DNA of 47,438 bases, from positions 1-47,438 of the IMG/VR virus record IMGVR_UViG_3300020165_000031, one strand, 5' to 3'. The first letter of the stretch is position 1. Every line of letters starts with the position of its first letter. Below, piece by piece: positions 1 through 47,438 of this stretch. Both the position numbers and the translations under genes were made by a program. The notes under the pieces were generated by a model, which saw only the letters and a list, made by a program, of their open reading frames with translations, was not told the DNA's origin and searched no databases. Origin of the DNA: a virus.

Positions 1-2
1 TA

Positions 3-689
3 AATGTTAATGAAGCCGTAAAATGGGTTATAGAAGATAACACATTAAGTATTGACTTTATGTCTCCTACTAAAGATATTATAGGTAAACTTACTTGTAA
101 TGAATTTGAATTAGAAGATAGTACATTAGCAATTTATGATACTAAAAAATTAAATAGTTTAGTTAGTATTTGTAATGGAGATTTACTTTTAGAACTAGAA
201 AAAACAAATAAGATATTTACTAAATTAAAAATATCAGATTTAAATTTTAACTTAACATATGCTTTATCTGATGCTTTACTTATTGGTAAAGTTGGAACTG
301 TTAATATACCAGACTTTGTAGTTAAACTAAATTTAACTACTGAAGATATTGAAAATTTAATTAAAGCAAAAAGTGCATTATCCCAGGTAGATAATATGTT
401 AGTAACAACAACTACCAATTTAGATGGAGAAAACATTTGTGAATTTATATTTGGTGATGAATCAGGACATAATAACAAAATTACCTATCAAATAATGGGT
501 AATATAACAGAACAAGATTTAAAAATTCCATTTAATTCAGATACATTTAAAACAATTCTTCATGCTAATAAAGATATGGAAGAAGGAACATTAAATATTG
601 GTTCAATGGGATTAATTGAAATGAAGTTTAAAACAGATACTATTTCCTCAGAATATTTTATGGTAAGGAAAGCAGAAACTGATTTTTAA
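3..689 (+). CDS. 45: DNA polymerase sliding clamp (T4 gp45-like), 5' partial
   Basis: This is the processivity clamp that encircles DNA and tethers the phage polymerase; in T4 it also activates late transcription. The reading frame is open from the left edge, so the start lies outside the window; an internal ATG at 60 is not the real start. About 228 residues are visible, close to the T4 clamp length. The stretch LAIYDTKKLNSLVSI resembles the T4 region VAIYDLNGFLGILSL, and the protein ends in a short TDF tail like T4 (HDF). Clamp-loader genes gp44 and gp62 follow at 3.9 and 5.7 kb, as in T4 order 45-44-62, but here chaperone genes intervene. Identity is from recalled family sequence and synteny, not a search. 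Confidence 0.85.
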   Translation, partial: NVNEAVKWVIEDNTLSIDFMSPTKDIIGKLTCNEFELEDSTLAIYDTKKLNSLVSICNGDLLLELEKTNKIFTKLKISDLNFNLTYALSDALLIGKVGTVNIPDFVVKLNLTTEDIENLIKAKSALSQVDNMLVTTTTNLDGENICEFIFGDESGHNNKITYQIMGNITEQDLKIPFNSDTFKTILHANKDMEEGTLNIGSMGLIEMKFKTDTISSEYFMVRKAETDF

Positions 690-781
690 TATATGTATTA
701 GAGAATAAACTGACCTAAGGGCGTAAGTTATTTATTTTATTATTAACCGCTGATCTAACGACAGCATAAAAACAAAGTGAT

Positions 782-1201
782 ATGAGTACACATTTTTTAG
801 AGAGATTTTACAACCCGTATGATCTATTATTTCGCAACCTGTTTGAATCAGGAGCAACATTTACACCGGCTGGAGAAGCCAAACAACAATATCCAATTAA
901 TATTTTTGAAGATGATCTAGGTCTAACTTTTGAGTTAGCTTGTACTGGCATTCCTAAAGAAGCCATTGAAGTTAAATTAGAAGGAGATATGATTACCTTT
1001 GCATATGATAAGGATAAAACACCAGAACCCGAAAGGAGTTATATTCATAGAGGGATTGCCAAACGTTCTTTTAATTTAGCTTATAAATTAGGAACAAAAT
1101 TTACACCAAATAAAGCAAGTGCTAATTTTAATGATGGATTACTAATAGTTACAGTACCATTTGCAAAAGAAGCTGCGCCTAAAGTTTTAAAAATTAATTA
1201 A
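782..1201 (+). CDS. Small heat-shock protein (Hsp20/alpha-crystallin)
   Basis: An ATP-independent holdase that binds unfolding proteins. The 139-residue protein has the usual layout: a short N-terminal arm with FYNPYDLLFRNLF, an alpha-crystallin domain from about residue 38, and the diagnostic end ANFNDGLLIVTVPFAKE, matching the A-x-(Y/F)-xNG-L-x-(V/I)-x-(V/L)-P signature. Hsp20 genes are known in T4-like cyanophages. Here it stands directly before the GroES/GroEL operon, so the phage carries both a holdase and a foldase. No copy of the TTCGTATATTTACG promoter precedes it; the 92-bp gap upstream holds no clear signal, so it may be read from the clamp gene's transcript. Confidence 0.88.
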   Translation: MSTHFLERFYNPYDLLFRNLFESGATFTPAGEAKQQYPINIFEDDLGLTFELACTGIPKEAIEVKLEGDMITFAYDKDKTPEPERSYIHRGIAKRSFNLAYKLGTKFTPNKASANFNDGLLIVTVPFAKEAAPKVLKIN

Positions 1202-1230
1202 TTAGTCTTAACAGAAGTTCGCCCTTTAGG

Positions 1231-1263
1231 TTGGATTATTTAATTATTATTCGTATATTACGG
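1231..1263 (+). promoter_or_regulatory. Promoter P1 (repeated phage promoter motif)
   Basis: GTTGG at 1230-1234 is followed after the standard 20-nt start-to-start distance by TTCGTATATTACGG at 1250-1263. It lies 21 bp before the ATG at 1285 and would drive the chaperonin operon. The second box lacks one T compared with the consensus. Confidence 0.65.
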
Positions 1264-1284
1264 TAAACAAAAATAAAAAGTTAT

Positions 1285-1581
1285 ATGGCAAAAATTACAG
1301 ACCCCCTATTAGAACCCTATTTTATAGGCAAAGATACACATTGTTATACTGTGTATGAAGTTGTTACCCCCCAAGCAAAGTATTTAGAAAAAGGTAGTGA
1401 AGGTAAAGATTATGAAAAACCTCAAGGACATTATTCTTCTTTTGGGGCTGCTTTACAAAAAATAGCAAAAGAAAAACTAAATAGTGAAAAAGATCATTAT
1501 AGTAGTATTAAAGAATATGTTGAAAGGTGGGAGGAATTATTAATCGAATTAAAAAAATTACAAAATTATAAAGGACTATGA
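1285..1581 (+). CDS. Hypothetical phage protein, first gene of chaperonin operon
   Basis: I do not recognise a named family. The 98-residue protein is soluble, with an aromatic-rich N-terminal half (YFIGKDTHCYTVYEVVTP) and a helical, lysine/glutamate-rich C-terminal half. It is the first gene after promoter P1 and overlaps the groES start by 4 bp (ATGA), so it is co-transcribed and probably translationally coupled with the chaperonin genes. A role as chaperonin accessory would be guesswork. Confidence 0.7.
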   Translation: MAKITDPLLEPYFIGKDTHCYTVYEVVTPQAKYLEKGSEGKDYEKPQGHYSSFGAALQKIAKEKLNSEKDHYSSIKEYVERWEELLIELKKLQNYKGL

Positions 1582-1970
1582 ATTTAGAAGCATTATTTAA
1601 CGCAGTTATTGTTAAACCCTTAGAAGTAGAGGAAGAAACATATGGATCAATTGTAGTACCAGATATTGGTAAAGATAAAAACGAACATGGTACTGTAGTA
1701 GCAGTAGGCCCAGGTTCAAATACACATATGGGTCATTTTATCCCAAATGTAATTGAAGTTGGGGATATAGTTGTTCTTCCAACTCAAGGTTTTACTAAAT
1801 TAGAACATGAAGGAGAAGAATATTACATTGGACCCGAAAATCAAGTTTTAGCTAGAGTAAAAAAAGAAGTTAATGTTGAAGAAGTATTAGCTGAAACAGA
1901 ACCATTAGATGAAAACCATTTAATTAGTGAAGAAGAATTTAATCAATTAGAAAATAAAGACAATGAGTAA
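1578..1970 (+). CDS. groES: Co-chaperonin GroES (cpn10), with acidic C-terminal extension
   Basis: This is the lid of the GroEL folding chamber. The N-terminus NAVIVKPLEVEEETYGSIVVPD and the core GTVVAVGPG, GDIVVLP and EEYYIGPENQVLARV follow the cpn10 fold, including a mobile loop around residues 17-33. The protein has 130 residues against roughly 97 for bacterial GroES. The extra 35 or so residues at the C-terminus are strongly acidic and polar. T4 uses gp31 as a GroES substitute; this gene is instead clearly GroES-like and is paired with its own GroEL, overlapping it by 8 bp. Confidence 0.93.
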   Translation: MNLEALFNAVIVKPLEVEEETYGSIVVPDIGKDKNEHGTVVAVGPGSNTHMGHFIPNVIEVGDIVVLPTQGFTKLEHEGEEYYIGPENQVLARVKKEVNVEEVLAETEPLDENHLISEEEFNQLENKDNE

Positions 1971-3588
1971 AGTTATAGAATTTGGCCCTGAAGGGAGAAA
2001 AAAATTAGTAAAAGGAATTGACACTTTAGCTAACGCAGTTGTGTCAACATTAGGACCTAATGGAAGAAATGTTGTAATTGAAAAAGAACACCAACAAGTA
2101 CAATCTACAAAAGATGGGGTTACAGTAGCAAGACATATATCAGTAAAAGATCCTGTTGAAAATTTAGGAGTTAATTTAGTTAGAGAAGCATCAATTAAAA
2201 CAGCAGATAAAGCTGGAGATGGAACAACTACTTCAACTTTATTAGCTAGAGAAATGATTAATGAAGGATTACAACATTTAGCTAATGGAGCTAATGCTGT
2301 TGAAATTAAAAGAGGAATTGATAAAGCTGTAAATTCAGTAACAGATAGTCTTAGAAAGAATATAGCTGAAGATATAAGTGAAGAATCTCAATTAGAACAA
2401 GTAGCGACTATATCAGCAAATAATGACCCTGAAGTAGGAAAATTAATCGCAACTGCTATTCAAAAAGTAGGACATGAGGGTGTAGTCCATATTGAAGAAA
2501 GTAAATCAGGAGATACTTATTTAGAAACTGTTGAAGGAATGCAATTTGAGAGAGGTTATAAATCTCATTATTTTGTAACTAATAATAGTACTATGACTAG
2601 TACTTTGGAAGATGTCCAAATCCTTATAGTAGATGAAAGAGTTACAACTGTAAAAAATTTATTACCTATTTTAGAAAGTGTATCTGCTAATAATAAATCA
2701 CTTTTAATTATTGCTGAAGATATTGATAATGAAGCTTTAGCAACTCTTATTGTTAATAAAGGAAGAGGAATTCTAAAAGCATGTGCCGTAAAAGCACCAG
2801 ATTTTGGAGATAGAAGAAAACTTATTTTAGAAGATATAGCAACTTTAACAGGAGGAACAGTATTTTCAAAAGAAAAAGGTCATAAATGGGATAAATTCCA
2901 ACATAGTTGGTTTGGTGAAGCTAGAACTGTTACTATTACTAAAGATAAAACAACAATTATTGATGGTAAAGGTGAAGAAGATAAAGTTAATTCAAGAATA
3001 GAGAATCTTACATCACAGATAGAAAATGCTGAAAGCGATTTTGAAAAAGAACAATTACAAAATAGATTAGCTAGATTATGTGGAGGTGTTTCTATTATTC
3101 ATGTAGGAGGATTTACTGAAACTGAAATGAATGAGAAAAAAGACAGAGTAGATGATGCCCTAAATGCTACAAAAGCAGCAATTGAAGAAGGTATTGTACC
3201 TGGAGGAGGAACAGCATTATTATATGCTAGACAAGCTATTGATAATTGTAATATTGGGGCTGGAATTGTTTACAAAGCATGTGGTAAACCTTTTGAACAA
3301 ATATTAGTAAATGCTGGTCATGATTCAGTTGGAGCCCAAATGTTAGGTAAATATCAATTAGTTGAAGGTGGGAATAATACATGGGCTGGTTATGATCTTA
3401 AAAAAGCAGAAGTTGTTAATATGAAAGAAGCTGGGATTATTGATCCTACTAAAGTGACAAGAGTTGCTCTTGAAAATGCGGCTGCAGTAGCAGGTACAGT
3501 ATTGTTAACAGAATGTATAGTAGTAAATGAACCTAAGGAGGATGACAATCAACCACAAATTGACCCTTCATCAATGATGGGGATGTAA
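1963..3588 (+). CDS. groEL: Chaperonin GroEL (cpn60)
   Basis: An ATP-driven folding chamber. At 541 residues it is nearly full length (E. coli 548). Key ATPase features are present: LGPNGRNVV near residues 30-38, TKDGVTVA with Asp51, GDGTTT at 85-90, and VDDALNATKAAIEEGIVPGGG toward the C-terminus, containing the conserved catalytic Asp. The C-terminus is a short SSMMGM instead of the long GGM repeat tail of bacterial GroEL. Nothing suggests inactivation. It forms an operon with groES. Phage GroELs are known in some large phages but a complete groES-groEL pair is uncommon. Confidence 0.96.
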   Translation: MSKVIEFGPEGRKKLVKGIDTLANAVVSTLGPNGRNVVIEKEHQQVQSTKDGVTVARHISVKDPVENLGVNLVREASIKTADKAGDGTTTSTLLAREMINEGLQHLANGANAVEIKRGIDKAVNSVTDSLRKNIAEDISEESQLEQVATISANNDPEVGKLIATAIQKVGHEGVVHIEESKSGDTYLETVEGMQFERGYKSHYFVTNNSTMTSTLEDVQILIVDERVTTVKNLLPILESVSANNKSLLIIAEDIDNEALATLIVNKGRGILKACAVKAPDFGDRRKLILEDIATLTGGTVFSKEKGHKWDKFQHSWFGEARTVTITKDKTTIIDGKGEEDKVNSRIENLTSQIENAESDFEKEQLQNRLARLCGGVSIIHVGGFTETEMNEKKDRVDDALNATKAAIEEGIVPGGGTALLYARQAIDNCNIGAGIVYKACGKPFEQILVNAGHDSVGAQMLGKYQLVEGGNNTWAGYDLKKAEVVNMKEAGIIDPTKVTRVALENAAAVAGTVLLTECIVVNEPKEDDNQPQIDPSSMMGM

Positions 3589-3589
3589 T

Positions 3590-3862
3590 ATGGAAACAGT
3601 AATTAATGAACATAATGAACTAATAGCAACAAGAATACCACCTGGAGACAGGTGGGAACTTGTTGGTGATAGTAAAAAACAAGTATGGCCTACTCTAACA
3701 GAAACATTAGAGGCCTACTTAAATAAAACAAAATTTCAAGGAGAATATAGGTTAGATCCTATGGGGAGTAAATTATATGCTATCCATTCTACTGAAGAAG
3801 AAGTAAAACCAAAAGAAGAAAAAATGTATTCTTTATATGGTGAATTTAGACAGGGTGTTTAA
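3590..3862 (+). CDS. Hypothetical protein downstream of groEL
   Basis: A 90-residue soluble protein without a recognised family. It starts one base after the groEL stop and is the last gene of the chaperonin operon before the next promoter. The sequence has a predicted alpha/beta character (GDRWELVGDSKKQVWPTLTE) and an acidic/basic charged tail. No catalytic motif is visible. Confidence 0.65.
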   Translation: METVINEHNELIATRIPPGDRWELVGDSKKQVWPTLTETLEAYLNKTKFQGEYRLDPMGSKLYAIHSTEEEVKPKEEKMYSLYGEFRQGV

Positions 3863-3863
3863 G

Positions 3864-3897
3864 TTTGGGAGTTTAATAAATATTTTGTATATTTAGG
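3864..3897 (+). promoter_or_regulatory. Promoter P2, immediately upstream of gp44
   Basis: TTTGG at 3864-3868 and TTTGTATATTTAGG at 3884-3897 have the invariant 20-nt offset. The gp44 ATG is at 3900, two bases after the box, so a transcript started at the usual distance would be leaderless or begin inside the gene. No further copy of the motif is seen until 20.6 kb. Confidence 0.65.
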
Positions 3898-3899
3898 TT

Positions 3900-4802
3900 A
3901 TGAAAGATCATGGATTATTAGTAGAAAAATATCGTCCTACAAATTTAAATAATTATGTAGGTAATGAAAGTATTAAAAAATCAATATCTAGTTATATTGG
4001 TCAAAATGACATTCAAAATTTAATATTTTATGGTCCAGCTGGAACAGGTAAAACTACATTAGCGAAATTAATTGTTAAAAATATTGAATGTGATCATCTT
4101 TATATTAATGCTTCTGATGAAAGAGGTATTGAAACAATTAGAGACAAAGTATCGGGATTCGCTAGTACAATGTCTTTTAAACCCCTTAAAGTAGTTATTT
4201 TAGATGAAGCCGATTTTCTTACTATTCAGGCACAAGCTTCTCTTCGTAATGTTATTGAAACATTTTCACGCACAACTAGATTTATTTTAACTTGTAATTT
4301 TATAGAACGTATTATTGATCCCTTACAATCAAGATGTCAAACATTAAAAGTAGTACCTCCTAATAAATTAGATATTCTCAAACATTTAGTAAAAGTAGTT
4401 AAAAGAGAAAATATTTCTACAGTTGAAGAAGATTTAAGAATTATTGTTGATAATAATTATCCTGATGTGCGTAAAATGCTTAATACTATACAAGTATCTA
4501 CAACAGATAATAAACTAAATCTAGATACAACAGCATTAGTATCATCTAATTATATTAAAGAAGTAGTTGAGGAATTATCAAACCAAAAATCTTGGATAAA
4601 AATAAGACAAATAATAGCAAATGCTAATGTAAAAGATTTTGAAGAATTATATCGTACTTTGTATGATGAATCGTCAAAATTTGCTCCTGGAAAAGAAGGA
4701 ATGGTTGCTTTTCATATAAATCAATTTTCATACCAATCAAATTTTAGAATTGATAAAGAAATTAATTGTATGGCTTTAATGAATCAATTAATTAATTTAT
4801 AA
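3900..4802 (+). CDS. 44: Clamp loader ATPase subunit (T4 gp44/RFC-like)
   Basis: An AAA+ ATPase that opens the sliding clamp and loads it at primer ends. The 300-residue protein begins with the RFC-type LLVEKYRP element at 6-13, then Walker A GPAGTGKT (45-52), Walker B VVILDEAD (98-105) and the arginine-finger motif SRC (144-146). T4 gp44 has 319 residues. The start must be at or very near 3900 because VEKYRP follows almost at once. It lies in order with gp45 upstream and gp62 downstream and overlaps the next gene by one base. Confidence 0.95.
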   Translation: MKDHGLLVEKYRPTNLNNYVGNESIKKSISSYIGQNDIQNLIFYGPAGTGKTTLAKLIVKNIECDHLYINASDERGIETIRDKVSGFASTMSFKPLKVVILDEADFLTIQAQASLRNVIETFSRTTRFILTCNFIERIIDPLQSRCQTLKVVPPNKLDILKHLVKVVKRENISTVEEDLRIIVDNNYPDVRKMLNTIQVSTTDNKLNLDTTALVSSNYIKEVVEELSNQKSWIKIRQIIANANVKDFEELYRTLYDESSKFAPGKEGMVAFHINQFSYQSNFRIDKEINCMALMNQLINL

Positions 4803-5437
4803 TGAAGTGGATAACTGAACCTACTGATCATAAAGGGTATTTAATTAATGATATTATTTATACAAATGATGGTAGATTATTAGATAGTAATGGTAATGCT
4901 GTTATGATGGAATGGGAAAAACCTATAATGAAAGATGCTGCATCTCTTATATGTAGAGATGGAGGTAGAATACTTAATGTAGGATTTGGGTTAGGTCTTA
5001 TAGATAATTACATCCAATCCCAGGATATAAAAGAACATTGGATAATAGAAGCCCACCCTGGGGTTATTCAAAAAATGAAAGATGAAGGGTGGGATAAAAA
5101 ACCTAATGTAAGGTGTATTTTTGATAAATGGCAGAATGTATATAAAAATTTACCTAAATTTGATGGAGTATATTTTGATACATGGAAAGAAGCACATGAA
5201 GATTTTCATCAAATAGTAGAAAGTATCCTAAATCCAGGAGCTAAATATTTATATTTTTTTGGACAGGTAATGTCCAATTCTTCAATTAAAGAATGGAGTA
5301 AATATGGGTTTGAATTAGAAGAACATACAACACATTTAAAAAAAATTGCAAAAAACCAACACCAACATTCACAATACTGGAATGAAAATAATAAAGAATT
5401 TAAACAAAATCTATTAATATATAATCAAAAACAATAA
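4802..5437 (+). CDS. Guanidinoacetate/arginine N-methyltransferase-like SAM enzyme
   Basis: A class I SAM-dependent methyltransferase. The order of motifs matches the GAMT/RMT2 group: MEWEKPIM at 36-43 (GAMT has MERWETPYM), motif I ILNVGFGLG at 57-65, HWIIEAHPGV at 79-88 (GAMT HWIIECNDGV) and FDGVYFDTW at 120-128 (GAMT FDGILYDTY). Length 211 is near GAMT (about 236). In the family the acceptor is a guanidino group, either guanidinoacetate or an internal protein arginine; which one applies here cannot be told. It sits between the two clamp-loader subunit genes with one-base overlap to gp44, which hints at methylation of a phage or host protein during replication, though position alone is weak evidence. 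Confidence 0.75.
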   Translation: MKWITEPTDHKGYLINDIIYTNDGRLLDSNGNAVMMEWEKPIMKDAASLICRDGGRILNVGFGLGLIDNYIQSQDIKEHWIIEAHPGVIQKMKDEGWDKKPNVRCIFDKWQNVYKNLPKFDGVYFDTWKEAHEDFHQIVESILNPGAKYLYFFGQVMSNSSIKEWSKYGFELEEHTTHLKKIAKNQHQHSQYWNENNKEFKQNLLIYNQKQ

Positions 5438-5440
5438 AAA

Positions 5441-5683
5441 ATGAGTGAACAATTAAACCAGCCCCAGATAGACTTAAAAAGTACTACGGGATTCGAAGAT
5501 GAAAATGGAAATAAAGTTTTCCAACAAGGATACATTCTTAGAAAAGTATCTAAATTTATATCAGGAGGTAATGAAGATGCTATGATGCCTATTCCTGTAT
5601 TTTACGAACCAAGCACAGGTAAAATAGTAGGAGCTACGTTACACCCAGATTTAAAAGAAGAATTTAAGGATGAATGTATTTAA
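5441..5683 (+). CDS. Hypothetical protein in clamp-loader operon
   Basis: An 80-residue acidic soluble protein of unknown function. It contains a beta-rich middle (GYILRKVSKFISGG, IPVFYEPSTGKIVGATLHP) and overlaps the gp62-like gene by 14 bp. No known motif is seen. Confidence 0.65.
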   Translation: MSEQLNQPQIDLKSTTGFEDENGNKVFQQGYILRKVSKFISGGNEDAMMPIPVFYEPSTGKIVGATLHPDLKEEFKDECI

Positions 5684-6086
5684 TTGGTTAGAAGAAATCA
5701 CTGTTAAGAAATCACCAGCATCCCAATTTTCTCAAAAGGATTGGGATGACTGGAATTCTTATATGGTTCATAGATTTTTATCTATGAATATGAGTTATGT
5801 TAATATAGTTAATATTGCTCAAGAATTTCAACCAACTGATAAAAAAGGTATCTATAATTTTTATAAAGAAATATTACCCCAAAAGAAAATATGGAATAAA
5901 TATATAAAAAATAAAAGTAAAAAAGATACAAAAGAATTATCTAAAATTATATCTAATTATTTTAAAATTGGATTTAATGAAGCTAATTCGTACATTCCCA
6001 TATTAGGGAAAGAAAGTATTATAGAAATACTTAAATCTATAGGAAACGAAAAAAAAGAAATAACTAAATTAATAAAAAATATATGA
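5670..6086 (+). CDS. 62: Clamp loader small subunit (T4 gp62-like)
   Basis: The non-ATPase partner of gp44 in the clamp loader. The 138-residue protein is shorter than T4 gp62 (187) but resembles the short gp62 of marine T4-like phages as I remember them: a charged N-terminus, then W-x-x-YMVHRFLSMNMSYVNIVN around 30-48, and a C-terminal helical region (GFNEANSYIPILGKESI). Position directly downstream of gp44 in the 45-44-62 order supports the call. Sequence similarity in this family is weak, so an HMM check would be needed to be certain. Confidence 0.7.
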   Translation: MNVFNWLEEITVKKSPASQFSQKDWDDWNSYMVHRFLSMNMSYVNIVNIAQEFQPTDKKGIYNFYKEILPQKKIWNKYIKNKSKKDTKELSKIISNYFKIGFNEANSYIPILGKESIIEILKSIGNEKKEITKLIKNI

Positions 6087-6304
6087 ACTTAGAATTATAT
6101 AACATGCTTATGACATCAGCTGAAGCGGATAAAGCGAAAGCCTTATTGTCATTAGATTTGTTAGGGAATAAAGCAACAGGTATTGGAGATCACTCAACAG
6201 AAGATTTTTACAAAAATGCTGAAGAAGCATTAGTTAAGCTAGTTGACGCTGACGATAGAATTAATACCCTTAAAATTTATTTTCACAGTAAAAAAGTTGT
6301 TTAA
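6083..6304 (+). CDS. Small conserved phage protein
   Basis: A 73-residue, mainly alpha-helical protein. It has an alanine/leucine-rich helix (SAEADKAKALLSLDLL), a turn (GIGDHS) and a second helix ending in lysines. It overlaps both neighbours by 1-4 bp and is in the clamp-loader operon. Function unknown. Confidence 0.65.
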   Translation: MNLELYNMLMTSAEADKAKALLSLDLLGNKATGIGDHSTEDFYKNAEEALVKLVDADDRINTLKIYFHSKKVV

Positions 6305-6732
6305 TGAGTGATATAGTTAAAAAATATTATGAAAATATGAGTGATAGAGAAATTATGGATGCTAAAAATGTAAAATCAACTCCTGATTTAAATTCATCAC
6401 CAATAGAAGTATTTGAACATGAATACCCAGAATTATCAGATGAGTTTAAACAAATACAAAATGAAATGTATGAAATGTTTGCTCGTAAGCATATGGATTA
6501 TGGTTTAAATAATATTTCTTTAGGAGGTGATATATTAAACAATAATGATGATAAAAAATTCTCATTAACAGGTTTAGCTATTAGACTCACAGATAAAATT
6601 TCACGTTTAAAAAATCTTCTTCTTAATGGAAGGAATTTTGTTGAGGGAGAAGGTATGGAAGATACATTTATTGATATTGCTAATTATGGAATAATTGGAA
6701 TGCTAGTAGGAAGAAATAAGTGGAAAAAATAA
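6304..6732 (+). CDS. DUF1599 (nucleotide-modification-associated) protein
   Basis: The 142-residue protein matches what I recall of DUF1599: KHMDYGLNNISLGG, then LTGLAIRLTDKISRLKNLL and a C-terminal MEDTFIDIANYGIIGMLV. These proteins are all-alpha and have been linked by genome context to DNA base modification or nucleotide metabolism; the motif of Asp/Glu in D-K-x-x-R and ED-x-x-x-D-x-A-x-Y resembles MazG-like NTP-pyrophosphohydrolase helices. The link to modified bases in this phage is inference. Confidence 0.72.
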   Translation: MSDIVKKYYENMSDREIMDAKNVKSTPDLNSSPIEVFEHEYPELSDEFKQIQNEMYEMFARKHMDYGLNNISLGGDILNNNDDKKFSLTGLAIRLTDKISRLKNLLLNGRNFVEGEGMEDTFIDIANYGIIGMLVGRNKWKK

Positions 6733-6736
6733 TATT

Positions 6737-7693
6737 TTGGCTAAAAAGAAATTACCTATAATAGTAAGGGATATTAGGGAAAATCCACCTACACCTCTTA
6801 ATTTTGCAGTTGAAAAAAATATTTCATACTCCCAACTTTCTATGTTTACTCAGTGTCCTAAAAAATGGTCACTCCAATATAGAGATGGTCATAAAATTAG
6901 TGAGCAAAGTATTCATATGACTTTTGGAACAGCTTTACATGAGGTTTTACAACATTATTTAGATATAATGTATGATAAAAGTGGAGCTGAGGCTGATAGA
7001 ATTAATATAGAAGAATTATTTGAAGAAACATTAAGAGAATGTTATGCTAATGATTATAAAAAAAATAAAGGCAAACATTTTAGCACACCTGAAGAATTAA
7101 GAGAATTTTATGATGATGGTATAGCAATCCTTCAAAATTTCAAAAAGAAAAAAGGGGGTCATTTTAGTAAAAAAGGATGGTATTTAGTTGGTTGTGAAAT
7201 ACCTATAGTTATTGCGCCTAATTTGCGTCTTAACCGCGTTAAATACATGGGTTACTTAGATATCGTAATGTACCATGAACCCACAAATACGTTTAAAATA
7301 ATCGACATAAAAACATCAACAAAAGGGTGGAGTAAATATGCTAAAAAAGATGAGTCTAAACAATTTCAATTAATACTTTATAAATATTTCTTTAGTAAGC
7401 AATATAATATACCTATTGAAAATATTGATATTGAGTTTTTTATAGTTAGAAGAAAGGTATATCTAGATGGAGAATTTCCTCAAAAAAGAATACAAACTTT
7501 CACTCCAGCATCTGGTAGAAATAAAGTAAACAAAGCAACTAAAAATTTAGATGAGTTTATAAATAAAGCATTTAACTTGGATGGGTCATATAAAGATAGT
7601 ATATTCCACGCAAAACCAAGTAAATGGAATTGTACATTTTGTCCATATAAAGATAATAAAGAACTTTGTAATGCAGTTGGTAAATCTCTTTAA
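6737..7693 (+). CDS. PD-(D/E)XK nuclease (RecB/Cas4-like)
   Basis: A predicted exonuclease of the RecB family. The N-terminal SYSQLSMFTQCPKKW (30-44) and FGTALHEVLQHYL (63-75) are typical of PDDEXK_1 proteins. Catalytic residues are visible as GYLDIVMY with Asp175 and IIDIKTS with Asp190 and Lys192, then QxxxY near 211-215. Cys40 with Cys299, Cys302 and Cys311 has the arrangement of AddB/Cas4-type Fe-S nucleases. The start is TTG at 6737; no ATG occurs in the next 30 codons that keeps the motif. The bases 7190-7320 coding for the active site are richer in GC than the flanks. Confidence 0.85.
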   Translation: MAKKKLPIIVRDIRENPPTPLNFAVEKNISYSQLSMFTQCPKKWSLQYRDGHKISEQSIHMTFGTALHEVLQHYLDIMYDKSGAEADRINIEELFEETLRECYANDYKKNKGKHFSTPEELREFYDDGIAILQNFKKKKGGHFSKKGWYLVGCEIPIVIAPNLRLNRVKYMGYLDIVMYHEPTNTFKIIDIKTSTKGWSKYAKKDESKQFQLILYKYFFSKQYNIPIENIDIEFFIVRRKVYLDGEFPQKRIQTFTPASGRNKVNKATKNLDEFINKAFNLDGSYKDSIFHAKPSKWNCTFCPYKDNKELCNAVGKSL

Positions 7694-7738
7694 TCTGCAT
7701 ATATGTATAGACAAATATAACATTAAAAAATAAAGATT

Positions 7739-7927
7739 ATGGCACAAAAAGAAATGACACTTACAAGTGTAAAAGTAAAAAGTGATTTATTTGAAGATTT
7801 TAAAATTGAATGTGTAAAAAGAAAATTTAGTTTTCAAAAATTAGCAGATAGATCTCTTTTTTTATATTTAACAGATGATGATTTTAGAAAAAAAATAAAT
7901 TCACAAGTTAATTTAGAAAAAAATTAA
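7739..7927 (+). CDS. Small ribbon-helix-helix-like DNA-binding protein
   Basis: A 62-residue protein. TLTSVKVKSDLFEDFKIEC has the strand-then-helix pattern of RHH regulators (T-S-V-K-V followed by an amphipathic helix), and RKFSFQKLADRSLFLYL gives the second helix. It stands alone between the nuclease gene and the glycan island, 46 and 23 bp away, so it could regulate either. No partner toxin is seen, so an antitoxin role is not supported. Confidence 0.65.
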   Translation: MAQKEMTLTSVKVKSDLFEDFKIECVKRKFSFQKLADRSLFLYLTDDDFRKKINSQVNLEKN

Positions 7928-7950
7928 TAATAAATAAAATAAGTTTTTAA

Positions 7951-9381
7951 ATGAAGGAAGGTTATATTAAAAGAGAAGAAAGAAAAAAAATTCTTCTTCT
8001 AACAGATGATATTAGAGTTCACTCTGGGGTTGCTCAAATTGGAAGAGAAATAGTAATGCATACTGCCCATAGATACAATTGGGTTCAATTAGCAGGAGCT
8101 ATTAAACATCCTGATACTGGGAACCTCCAAGATTTAAGTGATGATACTAATAAAAAAATGGATCTAGAAGATTCTAATGTTTTGTTATATCCTTGTGATG
8201 GTTATGGGGATGAAAAATTAGTTCGTCTAGTTATAGAAAAAGAAAAACCAGATGCAATCCTTTTAATAACAGATCCACGTTATTTTGAGTGGTTATTTCA
8301 AATAGAAGATGAAATTAGAACTAAAATTCCTATAACATATTTAAATATTTGGGATGATTTACCAGCACCTATGTATAATCAAGATTTTTATGATTCATGT
8401 GATGGTTTATTTGGAATTTCTAAACAAACAAAAAATATCAATGAAATGGTATTAGGGAGTAAAGTTGAAGGGAAAACAATTAAATATATTCCTCACGGAT
8501 TAAATAATAAAAAGTTTAAGATTTTAAAAAGTAATGATGAGGAATTACTAAATTTTAAAAAAGAATTAAATGGAGAAAATAAAATAAAATTTTCACTTTT
8601 ATTTAATTCTAGAAATATTAGAAGAAAATGTATTCCTGATACAATATTAGCTTGGAAATTATTTCTAGATACTTTACCAAAAAAAGAAAGAAACCAATGT
8701 CAATTAGTTTTACATACTAATCCTATAGATCAACATGGAACTGATCTACCATCAGTAATTAGATTTTTATTCCCAGATGATGATCATAACATTGTAATGT
8801 CAACTAATAAACTTTCGATTGAACAAATGAATTGTTTATACAATAATGCTGATGGAGTAATATTATTATCCTCTGCTGAAGGTTGGGGATTATCTTTAAC
8901 AGAAGCTATGTTAACTGGTACTCCTTTTATAGCTAATGTAACTGGAGGAATGCAAGATCAAATGAGATTTGTAGATAAAAATGGAGATTGGTATACACCA
9001 ACACCTGATATTCCTTCTAACCATAGAGGAACTTATAAAGAGTGTGGAGAATGGGCTTTACCTGTATTCCCTTCAAACTTATCATTAGTAGGTTCTCCTA
9101 AAACACCTTATATCTATGATGATAGGTGTAGTGCTGAAGACGCAGCATTAAAAATAAAAGAATTATACAGTATGAGTAAAAAAGAGAGAGAAGATAGAGG
9201 AAAAAAGGGTATGGAATGGGCTTTAGGAGATGAGGCTGGATTTACTTCTGAACACCAAGCAACTAGATTTATAGATGCTATAGAAGAAACAATAAGTAAT
9301 TTTGTACCTAAAAAAGGTTTTTCTTTTACTAGTGATAGTAACAAGTCAAACAAAGTTTTAAACCATAAATTAATATATTAA
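7951..9381 (+). CDS. GT4-family glycosyltransferase 1
   Basis: A GT-B fold retaining glycosyltransferase with 476 residues. The N-terminal domain has the open glycine-containing loop typical of GT4 acceptor domains (DDIRVHSGVAQIGREIV). The C-terminal domain carries the nucleotide-sugar site SAEGWGLSLTEAMLTGTPFIA near residues 307-327, the E-x7-E signature, followed by a glycine-rich loop. Donor and acceptor cannot be deduced. It opens the glycan island and is followed one base later by another GT4 gene, suggesting consecutive transfer steps. Confidence 0.88.
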   Translation: MKEGYIKREERKKILLLTDDIRVHSGVAQIGREIVMHTAHRYNWVQLAGAIKHPDTGNLQDLSDDTNKKMDLEDSNVLLYPCDGYGDEKLVRLVIEKEKPDAILLITDPRYFEWLFQIEDEIRTKIPITYLNIWDDLPAPMYNQDFYDSCDGLFGISKQTKNINEMVLGSKVEGKTIKYIPHGLNNKKFKILKSNDEELLNFKKELNGENKIKFSLLFNSRNIRRKCIPDTILAWKLFLDTLPKKERNQCQLVLHTNPIDQHGTDLPSVIRFLFPDDDHNIVMSTNKLSIEQMNCLYNNADGVILLSSAEGWGLSLTEAMLTGTPFIANVTGGMQDQMRFVDKNGDWYTPTPDIPSNHRGTYKECGEWALPVFPSNLSLVGSPKTPYIYDDRCSAEDAALKIKELYSMSKKEREDRGKKGMEWALGDEAGFTSEHQATRFIDAIEETISNFVPKKGFSFTSDSNKSNKVLNHKLIY

Positions 9382-9382
9382 T

Positions 9383-10672
9383 ATGAAAAATACATTTGTT
9401 ATAAGTTGTCCAATTGATACTTACAGTGGATATGGTGCACGAAGTAGGGATTTTGTAAAAGCCTTAATAGATCTAGATAAATATGATATTCAAATTTTAC
9501 CTCAAAGGTGGGGTAAAACTGCTGAAGGTTTTATTGATAATAATAAAGAATGGGAATTTTTAAATGATCACATAATCCCACAATTAATGGCAAAACCTGA
9601 CTATTGGTGTCAAATTACAGTTCCTAATGAATTTCAAGCTATAGGACAATATAATATTGGTTTAACAGCCGGAATGGAAACAACTATTGTAGATGGAAGT
9701 TGGATTGAAGGTTGTAATAGAATGGATTTAATTCTTACATCATCTAATCATTCTAAAAAAACATTTCAAAATAGTCAATTTTATAAAGATGGAAATGAAG
9801 AAAATCTTATTAAATTAGAAAAACCTATTGAAGTTTTATTTGAAGGTTTAAATTTAGATGTTTATAAAAAAACAAAAACATTTACAAATTCCGATTTATA
9901 TAATGAAATTAATTCTATAAAAGAAAATTTTGCTTATTTAACTGTAGGCCATTGGATGCAAGGTGAATTAGGTGAGGATAGAAAAAATATAGGTTTAACA
10001 ATTAAAGCATTTTATGAATTATTTAAAAATAGAACAAACACACCAGCTTTAATTCTAAAAACTTGTATAGTAAATGGAAGTATTATGGATAGGTCAGAAA
10101 TACTTAGAAGAATTAATATAATTAAAGAAGGTATCCAAAATGCTAAAACTCTTCCAAAAATATATGTACTTCATGGTAATTTTACAGACCCTGAAATAAA
10201 TGAATTATATAATCATCCTAAAGTAAAAGCAATGATTAGTTTAACAAAAGGAGAAGGTTTTGGGAGACCATTATTAGAATTTAGTGCTATTGATAAACCT
10301 ATTATAGCTTCAAATTGGTCAGGACATTTAGATTTCTTAGAAGAAGAACATACAGCATTAGTAGGAGGTAAATTAGACAAAATTCACCAATCAGCAATTG
10401 TTCAAAATATGATTATACCTGAAGCTGAATGGTTTAGACCTGAATTACAAGATATAGGGTATTCTTTTAATATTATTTGGGAAGAATATAAAGAATTTAT
10501 AAAAAAAGCAAAAAAACAAGGATCGCATTCAAGAAATAATTTTTCATTTAATAAAATGAAAGATAAAATAGAAGAAATTTTTAATAATAATTTAATAGAT
10601 TTACCTAAAAAACTAGATTTAAAAATTGCTAATATTGAAATGCCTAAAAAACCAACACTAAAAAAAGTATAA
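9383..10672 (+). CDS. GT4-family glycosyltransferase 2
   Basis: A second GT-B enzyme (429 residues), only distantly like its neighbour. SCPIDTYSGYGARSRDFVKAL near the N-terminus is the glycine loop, and LTKGEGFGRPLLEFSAIDKP around 287-306 is the donor-binding E-x7-E region. A lysine-rich C-terminal tail extends beyond the fold. The gene is adjacent to GT4 number 1 and before a zinc-ribbon protein. Confidence 0.87.
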   Translation: MKNTFVISCPIDTYSGYGARSRDFVKALIDLDKYDIQILPQRWGKTAEGFIDNNKEWEFLNDHIIPQLMAKPDYWCQITVPNEFQAIGQYNIGLTAGMETTIVDGSWIEGCNRMDLILTSSNHSKKTFQNSQFYKDGNEENLIKLEKPIEVLFEGLNLDVYKKTKTFTNSDLYNEINSIKENFAYLTVGHWMQGELGEDRKNIGLTIKAFYELFKNRTNTPALILKTCIVNGSIMDRSEILRRINIIKEGIQNAKTLPKIYVLHGNFTDPEINELYNHPKVKAMISLTKGEGFGRPLLEFSAIDKPIIASNWSGHLDFLEEEHTALVGGKLDKIHQSAIVQNMIIPEAEWFRPELQDIGYSFNIIWEEYKEFIKKAKKQGSHSRNNFSFNKMKDKIEEIFNNNLIDLPKKLDLKIANIEMPKKPTLKKV

Positions 10673-10673
10673 A

Positions 10674-11171
10674 ATGGTAGAAACTGATAAATTAATAAAA
10701 TGTAATAGATGTGGGGGAGATGCTTGTTATAAGCAAGAAATAAATGGTATAGAATTATATTCTTGTTACGGTTGTGGGTTTCAAACTTCATCTATAATGA
10801 AAAAAGGAGAAAAGTTTTTTGAAGAACAAATGGAAATTCTTCCTGAGTTATATAAAGCTTTACTTGGAGAAGATGAAGAGGGAATGATTTGGATGCCTCA
10901 AACAGTAAATCTACCACAACAAGGGATGGTTTTTGCCTCTGTAGCTAAAGATCATGCTGTTGTAAATGAAACCCCCTCTCAAGATAATTATGAATGGGCT
11001 GCTGTAAAGGCTATTCCAATACCTGAAGAAGATAAAGAAAAATATCCTATACCTAATAAAGAAGGAGAATTTTATGAATGGAGAATGGATATGACTACTG
11101 AAAAAAGATTTGCTCACAATGATTTTGTAGAAGCTTTAGATTATATTGGGATATTTGGTAAAGAAGAGTAA
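10674..11171 (+). CDS. Zinc-ribbon protein in glycan island
   Basis: A 165-residue protein with an N-terminal C4 zinc ribbon: CNRCGG and CYGCGFQ, followed by an acidic domain of unknown fold. It lies between GT4 and GT9 genes with 1 and 3 bp gaps. It may have nothing to do with sugars; similar small ribbons are frequent in T4-like phages. Confidence 0.7.
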   Translation: MVETDKLIKCNRCGGDACYKQEINGIELYSCYGCGFQTSSIMKKGEKFFEEQMEILPELYKALLGEDEEGMIWMPQTVNLPQQGMVFASVAKDHAVVNETPSQDNYEWAAVKAIPIPEEDKEKYPIPNKEGEFYEWRMDMTTEKRFAHNDFVEALDYIGIFGKEE

Positions 11172-11174
11172 GTA

Positions 11175-12104
11175 ATGAAAAAAATAGCTGCCTATATTGA
11201 TATGCCAGCATTAGGGGATACACTAGCTGCTATTCCTACAATAAACAAGCTTTACCAAGCACATGATACACCTATAACTGTATTTACTTATCATCCACTT
11301 TTATTTAAAGACCACCCTTCAGTTTTAGAAGCATTATATGTTCACCAATCAGATCATAACCTATATGATTATTTTTATACAACACCATTTAAGGAAAAGA
11401 TTAAAATTAATGGTAAAGATGTAGAATTTAAACATTCCCAAATTGATATAAGACAATTTCATGCTTTATCTTTAGGTTTTTCATTAACCCCAAAAGAAAT
11501 GGAGATTGACCTTTATATAAAAGAAGATTGGGATATAGGATTTAAAGATTATGTTATAATCCATCCAACTTATACTTGGGATTCTAGAACATGGGATACA
11601 AAGAAATATCAAAAATTAATAGATAAACTAAATAATAAAGGGATACCAGTAGTAGCTATTGGTAAAAATAGCTCAGAAACTGGTTTTCATAATATATCTA
11701 AACCAGTAATGGATATTAAAATCCAATATGGAATAAATCTATTAAACCATCCTGAGGGAAGTTTACCTAAAATAAGAAGTTTAATAGATAAAGCTAAATG
11801 TTTAGTAGTTATGGACTCAGGGATATTACATTTAGGAGGTACTACAGATGTAGAAATTATTCAATTAGGATCATCAATTGATCCTTATTTTAGAGCACCT
11901 TATAGGAAAGGAAGTCAAAAATATAAGTATACCTTTATTGGAGGTGGTTGTGATTTATTTTGTACTTCAAATATGAAACACCATTTAAAAGAATGGGACA
12001 CAATTCAAGGTGTACCTCCTTTAGTAGGATGTTTGGAAAATAAACCCTCATTTGAATGTCATCCTGATGTAGATAAAGTATTTAATAAAATTTTAACATT
12101 ATGA
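11175..12104 (+). CDS. GT9-like (heptosyltransferase family) glycosyltransferase
   Basis: This looks like a member of the ADP-heptose:LPS heptosyltransferase family (GT-B). Seen features: the N-terminal DMPALGDTLAAIPTINKL (9-26), the second-domain start YVIIHPTYTWDSRTW, followed by KGIPVVAIGKN, and MDSGILHLGG near 213-222 followed by IIQLGSS, corresponding to the GT9 donor site. Family members use ADP-heptose; whether this one does is not provable, but heptose kinase and nucleotidyltransferase-like genes occur at 15.1 and 44.3 kb. It overlaps the next gene by 4 bp. Confidence 0.8.
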   Translation: MKKIAAYIDMPALGDTLAAIPTINKLYQAHDTPITVFTYHPLLFKDHPSVLEALYVHQSDHNLYDYFYTTPFKEKIKINGKDVEFKHSQIDIRQFHALSLGFSLTPKEMEIDLYIKEDWDIGFKDYVIIHPTYTWDSRTWDTKKYQKLIDKLNNKGIPVVAIGKNSSETGFHNISKPVMDIKIQYGINLLNHPEGSLPKIRSLIDKAKCLVVMDSGILHLGGTTDVEIIQLGSSIDPYFRAPYRKGSQKYKYTFIGGGCDLFCTSNMKHHLKEWDTIQGVPPLVGCLENKPSFECHPDVDKVFNKILTL

Positions 12105-12946
12105 AAATATTAGTAACAGGTGGGGTAGGGTTTATAGGAACTGCTCTTATAAAAAAATTATTAGATGAAAAACATATTGTTCATTCTTTAGATAATTATA
12201 AAATTGGGTGTAAAGAAAATGAAATTGAAGGTTGTTATTACCATAATGTAGATATAGAAAATATTCACCTAATGGATAAAGATTTTGATTTAATTTTTCA
12301 TTTAGCAGCTTTATCTAGAATTCAACCTTCTTTTAATAAGCCTGAAGATACATTTAGAGTTAATACTATTGGAACTCAGAAAGTATGTGAATTTGCTAGA
12401 TATATTGGAGCTAAAGTTGTATATTCTGGTTCATCTTCAAAATGGCATAATCCATATCAATCACCTTACGCTGCATGTAAACATATGGGTGAAGAATCTT
12501 GTAAAATGTATAAAAAAACATATGGGATGGATATTGAAATAGCTAGATTCTATAATGTTTATGGTCCCGGTGAAATAATAGAAGGAGATTGGGCAGCTGT
12601 TATAGGAAAATGGAGACGTCAAGTTAAAAATAATGAATTAATAACAATAGTAGGAGACGGAGAGCAAAGAAGAGATTTTACTTATATAAAAGATATAGTA
12701 GATGGCTTGTGGAGAATTGGGATGAAAAATGAAAAACATATAGATGCATGGGAATTAGGTAATGGTGAAAATTATTCCATAAATGAAGTATATCAAATGT
12801 TTTATGAAAAGTTTAACATAGAATGTAAACACATCCCAGAACAAAAAGGAAATTATAGAAAAACATTAAGAGAAAATGATGATGCTCTTAAAAGATTAGG
12901 TTGGCTCCCAACAGGTAATTTATTATATTATATCCAAAGTTTATAA
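12101..12946 (+). CDS. NAD-dependent sugar epimerase/dehydratase (extended SDR) 1
   Basis: An extended short-chain dehydrogenase acting on a nucleotide sugar. Seen: NAD-binding TGGVGFIG (6-13), LIFHLAALSRI with the conserved HLAA, the active-site Tyr123 and Lys127 in YAACK, and the C-terminal GDGEQRRDFTYIKDIVDGL typical of UDP-glucose 4-epimerase relatives. The product is 281 residues, slightly short of the usual 310-340. Substrate unknown. Confidence 0.85.
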   Translation: MKILVTGGVGFIGTALIKKLLDEKHIVHSLDNYKIGCKENEIEGCYYHNVDIENIHLMDKDFDLIFHLAALSRIQPSFNKPEDTFRVNTIGTQKVCEFARYIGAKVVYSGSSSKWHNPYQSPYAACKHMGEESCKMYKKTYGMDIEIARFYNVYGPGEIIEGDWAAVIGKWRRQVKNNELITIVGDGEQRRDFTYIKDIVDGLWRIGMKNEKHIDAWELGNGENYSINEVYQMFYEKFNIECKHIPEQKGNYRKTLRENDDALKRLGWLPTGNLLYYIQSL

Positions 12947-12947
12947 T

Positions 12948-13571
12948 ATGAAAATAAGTTATGCAATTACAGTCTGTGATGAGTTTGTAGAAATTCAAAG
13001 ATTAATTCCATTTTTATTAGAAAACAAAAAATATGGGGATGAAATCGTAGTTTTATATGATTCAAAAAATGGAGACGAAAAGGTTGAAGAATTTTTAAGA
13101 GCAAAATCAATTAATGGTGAGTTTAGTTGGCATAAAGATAAATTTAATAACCATTTTGCAGATTGGAAAAATAAACTTACTGAAAAGTGTGATGGAGATT
13201 GGATATTCCAAATTGATGCAGATGAAATACCTCATATAGATTTAATTACATATCTTCCTGAAATTATTTTAAGTAATCCTAAAAATGAAGTTATAAAAGT
13301 TCCAAGAATTAATACTGTTCATGGTTTAACTGAAGAATATGAAAGAAAATGGGGGTGGAGAGTAAATGAAAAAGGTTGGGTCAATTGGCCTGATTTTCAA
13401 TGGAGAATTTGGAAGAACCATCCTAAAATAAAGTGGGTAAATAAAGTTCATGAAGTATTAGATGGTTATAGTACTTATGCTGATTTGAATCAAGAAGAAC
13501 GTTTCTCTCTATATCACCCTAAAGATATAGAAAAACAAGTTAAACAAAATAATTATTATGAAAGTATATAG
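12948..13571 (+). CDS. GT2-family glycosyltransferase (GT-A)
   Basis: A 207-residue GT-A enzyme. The N-terminus ISYAITVCDE is a GT2 nucleotide-binding strand, and QIDADEIP near 88-94 contains the metal-binding DxD. A WDFQWRIWKNHP-type stretch (DFQWRIWKNHPKIKWVNKVHE) near the C-terminus is typical of the family that includes SunS/TPR-less glycosyltransferases. It overlaps the start of the next gene by 14 bp. Confidence 0.8.
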   Translation: MKISYAITVCDEFVEIQRLIPFLLENKKYGDEIVVLYDSKNGDEKVEEFLRAKSINGEFSWHKDKFNNHFADWKNKLTEKCDGDWIFQIDADEIPHIDLITYLPEIILSNPKNEVIKVPRINTVHGLTEEYERKWGWRVNEKGWVNWPDFQWRIWKNHPKIKWVNKVHEVLDGYSTYADLNQEERFSLYHPKDIEKQVKQNNYYESI

Positions 13572-14484
13572 TAATTACTTACCCATTGAAAGGTATGAAA
13601 AATTTATTTTAAGTAAAGATAAATTTAAAGATCTTCCTATAACTATCTTTAATGACTATTTTACTAAAGATAATTGGAAAGAGTTAGGAGAAAATCCAAT
13701 AAATATTCTTATTTTGAATGAACCAGACCAATTATTTGGGCACCACACTCAAGTTCAAAAATTCAATAATAATTATAGTTTAATTTTAACTTGGGGTCAA
13801 AATGTAATAGATAATTGCGATAACGCAAGATTATTTATTCATGGTGAAACTAATTTAGACTGGGAATATATAAATTCATTCTATAAAAATAAAGAAAGAA
13901 AATTTGAAGTAACTTTTTTAAGTGGTGTGTTAAAATTAATTGAGGGGCATAAATTAAGACAAAAAATATTATCTATAGAAAATGAAATAAATCTTCCTAC
14001 AAGGTTTTGGAAGGTATTAAGTGATTTTAATTATGAAACAGGAAATAGACCGGGTTATAGAGACCCAGGTTGTGAAGTTATAACTACAAAAGGAACACCT
14101 ATTGAAGGAGAGGGAAAAAAAGAAGTTTGGAATAGAAATTCAATGTTTCACATAGCTGTAGAAAATTCAAGAAATTTAAATTATTATACAGATAAAATAG
14201 TAGATTGCTTTGCTACTAAAACTATTCCTATATATTGGGGTGCACCTAATATAGGAGATTACTTTAATAAAGATGGAATAATTACATTTGAAAATGAAGA
14301 AGATCTAATAGATATTTTAAATAATTTAACAGAAAAAGATTATAAAAATAAGTTGGAAGCTGTAGAAGAAAATTATATATTAGCACTTAATAATGGTTTC
14401 TTTTTTGAAAGGTTAGAACGATTTTTAGACTCAATTATAGAACTTAATAATATAACCAATAGGGGAATTAGCTCAGATGGCTAG
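13558..14484 (+). CDS. GT10-like (fucosyltransferase) glycosyltransferase
   Basis: The C-terminal half shows the alpha-1,3-fucosyltransferase signature: FHIAVENSRNLNYYTDKIVD, then IPIYWGAPNIGDYF and IITF. In the GT10 family this is the GDP-fucose site. A GDP-fucose-synthase-like gene at 17.9 kb would fit as donor supply. The N-terminal half (about 130 residues) is not typical and may bind a distinct acceptor. The reading frame ends with a TAG at 14482-14484 inside the following tRNA-Ala gene, overlapping it by 23 nt, so tRNA processing would remove the end of this mRNA. Confidence 0.75.
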   Translation: MKVYSNYLPIERYEKFILSKDKFKDLPITIFNDYFTKDNWKELGENPINILILNEPDQLFGHHTQVQKFNNNYSLILTWGQNVIDNCDNARLFIHGETNLDWEYINSFYKNKERKFEVTFLSGVLKLIEGHKLRQKILSIENEINLPTRFWKVLSDFNYETGNRPGYRDPGCEVITTKGTPIEGEGKKEVWNRNSMFHIAVENSRNLNYYTDKIVDCFATKTIPIYWGAPNIGDYFNKDGIITFENEEDLIDILNNLTEKDYKNKLEAVEENYILALNNGFFFERLERFLDSIIELNNITNRGISSDG

Positions 14485-14535
14485 AGCGCTTCGCTTGCAC
14501 CGAAGAGGTCATCGGTTCGACTCCGATATTCTCCA
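14462..14535 (+). tRNA. tRNA-Ala (anticodon TGC)
   Basis: A full cloverleaf of 74 nt can be drawn. Acceptor strands GGGGAAT and ATTCTCC pair with one G-T; the D arm contains AGCTCAGATGGCTAGAGC; the anticodon arm CTTCG-CTTGCAC-CGAAG gives TGC; the T arm has ATCGG-TTCGACT-CCGAT. CCA is not encoded. It lies inside a protein-coding operon, overlapping the end of the GT10-like gene. Confidence 0.95.
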
Positions 14536-14549
14536 CAAAATATTAAATA

Positions 14550-14690
14550 ATGAAAAATAATCAAAATAATGGTAACCCTCATACTAATGAAACCCGAAAT
14601 GAGCTTAATAGTAAAATTAGTAAATTAGCAATGTTGGGTCAATCTAAAAAAGTAAAATGGTCCGATAAAAGACGTTTTAGAAACATATAA
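14550..14690 (+). CDS. Small basic ORF after tRNA-Ala (46 aa)
   Basis: A 46-codon frame from ATG 14550 to TAA 14690. The peptide is rich in Asn, Lys and Arg and ends in a basic stretch (KKVKWSDKRRFRNI). It fits exactly between the tRNA and the next ATG at 14692. No family is recognised. Fit to gene spacing and AT-type codons support it. Confidence 0.5.
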   Translation: MKNNQNNGNPHTNETRNELNSKISKLAMLGQSKKVKWSDKRRFRNI

Positions 14691-14691
14691 T

Positions 14692-15090
14692 ATGAATAGA
14701 AAATATTTACCAACACTATCAGAATTAATAGATCGATTATCTATTGTTCAATTAAAAGAAGTTTTCATTACTGAGCATAAAGAAGAATATGCTAAAGAAA
14801 TAGCAGAAATAACTCATGATATAGGGGAAATAATTAATAATGAAAAAATTACACTAACAGGAGAAGATGTTAGAGCAATTGTAGTTCTTTCTCAAATGAA
14901 TCTTCATATATGGCATAATGAAACTAAATATAGAGCAGGAACAGGAGATGGTAATTTAGGACTAACACATGGATTAAATGGGATAAGAAATACTGCAAAA
15001 AATAAAATACAAGAAAACGAAGGAGGAAGAAAAGATTATAAAGTTGATTGTATAGCAGCTGAATTTAAAGACTGGGAAATATCATGGTAA
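14692..15090 (+). CDS. DUF6165-related protein (paralogue of 34895 gene)
   Basis: A 132-residue soluble protein. Its ELIDRLSIVQLK (11-22) and N-LH-IW-HN-E-TKY-R (70-81) line up with GELLDKLTILELK and N-AK-LW-EI-E-DEI-R of the DUF6165 protein at 34895, at nearly equal spacing. Both lie beside sugar genes. The function of the family is unknown. The end overlaps the kinase gene by 7 bp. Confidence 0.65.
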   Translation: MNRKYLPTLSELIDRLSIVQLKEVFITEHKEEYAKEIAEITHDIGEIINNEKITLTGEDVRAIVVLSQMNLHIWHNETKYRAGTGDGNLGLTHGLNGIRNTAKNKIQENEGGRKDYKVDCIAAEFKDWEISW

Positions 15091-15836
15091 AAATATTAGT
15101 AATAGGAGATAGTTGTGTAGATGAATACATTTATTGTACAACGAATAGATTCTGCCCAGACGCACCTGTACCCATTCTAAAACCTGAATCATATGTTTCA
15201 ACTGAAGGTATGGCTGGTAACGTAGCTGATAATTTAAGAGCATTAGGAGCTGATGTAGATTTAATTTCAAATGCTAATCAAATTAAAAAAACAAGGTATG
15301 TTGATGAAAGAACAAACCATATGTTTATTAGGATTGATGAAGGTGAAGATGATATATTTCCTATAGCTAAAAAAACGCTAGAAAATATTGAATGGAATAA
15401 ATATGATGCTGTTGTTATAAGTGATTATTGCAAAGGATTTCTTACAGAAGATGAAATAGCTTACATTTCTCATCAACATATAAATACTTTTTTAGATACT
15501 AAAAAATTATTGAATTCTTGGGCTGAAAATATAGGATTTATAAAAATTAATGATGTAGAATATAACTACAATTTAGATAACCATTCAATAAATCTAATTG
15601 AAAAAATGATTATTACTAGAGGATCTAGTGGGGCTGAATATAATGGAATAATGTATCCCGTAGATAAAGTTGATGTTAGAGATACTAGCGGAGCTGGTGA
15701 TACATTTTTAGCTGGTTTAGTATACGCTTATATAAATGGAAATAACATAGCAGATGCCATTAAATTTGCAAACAAATGTGCAACACAGATAGTTCAGAAA
15801 AAAGGAACAGCAAAAATTAATAATAGAGAATTATGA
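15084..15836 (+). CDS. PfkB-type sugar kinase (HldE N-terminal/HldA-like)
   Basis: A ribokinase-fold kinase of 250 residues. The N-terminal GDSCVDEYIYCTTNRFCPDA (8-27) followed by PVPILKPE and GMAGNVADNLRALGA closely follow the D-glycero-beta-D-manno-heptose-7-phosphate kinase domain of HldE (E. coli has R-x-S-PEAPVPV and GGAANVA). The ATP/anion-hole motif DTSGAGDTF occurs near 201-209. It is shorter than the HldE kinase domain (about 310 residues), with a compact middle. In the family the product is heptose-1,7-bisphosphate, on the way to ADP-heptose. A matching C-terminal HldE-type nucleotidyltransferase is encoded at 44286. Confidence 0.8.
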   Translation: MVKILVIGDSCVDEYIYCTTNRFCPDAPVPILKPESYVSTEGMAGNVADNLRALGADVDLISNANQIKKTRYVDERTNHMFIRIDEGEDDIFPIAKKTLENIEWNKYDAVVISDYCKGFLTEDEIAYISHQHINTFLDTKKLLNSWAENIGFIKINDVEYNYNLDNHSINLIEKMIITRGSSGAEYNGIMYPVDKVDVRDTSGAGDTFLAGLVYAYINGNNIADAIKFANKCATQIVQKKGTAKINNREL

Positions 15837-16363
15837 AATACGAATATAGTAAAAAATTAGGATTAGCAATTATCCAACCAGATATATTTTATGATTATAG
15901 AGGTGAATATGTCGAAACATGGAATATTGAAAATTATAAGGTTTTTAATCCTAAAGGATCAGGGAATGAAATAATTTTTAAACAAGATGATATTAGTACA
16001 TCTACTAAACATACATTAAGGGGTTTACATGGTGATAATAAAACATGGAAACTAGTATCATGTATTTATGGTTCTCTATTACAAGTAGTTGTTGATATGA
16101 ATTATGATAGTGCAACATATTTGGAATGGGAGTTATTTACGATAAATGATAAAAATAGACAACAAATATTAGTTCCACCAGGATATGCTAATGGTCACTT
16201 AGTAATGAGTGATTTTGGGATATTTAGTTACAAACAGTCAACATTATATGGAGGAGCCAAAGAACAATTTACAGTCAAATGGAATGATCCAAAAATAAAT
16301 ATTCCTTGGCCTATTGATAACCCTATATTATCTTCACGTGATAAAAATGTAAAACTACTATGA
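15833..16363 (+). CDS. RmlC-like dTDP-4-keto-sugar 3,5-epimerase
   Basis: A cupin-fold epimerase. Seen: DYRGEYVETW (21-30), the hallmark TLRGLH with catalytic His66, VVVDMNYDS, and VPPGYANGH (114-122), followed by Y133 and TLYGGAKE. Length 176 matches RmlC (about 180). In the family the reaction is double epimerisation of a 4-keto-6-deoxy-sugar. No RmlA or RmlB homologue is seen in the window, so it would depend on host or other phage genes for its substrate. Start and stop overlap neighbours by 4 bp. Confidence 0.83.
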   Translation: MKYEYSKKLGLAIIQPDIFYDYRGEYVETWNIENYKVFNPKGSGNEIIFKQDDISTSTKHTLRGLHGDNKTWKLVSCIYGSLLQVVVDMNYDSATYLEWELFTINDKNRQQILVPPGYANGHLVMSDFGIFSYKQSTLYGGAKEQFTVKWNDPKINIPWPIDNPILSSRDKNVKLL

Positions 16364-17301
16364 AAGAAAACGTATTAATAACAGGAGGAGCTGGTTATTT
16401 AGGATCAGTATTAGCTGAAGTTTTATTAGATGAAGGTTATATTGTAACTGTATTTGATAATTTAATGTATAAACAAACATCGTTATTACATTTATGTGAT
16501 AATAAAAATTTTAATTTTATTAAAGGGGATGTTACTAATAAAAAGGAATTTTTACCACAAATTGTTAATCATGACATAATTATCCCTTTAGCTGCTATAG
16601 TAGGAGCCCCAGCATGTGACGCAAATAAAGAACTAGCAACAGCTATTAATTATGAGCAAATTCAATATATAGTAGATAAGCTAAGACCATCTCAAAAACT
16701 ATTAATGCCTAACACAAACAGTCAATATGGAAGTTCAGATAGTATAATTACTGAAGAATCCCCATTTAATCCTTTATCACATTATGCTATTACTAAATGT
16801 AAAGCAGAAGAGTATATAATGGAGTGGGGTAATGGTATTTGTTTAAGATTAGCTACAGTATTTGGATCATCTCCTAGAATGCGTACTGATTTATTGGTAA
16901 ATGATTTTGTCTATAAAACAATGACTGAAGGTTGTTTAGTTTTATTTCAATCACATTTTAAACGAAATTATATACACGTAAGAGATATAGCATATACTTT
17001 TTTACATTGCATTAAAAATTATGATGCATTAAATGGTGAAGTATTTAATGTAGGATTATCAGATGCTAATTTAAATAAAAGGGAATTAGCAGAAACTATT
17101 AAGAATTATTTTCCAAGTTTAGTAATTATTGAAAATGAATTTTCAACTGACAAAGATAATAGAAACTATATAGTATCTAATGATAAATTAGAAAACACAG
17201 GATGGAAACCACAATATACTATTGAAGATGGTATTGATGAGTTACTATCAGCATATAAAATGATTATTACAGATAATAATAAAAAATATACAAATTTATG
17301 A
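16360..17301 (+). CDS. NAD-dependent sugar epimerase/dehydratase (extended SDR) 2
   Basis: A 313-residue extended SDR. TGGAGYLGSVLAE (8-20) binds NAD; IPLAAIVGAPACD replaces the common HLAA; the YAITK motif near 142-146 gives the catalytic Tyr and Lys; RNYIHVRDIAYTF matches the substrate-binding region. It resembles the UDP-glucose 4-epimerase/dehydratase group. It overlaps RmlC and the methyltransferase genes by 4 bp, so all three are coupled. Confidence 0.84.
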   Translation: MKENVLITGGAGYLGSVLAEVLLDEGYIVTVFDNLMYKQTSLLHLCDNKNFNFIKGDVTNKKEFLPQIVNHDIIIPLAAIVGAPACDANKELATAINYEQIQYIVDKLRPSQKLLMPNTNSQYGSSDSIITEESPFNPLSHYAITKCKAEEYIMEWGNGICLRLATVFGSSPRMRTDLLVNDFVYKTMTEGCLVLFQSHFKRNYIHVRDIAYTFLHCIKNYDALNGEVFNVGLSDANLNKRELAETIKNYFPSLVIIENEFSTDKDNRNYIVSNDKLENTGWKPQYTIEDGIDELLSAYKMIITDNNKKYTNL

Positions 17302-17945
17302 TAACATTAGATACAAACTATCCTATAGCATATGACTCCCCTGATCATATTTGTCCTTGGGGTACAAAAAGAGATAATTTTACAAGTAAAGGATTTATAG
17401 ATGAAACATTAAATTTTCATTCCCAAAAAGGAAAAGATAAAATAAATTTTTTAGATTTGGGGTGCTCAGGTGGTCAACTTGTAATAGATTATATTAATAG
17501 GGGACATTTAGGTGTAGGATTAGAGGGAAGTGATTATAGTGTAATAAATGGAAGAGCTAATTGGCCTAAATATTATAATAAAAATTTATTTACTTGTGAT
17601 GTTACAAAAAAGTATGAATTATTTGAAAATGATATAAAATTAAATTTTGATATTATTACAGCTTGGGAAGTTATAGAACACATTAAACCTGAAGATCAAA
17701 AACCATTTTTTAAATACATTAATGATAATTTAAATAGTGGAGGATTTTTTTGTGGTTCTATTTCTACTAGAGAAGAAGTTATAAAGGGTCACTCTTTACA
17801 TCAAACTGTTTGGAATGAAGCTACTTGGTATAAAAATTTCCCAGATATTCTAAAAGAAACTAATTTAGAATTATATCAATATCCTTTTAACAATAAAGTT
17901 AGGGATTTAAATGATTCTTTTTATATTTTATTACTAAAAAATTAA
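17298..17945 (+). CDS. Class I SAM-dependent methyltransferase
   Basis: A 215-residue methyltransferase. Motif I is FLDLGCSGGQLVIDY near 51-65, motif II GVGLEGSD, and the post-motif region DIITAWEVIEHI followed by LNSGGFFCGSIS. It has the layout of methyltransferase family 11/23 enzymes and lies between two sugar SDR genes, suggesting sugar or glycan O-methylation. Confidence 0.8.
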   Translation: MITLDTNYPIAYDSPDHICPWGTKRDNFTSKGFIDETLNFHSQKGKDKINFLDLGCSGGQLVIDYINRGHLGVGLEGSDYSVINGRANWPKYYNKNLFTCDVTKKYELFENDIKLNFDIITAWEVIEHIKPEDQKPFFKYINDNLNSGGFFCGSISTREEVIKGHSLHQTVWNEATWYKNFPDILKETNLELYQYPFNNKVRDLNDSFYILLLKN

Positions 17946-17947
17946 AA

Positions 17948-18835
17948 ATGAAAATACTAGTAACAGGATCTACAGGATTTGTAGGTAAACATTTAATTAA
18001 GGCATTAGAAAAAGAAGACCACGAAATACTTAGTTTTAATTCTTCTAATTTTACAAAGATGTGGTATTGTCAAAGAGATACCATTGATGTAATAATTCAT
18101 TTAGCTGTTAAAACAGCAGCAGGTGGATATTGTCAAAACCACCCAGGTGAACAGTGGATAGTAAATAATAGTATTAATTCTGATATGTTAGCTTATTGGG
18201 CACAATATCAACAAAGAGCTACTATGATTACCTTTGGATCTTCTTGTGGTTATAATAATGATGTTATTAAAACCGAAGATAACTATTTAGTAGGTGAACC
18301 TGAAAAAGGTTATGAAGTATATGGAATGATAAAACGTAATTTATTAGTAGGATTAAAAGCATTATCAAAAGAATTTCAAATGGACTCTAACTACATGATA
18401 CCATCAGTGTTTTATGGACCTAATTATGATTTAAAAGATAAACATTTTATATTTGATTTAATTCGAAAAATAGTTAATGCTAAAAATGGAGGTGAAGAAG
18501 TTGTTCTTTGGGGAGATGGCACACAGGAAAGAGAATTAATTTACATTGACGATGCTATTAATATTATTATGGCTTGTATGAATAATCCTGAAGCCCCAAA
18601 AATGTTTAATCTATCTTCTGGGAGTACTTACACACTTAAAGAATATGCACAAACTATTTGTGATATAATAGATTATGATTTTGATTTAATTAAATGGGAT
18701 ACAAATGCTTTTGTAGGTTCTCCTAGTAAAAAATTAATTAATACCCATTTAAAAGGATTCAATTTCACTCCCCTTAAACTTGGCTTAGAAAAAACAATAG
18801 AATATTATGAAAATAGCATCAGTAGTAGTAAATAG
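17948..18835 (+). CDS. fcl: GDP-L-fucose synthase-like SDR
   Basis: Extended SDR of 295 residues. TGSTGFVG at 6-13 binds NAD(P); HLAVKTAAGG, the Ser-containing FGSSCGYNND, and Y-GMIKR (Tyr and Lys about 125 and 129) follow the GMER/Fcl pattern, as do SVFYGPNYDLKDKHFI and REXIYIDDA (RELIYIDDA). GDP-L-fucose synthase makes GDP-fucose from GDP-4-keto-6-deoxymannose. Shorter than E. coli Fcl (321). The GT10-like enzyme upstream would be the natural consumer. GMD, which makes the substrate, is not seen here. Confidence 0.75.
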   Translation: MKILVTGSTGFVGKHLIKALEKEDHEILSFNSSNFTKMWYCQRDTIDVIIHLAVKTAAGGYCQNHPGEQWIVNNSINSDMLAYWAQYQQRATMITFGSSCGYNNDVIKTEDNYLVGEPEKGYEVYGMIKRNLLVGLKALSKEFQMDSNYMIPSVFYGPNYDLKDKHFIFDLIRKIVNAKNGGEEVVLWGDGTQERELIYIDDAINIIMACMNNPEAPKMFNLSSGSTYTLKEYAQTICDIIDYDFDLIKWDTNAFVGSPSKKLINTHLKGFNFTPLKLGLEKTIEYYENSISSSK

Positions 18836-19679
18836 AAATGACGGTTATAAAGATTTAGAAAGAGGAATACTTCATTTTAAATTTATGAGTGAAACTTTTG
18901 ATGAAGTTAATTATGTAGATTGGAATTCATCAAATGGTTCTTTTTTATGGGAGATTGAAAATAAAATTCCATCTAAAGGCAAAATAAAACATTTTTGTAT
19001 CCCTTCTAATATAGTTAACCAAATTATTATGGATCCTAATGCTCAAAAATGTAATGAAGCTTTAAGTAGAAATATTGCTATTAAAAGAAGTGATGCTGAT
19101 TGGATTATTTCTACTAATATTGATATTATCCCTCCTACAAGAAAAGAATTAAAATCTTTAATTAAAACTTTAGATAAAAATACTTTTTATACCATTTCTA
19201 GAAGAGAAGCTCCTAAAGATATAGTATATAATACTAAAATAACTAAATTAAGAGAATCCCTTTCAACAATTCCAGCTAGACATTTTCCTGCAAAAGTATC
19301 ACCTAATGATGATTATAGTTTAATAAATTGTTGTGGAGATTTTCAAATAGCACATAGAGATGTTTGGAATAAAATTAAAGGATTTGAAGAAGAAATGATT
19401 TATGCCTGTTATGTAGATACTAATATTCAGAAAAAAGCAGTATTAAATGATTATAAATTAGAAGTATTATATGAACCTGCATTATATCACATGGAACATG
19501 GAGCTTATTATACCAAAGAAGATGGTACAAGAATGTTAGATAACAATAATGAAGGCCCTTACAAAGGGGATAACAAAGCTTATAATGATCCTTGGAAATG
19601 GGTTGAAACTTTCTCAAAAACTAATAATACAAAAGAGTGGGGATTAGGAAATGTTGATATAGAAGTAGAGGTAATTTAA
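18807..19679 (+). CDS. GT-A glycosyltransferase (galactosyltransferase-like)
   Basis: A 290-residue GT-A enzyme. SVVVNRNDG opens the fold; EALSRNIAIKRSDADWIISTNIDIIPP gives the donor-site region with NID in place of a classical DxD; and CCGDFQIAHRDVWNKIKGF followed by ACYVDTNIQKKA resembles the galactosyltransferase C-terminal domain. The first 29 bp overlap the end of the SDR gene. It closes the glycan island. Confidence 0.77.
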   Translation: MKIASVVVNRNDGYKDLERGILHFKFMSETFDEVNYVDWNSSNGSFLWEIENKIPSKGKIKHFCIPSNIVNQIIMDPNAQKCNEALSRNIAIKRSDADWIISTNIDIIPPTRKELKSLIKTLDKNTFYTISRREAPKDIVYNTKITKLRESLSTIPARHFPAKVSPNDDYSLINCCGDFQIAHRDVWNKIKGFEEEMIYACYVDTNIQKKAVLNDYKLEVLYEPALYHMEHGAYYTKEDGTRMLDNNNEGPYKGDNKAYNDPWKWVETFSKTNNTKEWGLGNVDIEVEVI

Positions 19680-19688
19680 TATTTATAA

Positions 19689-20039
19689 ATGTACACCCCA
19701 AAAACTATACCAATGGAAAAAGATAAATTAGTCAAAGAAAGAGAAACCACAGGTATTGAAATTATATATAATGATAGTGAAGATTTAAAAACATTATCTT
19801 CAAAAGAAGAATTTGTATCTTTCATCTTAGAAGATAGTTTTAAAACCATAGAGATGGCTTTGAAAAATAAATTGGATAAGGTTGAACTATTTAATATATT
19901 TAATTTATCAATAGTAGTAGAAATAGAAAGAAATAACTATAAAAATGTTCTCAATAATTTAATAAAATTTTATATCTTAGAAGAGAATTACGAAAAATGT
20001 TCATTAATAAGAAGTATTATAAATAAATATGAAATATAA
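19689..20039 (+). CDS. Small phage protein, paralogue of 21719 gene
   Basis: A 116-residue charged helical protein of unknown function. Its C-terminal LNNLIKFYILEENYEKCSLIRSI resembles LEENLKTFIYHEEYEACSGIQKA in the gene at 21719, including EE-YE-x-CS and the following I. The motif is like the UvrB/UvrC-type helical hairpin (E-x-YE-x-A) but not convincing. It overlaps the next small ORF by 11 bp. Confidence 0.65.
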   Translation: MYTPKTIPMEKDKLVKERETTGIEIIYNDSEDLKTLSSKEEFVSFILEDSFKTIEMALKNKLDKVELFNIFNLSIVVEIERNNYKNVLNNLIKFYILEENYEKCSLIRSIINKYEI

Positions 20040-20178
20040 ATTTACAACTAAAAACTCAAAAGATGCTATTGGTTATGTAAAAGCAGATAGTAAATATGAA
20101 GCTGAAATATTAGCATCTCAAATGAAACAATTAAAATTAAAAGACTTTTTAAAAATATTTGAAGTAAAAGAAGCATGA
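20029..20178 (+). CDS. Small ORF (49 aa)
   Basis: A 49-codon frame, ATG 20029 to TGA 20178. The peptide is lysine-rich and alpha/beta (KYKFTTKNSKDAIGYVKADS, then a helix). It overlaps the previous gene by 11 bp and the next by 4 bp (ATGA), the pattern of true genes in this operon. Function unknown. Confidence 0.55.
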   Translation: MKYKFTTKNSKDAIGYVKADSKYEAEILASQMKQLKLKDFLKIFEVKEA

Positions 20179-20585
20179 GTCAAGATTTTGAATTTGAAGG
20201 AAAAGATGATTTAAAAAAACTATTTGAGGATATTTTAGGATCAAACATTATTTTAAAAGATACTTTAGCTAATCAAGATCAAGAAGAAAATGTATTTTGT
20301 TTAATAGTAAATAAATTAGATACAGCTCATAAAGATGATGAAGCTTTATTTGAATTATCAGGTATAGATTTGACAAAATCAAAGAATGAACTATGGGTTG
20401 TTATTGAAGCTTTATTAAAAATAGCATATGGAAATGATGCTTTTGATATGATTATGTGGTATATTTTAGATAGATTCAATCCAGATGGAAAAGTTGTCCC
20501 TTTTGAAGATGAAAAAGGAAAACAATTTTCATTGTTAACTGCAAAAGATCTATTTTCATTTGTAAAACATAGATTTCCAAACTAA
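20175..20585 (+). CDS. Conserved phage protein of unknown function
   Basis: A 136-residue acidic protein. It has a helical core (LWVVIEALLKIAYGNDAFDMIMWYILDRFNPDG) and no catalytic motif that I recognise. It is the last gene of the long operon that begins at gp44: the next promoter follows two bases after its stop. Confidence 0.68.
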   Translation: MSQDFEFEGKDDLKKLFEDILGSNIILKDTLANQDQEENVFCLIVNKLDTAHKDDEALFELSGIDLTKSKNELWVVIEALLKIAYGNDAFDMIMWYILDRFNPDGKVVPFEDEKGKQFSLLTAKDLFSFVKHRFPN

Positions 20586-20586
20586 A

Positions 20587-20620
20587 TTTGGATATCCCAA
20601 AACATTTTTGTATATTTACG
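20587..20620 (+). promoter_or_regulatory. Promoter P3 with spacer hairpin
   Basis: TTTGG at 20587-20591 and TTTGTATATTTACG at 20607-20620 with 20-nt offset. TTTGG pairs with CCAAA at 20597-20601 across a 5-nt loop, so the first box forms a hairpin arm. A purine-rich AAAGG lies 18 nt before the ATG at 20647. Confidence 0.72.
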
Positions 20621-20646
20621 TGAAATTTTAAAGGTTACGTATAATT

Positions 20647-20913
20647 ATGAATATGACAAAAGATAAACTAAAAATGATACCTTGTATAGCTTGTGGTGAA
20701 CCTATGCCCGAGTTAAGACTAACTAAATTTGGTTATAAAGTTTGTGTAAATTGTTCAACAACTGGAGCTTATAGAGCTGTATCTACAATTAATGGAAGTG
20801 GGGATCATACATGGAATGATATTCAAATATTAACTCCTGAACAATATAAATCTTATGAAAAAACAGAAGAATTATCCTCAAAAACAATAAAATCATTTAA
20901 TAAAGAAGATTAG
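20647..20913 (+). CDS. C4 zinc-finger protein
   Basis: An 88-residue protein with CIACGEP and CVNCSTT cysteine pairs spaced 18 residues apart, forming a zinc ribbon of DksA/TraR-like spacing but without the acidic coiled-coil tip. In phages such proteins often bind nucleic acid or RNA polymerase. First gene after promoter P3. The ATG at 20647 is followed by a second ATG at 20653. Confidence 0.72.
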   Translation: MNMTKDKLKMIPCIACGEPMPELRLTKFGYKVCVNCSTTGAYRAVSTINGSGDHTWNDIQILTPEQYKSYEKTEELSSKTIKSFNKED

Positions 20914-20914
20914 T

Positions 20915-21541
20915 ATGCCAAAAGCAAAACCTTTAAATAAGGAATTAATAATGGCAGCTATGAATAAAACAAAATCAAATAGAGCAGCTGCCAGGTATTT
21001 GAATGTATCTTATGTGCATTATAAAAGATGGGCTAAAATATATGAAAGTGATACCCACGATAACTTATTTGAACAACATAAAAATCAGTCTGGAAAAGGT
21101 ATTCCTAAATTTTTAAAAAGTACAGGAAAAGAACCAGCATTAATTGATATAATTGAAGGTAGAGTAGATGCTTCTTCATTCTCACCAGATAAGCTTAAAT
21201 ATAGACTTATAACTGAAGGATATTTGTTAGAAGAATGTGGTTCATGTGGGTTTAAAGAACGCAGAGTTTTAGATTATAAAATGCCTTTACTTCTTCATTT
21301 TAAAGATGGGAATAAAAAAAATTATAGAAAAGAAAATATAGAATTACTTTGTTATAACCATTATTTCCTTACAGTAGGAGATATTTTTTCAGATAAACAA
21401 GTAAAAGGTATAGAAGATCATAAACCTATAAATCAAGGAGATGTTGAATGGGAATTAGATGATTACCAAAGACAAAGATTAATTGAATTAGGGCTTGAAA
21501 AAAAAGAAGATGATGGTTTAGATATAATATCCTATACATAA
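20915..21541 (+). CDS. HNH-like nuclease with N-terminal helix-turn-helix
   Basis: A 208-residue protein. The N-terminus (NRAAARYLNVSYVHYKRWAK, 22-41) is a helix-turn-helix of the Fis/resolvase type. A degenerate HNH finger follows: CGSC (108-111), LLLHFKDGNKKN (125-136; His128, Asp131, Asn133) and IELLCYNHYF with Cys146 and His149. Such proteins act as homing or packaging nucleases or as regulators. The first His and final Asn/His are present, but the central HN is less clear, so activity is uncertain. The stop overlaps the next ATG by one base. Confidence 0.7.
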   Translation: MPKAKPLNKELIMAAMNKTKSNRAAARYLNVSYVHYKRWAKIYESDTHDNLFEQHKNQSGKGIPKFLKSTGKEPALIDIIEGRVDASSFSPDKLKYRLITEGYLLEECGSCGFKERRVLDYKMPLLLHFKDGNKKNYRKENIELLCYNHYFLTVGDIFSDKQVKGIEDHKPINQGDVEWELDDYQRQRLIELGLEKKEDDGLDIISYT

Positions 21542-21717
21542 TGGCAAAGAAAATAAGAAATATTAAAAGAAAAAAACATGATCAAATTATAAATGATTAT
21601 GATAAGATAAAGTCAAAACATTTAGAAAAATTGGCTACAAAAATTCTTAAAGATGAAGAAAAAAATAGTAGATTAAAAGATAAAAATATTAAAGGAGACT
21701 TTTTAAAAAATTTTTAA
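21541..21717 (+). CDS. Small lysine-rich ORF (58 aa)
   Basis: A 58-codon frame, ATG 21541 overlapping the preceding stop, ending at 21717. The peptide is highly basic and helical (IRNIKRKKHDQIINDYDKIK). It is placed tightly between two genes. Function unknown. Confidence 0.55.
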   Translation: MAKKIRNIKRKKHDQIINDYDKIKSKHLEKLATKILKDEEKNSRLKDKNIKGDFLKNF

Positions 21718-21718
21718 T

Positions 21719-22015
21719 ATGGCTAAAACAATAAAAGTAAAAGATAGTGAAGAATTTACTCAATTACTAGAAGATAAGGATATTAGAATTTCTAGAGCAA
21801 TAGTAGAGGGAATTTTAGAAAATTTAGTAGGAAAAAGGAAAAATATTCATGTATTAGAAGTTTATTTAAAAAATGAAGATTCTATAGTTGATATAACAGT
21901 ACATAGAGAGGACTTTATTCAAACTTTAGAAGAAAATCTAAAAACTTTTATATACCATGAAGAATATGAAGCATGTTCAGGTATACAAAAAGCAATTAAT
22001 TATTTAAAAGGATAA
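21719..22015 (+). CDS. Small phage protein, paralogue of 19689 gene
   Basis: A 98-residue protein. TIKVKDSEEFTQLLED opens it; the C-terminal LKTFIYHEEYEACSGIQKAI parallels the 19689 product. The two may be diverged copies of one small helical family. No function is known to me. Confidence 0.65.
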   Translation: MAKTIKVKDSEEFTQLLEDKDIRISRAIVEGILENLVGKRKNIHVLEVYLKNEDSIVDITVHREDFIQTLEENLKTFIYHEEYEACSGIQKAINYLKG

Positions 22016-22018
22016 AAT

Positions 22019-22582
22019 ATGAAACTTTACAAATACAACAATAATAGATTAAAATATGAATCAGTAAATTTACCAATTATATTTTTAAAATTTGCAATAG
22101 GATTTTTATCAATATTTTTATTTTTAGGATTAACCAACCTTCCTAAAGAACCTGAATATTTTACAGAAACAGAAAAAATATTAATTATAAACGAATTAAA
22201 TGAATTTAGTGAAGAAAAATTAATTAATGAAATTAGTAAATTAAATTTCAAATTTCCTCATATTGTTTTAGCTCAATCTATTCTAGAAACAGGTCATTAT
22301 GAATCTAAAATATTTAAAGAAAATTTTAATTTATTTGGAATGAAAGAAGCACGTGTTAGACTTAATTTAGCTGTAGGTACTCAATATGGACATGCTTATT
22401 ATAATAATTGGGAAGAGTCAATGATGGATTATGCTTTATGGTATTCTACATATGCTTATAAATGTAAAACAGAAAAACAATTATATAAGTTATTAGATAG
22501 GCAATATGCAGAAGCTTCATCATATGTATCATCGTTACAACATATAATTGAAATTAATAACTTAAAAGAAAAATTCGAATAA
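22019..22582 (+). CDS. Membrane-anchored glucosaminidase (GH73-like) lysis enzyme
   Basis: A 187-residue protein with a single N-terminal membrane segment (about 19-40) followed by a murein hydrolase domain. ILAQSILETGHYES-type motif is seen as VLAQSILETGHYESKIF (83-99) with the likely catalytic Glu90, and FNLFGMKEA (103-111) corresponds to the NNLFGIK motif of FlgJ/Bax-type glucosaminidases. The domain likely cuts peptidoglycan during lysis or entry. The anchor suggests a signal-arrest endolysin, released or exported late. No holin is adjacent, though small membrane proteins are at 27.5-29 kb. Confidence 0.78.
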   Translation: MKLYKYNNNRLKYESVNLPIIFLKFAIGFLSIFLFLGLTNLPKEPEYFTETEKILIINELNEFSEEKLINEISKLNFKFPHIVLAQSILETGHYESKIFKENFNLFGMKEARVRLNLAVGTQYGHAYYNNWEESMMDYALWYSTYAYKCKTEKQLYKLLDRQYAEASSYVSSLQHIIEINNLKEKFE

Positions 22583-22717
22583 ATGGCTAGATTAATTGCT
22601 TCTAACTACACTAAAAAAAAGCAGAAAAAAAGACCGGGTGTTCATGCTAAGTGTAAAACATCAAAAATGAAAAAAAGTAAAAATTATAAAAAACTATATA
22701 AGGGACAAGGAAGGTAA
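22583..22717 (+). CDS. Small highly basic phage protein (44 aa)
   Basis: A 44-codon frame starting directly after the preceding stop and overlapping the next ATG by one base. It contains KKRPGVHAKCKTSKMKKSKN and ends YKGQGR. I recall similar short RPGVHAK-containing peptides in T4-like phages of marine bacteria, which supports it being a real gene. A nucleic-acid-binding role would fit the charge, but is inference. Confidence 0.65.
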   Translation: MARLIASNYTKKKQKKRPGVHAKCKTSKMKKSKNYKKLYKGQGR

Positions 22718-22923
22718 TGGTAAAAGATAAAACAATGAATATGTTCCAAGATTTAAGTTTTACTGATATATTTGACACTTTTGATGATGAATATTTAACA
22801 TTAATGGCAGAATCAAACCCAGAACAGTTAAAGAGAATGTGTTTATTTTTAAGTTTAGACACTCAATTATTAAAAGAAAAATTTCATAGAGAAATCAAAC
22901 AAAATAAAGATAAATTAAATTAA
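22717..22923 (+). CDS. Small hypothetical protein
   Basis: A 68-residue helical protein (FDDEYLTLMAESNPEQLKRM). Start overlaps the stop of the basic peptide by one base. A lysine/asparagine-rich tail ends the protein. No family recognised. Confidence 0.6.
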   Translation: MVKDKTMNMFQDLSFTDIFDTFDDEYLTLMAESNPEQLKRMCLFLSLDTQLLKEKFHREIKQNKDKLN

Positions 22924-22931
22924 AATAAATT

Positions 22932-23231
22932 ATGACACATACTTATTCAATCAGGGATTTAGAACGTGAGGCATCAACCGGAGTTGTTACTAAAGTCTTA
23001 TGGAAATTAACAACAATAGAGGGCAATACTAGAGCTAAGTCTTATAATGATGAGTTTTTAGTAACAGGCTCAGCATCAGATGAAGGTTTTATTAGTTGGG
23101 ATTCTTTAACAGAAGCAGATGTTTTAGGTTGGGTTGATACCCATGTAGATAAATCTGCTATTGAATTATCAATGGAAAATCATTTAAATAATAATCCCCT
23201 AAATGGTACTGTTAAAGGGTTAGCTTGGTAA
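22932..23231 (+). CDS. Conserved phage protein with ISW...LTE...LGWV motif
   Basis: A 99-residue beta-rich protein. It contains VLWKLTTIEGNTRAKSYNDE, then FISWDSLTEADVLGWV, which I recall from short proteins of many T4-like and other phages, usually of unknown function. It ends the third operon; a terminator-promoter hairpin follows 27 bp downstream. Confidence 0.7.
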   Translation: MTHTYSIRDLEREASTGVVTKVLWKLTTIEGNTRAKSYNDEFLVTGSASDEGFISWDSLTEADVLGWVDTHVDKSAIELSMENHLNNNPLNGTVKGLAW

Positions 23232-23253
23232 AATTTACACAAAGATTTATGCG

Positions 23254-23281
23254 AAAAGGCTTGGATTTCCAAGCTTTTTTT
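23254..23281 (+). terminator. Intrinsic terminator merged with promoter P4
   Basis: GCTTGG (23259-23264), loop ATTT, CCAAGC (23269-23274), then a run of seven T. Flanking A and T extend the stem to about 11 bp. It has the full form of a Rho-independent terminator, and its 5' arm contains the CTTGG box of promoter P4. Confidence 0.75.
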
Positions 23282-23293
23282 CGTATATTTACG
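23260..23293 (+). promoter_or_regulatory. Promoter P4
   Basis: CTTGG at 23260-23264 and TTCGTATATTTACG at 23280-23293 with 20-nt offset, before the ATG at 23300/23303. The spacer is the terminator hairpin described separately. Confidence 0.7.
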
Positions 23294-23299
23294 ACGTAA

Positions 23300-23797
23300 A
23301 TGATGAGAAAAAACAAAATATTATATCTGCATGGTTTAGAAAGCCCACAAGGTGGTCCAAAGGTTGATTTTTTAACAACTCAATGTTTTGTCCATGCCCC
23401 AGAAATGGATTATACAAGACATGATATTTTTGATTTTCTTGTTAAAACGGTTAATGAATTTAAACCTGATTATATTATTGGTTCTAGTATGGGGGGTTAC
23501 ACAGCATTTATATTAGGAGCTCTTTACAAGATCCCAGTATTAGCTTTTAATCCTGCTTTACATAGCAGAACAATTGAACCAAATTACCCAGATTTTGTAA
23601 AACAACACATTCCTGATAAATTTACAGTGGTTATTGGAGAAGAAGATACACTTATTAATGGTCAAAAAACATTAGATTATCTTAAAGATAATATAAAAAA
23701 TAGTTATGTAAATTGGGATGTAAAACATATTAAAAAAATGGGACATAGAGTACCACTTAGTGTGTTTTGCGATATGTATAACAAAATAATTAAATAA
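23300..23797 (+). CDS. Alpha/beta hydrolase (YqiA-like esterase)
   Basis: A 165-residue serine hydrolase. The oxyanion region LYLHGLESPQGGPK (8-21) and nucleophile elbow GSSMGG with Ser63 (61-66), then Asp116 in GEEDTLI and His149 in MGHRVP form a plausible triad. The small size and HGLESP motif match the UPF0227/YqiA-type esterase group. An ester bond in a lipid, glycan acetyl group or acyl-CoA could be the target. It begins a three-gene unit with a lipoprotein. Confidence 0.78.
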   Translation: MMRKNKILYLHGLESPQGGPKVDFLTTQCFVHAPEMDYTRHDIFDFLVKTVNEFKPDYIIGSSMGGYTAFILGALYKIPVLAFNPALHSRTIEPNYPDFVKQHIPDKFTVVIGEEDTLINGQKTLDYLKDNIKNSYVNWDVKHIKKMGHRVPLSVFCDMYNKIIK

Positions 23798-24361
23798 ATG
23801 AATTTTAGTTTACATAAATATTTTAAAAATCAATATTTAAAAGAATCAATTTTAGAAGGAGATTGGGATAAATTAACTTCAGGAGAAGCATCAGATGAAG
23901 CTGATGATATTATAGAGTTAATTAAATCTGCTTATGCCTATATAGGAGGTCATAGTAATTTTAAAAATGTTGGAGATGTAGATAAAGAATCAGGCAGAGG
24001 TGCTGAGTATGAAGTGATTGACTTAGATGATGATGGAGATATTGATGCAGTTAACGTATCTAAACGTAAAGCTGCTGGTGAAAAGTTTGTTGCTACAGGG
24101 CATGATGGTTCTAGTCAAGCTAAAAGAGCTGTTATTACACATAAAATAGATAGATTAAAGAAACCAGGTTTTTATGTTGAAGTATCAGGAAAAATAAAAG
24201 ATATCTTACTTAAAGCAGGTGTACCTCAGGTAACTGACGAAGCTACTATTGAGAAAGCATTAGCTGGTAAAGATATTACTATGAACGATGATGGTTCATA
24301 TACAAGGAGTATTGCTGGTCAAAGGCATCAAAAAATAATGCTAGGAACTCCGCTAGTATAA
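23798..24361 (+). CDS. Conserved phage protein with acidic DDDGD loop
   Basis: A 187-residue protein. An N-terminal amphipathic helix (LHKYFKNQYLKESILEGDW) is followed by a domain with IGGHSNFKNVGDV, VIDLDDDGDIDAVNV, and GHDGSSQAKRAVI, then GFYVEVSGKIKDILLKAG. I recall related proteins in T4-like phages, annotated as unknown. The Asp-rich loop could bind calcium. It starts one base after the hydrolase stop. Confidence 0.68.
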   Translation: MNFSLHKYFKNQYLKESILEGDWDKLTSGEASDEADDIIELIKSAYAYIGGHSNFKNVGDVDKESGRGAEYEVIDLDDDGDIDAVNVSKRKAAGEKFVATGHDGSSQAKRAVITHKIDRLKKPGFYVEVSGKIKDILLKAGVPQVTDEATIEKALAGKDITMNDDGSYTRSIAGQRHQKIMLGTPLV

Positions 24362-24368
24362 AAAATAT

Positions 24369-25091
24369 ATGAAAAAAATTCTAGTATTATTAGTACTCCT
24401 TTCTGGATGTGCTTCTTATCAATTAGCACCAGTAGACAAATGTTGTGAAACTGATGTAGTTTATTTAGAAGATATAAAAAATGGAACTACAGTATTTTCA
24501 ATTTTAGACTTTAACACTATTACGTTAGACTTTAAAACAGACTTTTATAGACATTCTGATTGGTATCGGGGTAGAACTTATGGTTATTGGGGGAATAGAC
24601 CATTGTGGATGGATTTTGGTAATTATTATTCTTTTTACAATCCTTACTATTCTTTTAATAGACCTTGGAATTATTGGGATTGGTACATGAGACCTTGGAG
24701 ACCATACCAACACAATCAGTGGTCTTGGTATAATGGGCCCTTTAATAATCAAGGTTATAATGTTGTTTATAATTCAAGTAGAAGAGGTAATACTATGAGT
24801 ATAAAAAATAAAATAGCACAATCCTCAATAATATCATCAACTAGACCAAGAGTTAATAACACTACTCCAGTAATTATAAATAAACCTATACAGAATAATA
24901 CTAAACCTATTATTAGAAATAATAACAAACCAAATTACAATAATACTAAACCAGTATATAATAGACCCGTTATAAACAATAGTAGACCTATTATAAACAA
25001 TAGTAGACCAATTAATAACAGTAGACCTGTTATAAATAATAATTCAAGAACTACGCGTAGTAACAAAAAATCTGGTAGAAATCCCCGCTAA
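24369..25091 (+). CDS. Lipoprotein with aromatic and NNSRP-repeat domains
   Basis: The first 14 residues are a lipoprotein signal with lipobox LLSGC (Cys14), so the protein is lipid-anchored, in Bacteroidetes often at the outer membrane. Residues about 60-130 are extremely rich in Tyr, Trp, Phe, Pro and Asn (for example WYRGRTYGYWGNRP). The C-terminal 90 residues are low-complexity repeats of Asn-Asn-Ser-Arg-Pro and Lys-Pro-Ile-x-N-N type and end in basic residues. Such lipoproteins in phages can block adsorption or DNA entry of other phages; that role here is inference. The repeats make the sequence positively charged. Confidence 0.72.
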   Translation: MKKILVLLVLLSGCASYQLAPVDKCCETDVVYLEDIKNGTTVFSILDFNTITLDFKTDFYRHSDWYRGRTYGYWGNRPLWMDFGNYYSFYNPYYSFNRPWNYWDWYMRPWRPYQHNQWSWYNGPFNNQGYNVVYNSSRRGNTMSIKNKIAQSSIISSTRPRVNNTTPVIINKPIQNNTKPIIRNNNKPNYNNTKPVYNRPVINNSRPIINNSRPINNSRPVINNNSRTTRSNKKSGRNPR

Positions 25092-25095
25092 AATA

Positions 25096-25129
25096 TTTGG
25101 AGAAGCAAGAAAGGGTTCGTATATTTAGG
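25096..25129 (+). promoter_or_regulatory. Promoter P5
   Basis: TTTGG (25096-25100) and TTCGTATATTTAGG (25116-25129), 20-nt offset, followed by the leader TATAAATAAAGG and the ATG at 25150. The spacer AGAAGCAAGAAAGGG has no hairpin. Confidence 0.75.
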
Positions 25130-25149
25130 TATAAATAAAGGTAACACAT

Positions 25150-25587
25150 ATGGCACTCTGGAAATTTACAAATTTAAATAAACACGGAAATACTAGGTCT
25201 AGAATTATCTATAGACCTGATGGTAAAGCATTTGGTTTTAATCCTAAGGGATTAGGTTCATTTGTTAATGTTCAAATGTTTAAATATGAACATAAACATG
25301 AAATAATTCCTCCTTCATTAGTAGTATTAAATGGTAAAAAATATATTGTACCAACATGGAAAGAAGTAGATCCAAATACTACTCTAAAGGATATTCAATG
25401 GGTTAAACCAAAACCAAAAGTAAAAAGAAGTAAAACAGTTGTTAAAACTTTTAACAGTGGTAGTAGTGATGCTATTTATACAACTAAATTCTACCCAGAT
25501 TCAGGAAAATATTTTTGTGATTGTCCTGGTTCTTGGAGATCGTTTGGTAATTGTAAACATATAAAACAAATGAGAAATGAAAAATAA
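25150..25587 (+). CDS. SWIM zinc-finger protein
   Basis: A 145-residue protein. The C-terminal FCDCPGSWRSFGNCKHIK supplies Cys123, Cys125, Cys135 and His137, the CxCxnCxH pattern of the SWIM domain, which binds DNA or proteins. The N-terminal part is beta-rich with a KPKPKVKRSK linker near 86-95. Partner proteins are unknown. The stop overlaps the next small gene by 11 bp. Confidence 0.78.
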   Translation: MALWKFTNLNKHGNTRSRIIYRPDGKAFGFNPKGLGSFVNVQMFKYEHKHEIIPPSLVVLNGKKYIVPTWKEVDPNTTLKDIQWVKPKPKVKRSKTVVKTFNSGSSDAIYTTKFYPDSGKYFCDCPGSWRSFGNCKHIKQMRNEK

Positions 25588-25747
25588 TAAAGAATTTTTA
25601 ACTGATATAGAAGAAGATAATAAATATAGACAAGGTAGAACTAGAAAACAATATGAATCATCATCTAAGGGAGCAGGTATTTCATGGGGTATGTTAGGTT
25701 TAATTTCTATATGTTATGTTATTTATTATCTAATTAAATTATTTTAA
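25577..25747 (+). CDS. Small single-pass membrane protein (56 aa)
   Basis: A 56-codon frame, ATG 25577 to TAA 25747. A charged N-terminal part (DIEEDNKYRQGRTRKQYE) is followed by one hydrophobic helix (SWGMLGLISICYVIYYLI). It overlaps the SWIM gene by 11 bp and ends one base before the next ATG. Function unknown. Confidence 0.6.
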   Translation: MKNNKEFLTDIEEDNKYRQGRTRKQYESSSKGAGISWGMLGLISICYVIYYLIKLF

Positions 25748-25748
25748 A

Positions 25749-26159
25749 ATGAGTAGAGGTAGACCATCTGAACAAACCGAAATAAGGAGAAAATATGAAT
25801 TAACTTTTCATGAAGTTCCTACAAAACCTGAATTAGGTGAAACATCAATTTGGTATTTTGATTTAGATAAAGCACCTAATGGACCTTATAAGGTAGAAGT
25901 CAAACATCCTAGGGGATTTAAACCACCTAAAATTAAAATTGAAAAGGGTAGAAAGTATAATAATCTACCAGTTGTGTTAGTTTTTAAAACATCTAATAGA
26001 AGTAATGCCAAAACTAAAATGAAAGTTTATAGAAATACAAACGTAGATTTCGTTAATTCTTGCGCCAAACTCCCAGGAGTTCCTGAAAAAGCTGAAATAT
26101 TACATTTATCGGTTGGTGAAAATTTTATTGAAAAATATAAACAGGAATATAATCTTTAA
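25749..26159 (+). CDS. Hypothetical phage protein
   Basis: A 136-residue basic protein, beginning SRGRPSEQTEIRRKYE, with a beta-rich middle and several lysine clusters. No catalytic motif is seen. Family not recognised. Confidence 0.65.
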   Translation: MSRGRPSEQTEIRRKYELTFHEVPTKPELGETSIWYFDLDKAPNGPYKVEVKHPRGFKPPKIKIEKGRKYNNLPVVLVFKTSNRSNAKTKMKVYRNTNVDFVNSCAKLPGVPEKAEILHLSVGENFIEKYKQEYNL

Positions 26160-26183
26160 TATGTATAATAAAAGAATAAGATA

Positions 26184-26882
26184 ATGGCAACAAGAGCACT
26201 TATAGGATTTATTGATGATGATAGACAATTTGTCTCTACTTATAATCATTATGATGGATATCCTGAATATTTAGGTAAAGCACTAGATAAATATTTTAAT
26301 GACAGAGAAGCAGCTGAAAGAGTTGCTAGCACAGGTTATATTTCTTCAATAGATATAGAAGATGGTTCAATAGAATCAAAATATAATGAAGAACCAGATT
26401 ACAAAGTACTTGACGGTGATCCTTATGAAGCAGGTATTGCAATAGGAGAAAAAGTAGATGAGTACGGAGGTGATTATGGATATGTTTGGTTTGATGGTAA
26501 GTGGCACTCAGTCAAAAATGCTGGAATAGCTAACATGGCTAAAGCATTAGAAGATAAATTAGATGATGGTGGTAAAACTTTTATGTCAATAGATGAAAAT
26601 AAAGAAGAAGATATTATGAAAGAAGGTTATGAAGCAAAATGGGCACAATTTCTATCAGAAGGTAAAAAAGTAGATTTTGATGTCATAGAAAAATATATAG
26701 AAAAAGAAACAACAGGAGAAGATCTTCAAGGTAAGCAGTTTGTAAACTTTGGTTTAGATGCTTATATGGATTCTCTTAAAAGAGACTTTGCTCAAGGCAG
26801 AGGTGATGACTACATAGATTATGAAATGGACGATTATGTTGAAGATTTCGAAAATTATGTAGCAGATAAAATGGATTCTTAA
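26184..26882 (+). CDS. Conserved phage protein (ATRALIGF/YNHYDGYPE family)
   Basis: A 232-residue acidic protein. The N-terminal ATRALIGFIDDDRQFVSTYN followed by HYDGYPEYLGKAL is a pattern I recall in many marine T4-like phage genomes; no function is assigned. The C-terminal half is rich in Asp and Glu. The downstream 153 bp are noncoding and highly structured. Confidence 0.72.
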   Translation: MATRALIGFIDDDRQFVSTYNHYDGYPEYLGKALDKYFNDREAAERVASTGYISSIDIEDGSIESKYNEEPDYKVLDGDPYEAGIAIGEKVDEYGGDYGYVWFDGKWHSVKNAGIANMAKALEDKLDDGGKTFMSIDENKEEDIMKEGYEAKWAQFLSEGKKVDFDVIEKYIEKETTGEDLQGKQFVNFGLDAYMDSLKRDFAQGRGDDYIDYEMDDYVEDFENYVADKMDS

Positions 26883-27035
26883 ACAACCTGTTATCTTAGG
26901 TTGGATCCAATGGTCAAATTTATTATCGTTCCCGTTCGACATTTGAAAAATGTATTGTCGGCTACGATAAGTTATCCAAAGTAGTTGGCCACTACGTTTT
27001 CAAATTAAATTAAATTATTAACCAAAATCAAAAAA
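26883..27035 (+). promoter_or_regulatory. Structured noncoding leader before outer-membrane gene
   Basis: No reading frame fits. The 153 bp carry the perfect palindrome TTGGATCCAA (26901-26910), a long-range pair TTATCGT (26923-26929) with ACGATAA (26964-26970) enclosing CGACA (26937-26941) with TGTCG (26956-26960), and a hairpin GTAGT-TGGCC-ACTAC (26981-26995) followed by GTTTT. GC content is higher than around it. It may be a structured 5' leader, a terminator for the upstream operon, or a small RNA. The usual phage promoter motif is absent. Confidence 0.5.
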
Positions 27036-27458
27036 ATGAAAAAAATGATTTTAACTCTAGCTTTAGGACTGCTAATTGCAGTTGGAGCTAACGCACAAGG
27101 AGTGCAAAATGCAAAAGGTGATTGGTACGTTGGTACTGGTGACATTGCAAATGTATCATGGACTGAATGGTCTTTAAGTCCTACAGTAGGATATGCTATA
27201 ACAGATGACCTTATGTTAGGTGCAAACATCTCTCAAGCAGATTCTTCTGAGGATGTAAGTTTAGATCTACATGCAAGATATTTCTACAAAGGATATTTTG
27301 CTTATGTAGCTACAGACGGACTAGACACAGATGGTATGAAACTTGGGGTAGGTAGAATGTTTTCTATCCATAAAGGAGTATTCCTTGATCCAAAAGTTGT
27401 ATATGATACATCAGCTAAAACTACTAACTTACAGTTAGGGTTTGGGTTGAAGTTTTAA
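27036..27458 (+). CDS. Small outer-membrane beta-barrel protein
   Basis: A 140-residue protein with a Sec signal (KKMILTLALGLLIAVGANAQ; cleavage probably after ANA at residue 20). The mature part alternates hydrophobic and polar residues in about eight strands (WSLSPTVGYAI, DLMLGANISQ, SLDLHARYFY, GYFAYVATDG and so on) and ends in the aromatic LGFGLKF, the usual BAM insertion signal. It resembles 8-strand outer-membrane proteins common in Bacteroidetes. In a phage it may be a moron altering the host surface. Its leader is unusual (structured, no standard promoter), which suggests separate regulation. Confidence 0.75.
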   Translation: MKKMILTLALGLLIAVGANAQGVQNAKGDWYVGTGDIANVSWTEWSLSPTVGYAITDDLMLGANISQADSSEDVSLDLHARYFYKGYFAYVATDGLDTDGMKLGVGRMFSIHKGVFLDPKVVYDTSAKTTNLQLGFGLKF

Positions 27459-27484
27459 TATTGTTTAACTTAAATTAAATTAAA

Positions 27485-27712
27485 ATGGAAAATGTAATTA
27501 AATATGTAACTGGATTCTTTGGTGGGTTGTTATCAATTATGATGGCAGTTGTACCTGTAGCAATCCTTTGGAATGTGTTAACAGGACAAACTATATTCGG
27601 TATGGATGTAGTTGCAAATCTAACAGCTCTAGTAGCTAGCTTCGGTGAAGGTGGGTTTGTAGGTCTAGTAGCACTAGTAATTTTAGCTAAATTCTTTATT
27701 GATAAGAAGTAA
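27485..27712 (+). CDS. Small two-helix membrane protein
   Basis: A 75-residue protein with two hydrophobic helices (about 10-33 and 46-70) separated by a short loop, and a KK C-terminus. The arrangement fits a class II holin-like or envelope protein, but there is no lysis gene next to it. It lies 26 bp downstream of the outer-membrane barrel gene and just before a strong terminator, so the two form a unit. Confidence 0.65.
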   Translation: MENVIKYVTGFFGGLLSIMMAVVPVAILWNVLTGQTIFGMDVVANLTALVASFGEGGFVGLVALVILAKFFIDKK

Positions 27713-27740
27713 GTTAAGGTTGAATTATCATGATAGAAAG

Positions 27741-27767
27741 AAAGGCGCCTTAATCGGCGCCTTTTTT
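27741..27767 (+). terminator. Strong intrinsic terminator
   Basis: GGCGCC (27744-27749), loop TTAATC, GGCGCC (27756-27761), then TTTTTT (27762-27767), with three A upstream pairing with T. It is the clearest Rho-independent terminator in the window and closes the barrel/membrane-protein unit. Confidence 0.93.
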
Positions 27768-27775
27768 ATTTTAAG

Positions 27776-27807
27776 TGTGGATAATTTAATAATATTTCGT
27801 ATATTGG
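27776..27807 (+). promoter_or_regulatory. Promoter P6 (degenerate)
   Basis: TGTGG (27776-27780) and TTCGTATATTGG (27796-27807), with the invariant 20-nt offset, directly after the terminator and before the ATG at 27830. Confidence 0.6.
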
Positions 27808-27829
27808 TGAAATACAAAAAGGTAAAAAT

Positions 27830-28180
27830 ATGATTGTTAAAGACTTATTAATTGGTGTAGCTATGTTTTTTATAGCTCATGTTCTAACATTTTTTCAATT
27901 GAATGGTCAATTTTTAAAAATGGATTGGTTTAGAAAAAATGAAATCCTAGTAGCAGCAGCAGGAATTATTTTATCGTTTTTTTATATTTGGGGGACTAAA
28001 TATACTGTTAGTGGGTTTGGTGGTATGCTTTGGCCTGCTAGATTTATAGGATTTGGTGTTGGTATGATTATTTATGCTATTGGAGTTAGTTATTATTTTA
28101 ATGAAGGGGTAACTCCAAAAACAGCAGTAAGTTTATGTTTAGCCTTACTTTTAATTTGCATTCAAGTACTTTGGAAATAA
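27830..28180 (+). CDS. Four-helix membrane protein
   Basis: A 116-residue protein with four hydrophobic helices (about 5-24, 38-56, 66-88 and 95-114). No family is recognised; small four-helix membrane proteins resemble DUF486/EamA-like units. The C-terminal end overlaps the next gene's assigned start by 46 bp. Confidence 0.62.
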   Translation: MIVKDLLIGVAMFFIAHVLTFFQLNGQFLKMDWFRKNEILVAAAGIILSFFYIWGTKYTVSGFGGMLWPARFIGFGVGMIIYAIGVSYYFNEGVTPKTAVSLCLALLLICIQVLWK

Positions 28181-28350
28181 ATAAAAAACAATACTTACTA
28201 GAAAATGGATGGTGGTCTCACTATCATCCTAATTGTTGGTTTGAGTCATCCAAAGATGAATTATCTGTTAAAGATGGTATTGTGGTTGGATTTAAACCTG
28301 AAAGTGAAGGTATAACATTAGAAGAAGCATATGAAAAAGCGAGAATATAG
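28135..28350 (+). CDS. Hypothetical protein (start uncertain)
   Basis: A 71-residue frame if begun at 28135, but this overlaps the preceding membrane gene by 46 bp. The conserved-looking part begins near KKQYLLENGWWSHYHPNCW. A TTG at 28171 would shorten the overlap. Function unknown. Confidence 0.5.
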   Translation: MFSLTFNLHSSTLEINKKQYLLENGWWSHYHPNCWFESSKDELSVKDGIVVGFKPESEGITLEEAYEKARI

Positions 28351-28462
28351 AGGTTGTGAATGGAATAGTCCCATTTATAGACAAATAGTAGCAGAAAAAA
28401 ATAAAAAAGAGGGTAAAACCGTAATAAAAGAATATAAAACAAAACGAGGAAAAAGAAGCTAA
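28331..28462 (+). CDS. Small basic ORF (43 aa)
   Basis: ATG 28331 to TAA 28462, overlapping the previous gene by 20 bp. The peptide begins KKREYRGCEWNSPIYRQIV and is lysine-rich at the end. A weak hairpin with AAGCT and AGCTT arms follows. Moderate support from spacing only. Confidence 0.45.
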   Translation: MKKREYRGCEWNSPIYRQIVAEKNKKEGKTVIKEYKTKRGKRS

Positions 28463-28504
28463 AAAGCTTTTCTACAAATAATATCCAGTTAATACGTATA
28501 TACA

Positions 28505-28726
28505 ATGATAACAGATTACTTAAAATATGTAAATGACCAAGCCTATGTGGTTAAGCGTGAGACGCCTACCCATATGTTTCATCAAAAAGGAAAAAATAAA
28601 TTAAATATGGAGCTTTTACAAGCATGGAGAGATTACCTTGGGTGTGATCACGTTTTGAGAACACAAACCCACTTTTTAATGTGTCAAACTATTCCCGAAG
28701 TGGAAATTATTGAAGACGATGAGTAA
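28505..28726 (+). CDS. Hypothetical phage protein
   Basis: A 73-residue protein with an alpha/beta character (LLQAWRDYLGCDHVLRTQTH). Preceded by TACGTATATACA close to the start, reminiscent of but not matching the promoter box. Function unknown. The stop overlaps the following ATG. Confidence 0.6.
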   Translation: MITDYLKYVNDQAYVVKRETPTHMFHQKGKNKLNMELLQAWRDYLGCDHVLRTQTHFLMCQTIPEVEIIEDDE

Positions 28727-28934
28727 AATTAAGTACAATGAGTATGATGATGAAATGAATCCATTTCATCCTTGCTTAGCCTGTGGACATGAAGAATTTA
28801 GTATGAATTGGGACACTGGATTATATGAGTGTAATAGTTGTGGGCTTGCTCTTGAAATAGAAGAGAAGAAAAATAAAAAACAAAAAACTCTAAAGAAATT
28901 TAGGGGGTTAAAAGAAGACGATGAAGTTTATTAA
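28719..28934 (+). CDS. Zinc-ribbon protein
   Basis: A small protein with CLACGHEE and CNSCGLAL cysteine pairs in a C4 ribbon, followed by a lysine-rich tail. I prefer the ATG at 28719 (ATGAGTAA overlapping the previous stop) over the ATG at 28710. 71 residues from that start. Similar to the zinc ribbons at 10674 and 20647 only in the motif. Confidence 0.65.
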   Translation: MSKIKYNEYDDEMNPFHPCLACGHEEFSMNWDTGLYECNSCGLALEIEEKKNKKQKTLKKFRGLKEDDEVY

Positions 28935-29235
28935 ATTTGTATTAATTTGGATAAGTCAACAGCTAGCTATTCCATTTTGGATGGTTGGTCACTTTCATCT
29001 ATCGGTGAATATGGGTATTTATGATGACGTAAAAATCCTTTTTGCTTCGCTTGGGATGAATGTTTTAGTAGCTATTGGGTTTTGGCTTGATTGGAAGCAG
29101 TGGTCTGCTCCTAAAACTGATCATATAAAGCCCCTGCAGCAGCAAATTACGCAAAACAGTAAGTCAATTACTAAAACATCAACAACTGTTAATAAAGTAA
29201 TTAATGAAATATCACAAATGAAAGTATATAAATGA
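28921..29235 (+). CDS. Membrane protein with C-terminal coiled coil
   Basis: A 104-residue protein with two hydrophobic segments (about 5-25 and 36-57) and a polar, Gln/Thr/Ser-rich helical tail with heptad character (PLQQQITQNSKSITKTS). This layout is seen in spanin-like or holin-associated proteins, but no lysis gene is adjacent. Overlaps neighbours by 14 and 4 bp. Confidence 0.6.
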   Translation: MKFIKFVLIWISQQLAIPFWMVGHFHLSVNMGIYDDVKILFASLGMNVLVAIGFWLDWKQWSAPKTDHIKPLQQQITQNSKSITKTSTTVNKVINEISQMKVYK

Positions 29236-29351
29236 GAAGTTGGATTTGGAGGAAATTTATAAAGAAATGGTTTTGGAATGAAGTGACTGAAATTAGTAAA
29301 ACGCAAAATCAGAGGGGATACATTAAAGATATGTTGAAGAAAAATGCGTAA
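29232..29351 (+). CDS. Small basic ORF (39 aa)
   Basis: ATG 29232 (overlapping the previous stop as ATGA) to TAA 29351. Trp-rich and basic (RSWIWRKFIKKWFWNEV), so it may be amphipathic and membrane-associated. Its stop lies 3 bp before the first promoter box of P7. Confidence 0.48.
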   Translation: MRSWIWRKFIKKWFWNEVTEISKTQNQRGYIKDMLKKNA

Positions 29352-29354
29352 AAA

Positions 29355-29388
29355 TTTGGCTTCCCAAGAAAGCTTTCGTATATTTACG
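29355..29388 (+). promoter_or_regulatory. Promoter P7 with spacer hairpin
   Basis: TTTGG (29355-29359) and TTCGTATATTTACG (29375-29388), 20-nt offset. TTGG pairs with CCAA (29364-29367) and the palindrome GAAAGCTTTC (29368-29377) follows. It begins the ligase-to-glycan operon, which has no further copy until 38.07 kb. The leader has TATAAATAAGG. Confidence 0.78.
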
Positions 29389-29438
29389 TATAAATAAGGT
29401 GCAGAAAGCACAAATACTAATTAAAATTAATAAAGGTT

Positions 29439-29678
29439 ATGAATGAATTCATTTATGAAGAAATGCAAAAGAACGAGAAGTTCGAGAAACTAATTAACAC
29501 TAAACTCTATCTAACTAAGGAAGAAGCCGATTTTTGTATTGGTTGGGACCCTCAGTGTCATGATGAGATTTTTTATCAAGAGGAAAATAAATTCCTAAAT
29601 ATCAAATGTTGGGAAGGAATGGAAAAATCAGGTGAAATGGATGAATTTCTATTGGATCCACTTAATACACCTTGCTAA
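29439..29678 (+). CDS. Hypothetical protein upstream of ligase
   Basis: A 79-residue acidic protein (IGWDPQCHDEIFYQEENKF). Preceded by AATAAAGGTTATG, the recurring translation start context. The stop TAA shares its last A with the ligase ATG. Family not recognised. Confidence 0.65.
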   Translation: MNEFIYEEMQKNEKFEKLINTKLYLTKEEADFCIGWDPQCHDEIFYQEENKFLNIKCWEGMEKSGEMDEFLLDPLNTPC

Positions 29679-30952
29679 TGATTGAAGTTAAAAAATTTGT
29701 AGATAAAATGAGATCTACGTCGAGTAGCAACGATAAAGTTGCGATTATAGCGCAAAGTAATGCGTTTATACATGAGGTACTTGAAGCTACATATAACCCC
29801 TACAAACAATATTACGTTACAAGTAAAACGTGTAAGAAAAATTCGGGGTTGATGAAGTATAATACTTATCAAACTATATTTGAATTGTTAAATGACTTAA
29901 GTAGTAGAAATAAAACAGGTCATGATGCAATTGCTGCTGTAAATGGTTTTATTATGGCTAATGCTAATCAAGAGTATAAAGAGATTATTTACAACATCAT
30001 TGATAAAGATCTTAAGATTAGATGTGGAGCTAAAGTAATTAATAAAGCTGTTTCTAATTTAATTCCAGAATTTAATGTAACATTAGCTCAAGAATATAAG
30101 GGTAAATGTGATTGGAATGATGAGTGGTATGCTTCTAGAAAGTTAGATGGTGTTCGTTGTTTAGCTCGAGTTGACTCAGAAGGTAAATGTACATTATTTA
30201 GTAGAACTGGTAAAGAATTTACTACTCTAAATAAGGTAAAAGAAGCCATTGAAAAAACCGGTATTATAAATGTTACATTTGATGGTGAAATTTGTTTGAT
30301 GGATGATAATGGTAATGAGGATTTTCAAGGTATAATGAAAGAACTTAGACGTAAAGATCATCAAATTGAAAATCCAATATTTTTAATGTTTGATATGTTA
30401 AATAATTGGGAGTTTGATAATGGTAAAGGTGATACTCCTTTAAATTTAAGGCTTCAAACATTAAGAGGATGGTTTAATGGTAGATTTATTGATAATAATA
30501 TTTTACGTTATTTAGATCAATTTCAAATAACAGGTGACGACCATTTTGAAACATGGAATAAAATGTCAGCTGAAAACGGTTGGGAAGGATTTATGTTACG
30601 TAAAAATGTAGGTTATGAAGGTAAACGTACTAAAAATTTAGTTAAAGTTAAGAAATTCTTCGACGCTGAGTATGAAGTATTAGGTTGGGATATTGATACA
30701 CATGAAGTGGTTAGAGATGGTAAGTCAGAATCAATGACTATGTTATCACAAGTATGGATTGAACATAAAGGCCATATTGTAAAAGTTGGCAGTGGATTCA
30801 CTCAGGATCAACGTTTAGAATATATGGATGGTTCAATTGTTGGTAAATTAATTACTGTTCAGTATTTTGAAGAGACAAAAAATGATAAAGGGGGCATTTC
30901 ATTAAGGTTTCCTACAGTAAAACATATTTACGAAAAAGAAAGAGATTGTTAA
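29678..30952 (+). CDS. 30: ATP-dependent DNA ligase (T4 gp30-like)
   Basis: Seals nicks using ATP. The product from the ATG at 29678 has 424 residues (T4 gp30: 487). The nucleotidyltransferase motif I appears as SRKLDGVRC with the adenylated Lys155; FDGEICLMD corresponds to motif III, EGFMLRK to motif IV, and VKVKKFFDAEYEVLGW to motif V and the OB-fold entry; the C-terminal OB domain follows. A TTG two codons upstream is not needed: ATG overlaps the previous stop. The first part (29690-29850) is richer in GC than the rest. Confidence 0.93.
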   Translation: MIEVKKFVDKMRSTSSSNDKVAIIAQSNAFIHEVLEATYNPYKQYYVTSKTCKKNSGLMKYNTYQTIFELLNDLSSRNKTGHDAIAAVNGFIMANANQEYKEIIYNIIDKDLKIRCGAKVINKAVSNLIPEFNVTLAQEYKGKCDWNDEWYASRKLDGVRCLARVDSEGKCTLFSRTGKEFTTLNKVKEAIEKTGIINVTFDGEICLMDDNGNEDFQGIMKELRRKDHQIENPIFLMFDMLNNWEFDNGKGDTPLNLRLQTLRGWFNGRFIDNNILRYLDQFQITGDDHFETWNKMSAENGWEGFMLRKNVGYEGKRTKNLVKVKKFFDAEYEVLGWDIDTHEVVRDGKSESMTMLSQVWIEHKGHIVKVGSGFTQDQRLEYMDGSIVGKLITVQYFEETKNDKGGISLRFPTVKHIYEKERDC

Positions 30953-31050
30953 TGGAAGAAATAGATGCAATGTTAAATAGATGGATTCACAATTCTATTG
31001 TTAGAAAACAATTAAGAGATTTGATTATAAAAGCATTAAATGAAAGATAA
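30952..31050 (+). CDS. Tiny ORF (32 aa) after ligase
   Basis: ATG 30952, sharing its A with the ligase TAA, to TAA 31050. The peptide is helical (MLNRWIHNSIVRKQLRDLI). The next gene starts at 31040, overlapping by 11 bp. Support is only from tight spacing. Confidence 0.4.
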   Translation: MEEIDAMLNRWIHNSIVRKQLRDLIIKALNER

Positions 31051-31513
31051 AGTATTAGATTATATTAAATATGTGTTAGAAGTACCTAGAGATGAATATA
31101 ATGGTATGCCTACTTGCCCTTTTGCTAAAAAAGAACGTGAAGATGACCAAATTTACATAGATACTTTAAATAGTAATAATGATTTTATAATTTGTATGCA
31201 TAATTTTGTAAAATCTGGTAAGAATTCAGCAGTTTTTATAAATGATATTGATTTAAGTGAAAAAGACACTAAAAAATATCAAAAATTTCTAAATAACATA
31301 TTAAAAGCATTAGATTTAGGTAATTGGAAGGCATTATGCATAAATCCCAATGATAATTTAGAAGTAGATGGATTTAATGCTAGATCATTAGCTCCTTGTT
31401 TTATGGTTTTGATAAACGATAAAAAGGACATATATTATGCACATAAAAGTATGAAAAACACAAAGTACTATGATAAAATGGATAGTAAATATAAAAAGTA
31501 TTTAGGATTATGA
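31040..31513 (+). CDS. Hypothetical protein with PRDEYNGMPTCPFAK motif
   Basis: A 157-residue protein. The N-terminal YIKYVLEVPRDEYNGMPTCP and following FAKKERED resemble proteins seen in other marine phages, function unknown. A later region has DLGNWKALCINPNDNLEVDG. Coupled to the next gene by 4 bp overlap. Confidence 0.65.
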   Translation: MKDKVLDYIKYVLEVPRDEYNGMPTCPFAKKEREDDQIYIDTLNSNNDFIICMHNFVKSGKNSAVFINDIDLSEKDTKKYQKFLNNILKALDLGNWKALCINPNDNLEVDGFNARSLAPCFMVLINDKKDIYYAHKSMKNTKYYDKMDSKYKKYLGL

Positions 31514-32316
31514 ATAAAGAAAAGTTTTTTGATTGGTTAGATGGGCATTTAAGTGCTTTAGAGTTAAAAAATATTGACTCTTGTAGTGTATCTACTATAA
31601 GGAAAAAAATGAATACAATGTCACTTCAAAAATATGCTAAAAAAGTATATAGTCAAAATGGTGAAGATGGTATTACTATGAAGTTAATTGAATTGTTATA
31701 TAATGACCCCACAAACAAAAAGTATGTTGAATTTGGAGTTGAAAGTGGTGAGGAGTGTAATACAAGGGTATTATATGAAAATTATGGGTGGAATGGTTTG
31801 ATGATGGATGGAACTTATTATAATACTTTTAAAAACTTACAATTAGAATTTATAACTAAAGAAAATATTTTAGAATTATTTAAAAAATATGAAGTACCTA
31901 AAAATATTAATTTATTAGGGGTTGATATTGATATGAATGATTGGTATGTACTTAAAGAAATAATTAAGGAATATACAGCTGATATTATTATTGTAGAATA
32001 TAACGCTATTATACCCCCTACAGAAGCCAAAGTTGTTTCTTATGATCCAACACAAACTTGGGATGGAACAGATTATTTTGGTGCTTCTCTATTAGCTTAT
32101 AATAGATTATTAGAACCAGAAGGTTATATTTTAGTATGTACTGATCCTAGAGGAGTAAATGCTTTTTTTGTTAAAACATCTCTATTAGAAGAAAGAAACA
32201 TTGAATTTGAAAATATGGGGGATGTTGAAAAATTATACACTAAACCAAATTATCAAAAAAGAAGGGATGGGGTACATAGAAAAGATGATAAAAATAGAGA
32301 ATATATAAAATTATAA
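31510..32316 (+). CDS. FkbM-related methyltransferase-like protein
   Basis: A 268-residue protein. YSQNGEDGI (47-55), VEFGVESGEECNTR (73-86) and YGWNGLMMDG (92-101) are typical of a subgroup of FkbM/SAM methyltransferase-like proteins often found in sugar gene clusters. The later GVDIDMNDWYVL and IIIVEYNA support a Rossmann fold. It starts the second glycan block. Substrate unknown. Confidence 0.7.
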   Translation: MNKEKFFDWLDGHLSALELKNIDSCSVSTIRKKMNTMSLQKYAKKVYSQNGEDGITMKLIELLYNDPTNKKYVEFGVESGEECNTRVLYENYGWNGLMMDGTYYNTFKNLQLEFITKENILELFKKYEVPKNINLLGVDIDMNDWYVLKEIIKEYTADIIIVEYNAIIPPTEAKVVSYDPTQTWDGTDYFGASLLAYNRLLEPEGYILVCTDPRGVNAFFVKTSLLEERNIEFENMGDVEKLYTKPNYQKRRDGVHRKDDKNREYIKL

Positions 32317-32819
32317 TGAGTAGGATACCAAAAAAACCAAGTGGAAGACGTGCTATGCCTTTTTATTGGTGGAGGCGTTTTAGAACCCACAAGTGTTTAC
32401 CTTATAAAGCATCACTTTTAGATAAAATTAGAAATGGAGATTTTGAATACTCTCAATTTTTCCAAGAAGCAAAATGGGAATTACATTGGATGAAAGATGA
32501 GCAAAAGGAATTTTTAGTAAATTATCATGGTAGAGAACCTGAGCAAGATAGACTTTATATGGATATTGAATTACGTGCTAGAAAACGTTATAATAAGTTA
32601 TTTGAAGATGCTATGAAGGATGAAAATGATAAGTTAACTAAATTAGTAGATAATTTAAGAAAATTCTTTAAAATTTCTAAAGAAGAAATTACAAATGTTA
32701 TGTCTGAATTTGGAGGTACTACTGAAGAATTGTATTTTCATATTGCTCGTTTGAAAAATTATAATATAGACACTTTAAATAAATTAAATGCAAGTAAAAC
32801 TTTTAAATATTACTCCTAA
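32316..32819 (+). CDS. Conserved phage protein upstream of thyX
   Basis: A 167-residue basic, mainly helical protein. RRAMPFYWWRRFRTHKCLPYK is followed by a charged helix-rich part (DRLYMDIELRARKRYNKLF), suggesting a DNA- or RNA-interacting protein. It overlaps thyX by 32 bp. Family not recognised. Confidence 0.65.
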   Translation: MSRIPKKPSGRRAMPFYWWRRFRTHKCLPYKASLLDKIRNGDFEYSQFFQEAKWELHWMKDEQKEFLVNYHGREPEQDRLYMDIELRARKRYNKLFEDAMKDENDKLTKLVDNLRKFFKISKEEITNVMSEFGGTTEELYFHIARLKNYNIDTLNKLNASKTFKYYS

Positions 32820-33441
32820 TGCTGAAGAGCATATTGTGGAGATTGCACGTGTATCTAGTTCACGTAAGGATAAGAAGAATAATGCAGCAGGCCTTCTCAA
32901 ATACCTTGTACGCCACAAGCACTGGTCGCCGTTTGAACATAGTCACGCGACGTTCGAAATTGAAACTTCCAAAGCAATCGGAATCCAGCTCATACGTCAC
33001 CGTTCGTTTTCTTTTCAAGAGTTTAGTCAACGATATCAAGATGTTAATAAGTTAGATGAGATGTTTGAAAATGTTGAGTTAAGAGCTCAATGTGAGGATA
33101 ATAGACAAAGTTCAACTGAAATTATCAATCCTAAAATGTATGAAGGAGATATATTTTTTGAAGGTAAAGCTAGTGAAGTAATTAAAACTCATTTTAGAGC
33201 ATGTCATAGATTATATAATGATTTGTTAAAAGAGGGGGTGGCTAGAGAGCAAGCTAGAATGGTTTTACCATTAGCTACTACAACTAAAATTCAAATGACT
33301 GGATCAATTCGTTCTTGGATTCATTTTCTTGAATTACGTGATGATAGTCATGCCCAAAAAGAAATTCAATTAATTGCTAAAGAAATTAAAAATCAACTTA
33401 AAACAAAGCTTCCTGTTATATCTGAAGCATTAGAATTTTAA
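32788..33441 (+). CDS. thyX: Flavin-dependent thymidylate synthase
   Basis: Converts dUMP to dTMP using FAD, NADPH and methylene-tetrahydrofolate. The family signature RHR-x7-S is present as RHRSFSFQEFS (70-80), followed by QRY. Other conserved parts are HWSPFEHSHATFEI and ARMVLPLATTTKIQMTGSIR. Length 217 is typical. Its 5' third (about 32830-33010) uses GC-rich codons (CTC, CGC, TCG) unlike its 3' part and neighbours, which could reflect recombination. Overlaps the preceding gene by 32 bp. Confidence 0.96.
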   Translation: MQVKLLNITPNAEEHIVEIARVSSSRKDKKNNAAGLLKYLVRHKHWSPFEHSHATFEIETSKAIGIQLIRHRSFSFQEFSQRYQDVNKLDEMFENVELRAQCEDNRQSSTEIINPKMYEGDIFFEGKASEVIKTHFRACHRLYNDLLKEGVAREQARMVLPLATTTKIQMTGSIRSWIHFLELRDDSHAQKEIQLIAKEIKNQLKTKLPVISEALEF

Positions 33442-33442
33442 T

Positions 33443-34891
33443 ATGAAAATTGGAATACAAATATTAGCGTACAACTGTAGTAATAGTTTTGAAAAATTAA
33501 TCCAACCTTGGGTGGAATTAAAAAATCAATTTGACATAAAAATTTGGGTTGGTAGTGGTCAATTTAAAGAATATGCTGAGTTAGGGTATAAAGATCTAAA
33601 TCATAGTACGGAAGTATTATTAGCTGATTTATTACTAAAGGGAGATATTGATTATGTATTTAAACCTGATAAAGATAATCTACTAACAGATGCAGGTACT
33701 AGGGATAAATGTATCCCTTGGATGAAAGAGAATGACATAGACTTAATGGTTCAGGTTGATGCTGATGAATTTTATACACAAAGAGAAGTTAATAACTTAA
33801 TTAAGTATATTAAAGATAATCCTGAACCTACTATTTATAATACTATATTTAAAAATGTAGTTGGAGACGGTATAATTACAGATTGGGCTAGATTTAGTGC
33901 TGGTTGGATAAAACGTTGGGGTGGGATTAAAAATTATTATTTTGATATGCATTGGTGGTTTAATGATGATTTTGATTATAGACATTCCCCAGGAGGAGTT
34001 AAGGATATTCCTAAATCATTAGTAAATCCTTACCACTATACTTGGACTAATGATATGAATACAACAGGACCTTCACATATTAAAGAAAAAATTGAATATC
34101 AAAAACGTATTTATAACGATGGGTGTGATTATAAGTGGGATGAAGACATTCAAAAAATAGTAAAAAAAGATGAGATTGATACTAAAGTAAATTTAGTGTT
34201 TTCTACTGCTAGGAGATATAAATTATTTAACCAAACCTTAAAAAGTTTAATTAAACACAATTCTAACCTAAATGAAGTTATTAATAAGGTCTATGTAGTA
34301 GATGATAGATCAAGTGGGGAGGATTTAAACCAAATGAGAGAGGATTTAGATAAATATTTTCCTAATAAGGTAGTTTTAATTACATTTAATAATAGTGAAA
34401 AGTATGGATGGTTAGATAAACTTAATTTCATCAAAAATTTAAAAGGAGGGGCAAATTACTTTTTATTTTGGGAGGATGATTGGGAAAGTATAAAGAGTAT
34501 AAACTTAAATAAACATATTAAGTATATGAATGATAATCCTAATGTAGATCTTATTACATTTAGTGGGCATTGGGATCTTCAATTTGCTAAAGAAGGCAAT
34601 TCTATAGATAATGTTTATTTTAAATGTCCTTTTCCCGAAGGGTTTAGAACAGTATTCCATGTGGAAAATGGTTTTAAATATTGGGCTGATGTTAAGATGA
34701 ATAATTTTTCATTGAATCCAGGTTTATTTAGGATAAATGCTCTTGATCAAGATTTTCTTAAAGAAAGTCATCATGAATGTGATTATGCTGATAAATCTAA
34801 TTTAAAGCAAATTTATACTAAGAAACCTATAGTAATTCATACAGGACACGAAGAAAGTATACTAAGATCAAATAATAATATAAAAATTTAA
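33443..34891 (+). CDS. Two-domain GT-A glycosyltransferase fusion
   Basis: A 482-residue protein with two apparent GT-A domains. The first (1-240) begins IGIQILAYNCSNSFEKL and has the DxD motif in QVDADEFY near 105-111. The second (about 250-480) begins VNLVFSTARRYKLFNQTLKS, contains VYVVDDRSSGED near 280-291 and EDDW near 343, and a later HTGHEESI. Two transferase sites in one protein could mean alternating addition of two sugars. Neither donor is known. Confidence 0.78.
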   Translation: MKIGIQILAYNCSNSFEKLIQPWVELKNQFDIKIWVGSGQFKEYAELGYKDLNHSTEVLLADLLLKGDIDYVFKPDKDNLLTDAGTRDKCIPWMKENDIDLMVQVDADEFYTQREVNNLIKYIKDNPEPTIYNTIFKNVVGDGIITDWARFSAGWIKRWGGIKNYYFDMHWWFNDDFDYRHSPGGVKDIPKSLVNPYHYTWTNDMNTTGPSHIKEKIEYQKRIYNDGCDYKWDEDIQKIVKKDEIDTKVNLVFSTARRYKLFNQTLKSLIKHNSNLNEVINKVYVVDDRSSGEDLNQMREDLDKYFPNKVVLITFNNSEKYGWLDKLNFIKNLKGGANYFLFWEDDWESIKSINLNKHIKYMNDNPNVDLITFSGHWDLQFAKEGNSIDNVYFKCPFPEGFRTVFHVENGFKYWADVKMNNFSLNPGLFRINALDQDFLKESHHECDYADKSNLKQIYTKKPIVIHTGHEESILRSNNNIKI

Positions 34892-34894
34892 ATT

Positions 34895-35278
34895 ATGAAA
34901 GTAGAAGTATCAAACGGAGAGTTGTTAGATAAACTAACAATTTTAGAATTGAAAATAAAAAATATCACAGACACTAATAAATTAACAAACATTTATACTG
35001 AGTTTAATGAATTGAACCCATTAGCTAAGCAGTTATTTGAGAATAATGAAAGTCAACTACAAAATCACTATATAGAATTAGCAGAAATTAATGCTAAATT
35101 GTGGGAAATTGAGGATGAAATTAGAGAATGTGAAAGAAATAAAGAATTTGGAGCTAAGTTTGTTGAATTAGCAAGATCTGTGTACATTACTAATGATCAA
35201 CGATGTGAAGTAAAAAAAATTATCAACATTTCTACAAAATCTGGATTTGTTGAGGAAAAATCTTATAAAAAATATTAA
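34895..35278 (+). CDS. DUF6165 family protein
   Basis: A 127-residue protein beginning VEVSNGELLDKLTILELK, the pattern I recall for DUF6165, then NAKLWEIEDEIRE near 66-78. DUF6165 genes often accompany glycosyltransferases, and a relative is encoded at 14692 in the first glycan island. It follows the two-domain GT-A gene by 3 bp. Molecular function unknown. Confidence 0.75.
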   Translation: MKVEVSNGELLDKLTILELKIKNITDTNKLTNIYTEFNELNPLAKQLFENNESQLQNHYIELAEINAKLWEIEDEIRECERNKEFGAKFVELARSVYITNDQRCEVKKIINISTKSGFVEEKSYKKY

Positions 35279-35280
35279 TA

Positions 35281-36198
35281 ATGGAAATTAAATGGGAATA
35301 CAAAAGATCAGATCCTACAATAGGTAGAGTTGACTTTGTAAATATTAGTAATTCTAGACAATACGCTAAAGTTGAAATATCTGATGTCACCACACAAACA
35401 GTAATACATCAAGATACTCAATATTGGGAACCTGGAATTAATTACTGGATGACACCAGGTCCTTCTGGAAAGTTTGGGGGTGAGAATGTACTTAGGATTT
35501 ATAATAAAGAGGGTGATTTGGAGTTTGAGAAATTTTATTCACATAATGGTCAATGTAGATTACCTGTTATTAATGGTAAACCTATATATTTTAAATCAAG
35601 TAAAGAAGATGTAAATGATGTTGTTGTAGATATTGGAGGAAATATTGGGGCATTTGCCGTTTATGCTCAACAGTTTAAACCAAAACATACTTATGTACTA
35701 GAACCTATGGAAGAAACATTTAACTATTTAAATGAAAATTTAGAGGGTTTTGATAATGTAACAACTATAAATAAAGGTATAAGTCACAAGGGAGAAGATA
35801 TGGAATTAGTAGTTTCTCACCATAGTGGGTGTAATATGTTAAAAACACATATTGGTTTATTAAATAATGAAATTTCTGACTATGCTTTCAGTGAAAACGT
35901 TGTGCCTGTAAAAACTATCAATATAAATGACTTTATAGAAGAACATGAAATTAAACAAATTGATTTTTTAAAAATTGATTGTGAAGGTGCAGAATTAGAT
36001 TTATTTCAAACTATAAATTTAGAATATTTAAAAAATAATGTAAGAAAAATAGCAATGGAATATCATTCATCTAAAATTTATACTTTTATTAGAGACATTC
36101 TACAGGATTGTGGGTTTGATTTTGAAGATAAATCAGATAAAAGAAAAAATGAGCTTGGAATGATATATGCTTATAAAAAAGATAAAATTGAATTATGA
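35281..36198 (+). CDS. FkbM-family methyltransferase
   Basis: A 305-residue protein. An N-terminal beta-rich domain (about 1-100) is followed by the methyltransferase: VVVDIGGNIGAFAVYA near 113-128 (motif I), YVLEPMEETF, and IDFLKIDCEGAELDL near 225-239, the FkbM hallmark. Family members O-methylate sugars or natural products. The extra N-terminal domain may bind glycan. Confidence 0.87.
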   Translation: MEIKWEYKRSDPTIGRVDFVNISNSRQYAKVEISDVTTQTVIHQDTQYWEPGINYWMTPGPSGKFGGENVLRIYNKEGDLEFEKFYSHNGQCRLPVINGKPIYFKSSKEDVNDVVVDIGGNIGAFAVYAQQFKPKHTYVLEPMEETFNYLNENLEGFDNVTTINKGISHKGEDMELVVSHHSGCNMLKTHIGLLNNEISDYAFSENVVPVKTININDFIEEHEIKQIDFLKIDCEGAELDLFQTINLEYLKNNVRKIAMEYHSSKIYTFIRDILQDCGFDFEDKSDKRKNELGMIYAYKKDKIEL

Positions 36199-36395
36199 AA
36201 ACATATAAAATTAAATTTAAAGAATACGATAAAGATGAAGAGCAATTATTACAGGTAAAAACTAAAGATATTGATTTTACAGTTGAACAAATTGGTCGAA
36301 ATAGAAGTATTGAAACTATAGAGGTAAAAGAAATTAAGCTCCCATCTTTTGATGATAATGATTTACTGGGCCCAAATGGTAGATTAGGTGTATGA
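36195..36395 (+). CDS. Small hypothetical protein
   Basis: A 66-residue charged protein (KIKFKEYDKDEEQLLQVKT) overlapping both neighbours by 4 bp. Two or three strands and a helix are likely. Function unknown. Confidence 0.6.
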   Translation: MKTYKIKFKEYDKDEEQLLQVKTKDIDFTVEQIGRNRSIETIEVKEIKLPSFDDNDLLGPNGRLGV

Positions 36396-36784
36396 AATAT
36401 TTAACTCAACATCCTATTAAGAAATCAGATTTAGGATTTCATGGAAATTTATTTGGAGGTAAATTACTAGCTTGGTTAGATGCAGCAGCAGCTTCATATG
36501 CTTCTGAGTTTTGTGATACTCCTCGTATGGTAACTAAATTAATTGATCAATGCGTTTTTAATAAACCTGCTAAAGAAGGGCAATTATTAAAAATATATGG
36601 GAAGGTAGAATCTATTGGTACTACTTCAATAAAATTATATATGGAAGCGCGATCTCATAACGTCTATAACGGTAAACAAAACGTTATACTTGCAACAAAC
36701 ATTACATTCGTCAGAGTCGATGAAATGGGAGATGCCATACCTATAAGCGATAGAGTTAAAGATAAAAAAAGAGATGATGTTTAA
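36392..36784 (+). CDS. Acyl-CoA thioesterase (hotdog fold, YciA-like)
   Basis: A 130-residue hotdog-fold protein. HGNLFGGKLLAWLDAAAA (17-34) is the hallmark central helix with Asp30 as likely catalytic residue, and EGQLLKIYGKVESIGTTSIKL followed by ITFVRVDEMGDAIPI is typical of YciA/BFIT-type acyl-CoA thioesterases. The protein would hydrolyse acyl-CoA thioesters or act on another thioester. It sits between a tiny gene and a methyltransferase in the second glycan block. An unusual gene for a phage. Confidence 0.83.
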   Translation: MKYLTQHPIKKSDLGFHGNLFGGKLLAWLDAAAASYASEFCDTPRMVTKLIDQCVFNKPAKEGQLLKIYGKVESIGTTSIKLYMEARSHNVYNGKQNVILATNITFVRVDEMGDAIPISDRVKDKKRDDV

Positions 36785-37487
36785 AGAAGCACTTAATTGG
36801 TATAAAGAAGTTAAAGTATTATCTAATGCTTATGATGATAATGAAAGAGTAGAACAATTAGAATCCTTAGTAAAAATTATTGAAGATTTTCCGTTCGACT
36901 CTGTTTATTGTATTGAAACTGGTGCCTCTCGAAACTGGGATGATGGATGTGTTGGAGCATTTTTTGCTAAGTTATGTCAATTTACTAATGGTGAATTTCA
37001 TTCTGTAGATATTGATGATCAAATTATAGAAGAAAGTAAAATGTTATATGAAGAACTAGGAGTCCCAGTTAACCATCATATGCAAGATTCGGTTAAGTTT
37101 TTAAAAGAAACCAATATAATACCTAACCTAGTACATTTGGATTCTTGGGATTTAGATTTAAGAAATCCCTTCCCAAGTGCTTTACATGGTTGGAGAGAGT
37201 TTATTGCTATTGAAGATAAGATGCCTGTAGGTTCTATTTTAATTGTAGATGATAATTTTTTCGCGGCTGAACTCCCTACTAGAACTTGGGTTACTTGGTA
37301 TGATGATAGAAGTAGTGCTATTAGTGGTGAAGGAAGTGAGAAGATTTATATTGACTATCCTATTATTGGTAAAGGGAGTAATATTTGGCATTTTGTAGAA
37401 AGTGGAGAGAGTAATTGGAAAAGATTAAGTGAAAATATACCTGGTCCTAATGTTAAGCTAGTTTATCAGAAGGTAAAGTCATCTTAA
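36774..37487 (+). CDS. SAM-methyltransferase-like protein
   Basis: A 237-residue protein of the class I methyltransferase fold. CIETGASRNWDDGCVGAFFA near 46-65 is motif I-like, followed by FHSVDID and VNHHMQDSVKFLKE; LVHLDSWDLDL and GSILIVDDN resemble methyltransferase-24-type sequences. The start may be at 36774 or at the second ATG 36777. Substrate unknown. Confidence 0.7.
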   Translation: MMFKEALNWYKEVKVLSNAYDDNERVEQLESLVKIIEDFPFDSVYCIETGASRNWDDGCVGAFFAKLCQFTNGEFHSVDIDDQIIEESKMLYEELGVPVNHHMQDSVKFLKETNIIPNLVHLDSWDLDLRNPFPSALHGWREFIAIEDKMPVGSILIVDDNFFAAELPTRTWVTWYDDRSSAISGEGSEKIYIDYPIIGKGSNIWHFVESGESNWKRLSENIPGPNVKLVYQKVKSS

Positions 37488-37499
37488 AGTCATGCGATA

Positions 37500-38066
37500 A
37501 TGAAAACTATAATAATAAGTCCTACATGCTCAGGAAAAACTATAGCTATTGAGAAAAATGAATTTGCTCATTGCGGTGAATATTTATCATCTAGTATAAA
37601 TTATACAAAGGGATTTAAAATGGGAGGGTTTGCTCCATTAGTTCCTGATACTCATCCTTATTATAAAAGTTGGAATGAACTTTATAAAATAGGAGTTATG
37701 GAATTTTGGAATAACCCTAAATATAAAGATTCTTTTTTAATTTTTAACGGAGCTGGGATTATTGATTGGATTAAAAAGGTATACTTTTGGGATTGTGGTC
37801 CAAATAATACTATAAAACCCCAAAAAGGAATTTGTCTTAAAATGGTTTTAATTGATGAAAGTACCCATTATCAATATTTTTTAAATAAAATGGAGGAAGC
37901 AGTATATAATATAAAATTAAAAGATTTATTAATACAGAGTCATCCTATTACTTTAGATAAATTAAAAAATTGGGAATATATTAGAACAGAAAGAATAACT
38001 TATAAAAGTTTAGCTGAAACATATAATATACCTATTTTTAAAACCTTCGATGAGGCTTTTGCGTAA
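37500..38066 (+). CDS. P-loop NTPase/kinase-like protein
   Basis: A 188-residue protein. IISPTCSGKT (5-14) is a Walker A-like loop, with Ser at the first Gly position, as in some nucleotide/sugar kinase-like phage proteins. A matching Walker B is not obvious; IDESTHY may serve. It contains several Trp/Tyr-rich stretches. A kinase-type function is inferred only from the loop. Confidence 0.6.
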   Translation: MKTIIISPTCSGKTIAIEKNEFAHCGEYLSSSINYTKGFKMGGFAPLVPDTHPYYKSWNELYKIGVMEFWNNPKYKDSFLIFNGAGIIDWIKKVYFWDCGPNNTIKPQKGICLKMVLIDESTHYQYFLNKMEEAVYNIKLKDLLIQSHPITLDKLKNWEYIRTERITYKSLAETYNIPIFKTFDEAFA

Positions 38067-38069
38067 ATA

Positions 38070-38103
38070 TTTGGAGAAGCGAGGAAGGGTTCGTATATTT
38101 ACG
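38070..38103 (+). promoter_or_regulatory. Promoter P8
   Basis: TTTGG (38070-38074) and TTCGTATATTTACG (38090-38103), 20-nt offset. The leader GGGTAAATGAGGC followed by ATGAAGCC may form a small GGC/GCC hairpin, and ends in AATAAAGGTTATG at the real start 38152. Confidence 0.82.
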
Positions 38104-38151
38104 GGGTAAATGAGGCATGAAGCCAAGCATTTATTAATTAAAATAAAGGTT

Positions 38152-38499
38152 ATGTTAAATAAACAAAAAGTTCAAGGTTTTAGAGGTGATTTCGCAAAAG
38201 CAGTAGCACAATTAGAAAAAGATTATGGTGTTACAATTTCATTAGGTACAATTAGATTTGATGCTCAAGAATTGAGAGCAAAAATGACAGCTAAAGTAGG
38301 TGATGCACCAGTAAAAGCTTCAAAAGAGGATTTCCAAATTGGAGATGTTGTTGGTATTAATCATAAAAAAGTTAATCCTAAAGATCAGTTTAGAATTTAC
38401 AAAATTAATAGTAAAAATATTGGTGTTGAAATGATTGCAGGTAGTGGTAGAATTGGAGCTCAAATGAGAGTTTCACCAAGTTTGTTGGTTAAAAAATAA
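38152..38499 (+). CDS. Hypothetical phage protein (start at 38152)
   Basis: A 115-residue basic protein: an N-terminal helical part (QGFRGDFAKAVAQLEKDYGV) and a beta-rich C-terminal domain (GDVVGINHKKVNPKDQFRIY). An upstream in-frame ATG at 38110 lies inside the promoter leader; the start at 38152 has the recurring AATAAAGGTTATG context. Function unknown. Confidence 0.68.
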   Translation: MLNKQKVQGFRGDFAKAVAQLEKDYGVTISLGTIRFDAQELRAKMTAKVGDAPVKASKEDFQIGDVVGINHKKVNPKDQFRIYKINSKNIGVEMIAGSGRIGAQMRVSPSLLVKK

Positions 38500-38516
38500 A
38501 TTAAAGACTTATGCGG

Positions 38517-38541
38517 AGATATTTGGAGAAGCCAAATATCT
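38517..38541 (+). terminator. Ten-bp hairpin overlapping promoter P9
   Basis: AGATATTTGG (38517-38526), loop AGAAG, CCAAATATCT (38532-38541), followed by TT. All ten bases pair. It may terminate the preceding short unit; its 5' arm contains the TTTGG box of P9. Confidence 0.6.
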
Positions 38542-38555
38542 TTCGTATATTTACG
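38522..38555 (+). promoter_or_regulatory. Promoter P9
   Basis: TTTGG (38522-38526) and TTCGTATATTTACG (38542-38555), 20-nt offset, before the ATG at 38603. Confidence 0.8.
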
Positions 38556-38602
38556 TGTAAATAAGGCATGACGCTGGAAAACAAAATAAAAATAAAGGTT
38601 AT

Positions 38603-38788
38603 ATGAAAGTAAATTTAAATCCCACGAATTCAAAAGTAATTAATGGTGTAGTATTTGTTACTGCATTGAAAGTACAAGCAATGTCTAAAAAATTAGAAGA
38701 GCTAGTAGAATATGGTAACAATGTTATGCATCCTGTTTTAGGAATTATGTATCAGTATAATGGTAAATTTTCAAGATCAAATTCATAA
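38603..38788 (+). CDS. Small hypothetical protein
   Basis: A 61-residue protein (KVNLNPTNSKVINGVVFVTA, then a helix). It begins with the AATAAAGGTTATATG context after promoter P9. Function unknown. Confidence 0.62.
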   Translation: MKVNLNPTNSKVINGVVFVTALKVQAMSKKLEELVEYGNNVMHPVLGIMYQYNGKFSRSNS

Positions 38789-38791
38789 TTT

Positions 38792-39010
38792 ATGATTAGA
38801 GATAAACAAACACAAACAAGCCCAGTTGTTATTGATTTAACAGGTCCAGATGGTAATGCATTTGCATTAATGGGTTATGCAAAAAGATTTGCAAAGCAGT
38901 TAAATTTAGATAGTAATAAAATCATTAAGGATATGATGTCAGGGGATTATGAGAATTTAATCCAAGTATTTGATGATAATTTTGGTGATTTTGTAATTTT
39001 AGAAAGATAA
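38792..39010 (+). CDS. Conserved small phage protein (DLTGPDGNAFALMG)
   Basis: A 72-residue acidic protein. PVVIDLTGPDGNAFALMGYA followed by GDYENLIQVFDDNFG is a pattern I recall in diverse large phages; function unassigned. Confidence 0.7.
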   Translation: MIRDKQTQTSPVVIDLTGPDGNAFALMGYAKRFAKQLNLDSNKIIKDMMSGDYENLIQVFDDNFGDFVILER

Positions 39011-39013
39011 GTT

Positions 39014-39352
39014 ATGAGTAATTTTAATAGTACACACAATAAAGGTTTTCAAATGACCTTTGATAATGGTTTTAGGTTGTCCGTTCAATGGGGAATAGGT
39101 AACTACTGTCAAAAGAAAAGTGATGGCATGTTTGGTGATGAAATGAAGGATAAATTTTGGGAATCTACATCAGCTGAAATTGCTGTGTTTGATGATAGTG
39201 TTGATAGTAGTCCAATGATTTCTCTTAATGATGGGATTGATATGGTTTGTGGTTGGTTGAATGCAGATCAAGTAGCTAAAGTAATGACTATTGTTCAGTC
39301 AGCTAAATCAGCAGATGAAATTAGTTTAAAGTGTAAAGCCTTAAATTTATAA
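39014..39352 (+). CDS. Conserved phage protein (NKGFQMTFDNG)
   Basis: A 112-residue protein. NKGFQMTFDNGFRLSVQWGIG and NYCQKKSDG near the N-terminus and an acidic middle resemble phage proteins of unknown role. It shares operon P9 with the preceding two genes. Confidence 0.7.
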   Translation: MSNFNSTHNKGFQMTFDNGFRLSVQWGIGNYCQKKSDGMFGDEMKDKFWESTSAEIAVFDDSVDSSPMISLNDGIDMVCGWLNADQVAKVMTIVQSAKSADEISLKCKALNL

Positions 39353-39367
39353 AAAACACCCGCGAAA

Positions 39368-39388
39368 GGATTTGGCTTAGCCAGATCC
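39368..39388 (+). terminator. Nine-bp hairpin within promoter P10
   Basis: GGATTTGGC (39368-39376), loop TTA, GCCAGATCC (39380-39388), with one T-G pair, followed by CTTT. The hairpin ends 2 bp before the second promoter box. Confidence 0.6.
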
Positions 39389-39404
39389 CTTTCGTATATT
39401 TACG
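39371..39404 (+). promoter_or_regulatory. Promoter P10
   Basis: TTTGG (39371-39375) and TTCGTATATTTACG (39391-39404), 20-nt offset, before the small ORF at 39442. Leader GGGGTAAATGAGGTG as in P8. Confidence 0.8.
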
Positions 39405-39441
39405 GGGTAAATGAGGTGCGAAAACAGTTAAATTTTTTACA

Positions 39442-39594
39442 ATGTTAGATTTATTTATTAATACAGGTGTGTTTATTTTGATTTATGGTTTAGGCTTTTA
39501 TGGTGGTTATAAATTAGGGCTTATTAATGGTCAAATTAAACAAATGGAAGCGGATGATAAGGAGTTTAATAAAATGTTTAAAGAAAACGCATAA
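39442..39594 (+). CDS. Small single-pass membrane protein (50 aa)
   Basis: ATG 39442 to TAA 39594. A hydrophobic segment (FINTGVFILIYGLGFYGGY) is followed by a charged helix (QIKQMEADDKEFNKMFKEN). It has its own promoter (P10) and is followed within 5 bp by the next promoter, so the whole transcription unit codes for this one peptide. Confidence 0.62.
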   Translation: MLDLFINTGVFILIYGLGFYGGYKLGLINGQIKQMEADDKEFNKMFKENA

Positions 39595-39598
39595 AATA

Positions 39599-39632
39599 TT
39601 TGGAGAAGCGAGATTCTGTTCGTATATTTACA
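39599..39632 (+). promoter_or_regulatory. Promoter P11
   Basis: TTTGG (39599-39603) and TTCGTATATTTACA (39619-39632), 20-nt offset, with leader GGGTAAATGAGGTG and AATAAAGGTTATG at 39683. Confidence 0.8.
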
Positions 39633-39682
39633 GGGTAAATGAGGTGAGAGCCCAAAATTGTTAAATTAATTAAATAAAGGTT

Positions 39683-40483
39683 ATGGTTAATAAAGTTAAA
39701 AGAGGTCGTCCGAGTAAAAAGGTTGTTAACAACCCAACTCAAAGTATTGTTGTTAAAACAGTTAAAATGGATAATATGGAGTTCAACAAGAAATTGTTTG
39801 AGCCAATGAAAACAGGTACTAAGGTTGATCCATTCTTCAGTATGGAAGGTGGGGTTATGCCTGGTACAAATGTTGTAGTTACAGGTGATCCAGGTGTTGG
39901 TAAAACAACAGTATTGTTAGATGTTCTTGCTGATCTTAATCAAAAAGGTAAAAAATGTTTGTTCATTTCAGGTGAGATGAATGCCATTGATATGGTGGGT
40001 TATGTTAAGCGTTTTCCAAAATTTGGAGATTTGGATATCTTGTTTATGGGTGATTATAGTGAAGTTAATCCTGATGTTGTTCTTCGAACTGCACTTAAAG
40101 AGGGTTATGATTGTGTATTAATTGATTCACTTGCTGAGATTTCAGATAATTATGTTGATTATTTTGGTGGTACTGGTAAGTCAAATACCAATCGTATTTT
40201 GCAGTTGCTTGATGAGCACAACCAAGCAAACAATGATGATAATATTAATTCAACATTTTTGATCATTCAACAAGTTACTAAAGGTGGAACGTTTGTTGGT
40301 TCAAATAAAATTAAACATATGACAACAGCAATGGGTCATTTGAAATTTGACGGAGATGGTCAGCGTTTTTTCCATTTTAGTAAAAACCGTCGAGGTGGAA
40401 GTGGTAATAAGTTGTTTTTTAATTTGAATAGTAAAAATAAGGTGAATTGGTTGTTTGATGAGCCTATTAATCAAGTAGCGTAA
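39683..40483 (+). CDS. RecA/RadA-like ATPase
   Basis: A RecA-fold ATPase of 266 residues. The basic N-terminus KRGRPSKK (6-13) resembles an AT-hook. Walker A is GDPGVGKT (68-75), SGEMN (96-100) resembles the RadA/Sms SGEES motif, and Walker B is DCVLIDS (143-149), with LIIQQVTKGGTFVGSNKIKHM corresponding to the RadA KNRFG/GxxxG area and FDGDGQRFFHFSKNRRGG near the C-terminus. It likely acts in recombination or branch migration; the usual RadA zinc finger and Lon-like domain are missing. It could also be described as a UvsX-like protein, but the motifs fit RadA better. Confidence 0.8.
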   Translation: MVNKVKRGRPSKKVVNNPTQSIVVKTVKMDNMEFNKKLFEPMKTGTKVDPFFSMEGGVMPGTNVVVTGDPGVGKTTVLLDVLADLNQKGKKCLFISGEMNAIDMVGYVKRFPKFGDLDILFMGDYSEVNPDVVLRTALKEGYDCVLIDSLAEISDNYVDYFGGTGKSNTNRILQLLDEHNQANNDDNINSTFLIIQQVTKGGTFVGSNKIKHMTTAMGHLKFDGDGQRFFHFSKNRRGGSGNKLFFNLNSKNKVNWLFDEPINQVA

Positions 40484-40728
40484 TGGATGTAAATAAATTT
40501 ATTTATGGGATTGAAACCCAGTTCGAAGAAGGGTTTACACCTGAAGAAGTACAAGAAGTACTTGATAAAGTTAAAGATGAAATTAATATGAGTAAGTTTA
40601 ATGATGCTATGATGGGTAATACCTGTATAGTTAGAGATGATAAAATGATTACTTATAAACATGATTTAATTACTGGTCTTAGGTGTGGGTTGGAAAATAG
40701 AGATATGCATTGGTGGGAAATGGATTAA
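40483..40728 (+). CDS. Small hypothetical protein after RadA-like gene
   Basis: An 81-residue acidic helical protein (EEGFTPEEVQEVLDKVKDE), overlapping the preceding stop by one base. No family recognised. Confidence 0.62.
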   Translation: MDVNKFIYGIETQFEEGFTPEEVQEVLDKVKDEINMSKFNDAMMGNTCIVRDDKMITYKHDLITGLRCGLENRDMHWWEMD

Positions 40729-40745
40729 ATATTAAAGTATAAAAC

Positions 40746-40952
40746 ATGAGTAAATTTAAAGAAAAAATATTTTGGAAAGATGGATTTGATGGTCAAGCAT
40801 TAGGTGGCATTATGTATAGATCATTTGATTTAAACCAGTTTATTGAAGATTTAGAGATATCTCACAATCGTGAAGTTGTAGGGATAACATTTGAAGATAA
40901 TAATTTAGAATTAATAGTTAAAAAAGAAGAAAATGATGAAAATGAGTCCTAA
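40746..40952 (+). CDS. Small hypothetical protein
   Basis: A 68-residue acidic protein with a short beta-strand pattern (KEKIFWKDGFDGQALGGIMY) and a Glu/Asn-rich tail. Function unknown. It overlaps the next small ORF by 20 bp. Confidence 0.58.
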   Translation: MSKFKEKIFWKDGFDGQALGGIMYRSFDLNQFIEDLEISHNREVVGITFEDNNLELIVKKEENDENES

Positions 40953-41079
40953 GCTAAAAGAGAAACTATATGTTGATTTGAATAATCTACTAACGCTGTT
41001 AGAAGATGGAGGGATTAATATAGCAAAAAGAGATTTACAAGAAATGATTCAAAAGATTTATTATAATCAATATGAGTAA
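40933..41079 (+). CDS. Small helical ORF (48 aa)
   Basis: A 48-codon frame, ATG 40933 to TAA 41079; a later ATG at 40942 is also possible. The peptide is helical and leucine-rich (KLYVDLNNLLTLLEDGG). The stop overlaps the next ATG as ATGAGTAA. Confidence 0.5.
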   Translation: MMKMSPKLKEKLYVDLNNLLTLLEDGGINIAKRDLQEMIQKIYYNQYE

Positions 41080-41290
41080 TACAGAAAAGAAAATATATGG
41101 TGGTGAGTTTATTTCACTGTATGATCATTTAGGTCATGCTGCTGGAGGTAAATTAGGCCAAAAAGTAGCTTATGCGGCTGTAAAAGCTGGTGTTAAGCAT
41201 CAAGTAAAAATATTAGAAACGAGTTATTACAAGGGTGAGATTTATACTTATCCAAGTGAGTTTCTAACTGAATATTTTAAAAACAAATAA
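41072..41290 (+). CDS. Small hypothetical protein
   Basis: A 72-residue basic protein (GGEFISLYDHLGHAAGGKLG), beta-rich in its second half. Function unknown. Confidence 0.6.
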   Translation: MSNTEKKIYGGEFISLYDHLGHAAGGKLGQKVAYAAVKAGVKHQVKILETSYYKGEIYTYPSEFLTEYFKNK

Positions 41291-41291
41291 T

Positions 41292-41516
41292 ATGGGAAAA
41301 CAACTAGATAAAGATATGCTTCGTATGATGACTATAACTGAGCGATTTAATTATATAGCAGCTAAAAAGAAAATGATGCTAGATATAAGTAGTTCCAAAC
41401 CCGATCCAAAAGATGACACTTGGGTGGATAATGAGGATGATGACGATGATTATTCCAGTCGTGATGATGAAGATAGCGGTCGCGGTGGGGATTATGACGA
41501 TGCAAATGAATATTAA
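41292..41516 (+). CDS. Small protein with acidic tail
   Basis: A 74-residue protein: helical N-terminus (DKDMLRMMTITERFNYIAAKK) and a C-terminal half made almost entirely of Asp, Glu, Ser and Gly (NEDDDDDYSSRDDEDS). A DNA-mimic or protein-binding tail is possible; inference only. Confidence 0.6.
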   Translation: MGKQLDKDMLRMMTITERFNYIAAKKKMMLDISSSKPDPKDDTWVDNEDDDDDYSSRDDEDSGRGGDYDDANEY

Positions 41517-41532
41517 CAAAAATTATTAAGTT

Positions 41533-41694
41533 ATGAGTGAAGCTGTAGCAGGCATTTTGGGTGTAGTTGGTATATTTGCCTTTACATTCGTGTGGTGTTG
41601 GTTTGAAGAGCGTAGTAGGCGCATATCTAAACGTAAGTATGACAAACAAATGGCCAAGTATGACACGTGGAAGAAGCACATCGATAGTATGTGA
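41533..41694 (+). CDS. Small membrane protein (53 aa)
   Basis: ATG 41533 to TGA 41694. A hydrophobic helix (AGILGVVGIFAFTFVWCWF) is followed by a basic cytoplasmic tail (EERSRRISKRKYDKQM). Last gene in the unit started at P11. Confidence 0.58.
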   Translation: MSEAVAGILGVVGIFAFTFVWCWFEERSRRISKRKYDKQMAKYDTWKKHIDSM

Positions 41695-41850
41695 TAAACG
41701 TGGGTAGGGGAATGTGGTACAAAACACACTATGTGTTAACCCCTTTGGCCCGCTCATCCAACCTCTACTATAGGTAACGAGTATATACTTGTGAACACCA
41801 TATGTTCACGAACATTCACAACGATTTATTGAAAAAACGTCGCACCTTGC
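41695..41850 (+). other. Structured noncoding stretch
   Basis: No gene fits. It contains AACACA-CTA-TGTGTT (41723-41737) enclosed by GGGG (41707-41710) and CCCC (41740-41743), and GTGAACA-CCATA-TGTTCAC (41791-41809). GC is higher than in the genes around. It may be a terminator region or a small RNA. Confidence 0.45.
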
Positions 41851-41883
41851 GTGGAGAAGCGAGGAAGGGTTCGTATATTTACG
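41850..41883 (+). promoter_or_regulatory. Promoter P12
   Basis: CGTGG (41850-41854) and TTCGTATATTTACG (41870-41883), 20-nt offset. The leader GGGGTAAATGAGGC followed by GCGAGCCC may pair as GGC/GCC. ATG at 41922. Confidence 0.75.
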
Positions 41884-41921
41884 GGGTAAATGAGGCGCGA
41901 GCCCAATAAAAAATAAAGGTT

Positions 41922-42206
41922 ATGTATAGTGTAAGAGAGTTAAGTTTAGAGATGGTTAATGAGTTAAAAGCATTTGAAGGTAAAATGTTTAGTGATAACT
42001 TTAGTAATACAGGTTCTAGCCTGTGTTTGAAAGTCGACCGCGACAACGGCATTGTTTATTATCAGGAATGCTACAGTCGATATGGTAATTTCACTGGTAA
42101 GAATGTTTACGGTGATGAACGTACTGATGATCTCCACCGTCCCACACCTGGTTTAAATACCATGACATTATCCCAATTCTATGGTGCTGCTATTGGTTGG
42201 GTTTAA
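41922..42206 (+). CDS. Hypothetical protein
   Basis: A 94-residue protein (ELKAFEGKMFSDNFSNTGSS, then LCLKVDRDNGIVYYQECYSRY). Single-gene unit between promoters P12 and P13. The middle (42020-42150) is GC-rich relative to the surroundings. Function unknown. Confidence 0.65.
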   Translation: MYSVRELSLEMVNELKAFEGKMFSDNFSNTGSSLCLKVDRDNGIVYYQECYSRYGNFTGKNVYGDERTDDLHRPTPGLNTMTLSQFYGAAIGWV

Positions 42207-42227
42207 TTAAAGACTTCCCGCAATAAA

Positions 42228-42261
42228 TTTGGAGAAGCAAGATATTGTTCGTATATTTACG
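42228..42261 (+). promoter_or_regulatory. Promoter P13
   Basis: TTTGG (42228-42232) and TTCGTATATTTACG (42248-42261), 20-nt offset, before ATG 42314 in the context AATAAATAAAGGTTATG. Confidence 0.8.
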
Positions 42262-42313
42262 TGTTATTGAGTTCAGGCCAATGACGTTATGTTTAATTAA
42301 ATAAATAAAGGTT

Positions 42314-42814
42314 ATGTTAAAGAATTTTAAAAGTGGTTATGCTGTTAGTGGTTCAAGTGAAATTGCTAGCACGGAAAAGAATGATTGCGTGGTGAGAGCC
42401 ATTGCGAATGCGTGTGACGTGAATTATGATCAGGCACATAAGTATGTAGCTGATACTTTTGATCGTAAGAAAGGCAAAGGCACAACGCAAATGATGTCTA
42501 CTTTGGATAACGTTAAGGAAATGACGTTTGATGAGGTGGGCCAACTTGATCTATTTAGTGATGGTATTACTAGAAAGTTAAAGATGTTTGGACATGGTCC
42601 AAAACAGGGTGGTGACATGGTTAACCCACGTTACAATCATAAACCTGTTGCATATACTGTTAAAGCGTTTGCACAAGATTTTAATAAAGGTAAATACATT
42701 GTCGGTGTTCGTGGACATGCCTTGGCGATATGCGATGGGGTGGTGATGGATAATGGTAATTACCAGTATGATGGATACCGTAGGCCCGTTGAGTGTGCGT
42801 ACCAAGTACAGTAA
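42314..42814 (+). CDS. Papain-like cysteine-protease-type phage protein
   Basis: A 166-residue protein. EKNDCVVRAIANACDVNYDQA has the candidate nucleophile Cys25 at the start of a helix, and GKYIVGVRGHALAICDGVVMDN supplies His135 and a following Asp or Asn, the typical order of small papain/C39-like enzymes. Similar proteins occur in many phages with unknown targets; peptide-bond or isopeptide cleavage is inference. Single-gene unit under P13. Confidence 0.68.
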   Translation: MLKNFKSGYAVSGSSEIASTEKNDCVVRAIANACDVNYDQAHKYVADTFDRKKGKGTTQMMSTLDNVKEMTFDEVGQLDLFSDGITRKLKMFGHGPKQGGDMVNPRYNHKPVAYTVKAFAQDFNKGKYIVGVRGHALAICDGVVMDNGNYQYDGYRRPVECAYQVQ

Positions 42815-43273
42815 GCTTACGACGGTAGAGATATAATATTAAGTGGTGTCGACAGCCATAGTAAGTACTCCCGCGGTGACATAACCTACCGTGGTGGGTA
42901 CCTTACTATATAGTACAACATAAGTAATATAACATAATGACTGACTGGATATAATATAATAACTATAATAGGTCGTGCGGCGTACGGCGTACGTACCGCA
43001 TAATTACCCACGGCATGCCGCCGTCAATATGGCGTGTATATATGGTAAAGAGGGTGTAGCTGGCTTTATAGATCGTATATAACTCTAACCCATCGATTGT
43101 ATATACAAATATATTATATGCAAGTCCATATAGGATAACGGGATTCAAAATTCATATATGCGCAAACATATAATAAAAAAAATTTTTACCATCGATAAAA
43201 TATATACTTATATAAATTGCTTAATAATTTGGTCATATAAAATTGGTGGTTATTTGAAGAATTATTCGTATCT
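42815..43273 (+). other. Long noncoding region with palindromes
   Basis: No convincing gene. It begins right after the stop with the palindrome GTAAGCTTAC (42811-42820). A GC-rich part holds a hairpin of GCGG (42977-42980) and CCGC (42996-42999) around repeated GTAC, and the exact palindrome CGGCATGCCG (43011-43020). An AT-rich part follows with the 12-bp palindrome TTGTATATACAA (43097-43108) and long runs of A and T. Candidates are a replication origin, a regulatory RNA or an operator cluster. Confidence 0.55.
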
Positions 43274-43363
43274 ATGACCATGGAAAAAGAAAACAAAGAA
43301 CCAGCAGTAGCACTATTATATTTTACTATAATGGTAGTTGTATATGGTTTAGCACAACTTTAA
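43274..43363 (+). CDS. Tiny membrane peptide ORF (29 aa)
   Basis: ATG 43274 to TAA 43363, 29 codons; a second in-frame ATG is at 43280. A charged start (MEKENKEPA) is followed by one hydrophobic helix (VALLYFTIMVVVYGLAQL). A degenerate promoter-like GGTGG/TTCGTATCTA pair with 20-nt offset (43245, 43265) ends at the ATG. Very small, so support is limited. Confidence 0.4.
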   Translation: MTMEKENKEPAVALLYFTIMVVVYGLAQL

Positions 43364-43390
43364 AATCTTTTGAAGGCTTCCGGTAAAGTA

Positions 43391-43424
43391 CTTGGAGTAG
43401 CGAGGAAGAGTTCGTATATTTACG
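43391..43424 (+). promoter_or_regulatory. Promoter P14
   Basis: CTTGG (43391-43395) and TTCGTATATTTACG (43411-43424), 20-nt offset. The leader GGGGTAAATGAGGC followed by ACGAAGCC repeats the P8 type. Confidence 0.78.
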
Positions 43425-43480
43425 GGGTAAATGAGGCACGAAGCCAATAGAACACAAGTTAAATTAAATTAATAAGAGTT

Positions 43481-44296
43481 ATGATGACATCAAGTGATAT
43501 GCAAGATGCAAAGTTTTTGACAAAGAAGAATATTGAGAGCTTAGCTCCATCAGTATTCGCAAGTGAACCAAGTAGTGAGGTTTCTAAACACTACACACAC
43601 ATTCCTACAGAAAGGGTAATTGATGATATGGAGCTTCTAGGATGGAAGCCAATTCAGGCAACAGAAGTTAAAGCTCGTAAGAACTCAACGAGAGGTTTTC
43701 AAAAACACCTCATTACATTTCGTAATGAAGAAGTTGTTATTAATGGAGAAGATGGTGATACAGTTTTCCCACAAATTCTAATGACAAACTCACATGATGG
43801 AAAGAATGCTTTCCAATTTCAAGCAGGTTTGTATAGGCTAATTTGTTCAAATGGTTTGGTTATTGCAGATACTCAATTTGAAGCAGTTAAAATGCGTCAT
43901 ATGGGTTATTCATTTGAAGATCTACAAGGATTGATTAAAGAAATGGTTGAAAAACTACCTCTAACAGTAGAGTCAATGAATATCATGAAAGCCAAAGAAA
44001 TGGCGGAAGAAGAAATTCTTGATTTTGCGCGAGCAGCAATTAATACAAGGTTTACACCTAAAGAAATGAAGCGTATTAAAATTGATTTGAAAGAGCTAGT
44101 AACACCAGTGCGTAAAGAAGACCGAGGTAATGATCTTTGGTCAGTATTTAATGTAGTGCAAGAAAAAATCATTACAGGTGACTTCGATTACCGAGCAGGT
44201 AATAAAGCACGTAAAGCTCGTGAAATTAAAAACTTCAAACAAGATATGAGAATTAATAAAGAGCTATTTGAAGTAGCACTAGAGTATGCGTCATAA
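43481..44296 (+). CDS. DUF932 phage/plasmid-like protein
   Basis: A 271-residue protein. NAFQFQAGLYRLICSNGLVI and MRHMGYSFEDLQGL, followed by LWSVFNVVQEKIITGDFDYR and a basic C-terminus, fit the DUF932/phage-plasmid-like (TIGR03299) family. The function is unknown. The start may be at 43481 or the next ATG. It overlaps the nucleotidyltransferase gene by 11 bp, so both share P14. Confidence 0.8.
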   Translation: MMTSSDMQDAKFLTKKNIESLAPSVFASEPSSEVSKHYTHIPTERVIDDMELLGWKPIQATEVKARKNSTRGFQKHLITFRNEEVVINGEDGDTVFPQILMTNSHDGKNAFQFQAGLYRLICSNGLVIADTQFEAVKMRHMGYSFEDLQGLIKEMVEKLPLTVESMNIMKAKEMAEEEILDFARAAINTRFTPKEMKRIKIDLKELVTPVRKEDRGNDLWSVFNVVQEKIITGDFDYRAGNKARKAREIKNFKQDMRINKELFEVALEYAS

Positions 44297-44714
44297 GGAA
44301 ATTGTTTGGATAAATGGAACGTTTGATGTGCTTCATATGGGGCATGTCAAACTCTTCCAAAAAGCACATGAAATAGCATCAGATGAATTTAGGAGTTTTA
44401 GTTGGAAGATAGTAGTTGGAGTAGATACGGATGAGAGAATAAGAGAAGCTAAAGGAGTAGGTAGACCAGTTAATACATTGAAAAATAGAATGGAATTTCT
44501 ACACGCGATAAGATGGGTAGATGAAGTTTACGCCTTTCATAGTGATGATACACTTCGAGACTTAATTAAGGTGCACGCTCCCAAATATATGATAATAGGA
44601 GATGACTATAGAAATAAACCTATTATAGGAAGCGAGTATATAAAAGAAATAATTTACGTACCTCGCTATGAAGGTTTGAGTTCCTCCGCAATTATAAATG
44701 GAACCCACAACTAG
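44286..44714 (+). CDS. HldE C-terminal-type sugar-phosphate nucleotidyltransferase
   Basis: A 142-residue cytidylyltransferase-fold enzyme. GTFDVLHMGH (11-20) includes the HxGH motif; VVGVDTDERIREAKGVGRPVN, RMEFLHAIRWVDEVYAFHSDD and GDDYRNKPIIG closely follow the HldE adenylyltransferase domain, more than the glycerol-3-phosphate cytidylyltransferase (TagD) group, and GLSSSAII corresponds to the GYSTTNII motif. The family makes ADP-heptose from heptose-1-phosphate. The partner kinase domain is encoded separately at 15084. Confidence 0.8.
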   Translation: MRHKEIVWINGTFDVLHMGHVKLFQKAHEIASDEFRSFSWKIVVGVDTDERIREAKGVGRPVNTLKNRMEFLHAIRWVDEVYAFHSDDTLRDLIKVHAPKYMIIGDDYRNKPIIGSEYIKEIIYVPRYEGLSSSAIINGTHN

Positions 44715-44740
44715 CATATATTTATAACAAAATTTCCAGT

Positions 44741-45454
44741 ATGGCAACTTACAATTCATCATCAATGTGGGATGGAGTTCTTGGAGAAGAACTTACGGCG
44801 GGAGTAGAATACACATTCGCGCTTCAGACATTTCCATATTTTTCACAATTCGTGTATGCAAATGCGGCTTACTTTATGGTTGACTCATCAACTACTACTA
44901 ATTCAAACCTTCAAGGCTCATCCACAAACGCAAAAGTAGGTGCATTAAAAGGTGGACTTATTCCACTTTCTAATACGGTTGGTTCTATAACTGGTATTGG
45001 TGCAAATACTACATTTACATTTGATGTTAATGGAGATCAACAAGGAAGTAGTGCTCAAATAGAACTTACTTCAACTGCGGGAGTTATAACACGAGCTAAT
45101 GTTACTAAAGGTGGACAAAATTTTACTAGTGGTGATGGTATTACAATTAGTCAAAATGACTTACAAGCTGCTGGATTTTCTAATGCTGATGCTTCTCAAC
45201 AACTTGATTTATTTCCTGATCATATTGAAGGTAGCTATATTTCATCCGACTTTACTGGTACATTCAAAGACTTTACAAATGATGTATCTCAATCGAATTT
45301 CGTGTCTTCTTCACGTGGATTTGCGTTTAACATCGAGCAACAGCAGGGATCAACCCAACCTGGTGGAGAATTTAAATTTACGCCTACTACAACTATACCC
45401 GCTAGCTCATACTTAATTAAATCAAGCGGTCATTTTATACTAACAATTGCATAG
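44741..45454 (+). CDS. Ser/Thr-rich beta-structured protein, possible virion component
   Basis: A 237-residue protein without a signal peptide, rich in Ser, Thr, Gly and Gln. It has repeated beta-strand motifs (ITRANVTKGGQNFTSGDGI) typical of phage structural proteins such as fibres, decoration or adhesin-type modules. No family is recognised. It is 26 bp downstream of the nucleotidyltransferase gene, and CATATATTTATA lies just before it, unlike the other promoters. Confidence 0.6.
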   Translation: MATYNSSSMWDGVLGEELTAGVEYTFALQTFPYFSQFVYANAAYFMVDSSTTTNSNLQGSSTNAKVGALKGGLIPLSNTVGSITGIGANTTFTFDVNGDQQGSSAQIELTSTAGVITRANVTKGGQNFTSGDGITISQNDLQAAGFSNADASQQLDLFPDHIEGSYISSDFTGTFKDFTNDVSQSNFVSSSRGFAFNIEQQQGSTQPGGEFKFTPTTTIPASSYLIKSSGHFILTIA

Positions 45455-45507
45455 TATATACGTATTTACTGATAGATATATGTTAAGAGGAGACCTTTTC
45501 GAGAAAG

Positions 45508-45541
45508 CTTGGCTCCCCAAAATTTTGTTCGTATATTTAGG
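45508..45541 (+). promoter_or_regulatory. Promoter P15
   Basis: CTTGG (45508-45512) and TTCGTATATTTAGG (45528-45541), 20-nt offset. TTGG can pair with CCAA (45517-45520). Precedes the lipoprotein gene at 45562 with AATAAAGGTTATG. Confidence 0.75.
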
Positions 45542-45561
45542 TATAAATAAAAATAAAGGTT

Positions 45562-46203
45562 ATGTATAAAACACTAACAACACTATCAATTCTATTAACT
45601 CTTTTTTCTTGTACTAAAGAGAGTATTTATCCAACACCTTGTAATGGTGATTGCGAAACTTCTTATGAAGTTATTTATAAAAATCAATTAATTTCCCCAA
45701 ATGGAAGTAATTATTATGAAATTGAATGGGATGATTTAAATTATTTTCAAATATCGGGTTATATTACTCCTTTAAATGATGAATATGTTTTAAATGATGT
45801 TCCTTTAGTTGAAGCAAGATTTGACTCCGATTATTGGGTTGTTTTAGATAGTTTAACATTTCAAACCCCCATGTATTCTTACTTAGGGTGGTTTAATGAT
45901 CAAGGATTAAATACTCCTATTTCTATTGGAGATTGGACTTACACTTTAACTGATTTGGTTGGTTTAATGCCTCCTCTTAATGTTGTAGGTTACCAAATAC
46001 CTAGATATTTTGATTTAGATCATCCGGCTGCATATACTATGCTTGGAAGTTACTCTAAATATAATTATCAGCCTACGCAAAATATATTTTTAGATAATGA
46101 AATGGTTGGGGATACTATTAATATTTTTATAGAAACACAATTCAATACCGATTTTGGTAGAACAGAAATTATTGAAGATGAAATTAAAGTAATAATTTTA
46201 TAA
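45562..46203 (+). CDS. Lipoprotein of unknown function
   Basis: A 213-residue protein with a lipoprotein signal (LTTLSILLTLFSC, lipid-attached Cys17). The mature part is beta-rich, with many aromatic and Asp/Asn residues, resembling small Bacteroidetes outer-membrane lipoproteins. No domain is recognised. It has its own promoter. A phage role such as surface masking is inference. Confidence 0.7.
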   Translation: MYKTLTTLSILLTLFSCTKESIYPTPCNGDCETSYEVIYKNQLISPNGSNYYEIEWDDLNYFQISGYITPLNDEYVLNDVPLVEARFDSDYWVVLDSLTFQTPMYSYLGWFNDQGLNTPISIGDWTYTLTDLVGLMPPLNVVGYQIPRYFDLDHPAAYTMLGSYSKYNYQPTQNIFLDNEMVGDTINIFIETQFNTDFGRTEIIEDEIKVIIL

Positions 46204-46208
46204 TTAAA

Positions 46209-46242
46209 TTTGGAAAAGTAATAATTTATTCGTATATTTAAA
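46209..46242 (+). promoter_or_regulatory. Promoter P16
   Basis: TTTGG (46209-46213) and TTCGTATATTTAAA (46229-46242), 20-nt offset, before the ATG at 46254. Confidence 0.72.
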
Positions 46243-46253
46243 ACAAAAACGTT

Positions 46254-46736
46254 ATGGCAAAAGACATTAAAAAAGATTATCAAGAAAACCATGATACCCT
46301 AGTTACATTTGGTGAAGGGGGTTATACAATGCGTAAAGATGATCCTCGTACAGAAGAAGCAATTGCAAAATCAAAAGCACTTAAAGAATCTACCATTAAT
46401 AAGGCATTAAAATCAGGTCAAATTTCATTATTTGAAGGATTAAACCTAAGTGATAAAAGAGAAGAAGGAGAAAGTTTTGAAGAATATAAAAATCGTAGAC
46501 AAACTAATAAAAATCTTATAAAAATTTATAAAACTTTAGGGAGAGAAAGATGTATGGAAGAATATCCTCAAGGATTTAAATATGCTATTGCACAAACCAT
46601 GCAACATCAAATTGATGAATTGAAAAAGAAGGAAAATACACAACCTCAAATGAAAGCTACTATCCAAAATGAAGATGGTACTACCCAAGAAATTCCAGTT
46701 GTAATTAAAAATGATGAAGATGCTACCACAGTTTAA
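46254..46736 (+). CDS. Hypothetical phage protein, helical
   Basis: A 160-residue charged, mainly helical protein (KKDYQENHDTLVTFGEGGYT near the start, FEEYKNRRQTNKNLIKIYKT in the middle). No family is recognised. It overlaps the next gene by 26 bp. Confidence 0.65.
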   Translation: MAKDIKKDYQENHDTLVTFGEGGYTMRKDDPRTEEAIAKSKALKESTINKALKSGQISLFEGLNLSDKREEGESFEEYKNRRQTNKNLIKIYKTLGRERCMEEYPQGFKYAIAQTMQHQIDELKKKENTQPQMKATIQNEDGTTQEIPVVIKNDEDATTV

Positions 46737-46920
46737 AAAAGATTTTTTAGAAAATATGAATCAAGAAGAACTCATTAAGTTTAATGACTTGTGGAGCAAT
46801 GTTGAAAAGTGTGGTTTAGTAGTTGAAGTTATCTATACTGCTCTTGAGGAAATGAAGTCAAATCCATCATCATCCCCACTTCTTTGTTTGCAAATTGCTG
46901 CAAATGATTGGGATTGTTAA
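46711..46920 (+). CDS. Small acidic protein
   Basis: A 69-residue protein. The start may be at 46711 or at the ATG 46720. It is helical (EELIKFNDLWSNVEKCG). A promoter-like motif overlaps its 3' end. Function unknown. Confidence 0.58.
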   Translation: MMKMLPQFKKDFLENMNQEELIKFNDLWSNVEKCGLVVEVIYTALEEMKSNPSSSPLLCLQIAANDWDC

Positions 46921-46941
46921 TAATTCGTTCGTATATTTAAG
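46908..46941 (+). promoter_or_regulatory. Promoter P17
   Basis: TTGGG (46908-46912), within the previous gene, and TTCGTATATTTAAG (46928-46941); the ATTGG alternative gives a 21-nt offset. It would drive the last small gene and the tRNA cluster. Confidence 0.62.
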
Positions 46942-46960
46942 TATATAAAAAATTAAAGTT

Positions 46961-47149
46961 ATGTCACAAGAAAAAAAAGATCCTAAAGTAGAATTAATTA
47001 ATGAATTGATTCAATTGTCAAAAATTAGAGATGAATATTGGAGTTACCACCCAGCTAACCCTCATTCCGTAGATGTTTCAATCGAAATTCCTAAAATCGA
47101 TGAAACAATAAAAGAAATACAAAATAAAATATCCCTCCTAGATAAATAA
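46961..47149 (+). CDS. Small helical protein
   Basis: A 62-residue protein with predicted coiled-coil character (ELINELIQLSKIRDEYWSYH, then IDETIKEIQNKISLLD). Ends 10 bp before tRNA-Leu. Function unknown. Confidence 0.6.
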   Translation: MSQEKKDPKVELINELIQLSKIRDEYWSYHPANPHSVDVSIEIPKIDETIKEIQNKISLLDK

Positions 47150-47159
47150 ACCCGCGAAT

Positions 47160-47245
47160 GCTCGGGTGGTGGAATTGGTAGACACGTCAGACTTAAAATC
47201 TGATTCGCCGAATGGTGAGTGCGGGTTCGAGCCCCGCCCCGAGTA
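47160..47245 (+). tRNA. tRNA-Leu (anticodon TAA)
   Basis: An 86-nt class II tRNA. Acceptor GCTCGGG pairs with CCCGAGT; anticodon arm TCAGA-CTTAAAA-TCTGA gives TAA; a long variable arm follows; the T arm is GCGGG-TTCGAGC-CCCGC. The discriminator is A; CCA is not encoded. It reads UUA, the leucine codon favoured in this AT-rich genome. Confidence 0.94.
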
Positions 47246-47279
47246 CAAAACACCCCAAAACGTTATTTTTTTATAGAAT

Positions 47280-47356
47280 GGACTCGTAGCTCAGCTGGAT
47301 AGAGCAATACCCTTCTAAGGTATCGGTCGTAGGTTCGAATCCTACCGGGTTCACCA
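47280..47356 (+). tRNA. tRNA-Arg (anticodon TCT)
   Basis: A 77-nt tRNA including the encoded CCA end (47354-47356). Acceptor GGACTCG pairs with CGGGTTC (two wobble pairs); anticodon arm ATACC-CTTCTAA-GGTAT gives TCT; T arm GTAGG-TTCGAAT-CCTAC. It reads AGA, the favoured arginine codon here. Confidence 0.94.
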
Positions 47357-47359
47357 CAT

Positions 47360-47438
47360 AGGCATGTATCTCCTCAAGCTTATACCTTGTAGAAAGAGTA
47401 ATTGGTTACATGAGAGTTCAAGTCTCTCCTTGCCTACC
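47360..47438 (+). tRNA. tRNA-like element without clear D arm, cut at right edge
   Basis: The ends look like a tRNA: AGGCATG (47360-47366) pairs with CTTGCCT (47429-47435) with one mismatch, the T arm GAGAG-TTCAAGT-CTCTC (47412-47428) is perfect with a canonical loop, and A-CC follows at the edge. A hairpin CAAG-CTTATAC-CTTG (47375-47389) would give anticodon TAT (Ile), and GTAA-TTGG-TTAC (47398-47409) could be a long variable arm. Only seven bases are left for a D arm, so no normal cloverleaf can be drawn. Could be a pseudo-tRNA or an aberrant tRNA. Confidence 0.45.

Follow-up and report, generated by a model that had tools for sequence, protein, structure and literature searches.

The stretch of DNA analysed here (the window) is a linear virus record of 47,438 bp, which is a fragment, and the locus that concerns us carries two open reading frames, called at 27036-27458 and 27485-27712. 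The sequence-only reading that preceded this work had treated 27036-27712 as a single barrel unit; there are two genes in it, and the first alone encodes the barrel. Upstream lie a promoter (26901-26931) and a predicted 5' untranslated leader RNA of about 100 nt (26936-27035, from the inferred start to the ATG), and an intrinsic terminator (27738-27767) follows the second gene. All of these features are on the + strand. The best reading of the region is that of a putative independently transcribed cassette, made of a promoter, a hairpin leader, two membrane genes of host families and a terminator. The GC content of the barrel gene is 36.6% and that of the small-protein gene 35.1%, for a window mean of 29.3%; they rank 5 and 8 among the 74 window ORFs, and both fall within the range of the host barrels (33-38%).

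The 140-aa product of 27036-27458 is taken as an outer-membrane beta-barrel on the grounds of its signal peptide, its C-terminal Phe, Pfam and a structural model. The signal peptide (approximately residues 1-20) ends in ...ANA, directly ahead of QG, amphipathic strands are predicted to form a barrel, and the C-terminal residue is aromatic, as in outer-membrane barrels; this F is invariant among the relatives. In Pfam, the window protein matches OMP_b-brl (PF13505) weakly, with an E value of 0.002 that is below the curated cut-off, while 23 of 46 relatives match the same family at E<=0.01 (best 4.6e-6). The only families matched among these relatives are OMP_b-brl, Phenol_MetA_deg, DUF5777 and Porin_O_P. 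The AlphaFold model consists of a signal helix and 7-8 strands, with a moderate pLDDT of 71.8 and residues 20-45 unresolved. When used in Foldseek, it retrieved porins, OmpA, OmpX and Ail as well as phage proteins labelled 'outer membrane beta-barrel', with modest scores throughout: E values of 0.03-0.08 for OmpA, OmpX and Ail and, in the viral library, of 1.7e-4 for the best match and about 1e-3 to 1e-2 for the others. In a profile search, the C-terminal region is weakly matched to OmpX/Ail structures (E 0.46). Membership of the Ail/Lom family was rejected, since neither the window barrel nor its relatives have an Ail/Lom match in Pfam.

The second gene (27485-27712) encodes a hydrophobic protein of 75 aa, probably with two transmembrane helices and presumably located in the inner membrane. 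Its relatives are encoded in at least 96 viral stretches, and in most of the barrel loci close to the window the barrel and small-protein genes are adjacent. Chromosomal homologues were found in 53 of 196 Flavobacteriales genomes, at loci other than that of the host barrel. These host homologues often come as tandem pairs of diverged copies (L452:1501-2049, L453, L455-L457), with a terminator behind the first gene in most of the cases examined and no name in Pfam or NCBIfam. PHROGs holds a family for neither the barrel nor the 75-aa protein, a protein search of 50,697 annotated phage records gave no match to either, and a literature search found no paper on them.

The promoter belongs to a class that is widespread in the window. 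The motif CGTATATT is found there in 15 copies, all on the + strand, where 1.4 are expected, and these copies form the -7 part of a larger element, (T)TTGG-N19-TATATTTA, mostly placed 13-67 nt before the next ORF. There are 17 window copies of this phage promoter on the + strand (1253, 3887, 20610, 23283, 25119, 27799, 29378, 38093, 38545, 39394, 39622, 41873, 42251, 43414, 45531, 46232 and 46931), several of which have an extended similarity, TTTGGAGAAGCGAGGAAGGGTTCGTATATTTACGGGGTAAATGAGG. The Flavobacterium promoter consensus is TTTG/TAHHTTTG, at -33 and -7 with about 19-20 nt between the two, and its -7 element spans -12 to -5 (PMC6847099). The phage class resembles this consensus and the host primary-sigma promoter, which makes an early transcription of the unit plausible.

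A weight matrix was built from the 17 other window copies, leaving out that of the barrel, and the 260 bp upstream of the barrel were scanned with it. The best site is TTGG-N19-TATCGTTC at 26901-26931 (p=0.002), with the -33 element TTGG at 26901-26904, a 19-nt spacer and the -7 element TATCGTTC at 26924-26931. The earlier statement that the region has no standard promoter thus finds no support, as this site looks like a weakened and diverged member of the promoter class that the phage uses elsewhere. Compared with the Bacteroidota consensus, its spacing is kept and its -7 element is a poor match, with 4 of 6 key bases. The unit therefore appears to have a promoter, which is weak in the window. 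Several relatives have a matrix p of 4e-5 to below 2e-5 at this site; the corresponding position ranks first in L002, L003, L007, L024, L025, L036, L049 and L075, as does the equivalent place in loci of other clades (L144, L147, L250, L276, L153, L039 and L304, with p of 2e-5 or lower), and it comes only second in L005, L053 and L196. The promoters of L049, L144 and L250 score far above that of the window. Following the consensus, transcription is predicted to start at about 26936.

The 153-bp region before the barrel had been described as having nested inverted repeats. Several inverted repeats are indeed seen, and the fold of the region beats its shuffles (z -2.65); the nesting comes down mainly to a single extended hairpin located 3' of the predicted start. 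This 5'-terminal hairpin (26941-27005) is drawn from folding, a covariance model and a strand-swap test. It would comprise helix I (26941-26949/26997-27005), helix II (26951-26954/26993-26996) and helix III (26957-26965/26981-26989), closed by the apical loop GATAAGTTATCCAAA (26966-26980). It is followed by an A-rich start region, ATTATTAACCAAAATCAAAAAA (27006-27035), which has no Shine-Dalgarno (SD) motif and is nearly invariant in the alignment of close relatives.

From the predicted start, the window leader folds with a z of -3.15 relative to dinucleotide shuffles. In all the group A and F leaders tested, a single long 5'-terminal hairpin forms from the predicted start, with z between -1.3 and -7.7: the F-clade leaders reach -5.9 to -7.7, L024, L036 and L075 reach -3.6 to -4.9, and the folds of L002, L003, L007, L049 and L196 are weaker (-1.3 to -2.7). 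Whether relatives keep the leader structure had been set out as one of the points on which the sequence-only reading could fail, and a covariance search as one way of checking it; both were carried out, and the structure is kept. The covariance model, built from 16 close relatives and without the F clade, matches the window at 26939-27014 with 99 bits and has exactly one match in each of 12 records, the window included. It also recovers the leaders of the sister clade F, at 40, 23 and 21 bits, whereas a sequence-only model from the same alignment finds none of them at E<=10. Helix III is kept in the F clade through several two-sided changes. In the strand-swap test, the L196 hairpin has a pairing energy of -7.9 with its own strands and about -1.6 to -3.1 when these are swapped with the window, and that of L144 goes from -12.7 to about -5 and -2.8; both strands have changed in these two hairpins, and yet they are complementary. 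Within the close group, the alignment-based covariation is not significant because most pairs are invariant or changed on one side only: the hairpin pair counts are no better than in shuffles, and RNAalifold adds little (covariation term -0.08). The case for a conserved hairpin thus rests on the F clade and on the divergent members.

The hairpin is single-copy per genome and always precedes the barrel gene. Its exact core pattern occurs in 37 IMG/VR stretches, every one of which is this leader, and a looser DNA pattern brought, beyond the known loci, unrelated matches only. A search of Rfam 15 at E<=10 gave no credible match in the leader and no family above the gathering threshold; its matches in the window are tRNAs only. 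In barrel clades that are further removed, the leaders are different, and several of these fold strongly (z of about -4.5 to -4.9 in group E); in clade D the barrel gene lies directly behind another gene. An SD-like motif precedes 1 of the 74 window ORFs, and such scarcity is expected for a Bacteroidota host (PMC6847099). In the barrel clades C, E, H, M and N, an SD-like GAGGAAA is found before the ATG (as in L108, L120, L140, L258 and loci related to them), unlike in the SD-less clade of the window; in clade C, TATATTTATA also lies upstream of the barrel. The hosts or the translation rules of the SD-bearing clades may differ from those of the window clade.

At the other end of the unit, the terminator AAGAAAGGCGCC-TTAATC-GGCGCCTTTTTT (27738-27767) has 12 pairs, 6 of them G-C, followed by T6. 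It had been presented as the only classical one; it is the strongest in the window, but there are also weaker ones, such as those at 23253 and 38515. A terminator-like hairpin is found downstream in all but 13 of about 110 distinct barrel loci, mostly right behind the small protein, or behind the barrel if the small protein is not adjacent, and the terminator sequences differ among relatives at the same place. The next promoter, TGG-N19-TATATTGG at 27778-27807, serves the following gene (27830-28180), which is outside the unit. Upstream, the gene that precedes the leader varies between close relatives and the leader stays. Differing upstream genes combined with a kept leader and terminator form the pattern of an independent transcription unit. 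On this point the earlier proposal of independent transcription finds support in the unit's own promoter, the conserved terminator and the differing upstream neighbours, all of which is evidence from sequence.

The barrel relatives are encoded in at least 106 viral stretches, which are marine contigs. The combination of leader, terminator and barrel is represented by 22 distinct close leaders and more than 100 wider relatives; among relatives collected by the gene itself, this spread tends to argue against a sporadic, recently gained insertion. The T4 gp23 capsid gene was found in 7 of 24 relative records, namely G001-G006 (158-212 kb) and G018 (101 kb), that is, in 7 of the 8 relatives of 100 kb or more; the 47-kb window fragment, the 130-kb G007 and the shorter contigs gave no gp23 match. 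Metagenomes have previously yielded T4-like viruses assigned to marine Bacteroidetes (PMC7198788). From this gp23 kinship, the lineage is apparently lytic. As the cassette is present in many diverse contigs, several of them gp23-bearing, it would be a long-standing part of the lineage.

The homology to host outer-membrane proteins that had been anticipated is borne out at the family level. A profile of 46 phage barrels, searched against 296 Flavobacteriales genomes, matches 114 of them, and about 50 of these matches are full-length, with E values as low as 1.9e-35; the genomes are mostly 1-2 Mb in size. A profile restricted to subfamily 1, which is that of the window, matches host proteins at E values of about 4e-13 to 4e-6. 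The chromosomal barrels (about 130-152 aa) resemble those of the phages by this full-length homology and by having their own promoter-like site and terminator. They differ in that their leaders look short, leader model R1 has no match in 196 host genomes under stricter filters, and their nearest phage relatives belong to subfamily 2: in the tree, the hosts group with the latter, and subfamily 1 stands behind a long, fully supported branch. The sequence comparisons thus show host kinship at the family level and do not support a recent transfer into the window's lineage. In two large host contigs, the barrel gene adjoins genes that we named, by reading the sequences and not by search, as those of an alanyl-tRNA synthetase and of a larger barrel resembling porins. 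The host homologues of the two families occupy separate loci in largely the same small-genome Flavobacteriales, and both are found together in 31 genomes where 9 are expected, an excess that shared descent inflates. Since both families are chromosomal at separate host loci, the phage lineage probably joined two host-family envelope genes into a single unit. A short-peptide scan of genome contigs gave one contig, L319 (PKDP01000085.1, 5.6 kb, from a Flavobacteriales MAG bin), which carries a phage-type barrel and phage-like genes and is probably a viral contig within the bin; it supports the host assignment.

We consider it reasonably probable that the locus is a self-contained cassette of a T4-like flavophage, whose envelope proteins of host families remodel the surface of the infected cell. 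The expression and function of the leader, hairpin, barrel and small protein are predicted as follows. The host RNA polymerase with its primary sigma factor would read the unit early. The hairpin at the 5' end would shield the mRNA from 5'-dependent decay and hold the start region single-stranded, and we propose that this protection and this open start region would make the message long-lived and well translated, by an SD-less translation. The barrel would be exported and inserted into the outer membrane and the 75-aa protein into the inner membrane, and together they would change the infected cell's envelope or help to preserve it. The most likely ways are the masking or replacement of surface proteins, leading to superinfection exclusion, and the upkeep of an intact envelope during the decay of the host mRNAs; these two options seem about equally likely. 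The organisation of the cassette suggests that the virus may control the bacterial surface independently of its other genes. As a more tentative possibility, T4-like flavophages would have acquired two unlinked families of host envelope genes and brought them under a new, phage-specific structured leader RNA, whose conserved apical loop would be recognised by a factor of the phage or of the host; this two-protein envelope programme would then adjust the infected cell's surface outside the lytic cascade.

The cassette reading has to be weighed against the idea that the barrel is just one more gene of the surrounding operon, with promoter-like and hairpin features due to chance or being relics. 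The barrel is on the same strand as all its neighbours, no terminator was found between 26184-26882 and the barrel, and the -7 element is weak; however, the position of the promoter, the hairpin and the terminator are kept at the same place in relatives with a differing upstream gene, and we find this idea very improbable. The sequence-only reading had favoured a moron, which in its classical form would be a recent, dispensable acquisition with host-like signals, whose dormant or pseudolysogenic expression benefits the host; morons are defined as dispensable for the phage life cycle and expressed in the dormant state (PMC7067206). The architecture fits, with a promoter and terminator of its own, a GC content above that of the genome, host-family proteins, and a likeness to lambda lom, a gene that the prophage expresses (PMC7067206). 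The distribution does not fit, as the unit and its terminator are common to many diverse contigs of an apparently lytic T4-like lineage, including several gp23-bearing genomes of 158-212 kb; moreover, no integrase was noticed among the annotated genes in an unsystematic look at the window, itself a fragment, and the sequence gives no sign for or against pseudolysogeny. A moron in the classical sense is therefore quite unlikely in our view.

The leader could also act as an RNA switch or an operator, its apical loop or an alternative pairing allowing a protein, sRNA or ligand to toggle the barrel. Indeed, sequences of the promoter region are complementary to the leader (GGAT/ATCC, TTATCGT/ACGATAA and TGGTC/GGCCA), and the arms of this dyad show coupled changes in some relatives: in the alternative structure, 7 cells are altered on both sides, a count reached by 0 of 500 shuffles. 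The window has three sites with TGG-N19-TATCG, two of which form a mirror-image pair in the leader, at 26902 (+) and 26991 (-), and the conservation of the apical loop exceeds what a spacer needs. Against this, the 5' arms are promoter elements, and a transcript starting at 26936 would lack them; the F clade has no matching downstream arm; in most cases, an RNA that begins at the -33 box has a less significant fold than one that begins at the predicted start; and the leader matches no Rfam family. Such a switch seems unlikely. The dyad may be an operator, may be relevant to read-through transcripts, or may reflect chance with shared ancestry. Our first structural reading, made of nested P1/P2/P3 helices and two pseudoknots, lost its place as the main model when the promoter was located, since its 5' arms coincide with the promoter elements; its coupled changes, for which the cassette model does not account, are kept with the switch alternative.

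Several known systems can be compared with the proposed cassette. Hairpins at the 5' end stabilise bacterial mRNAs, the ompA leader being an example. The phage hairpin shares with this type its location a few nt from the predicted 5' end and before an unstructured ribosome landing site, and it differs in being longer (about 65 nt), extended and phage-specific, its stabilising role being putative. The lambda Lom and Ail-OmpX barrels are likewise small, of the eight-stranded type, phage-encoded, with a signal peptide and their own transcription unit, whereas the homologues of the window barrel are in Flavobacteriales and not enterobacterial, and it is carried by a T4-like virus, where it has a presumed inner-membrane protein as its partner and is preceded by a structured leader. 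The 'outer membrane protein beta-barrel' proteins of uncultured marine Caudovirales and cyanophages are also small phage barrels and are Foldseek neighbours, but their sequence identity to the window barrel is about 11-21%. Phage-borne outer-membrane proteins are already known; what appears to be new within the databases searched is the combination of the two families, together with the leader RNA.

Hardly any phages that infect the abundant small-genome marine Flavobacteria have been brought into culture, and little is understood of the way in which they deal with the envelope of their host. The cassette offers a testable handle on this question, through two host protein families, a promoter class with 17 copies in this one window, and a leader hairpin. 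Being phage-specific, the hairpin could be used as a marker in metatranscriptomes, and the 17-copy promoter could serve to annotate promoters across uncultured T4-like flavophages. Should the cassette serve to exclude rival phages or to keep the envelope alive, this would explain why the lineage retains host-like membrane proteins.

Elsewhere in the window, a cluster of glycosyltransferases, nucleotide-sugar epimerases and related genes (7951-19679) suggests that the phage may also remodel the surface polysaccharide. The window further encodes a GroEL (1963-3588, PHROG 5725, E 5.8e-148) and a DNA ligase, and it contains, at 42815-43480, 666 bp without a listed ORF, in which TATA-rich and GC-rich sequences alternate.
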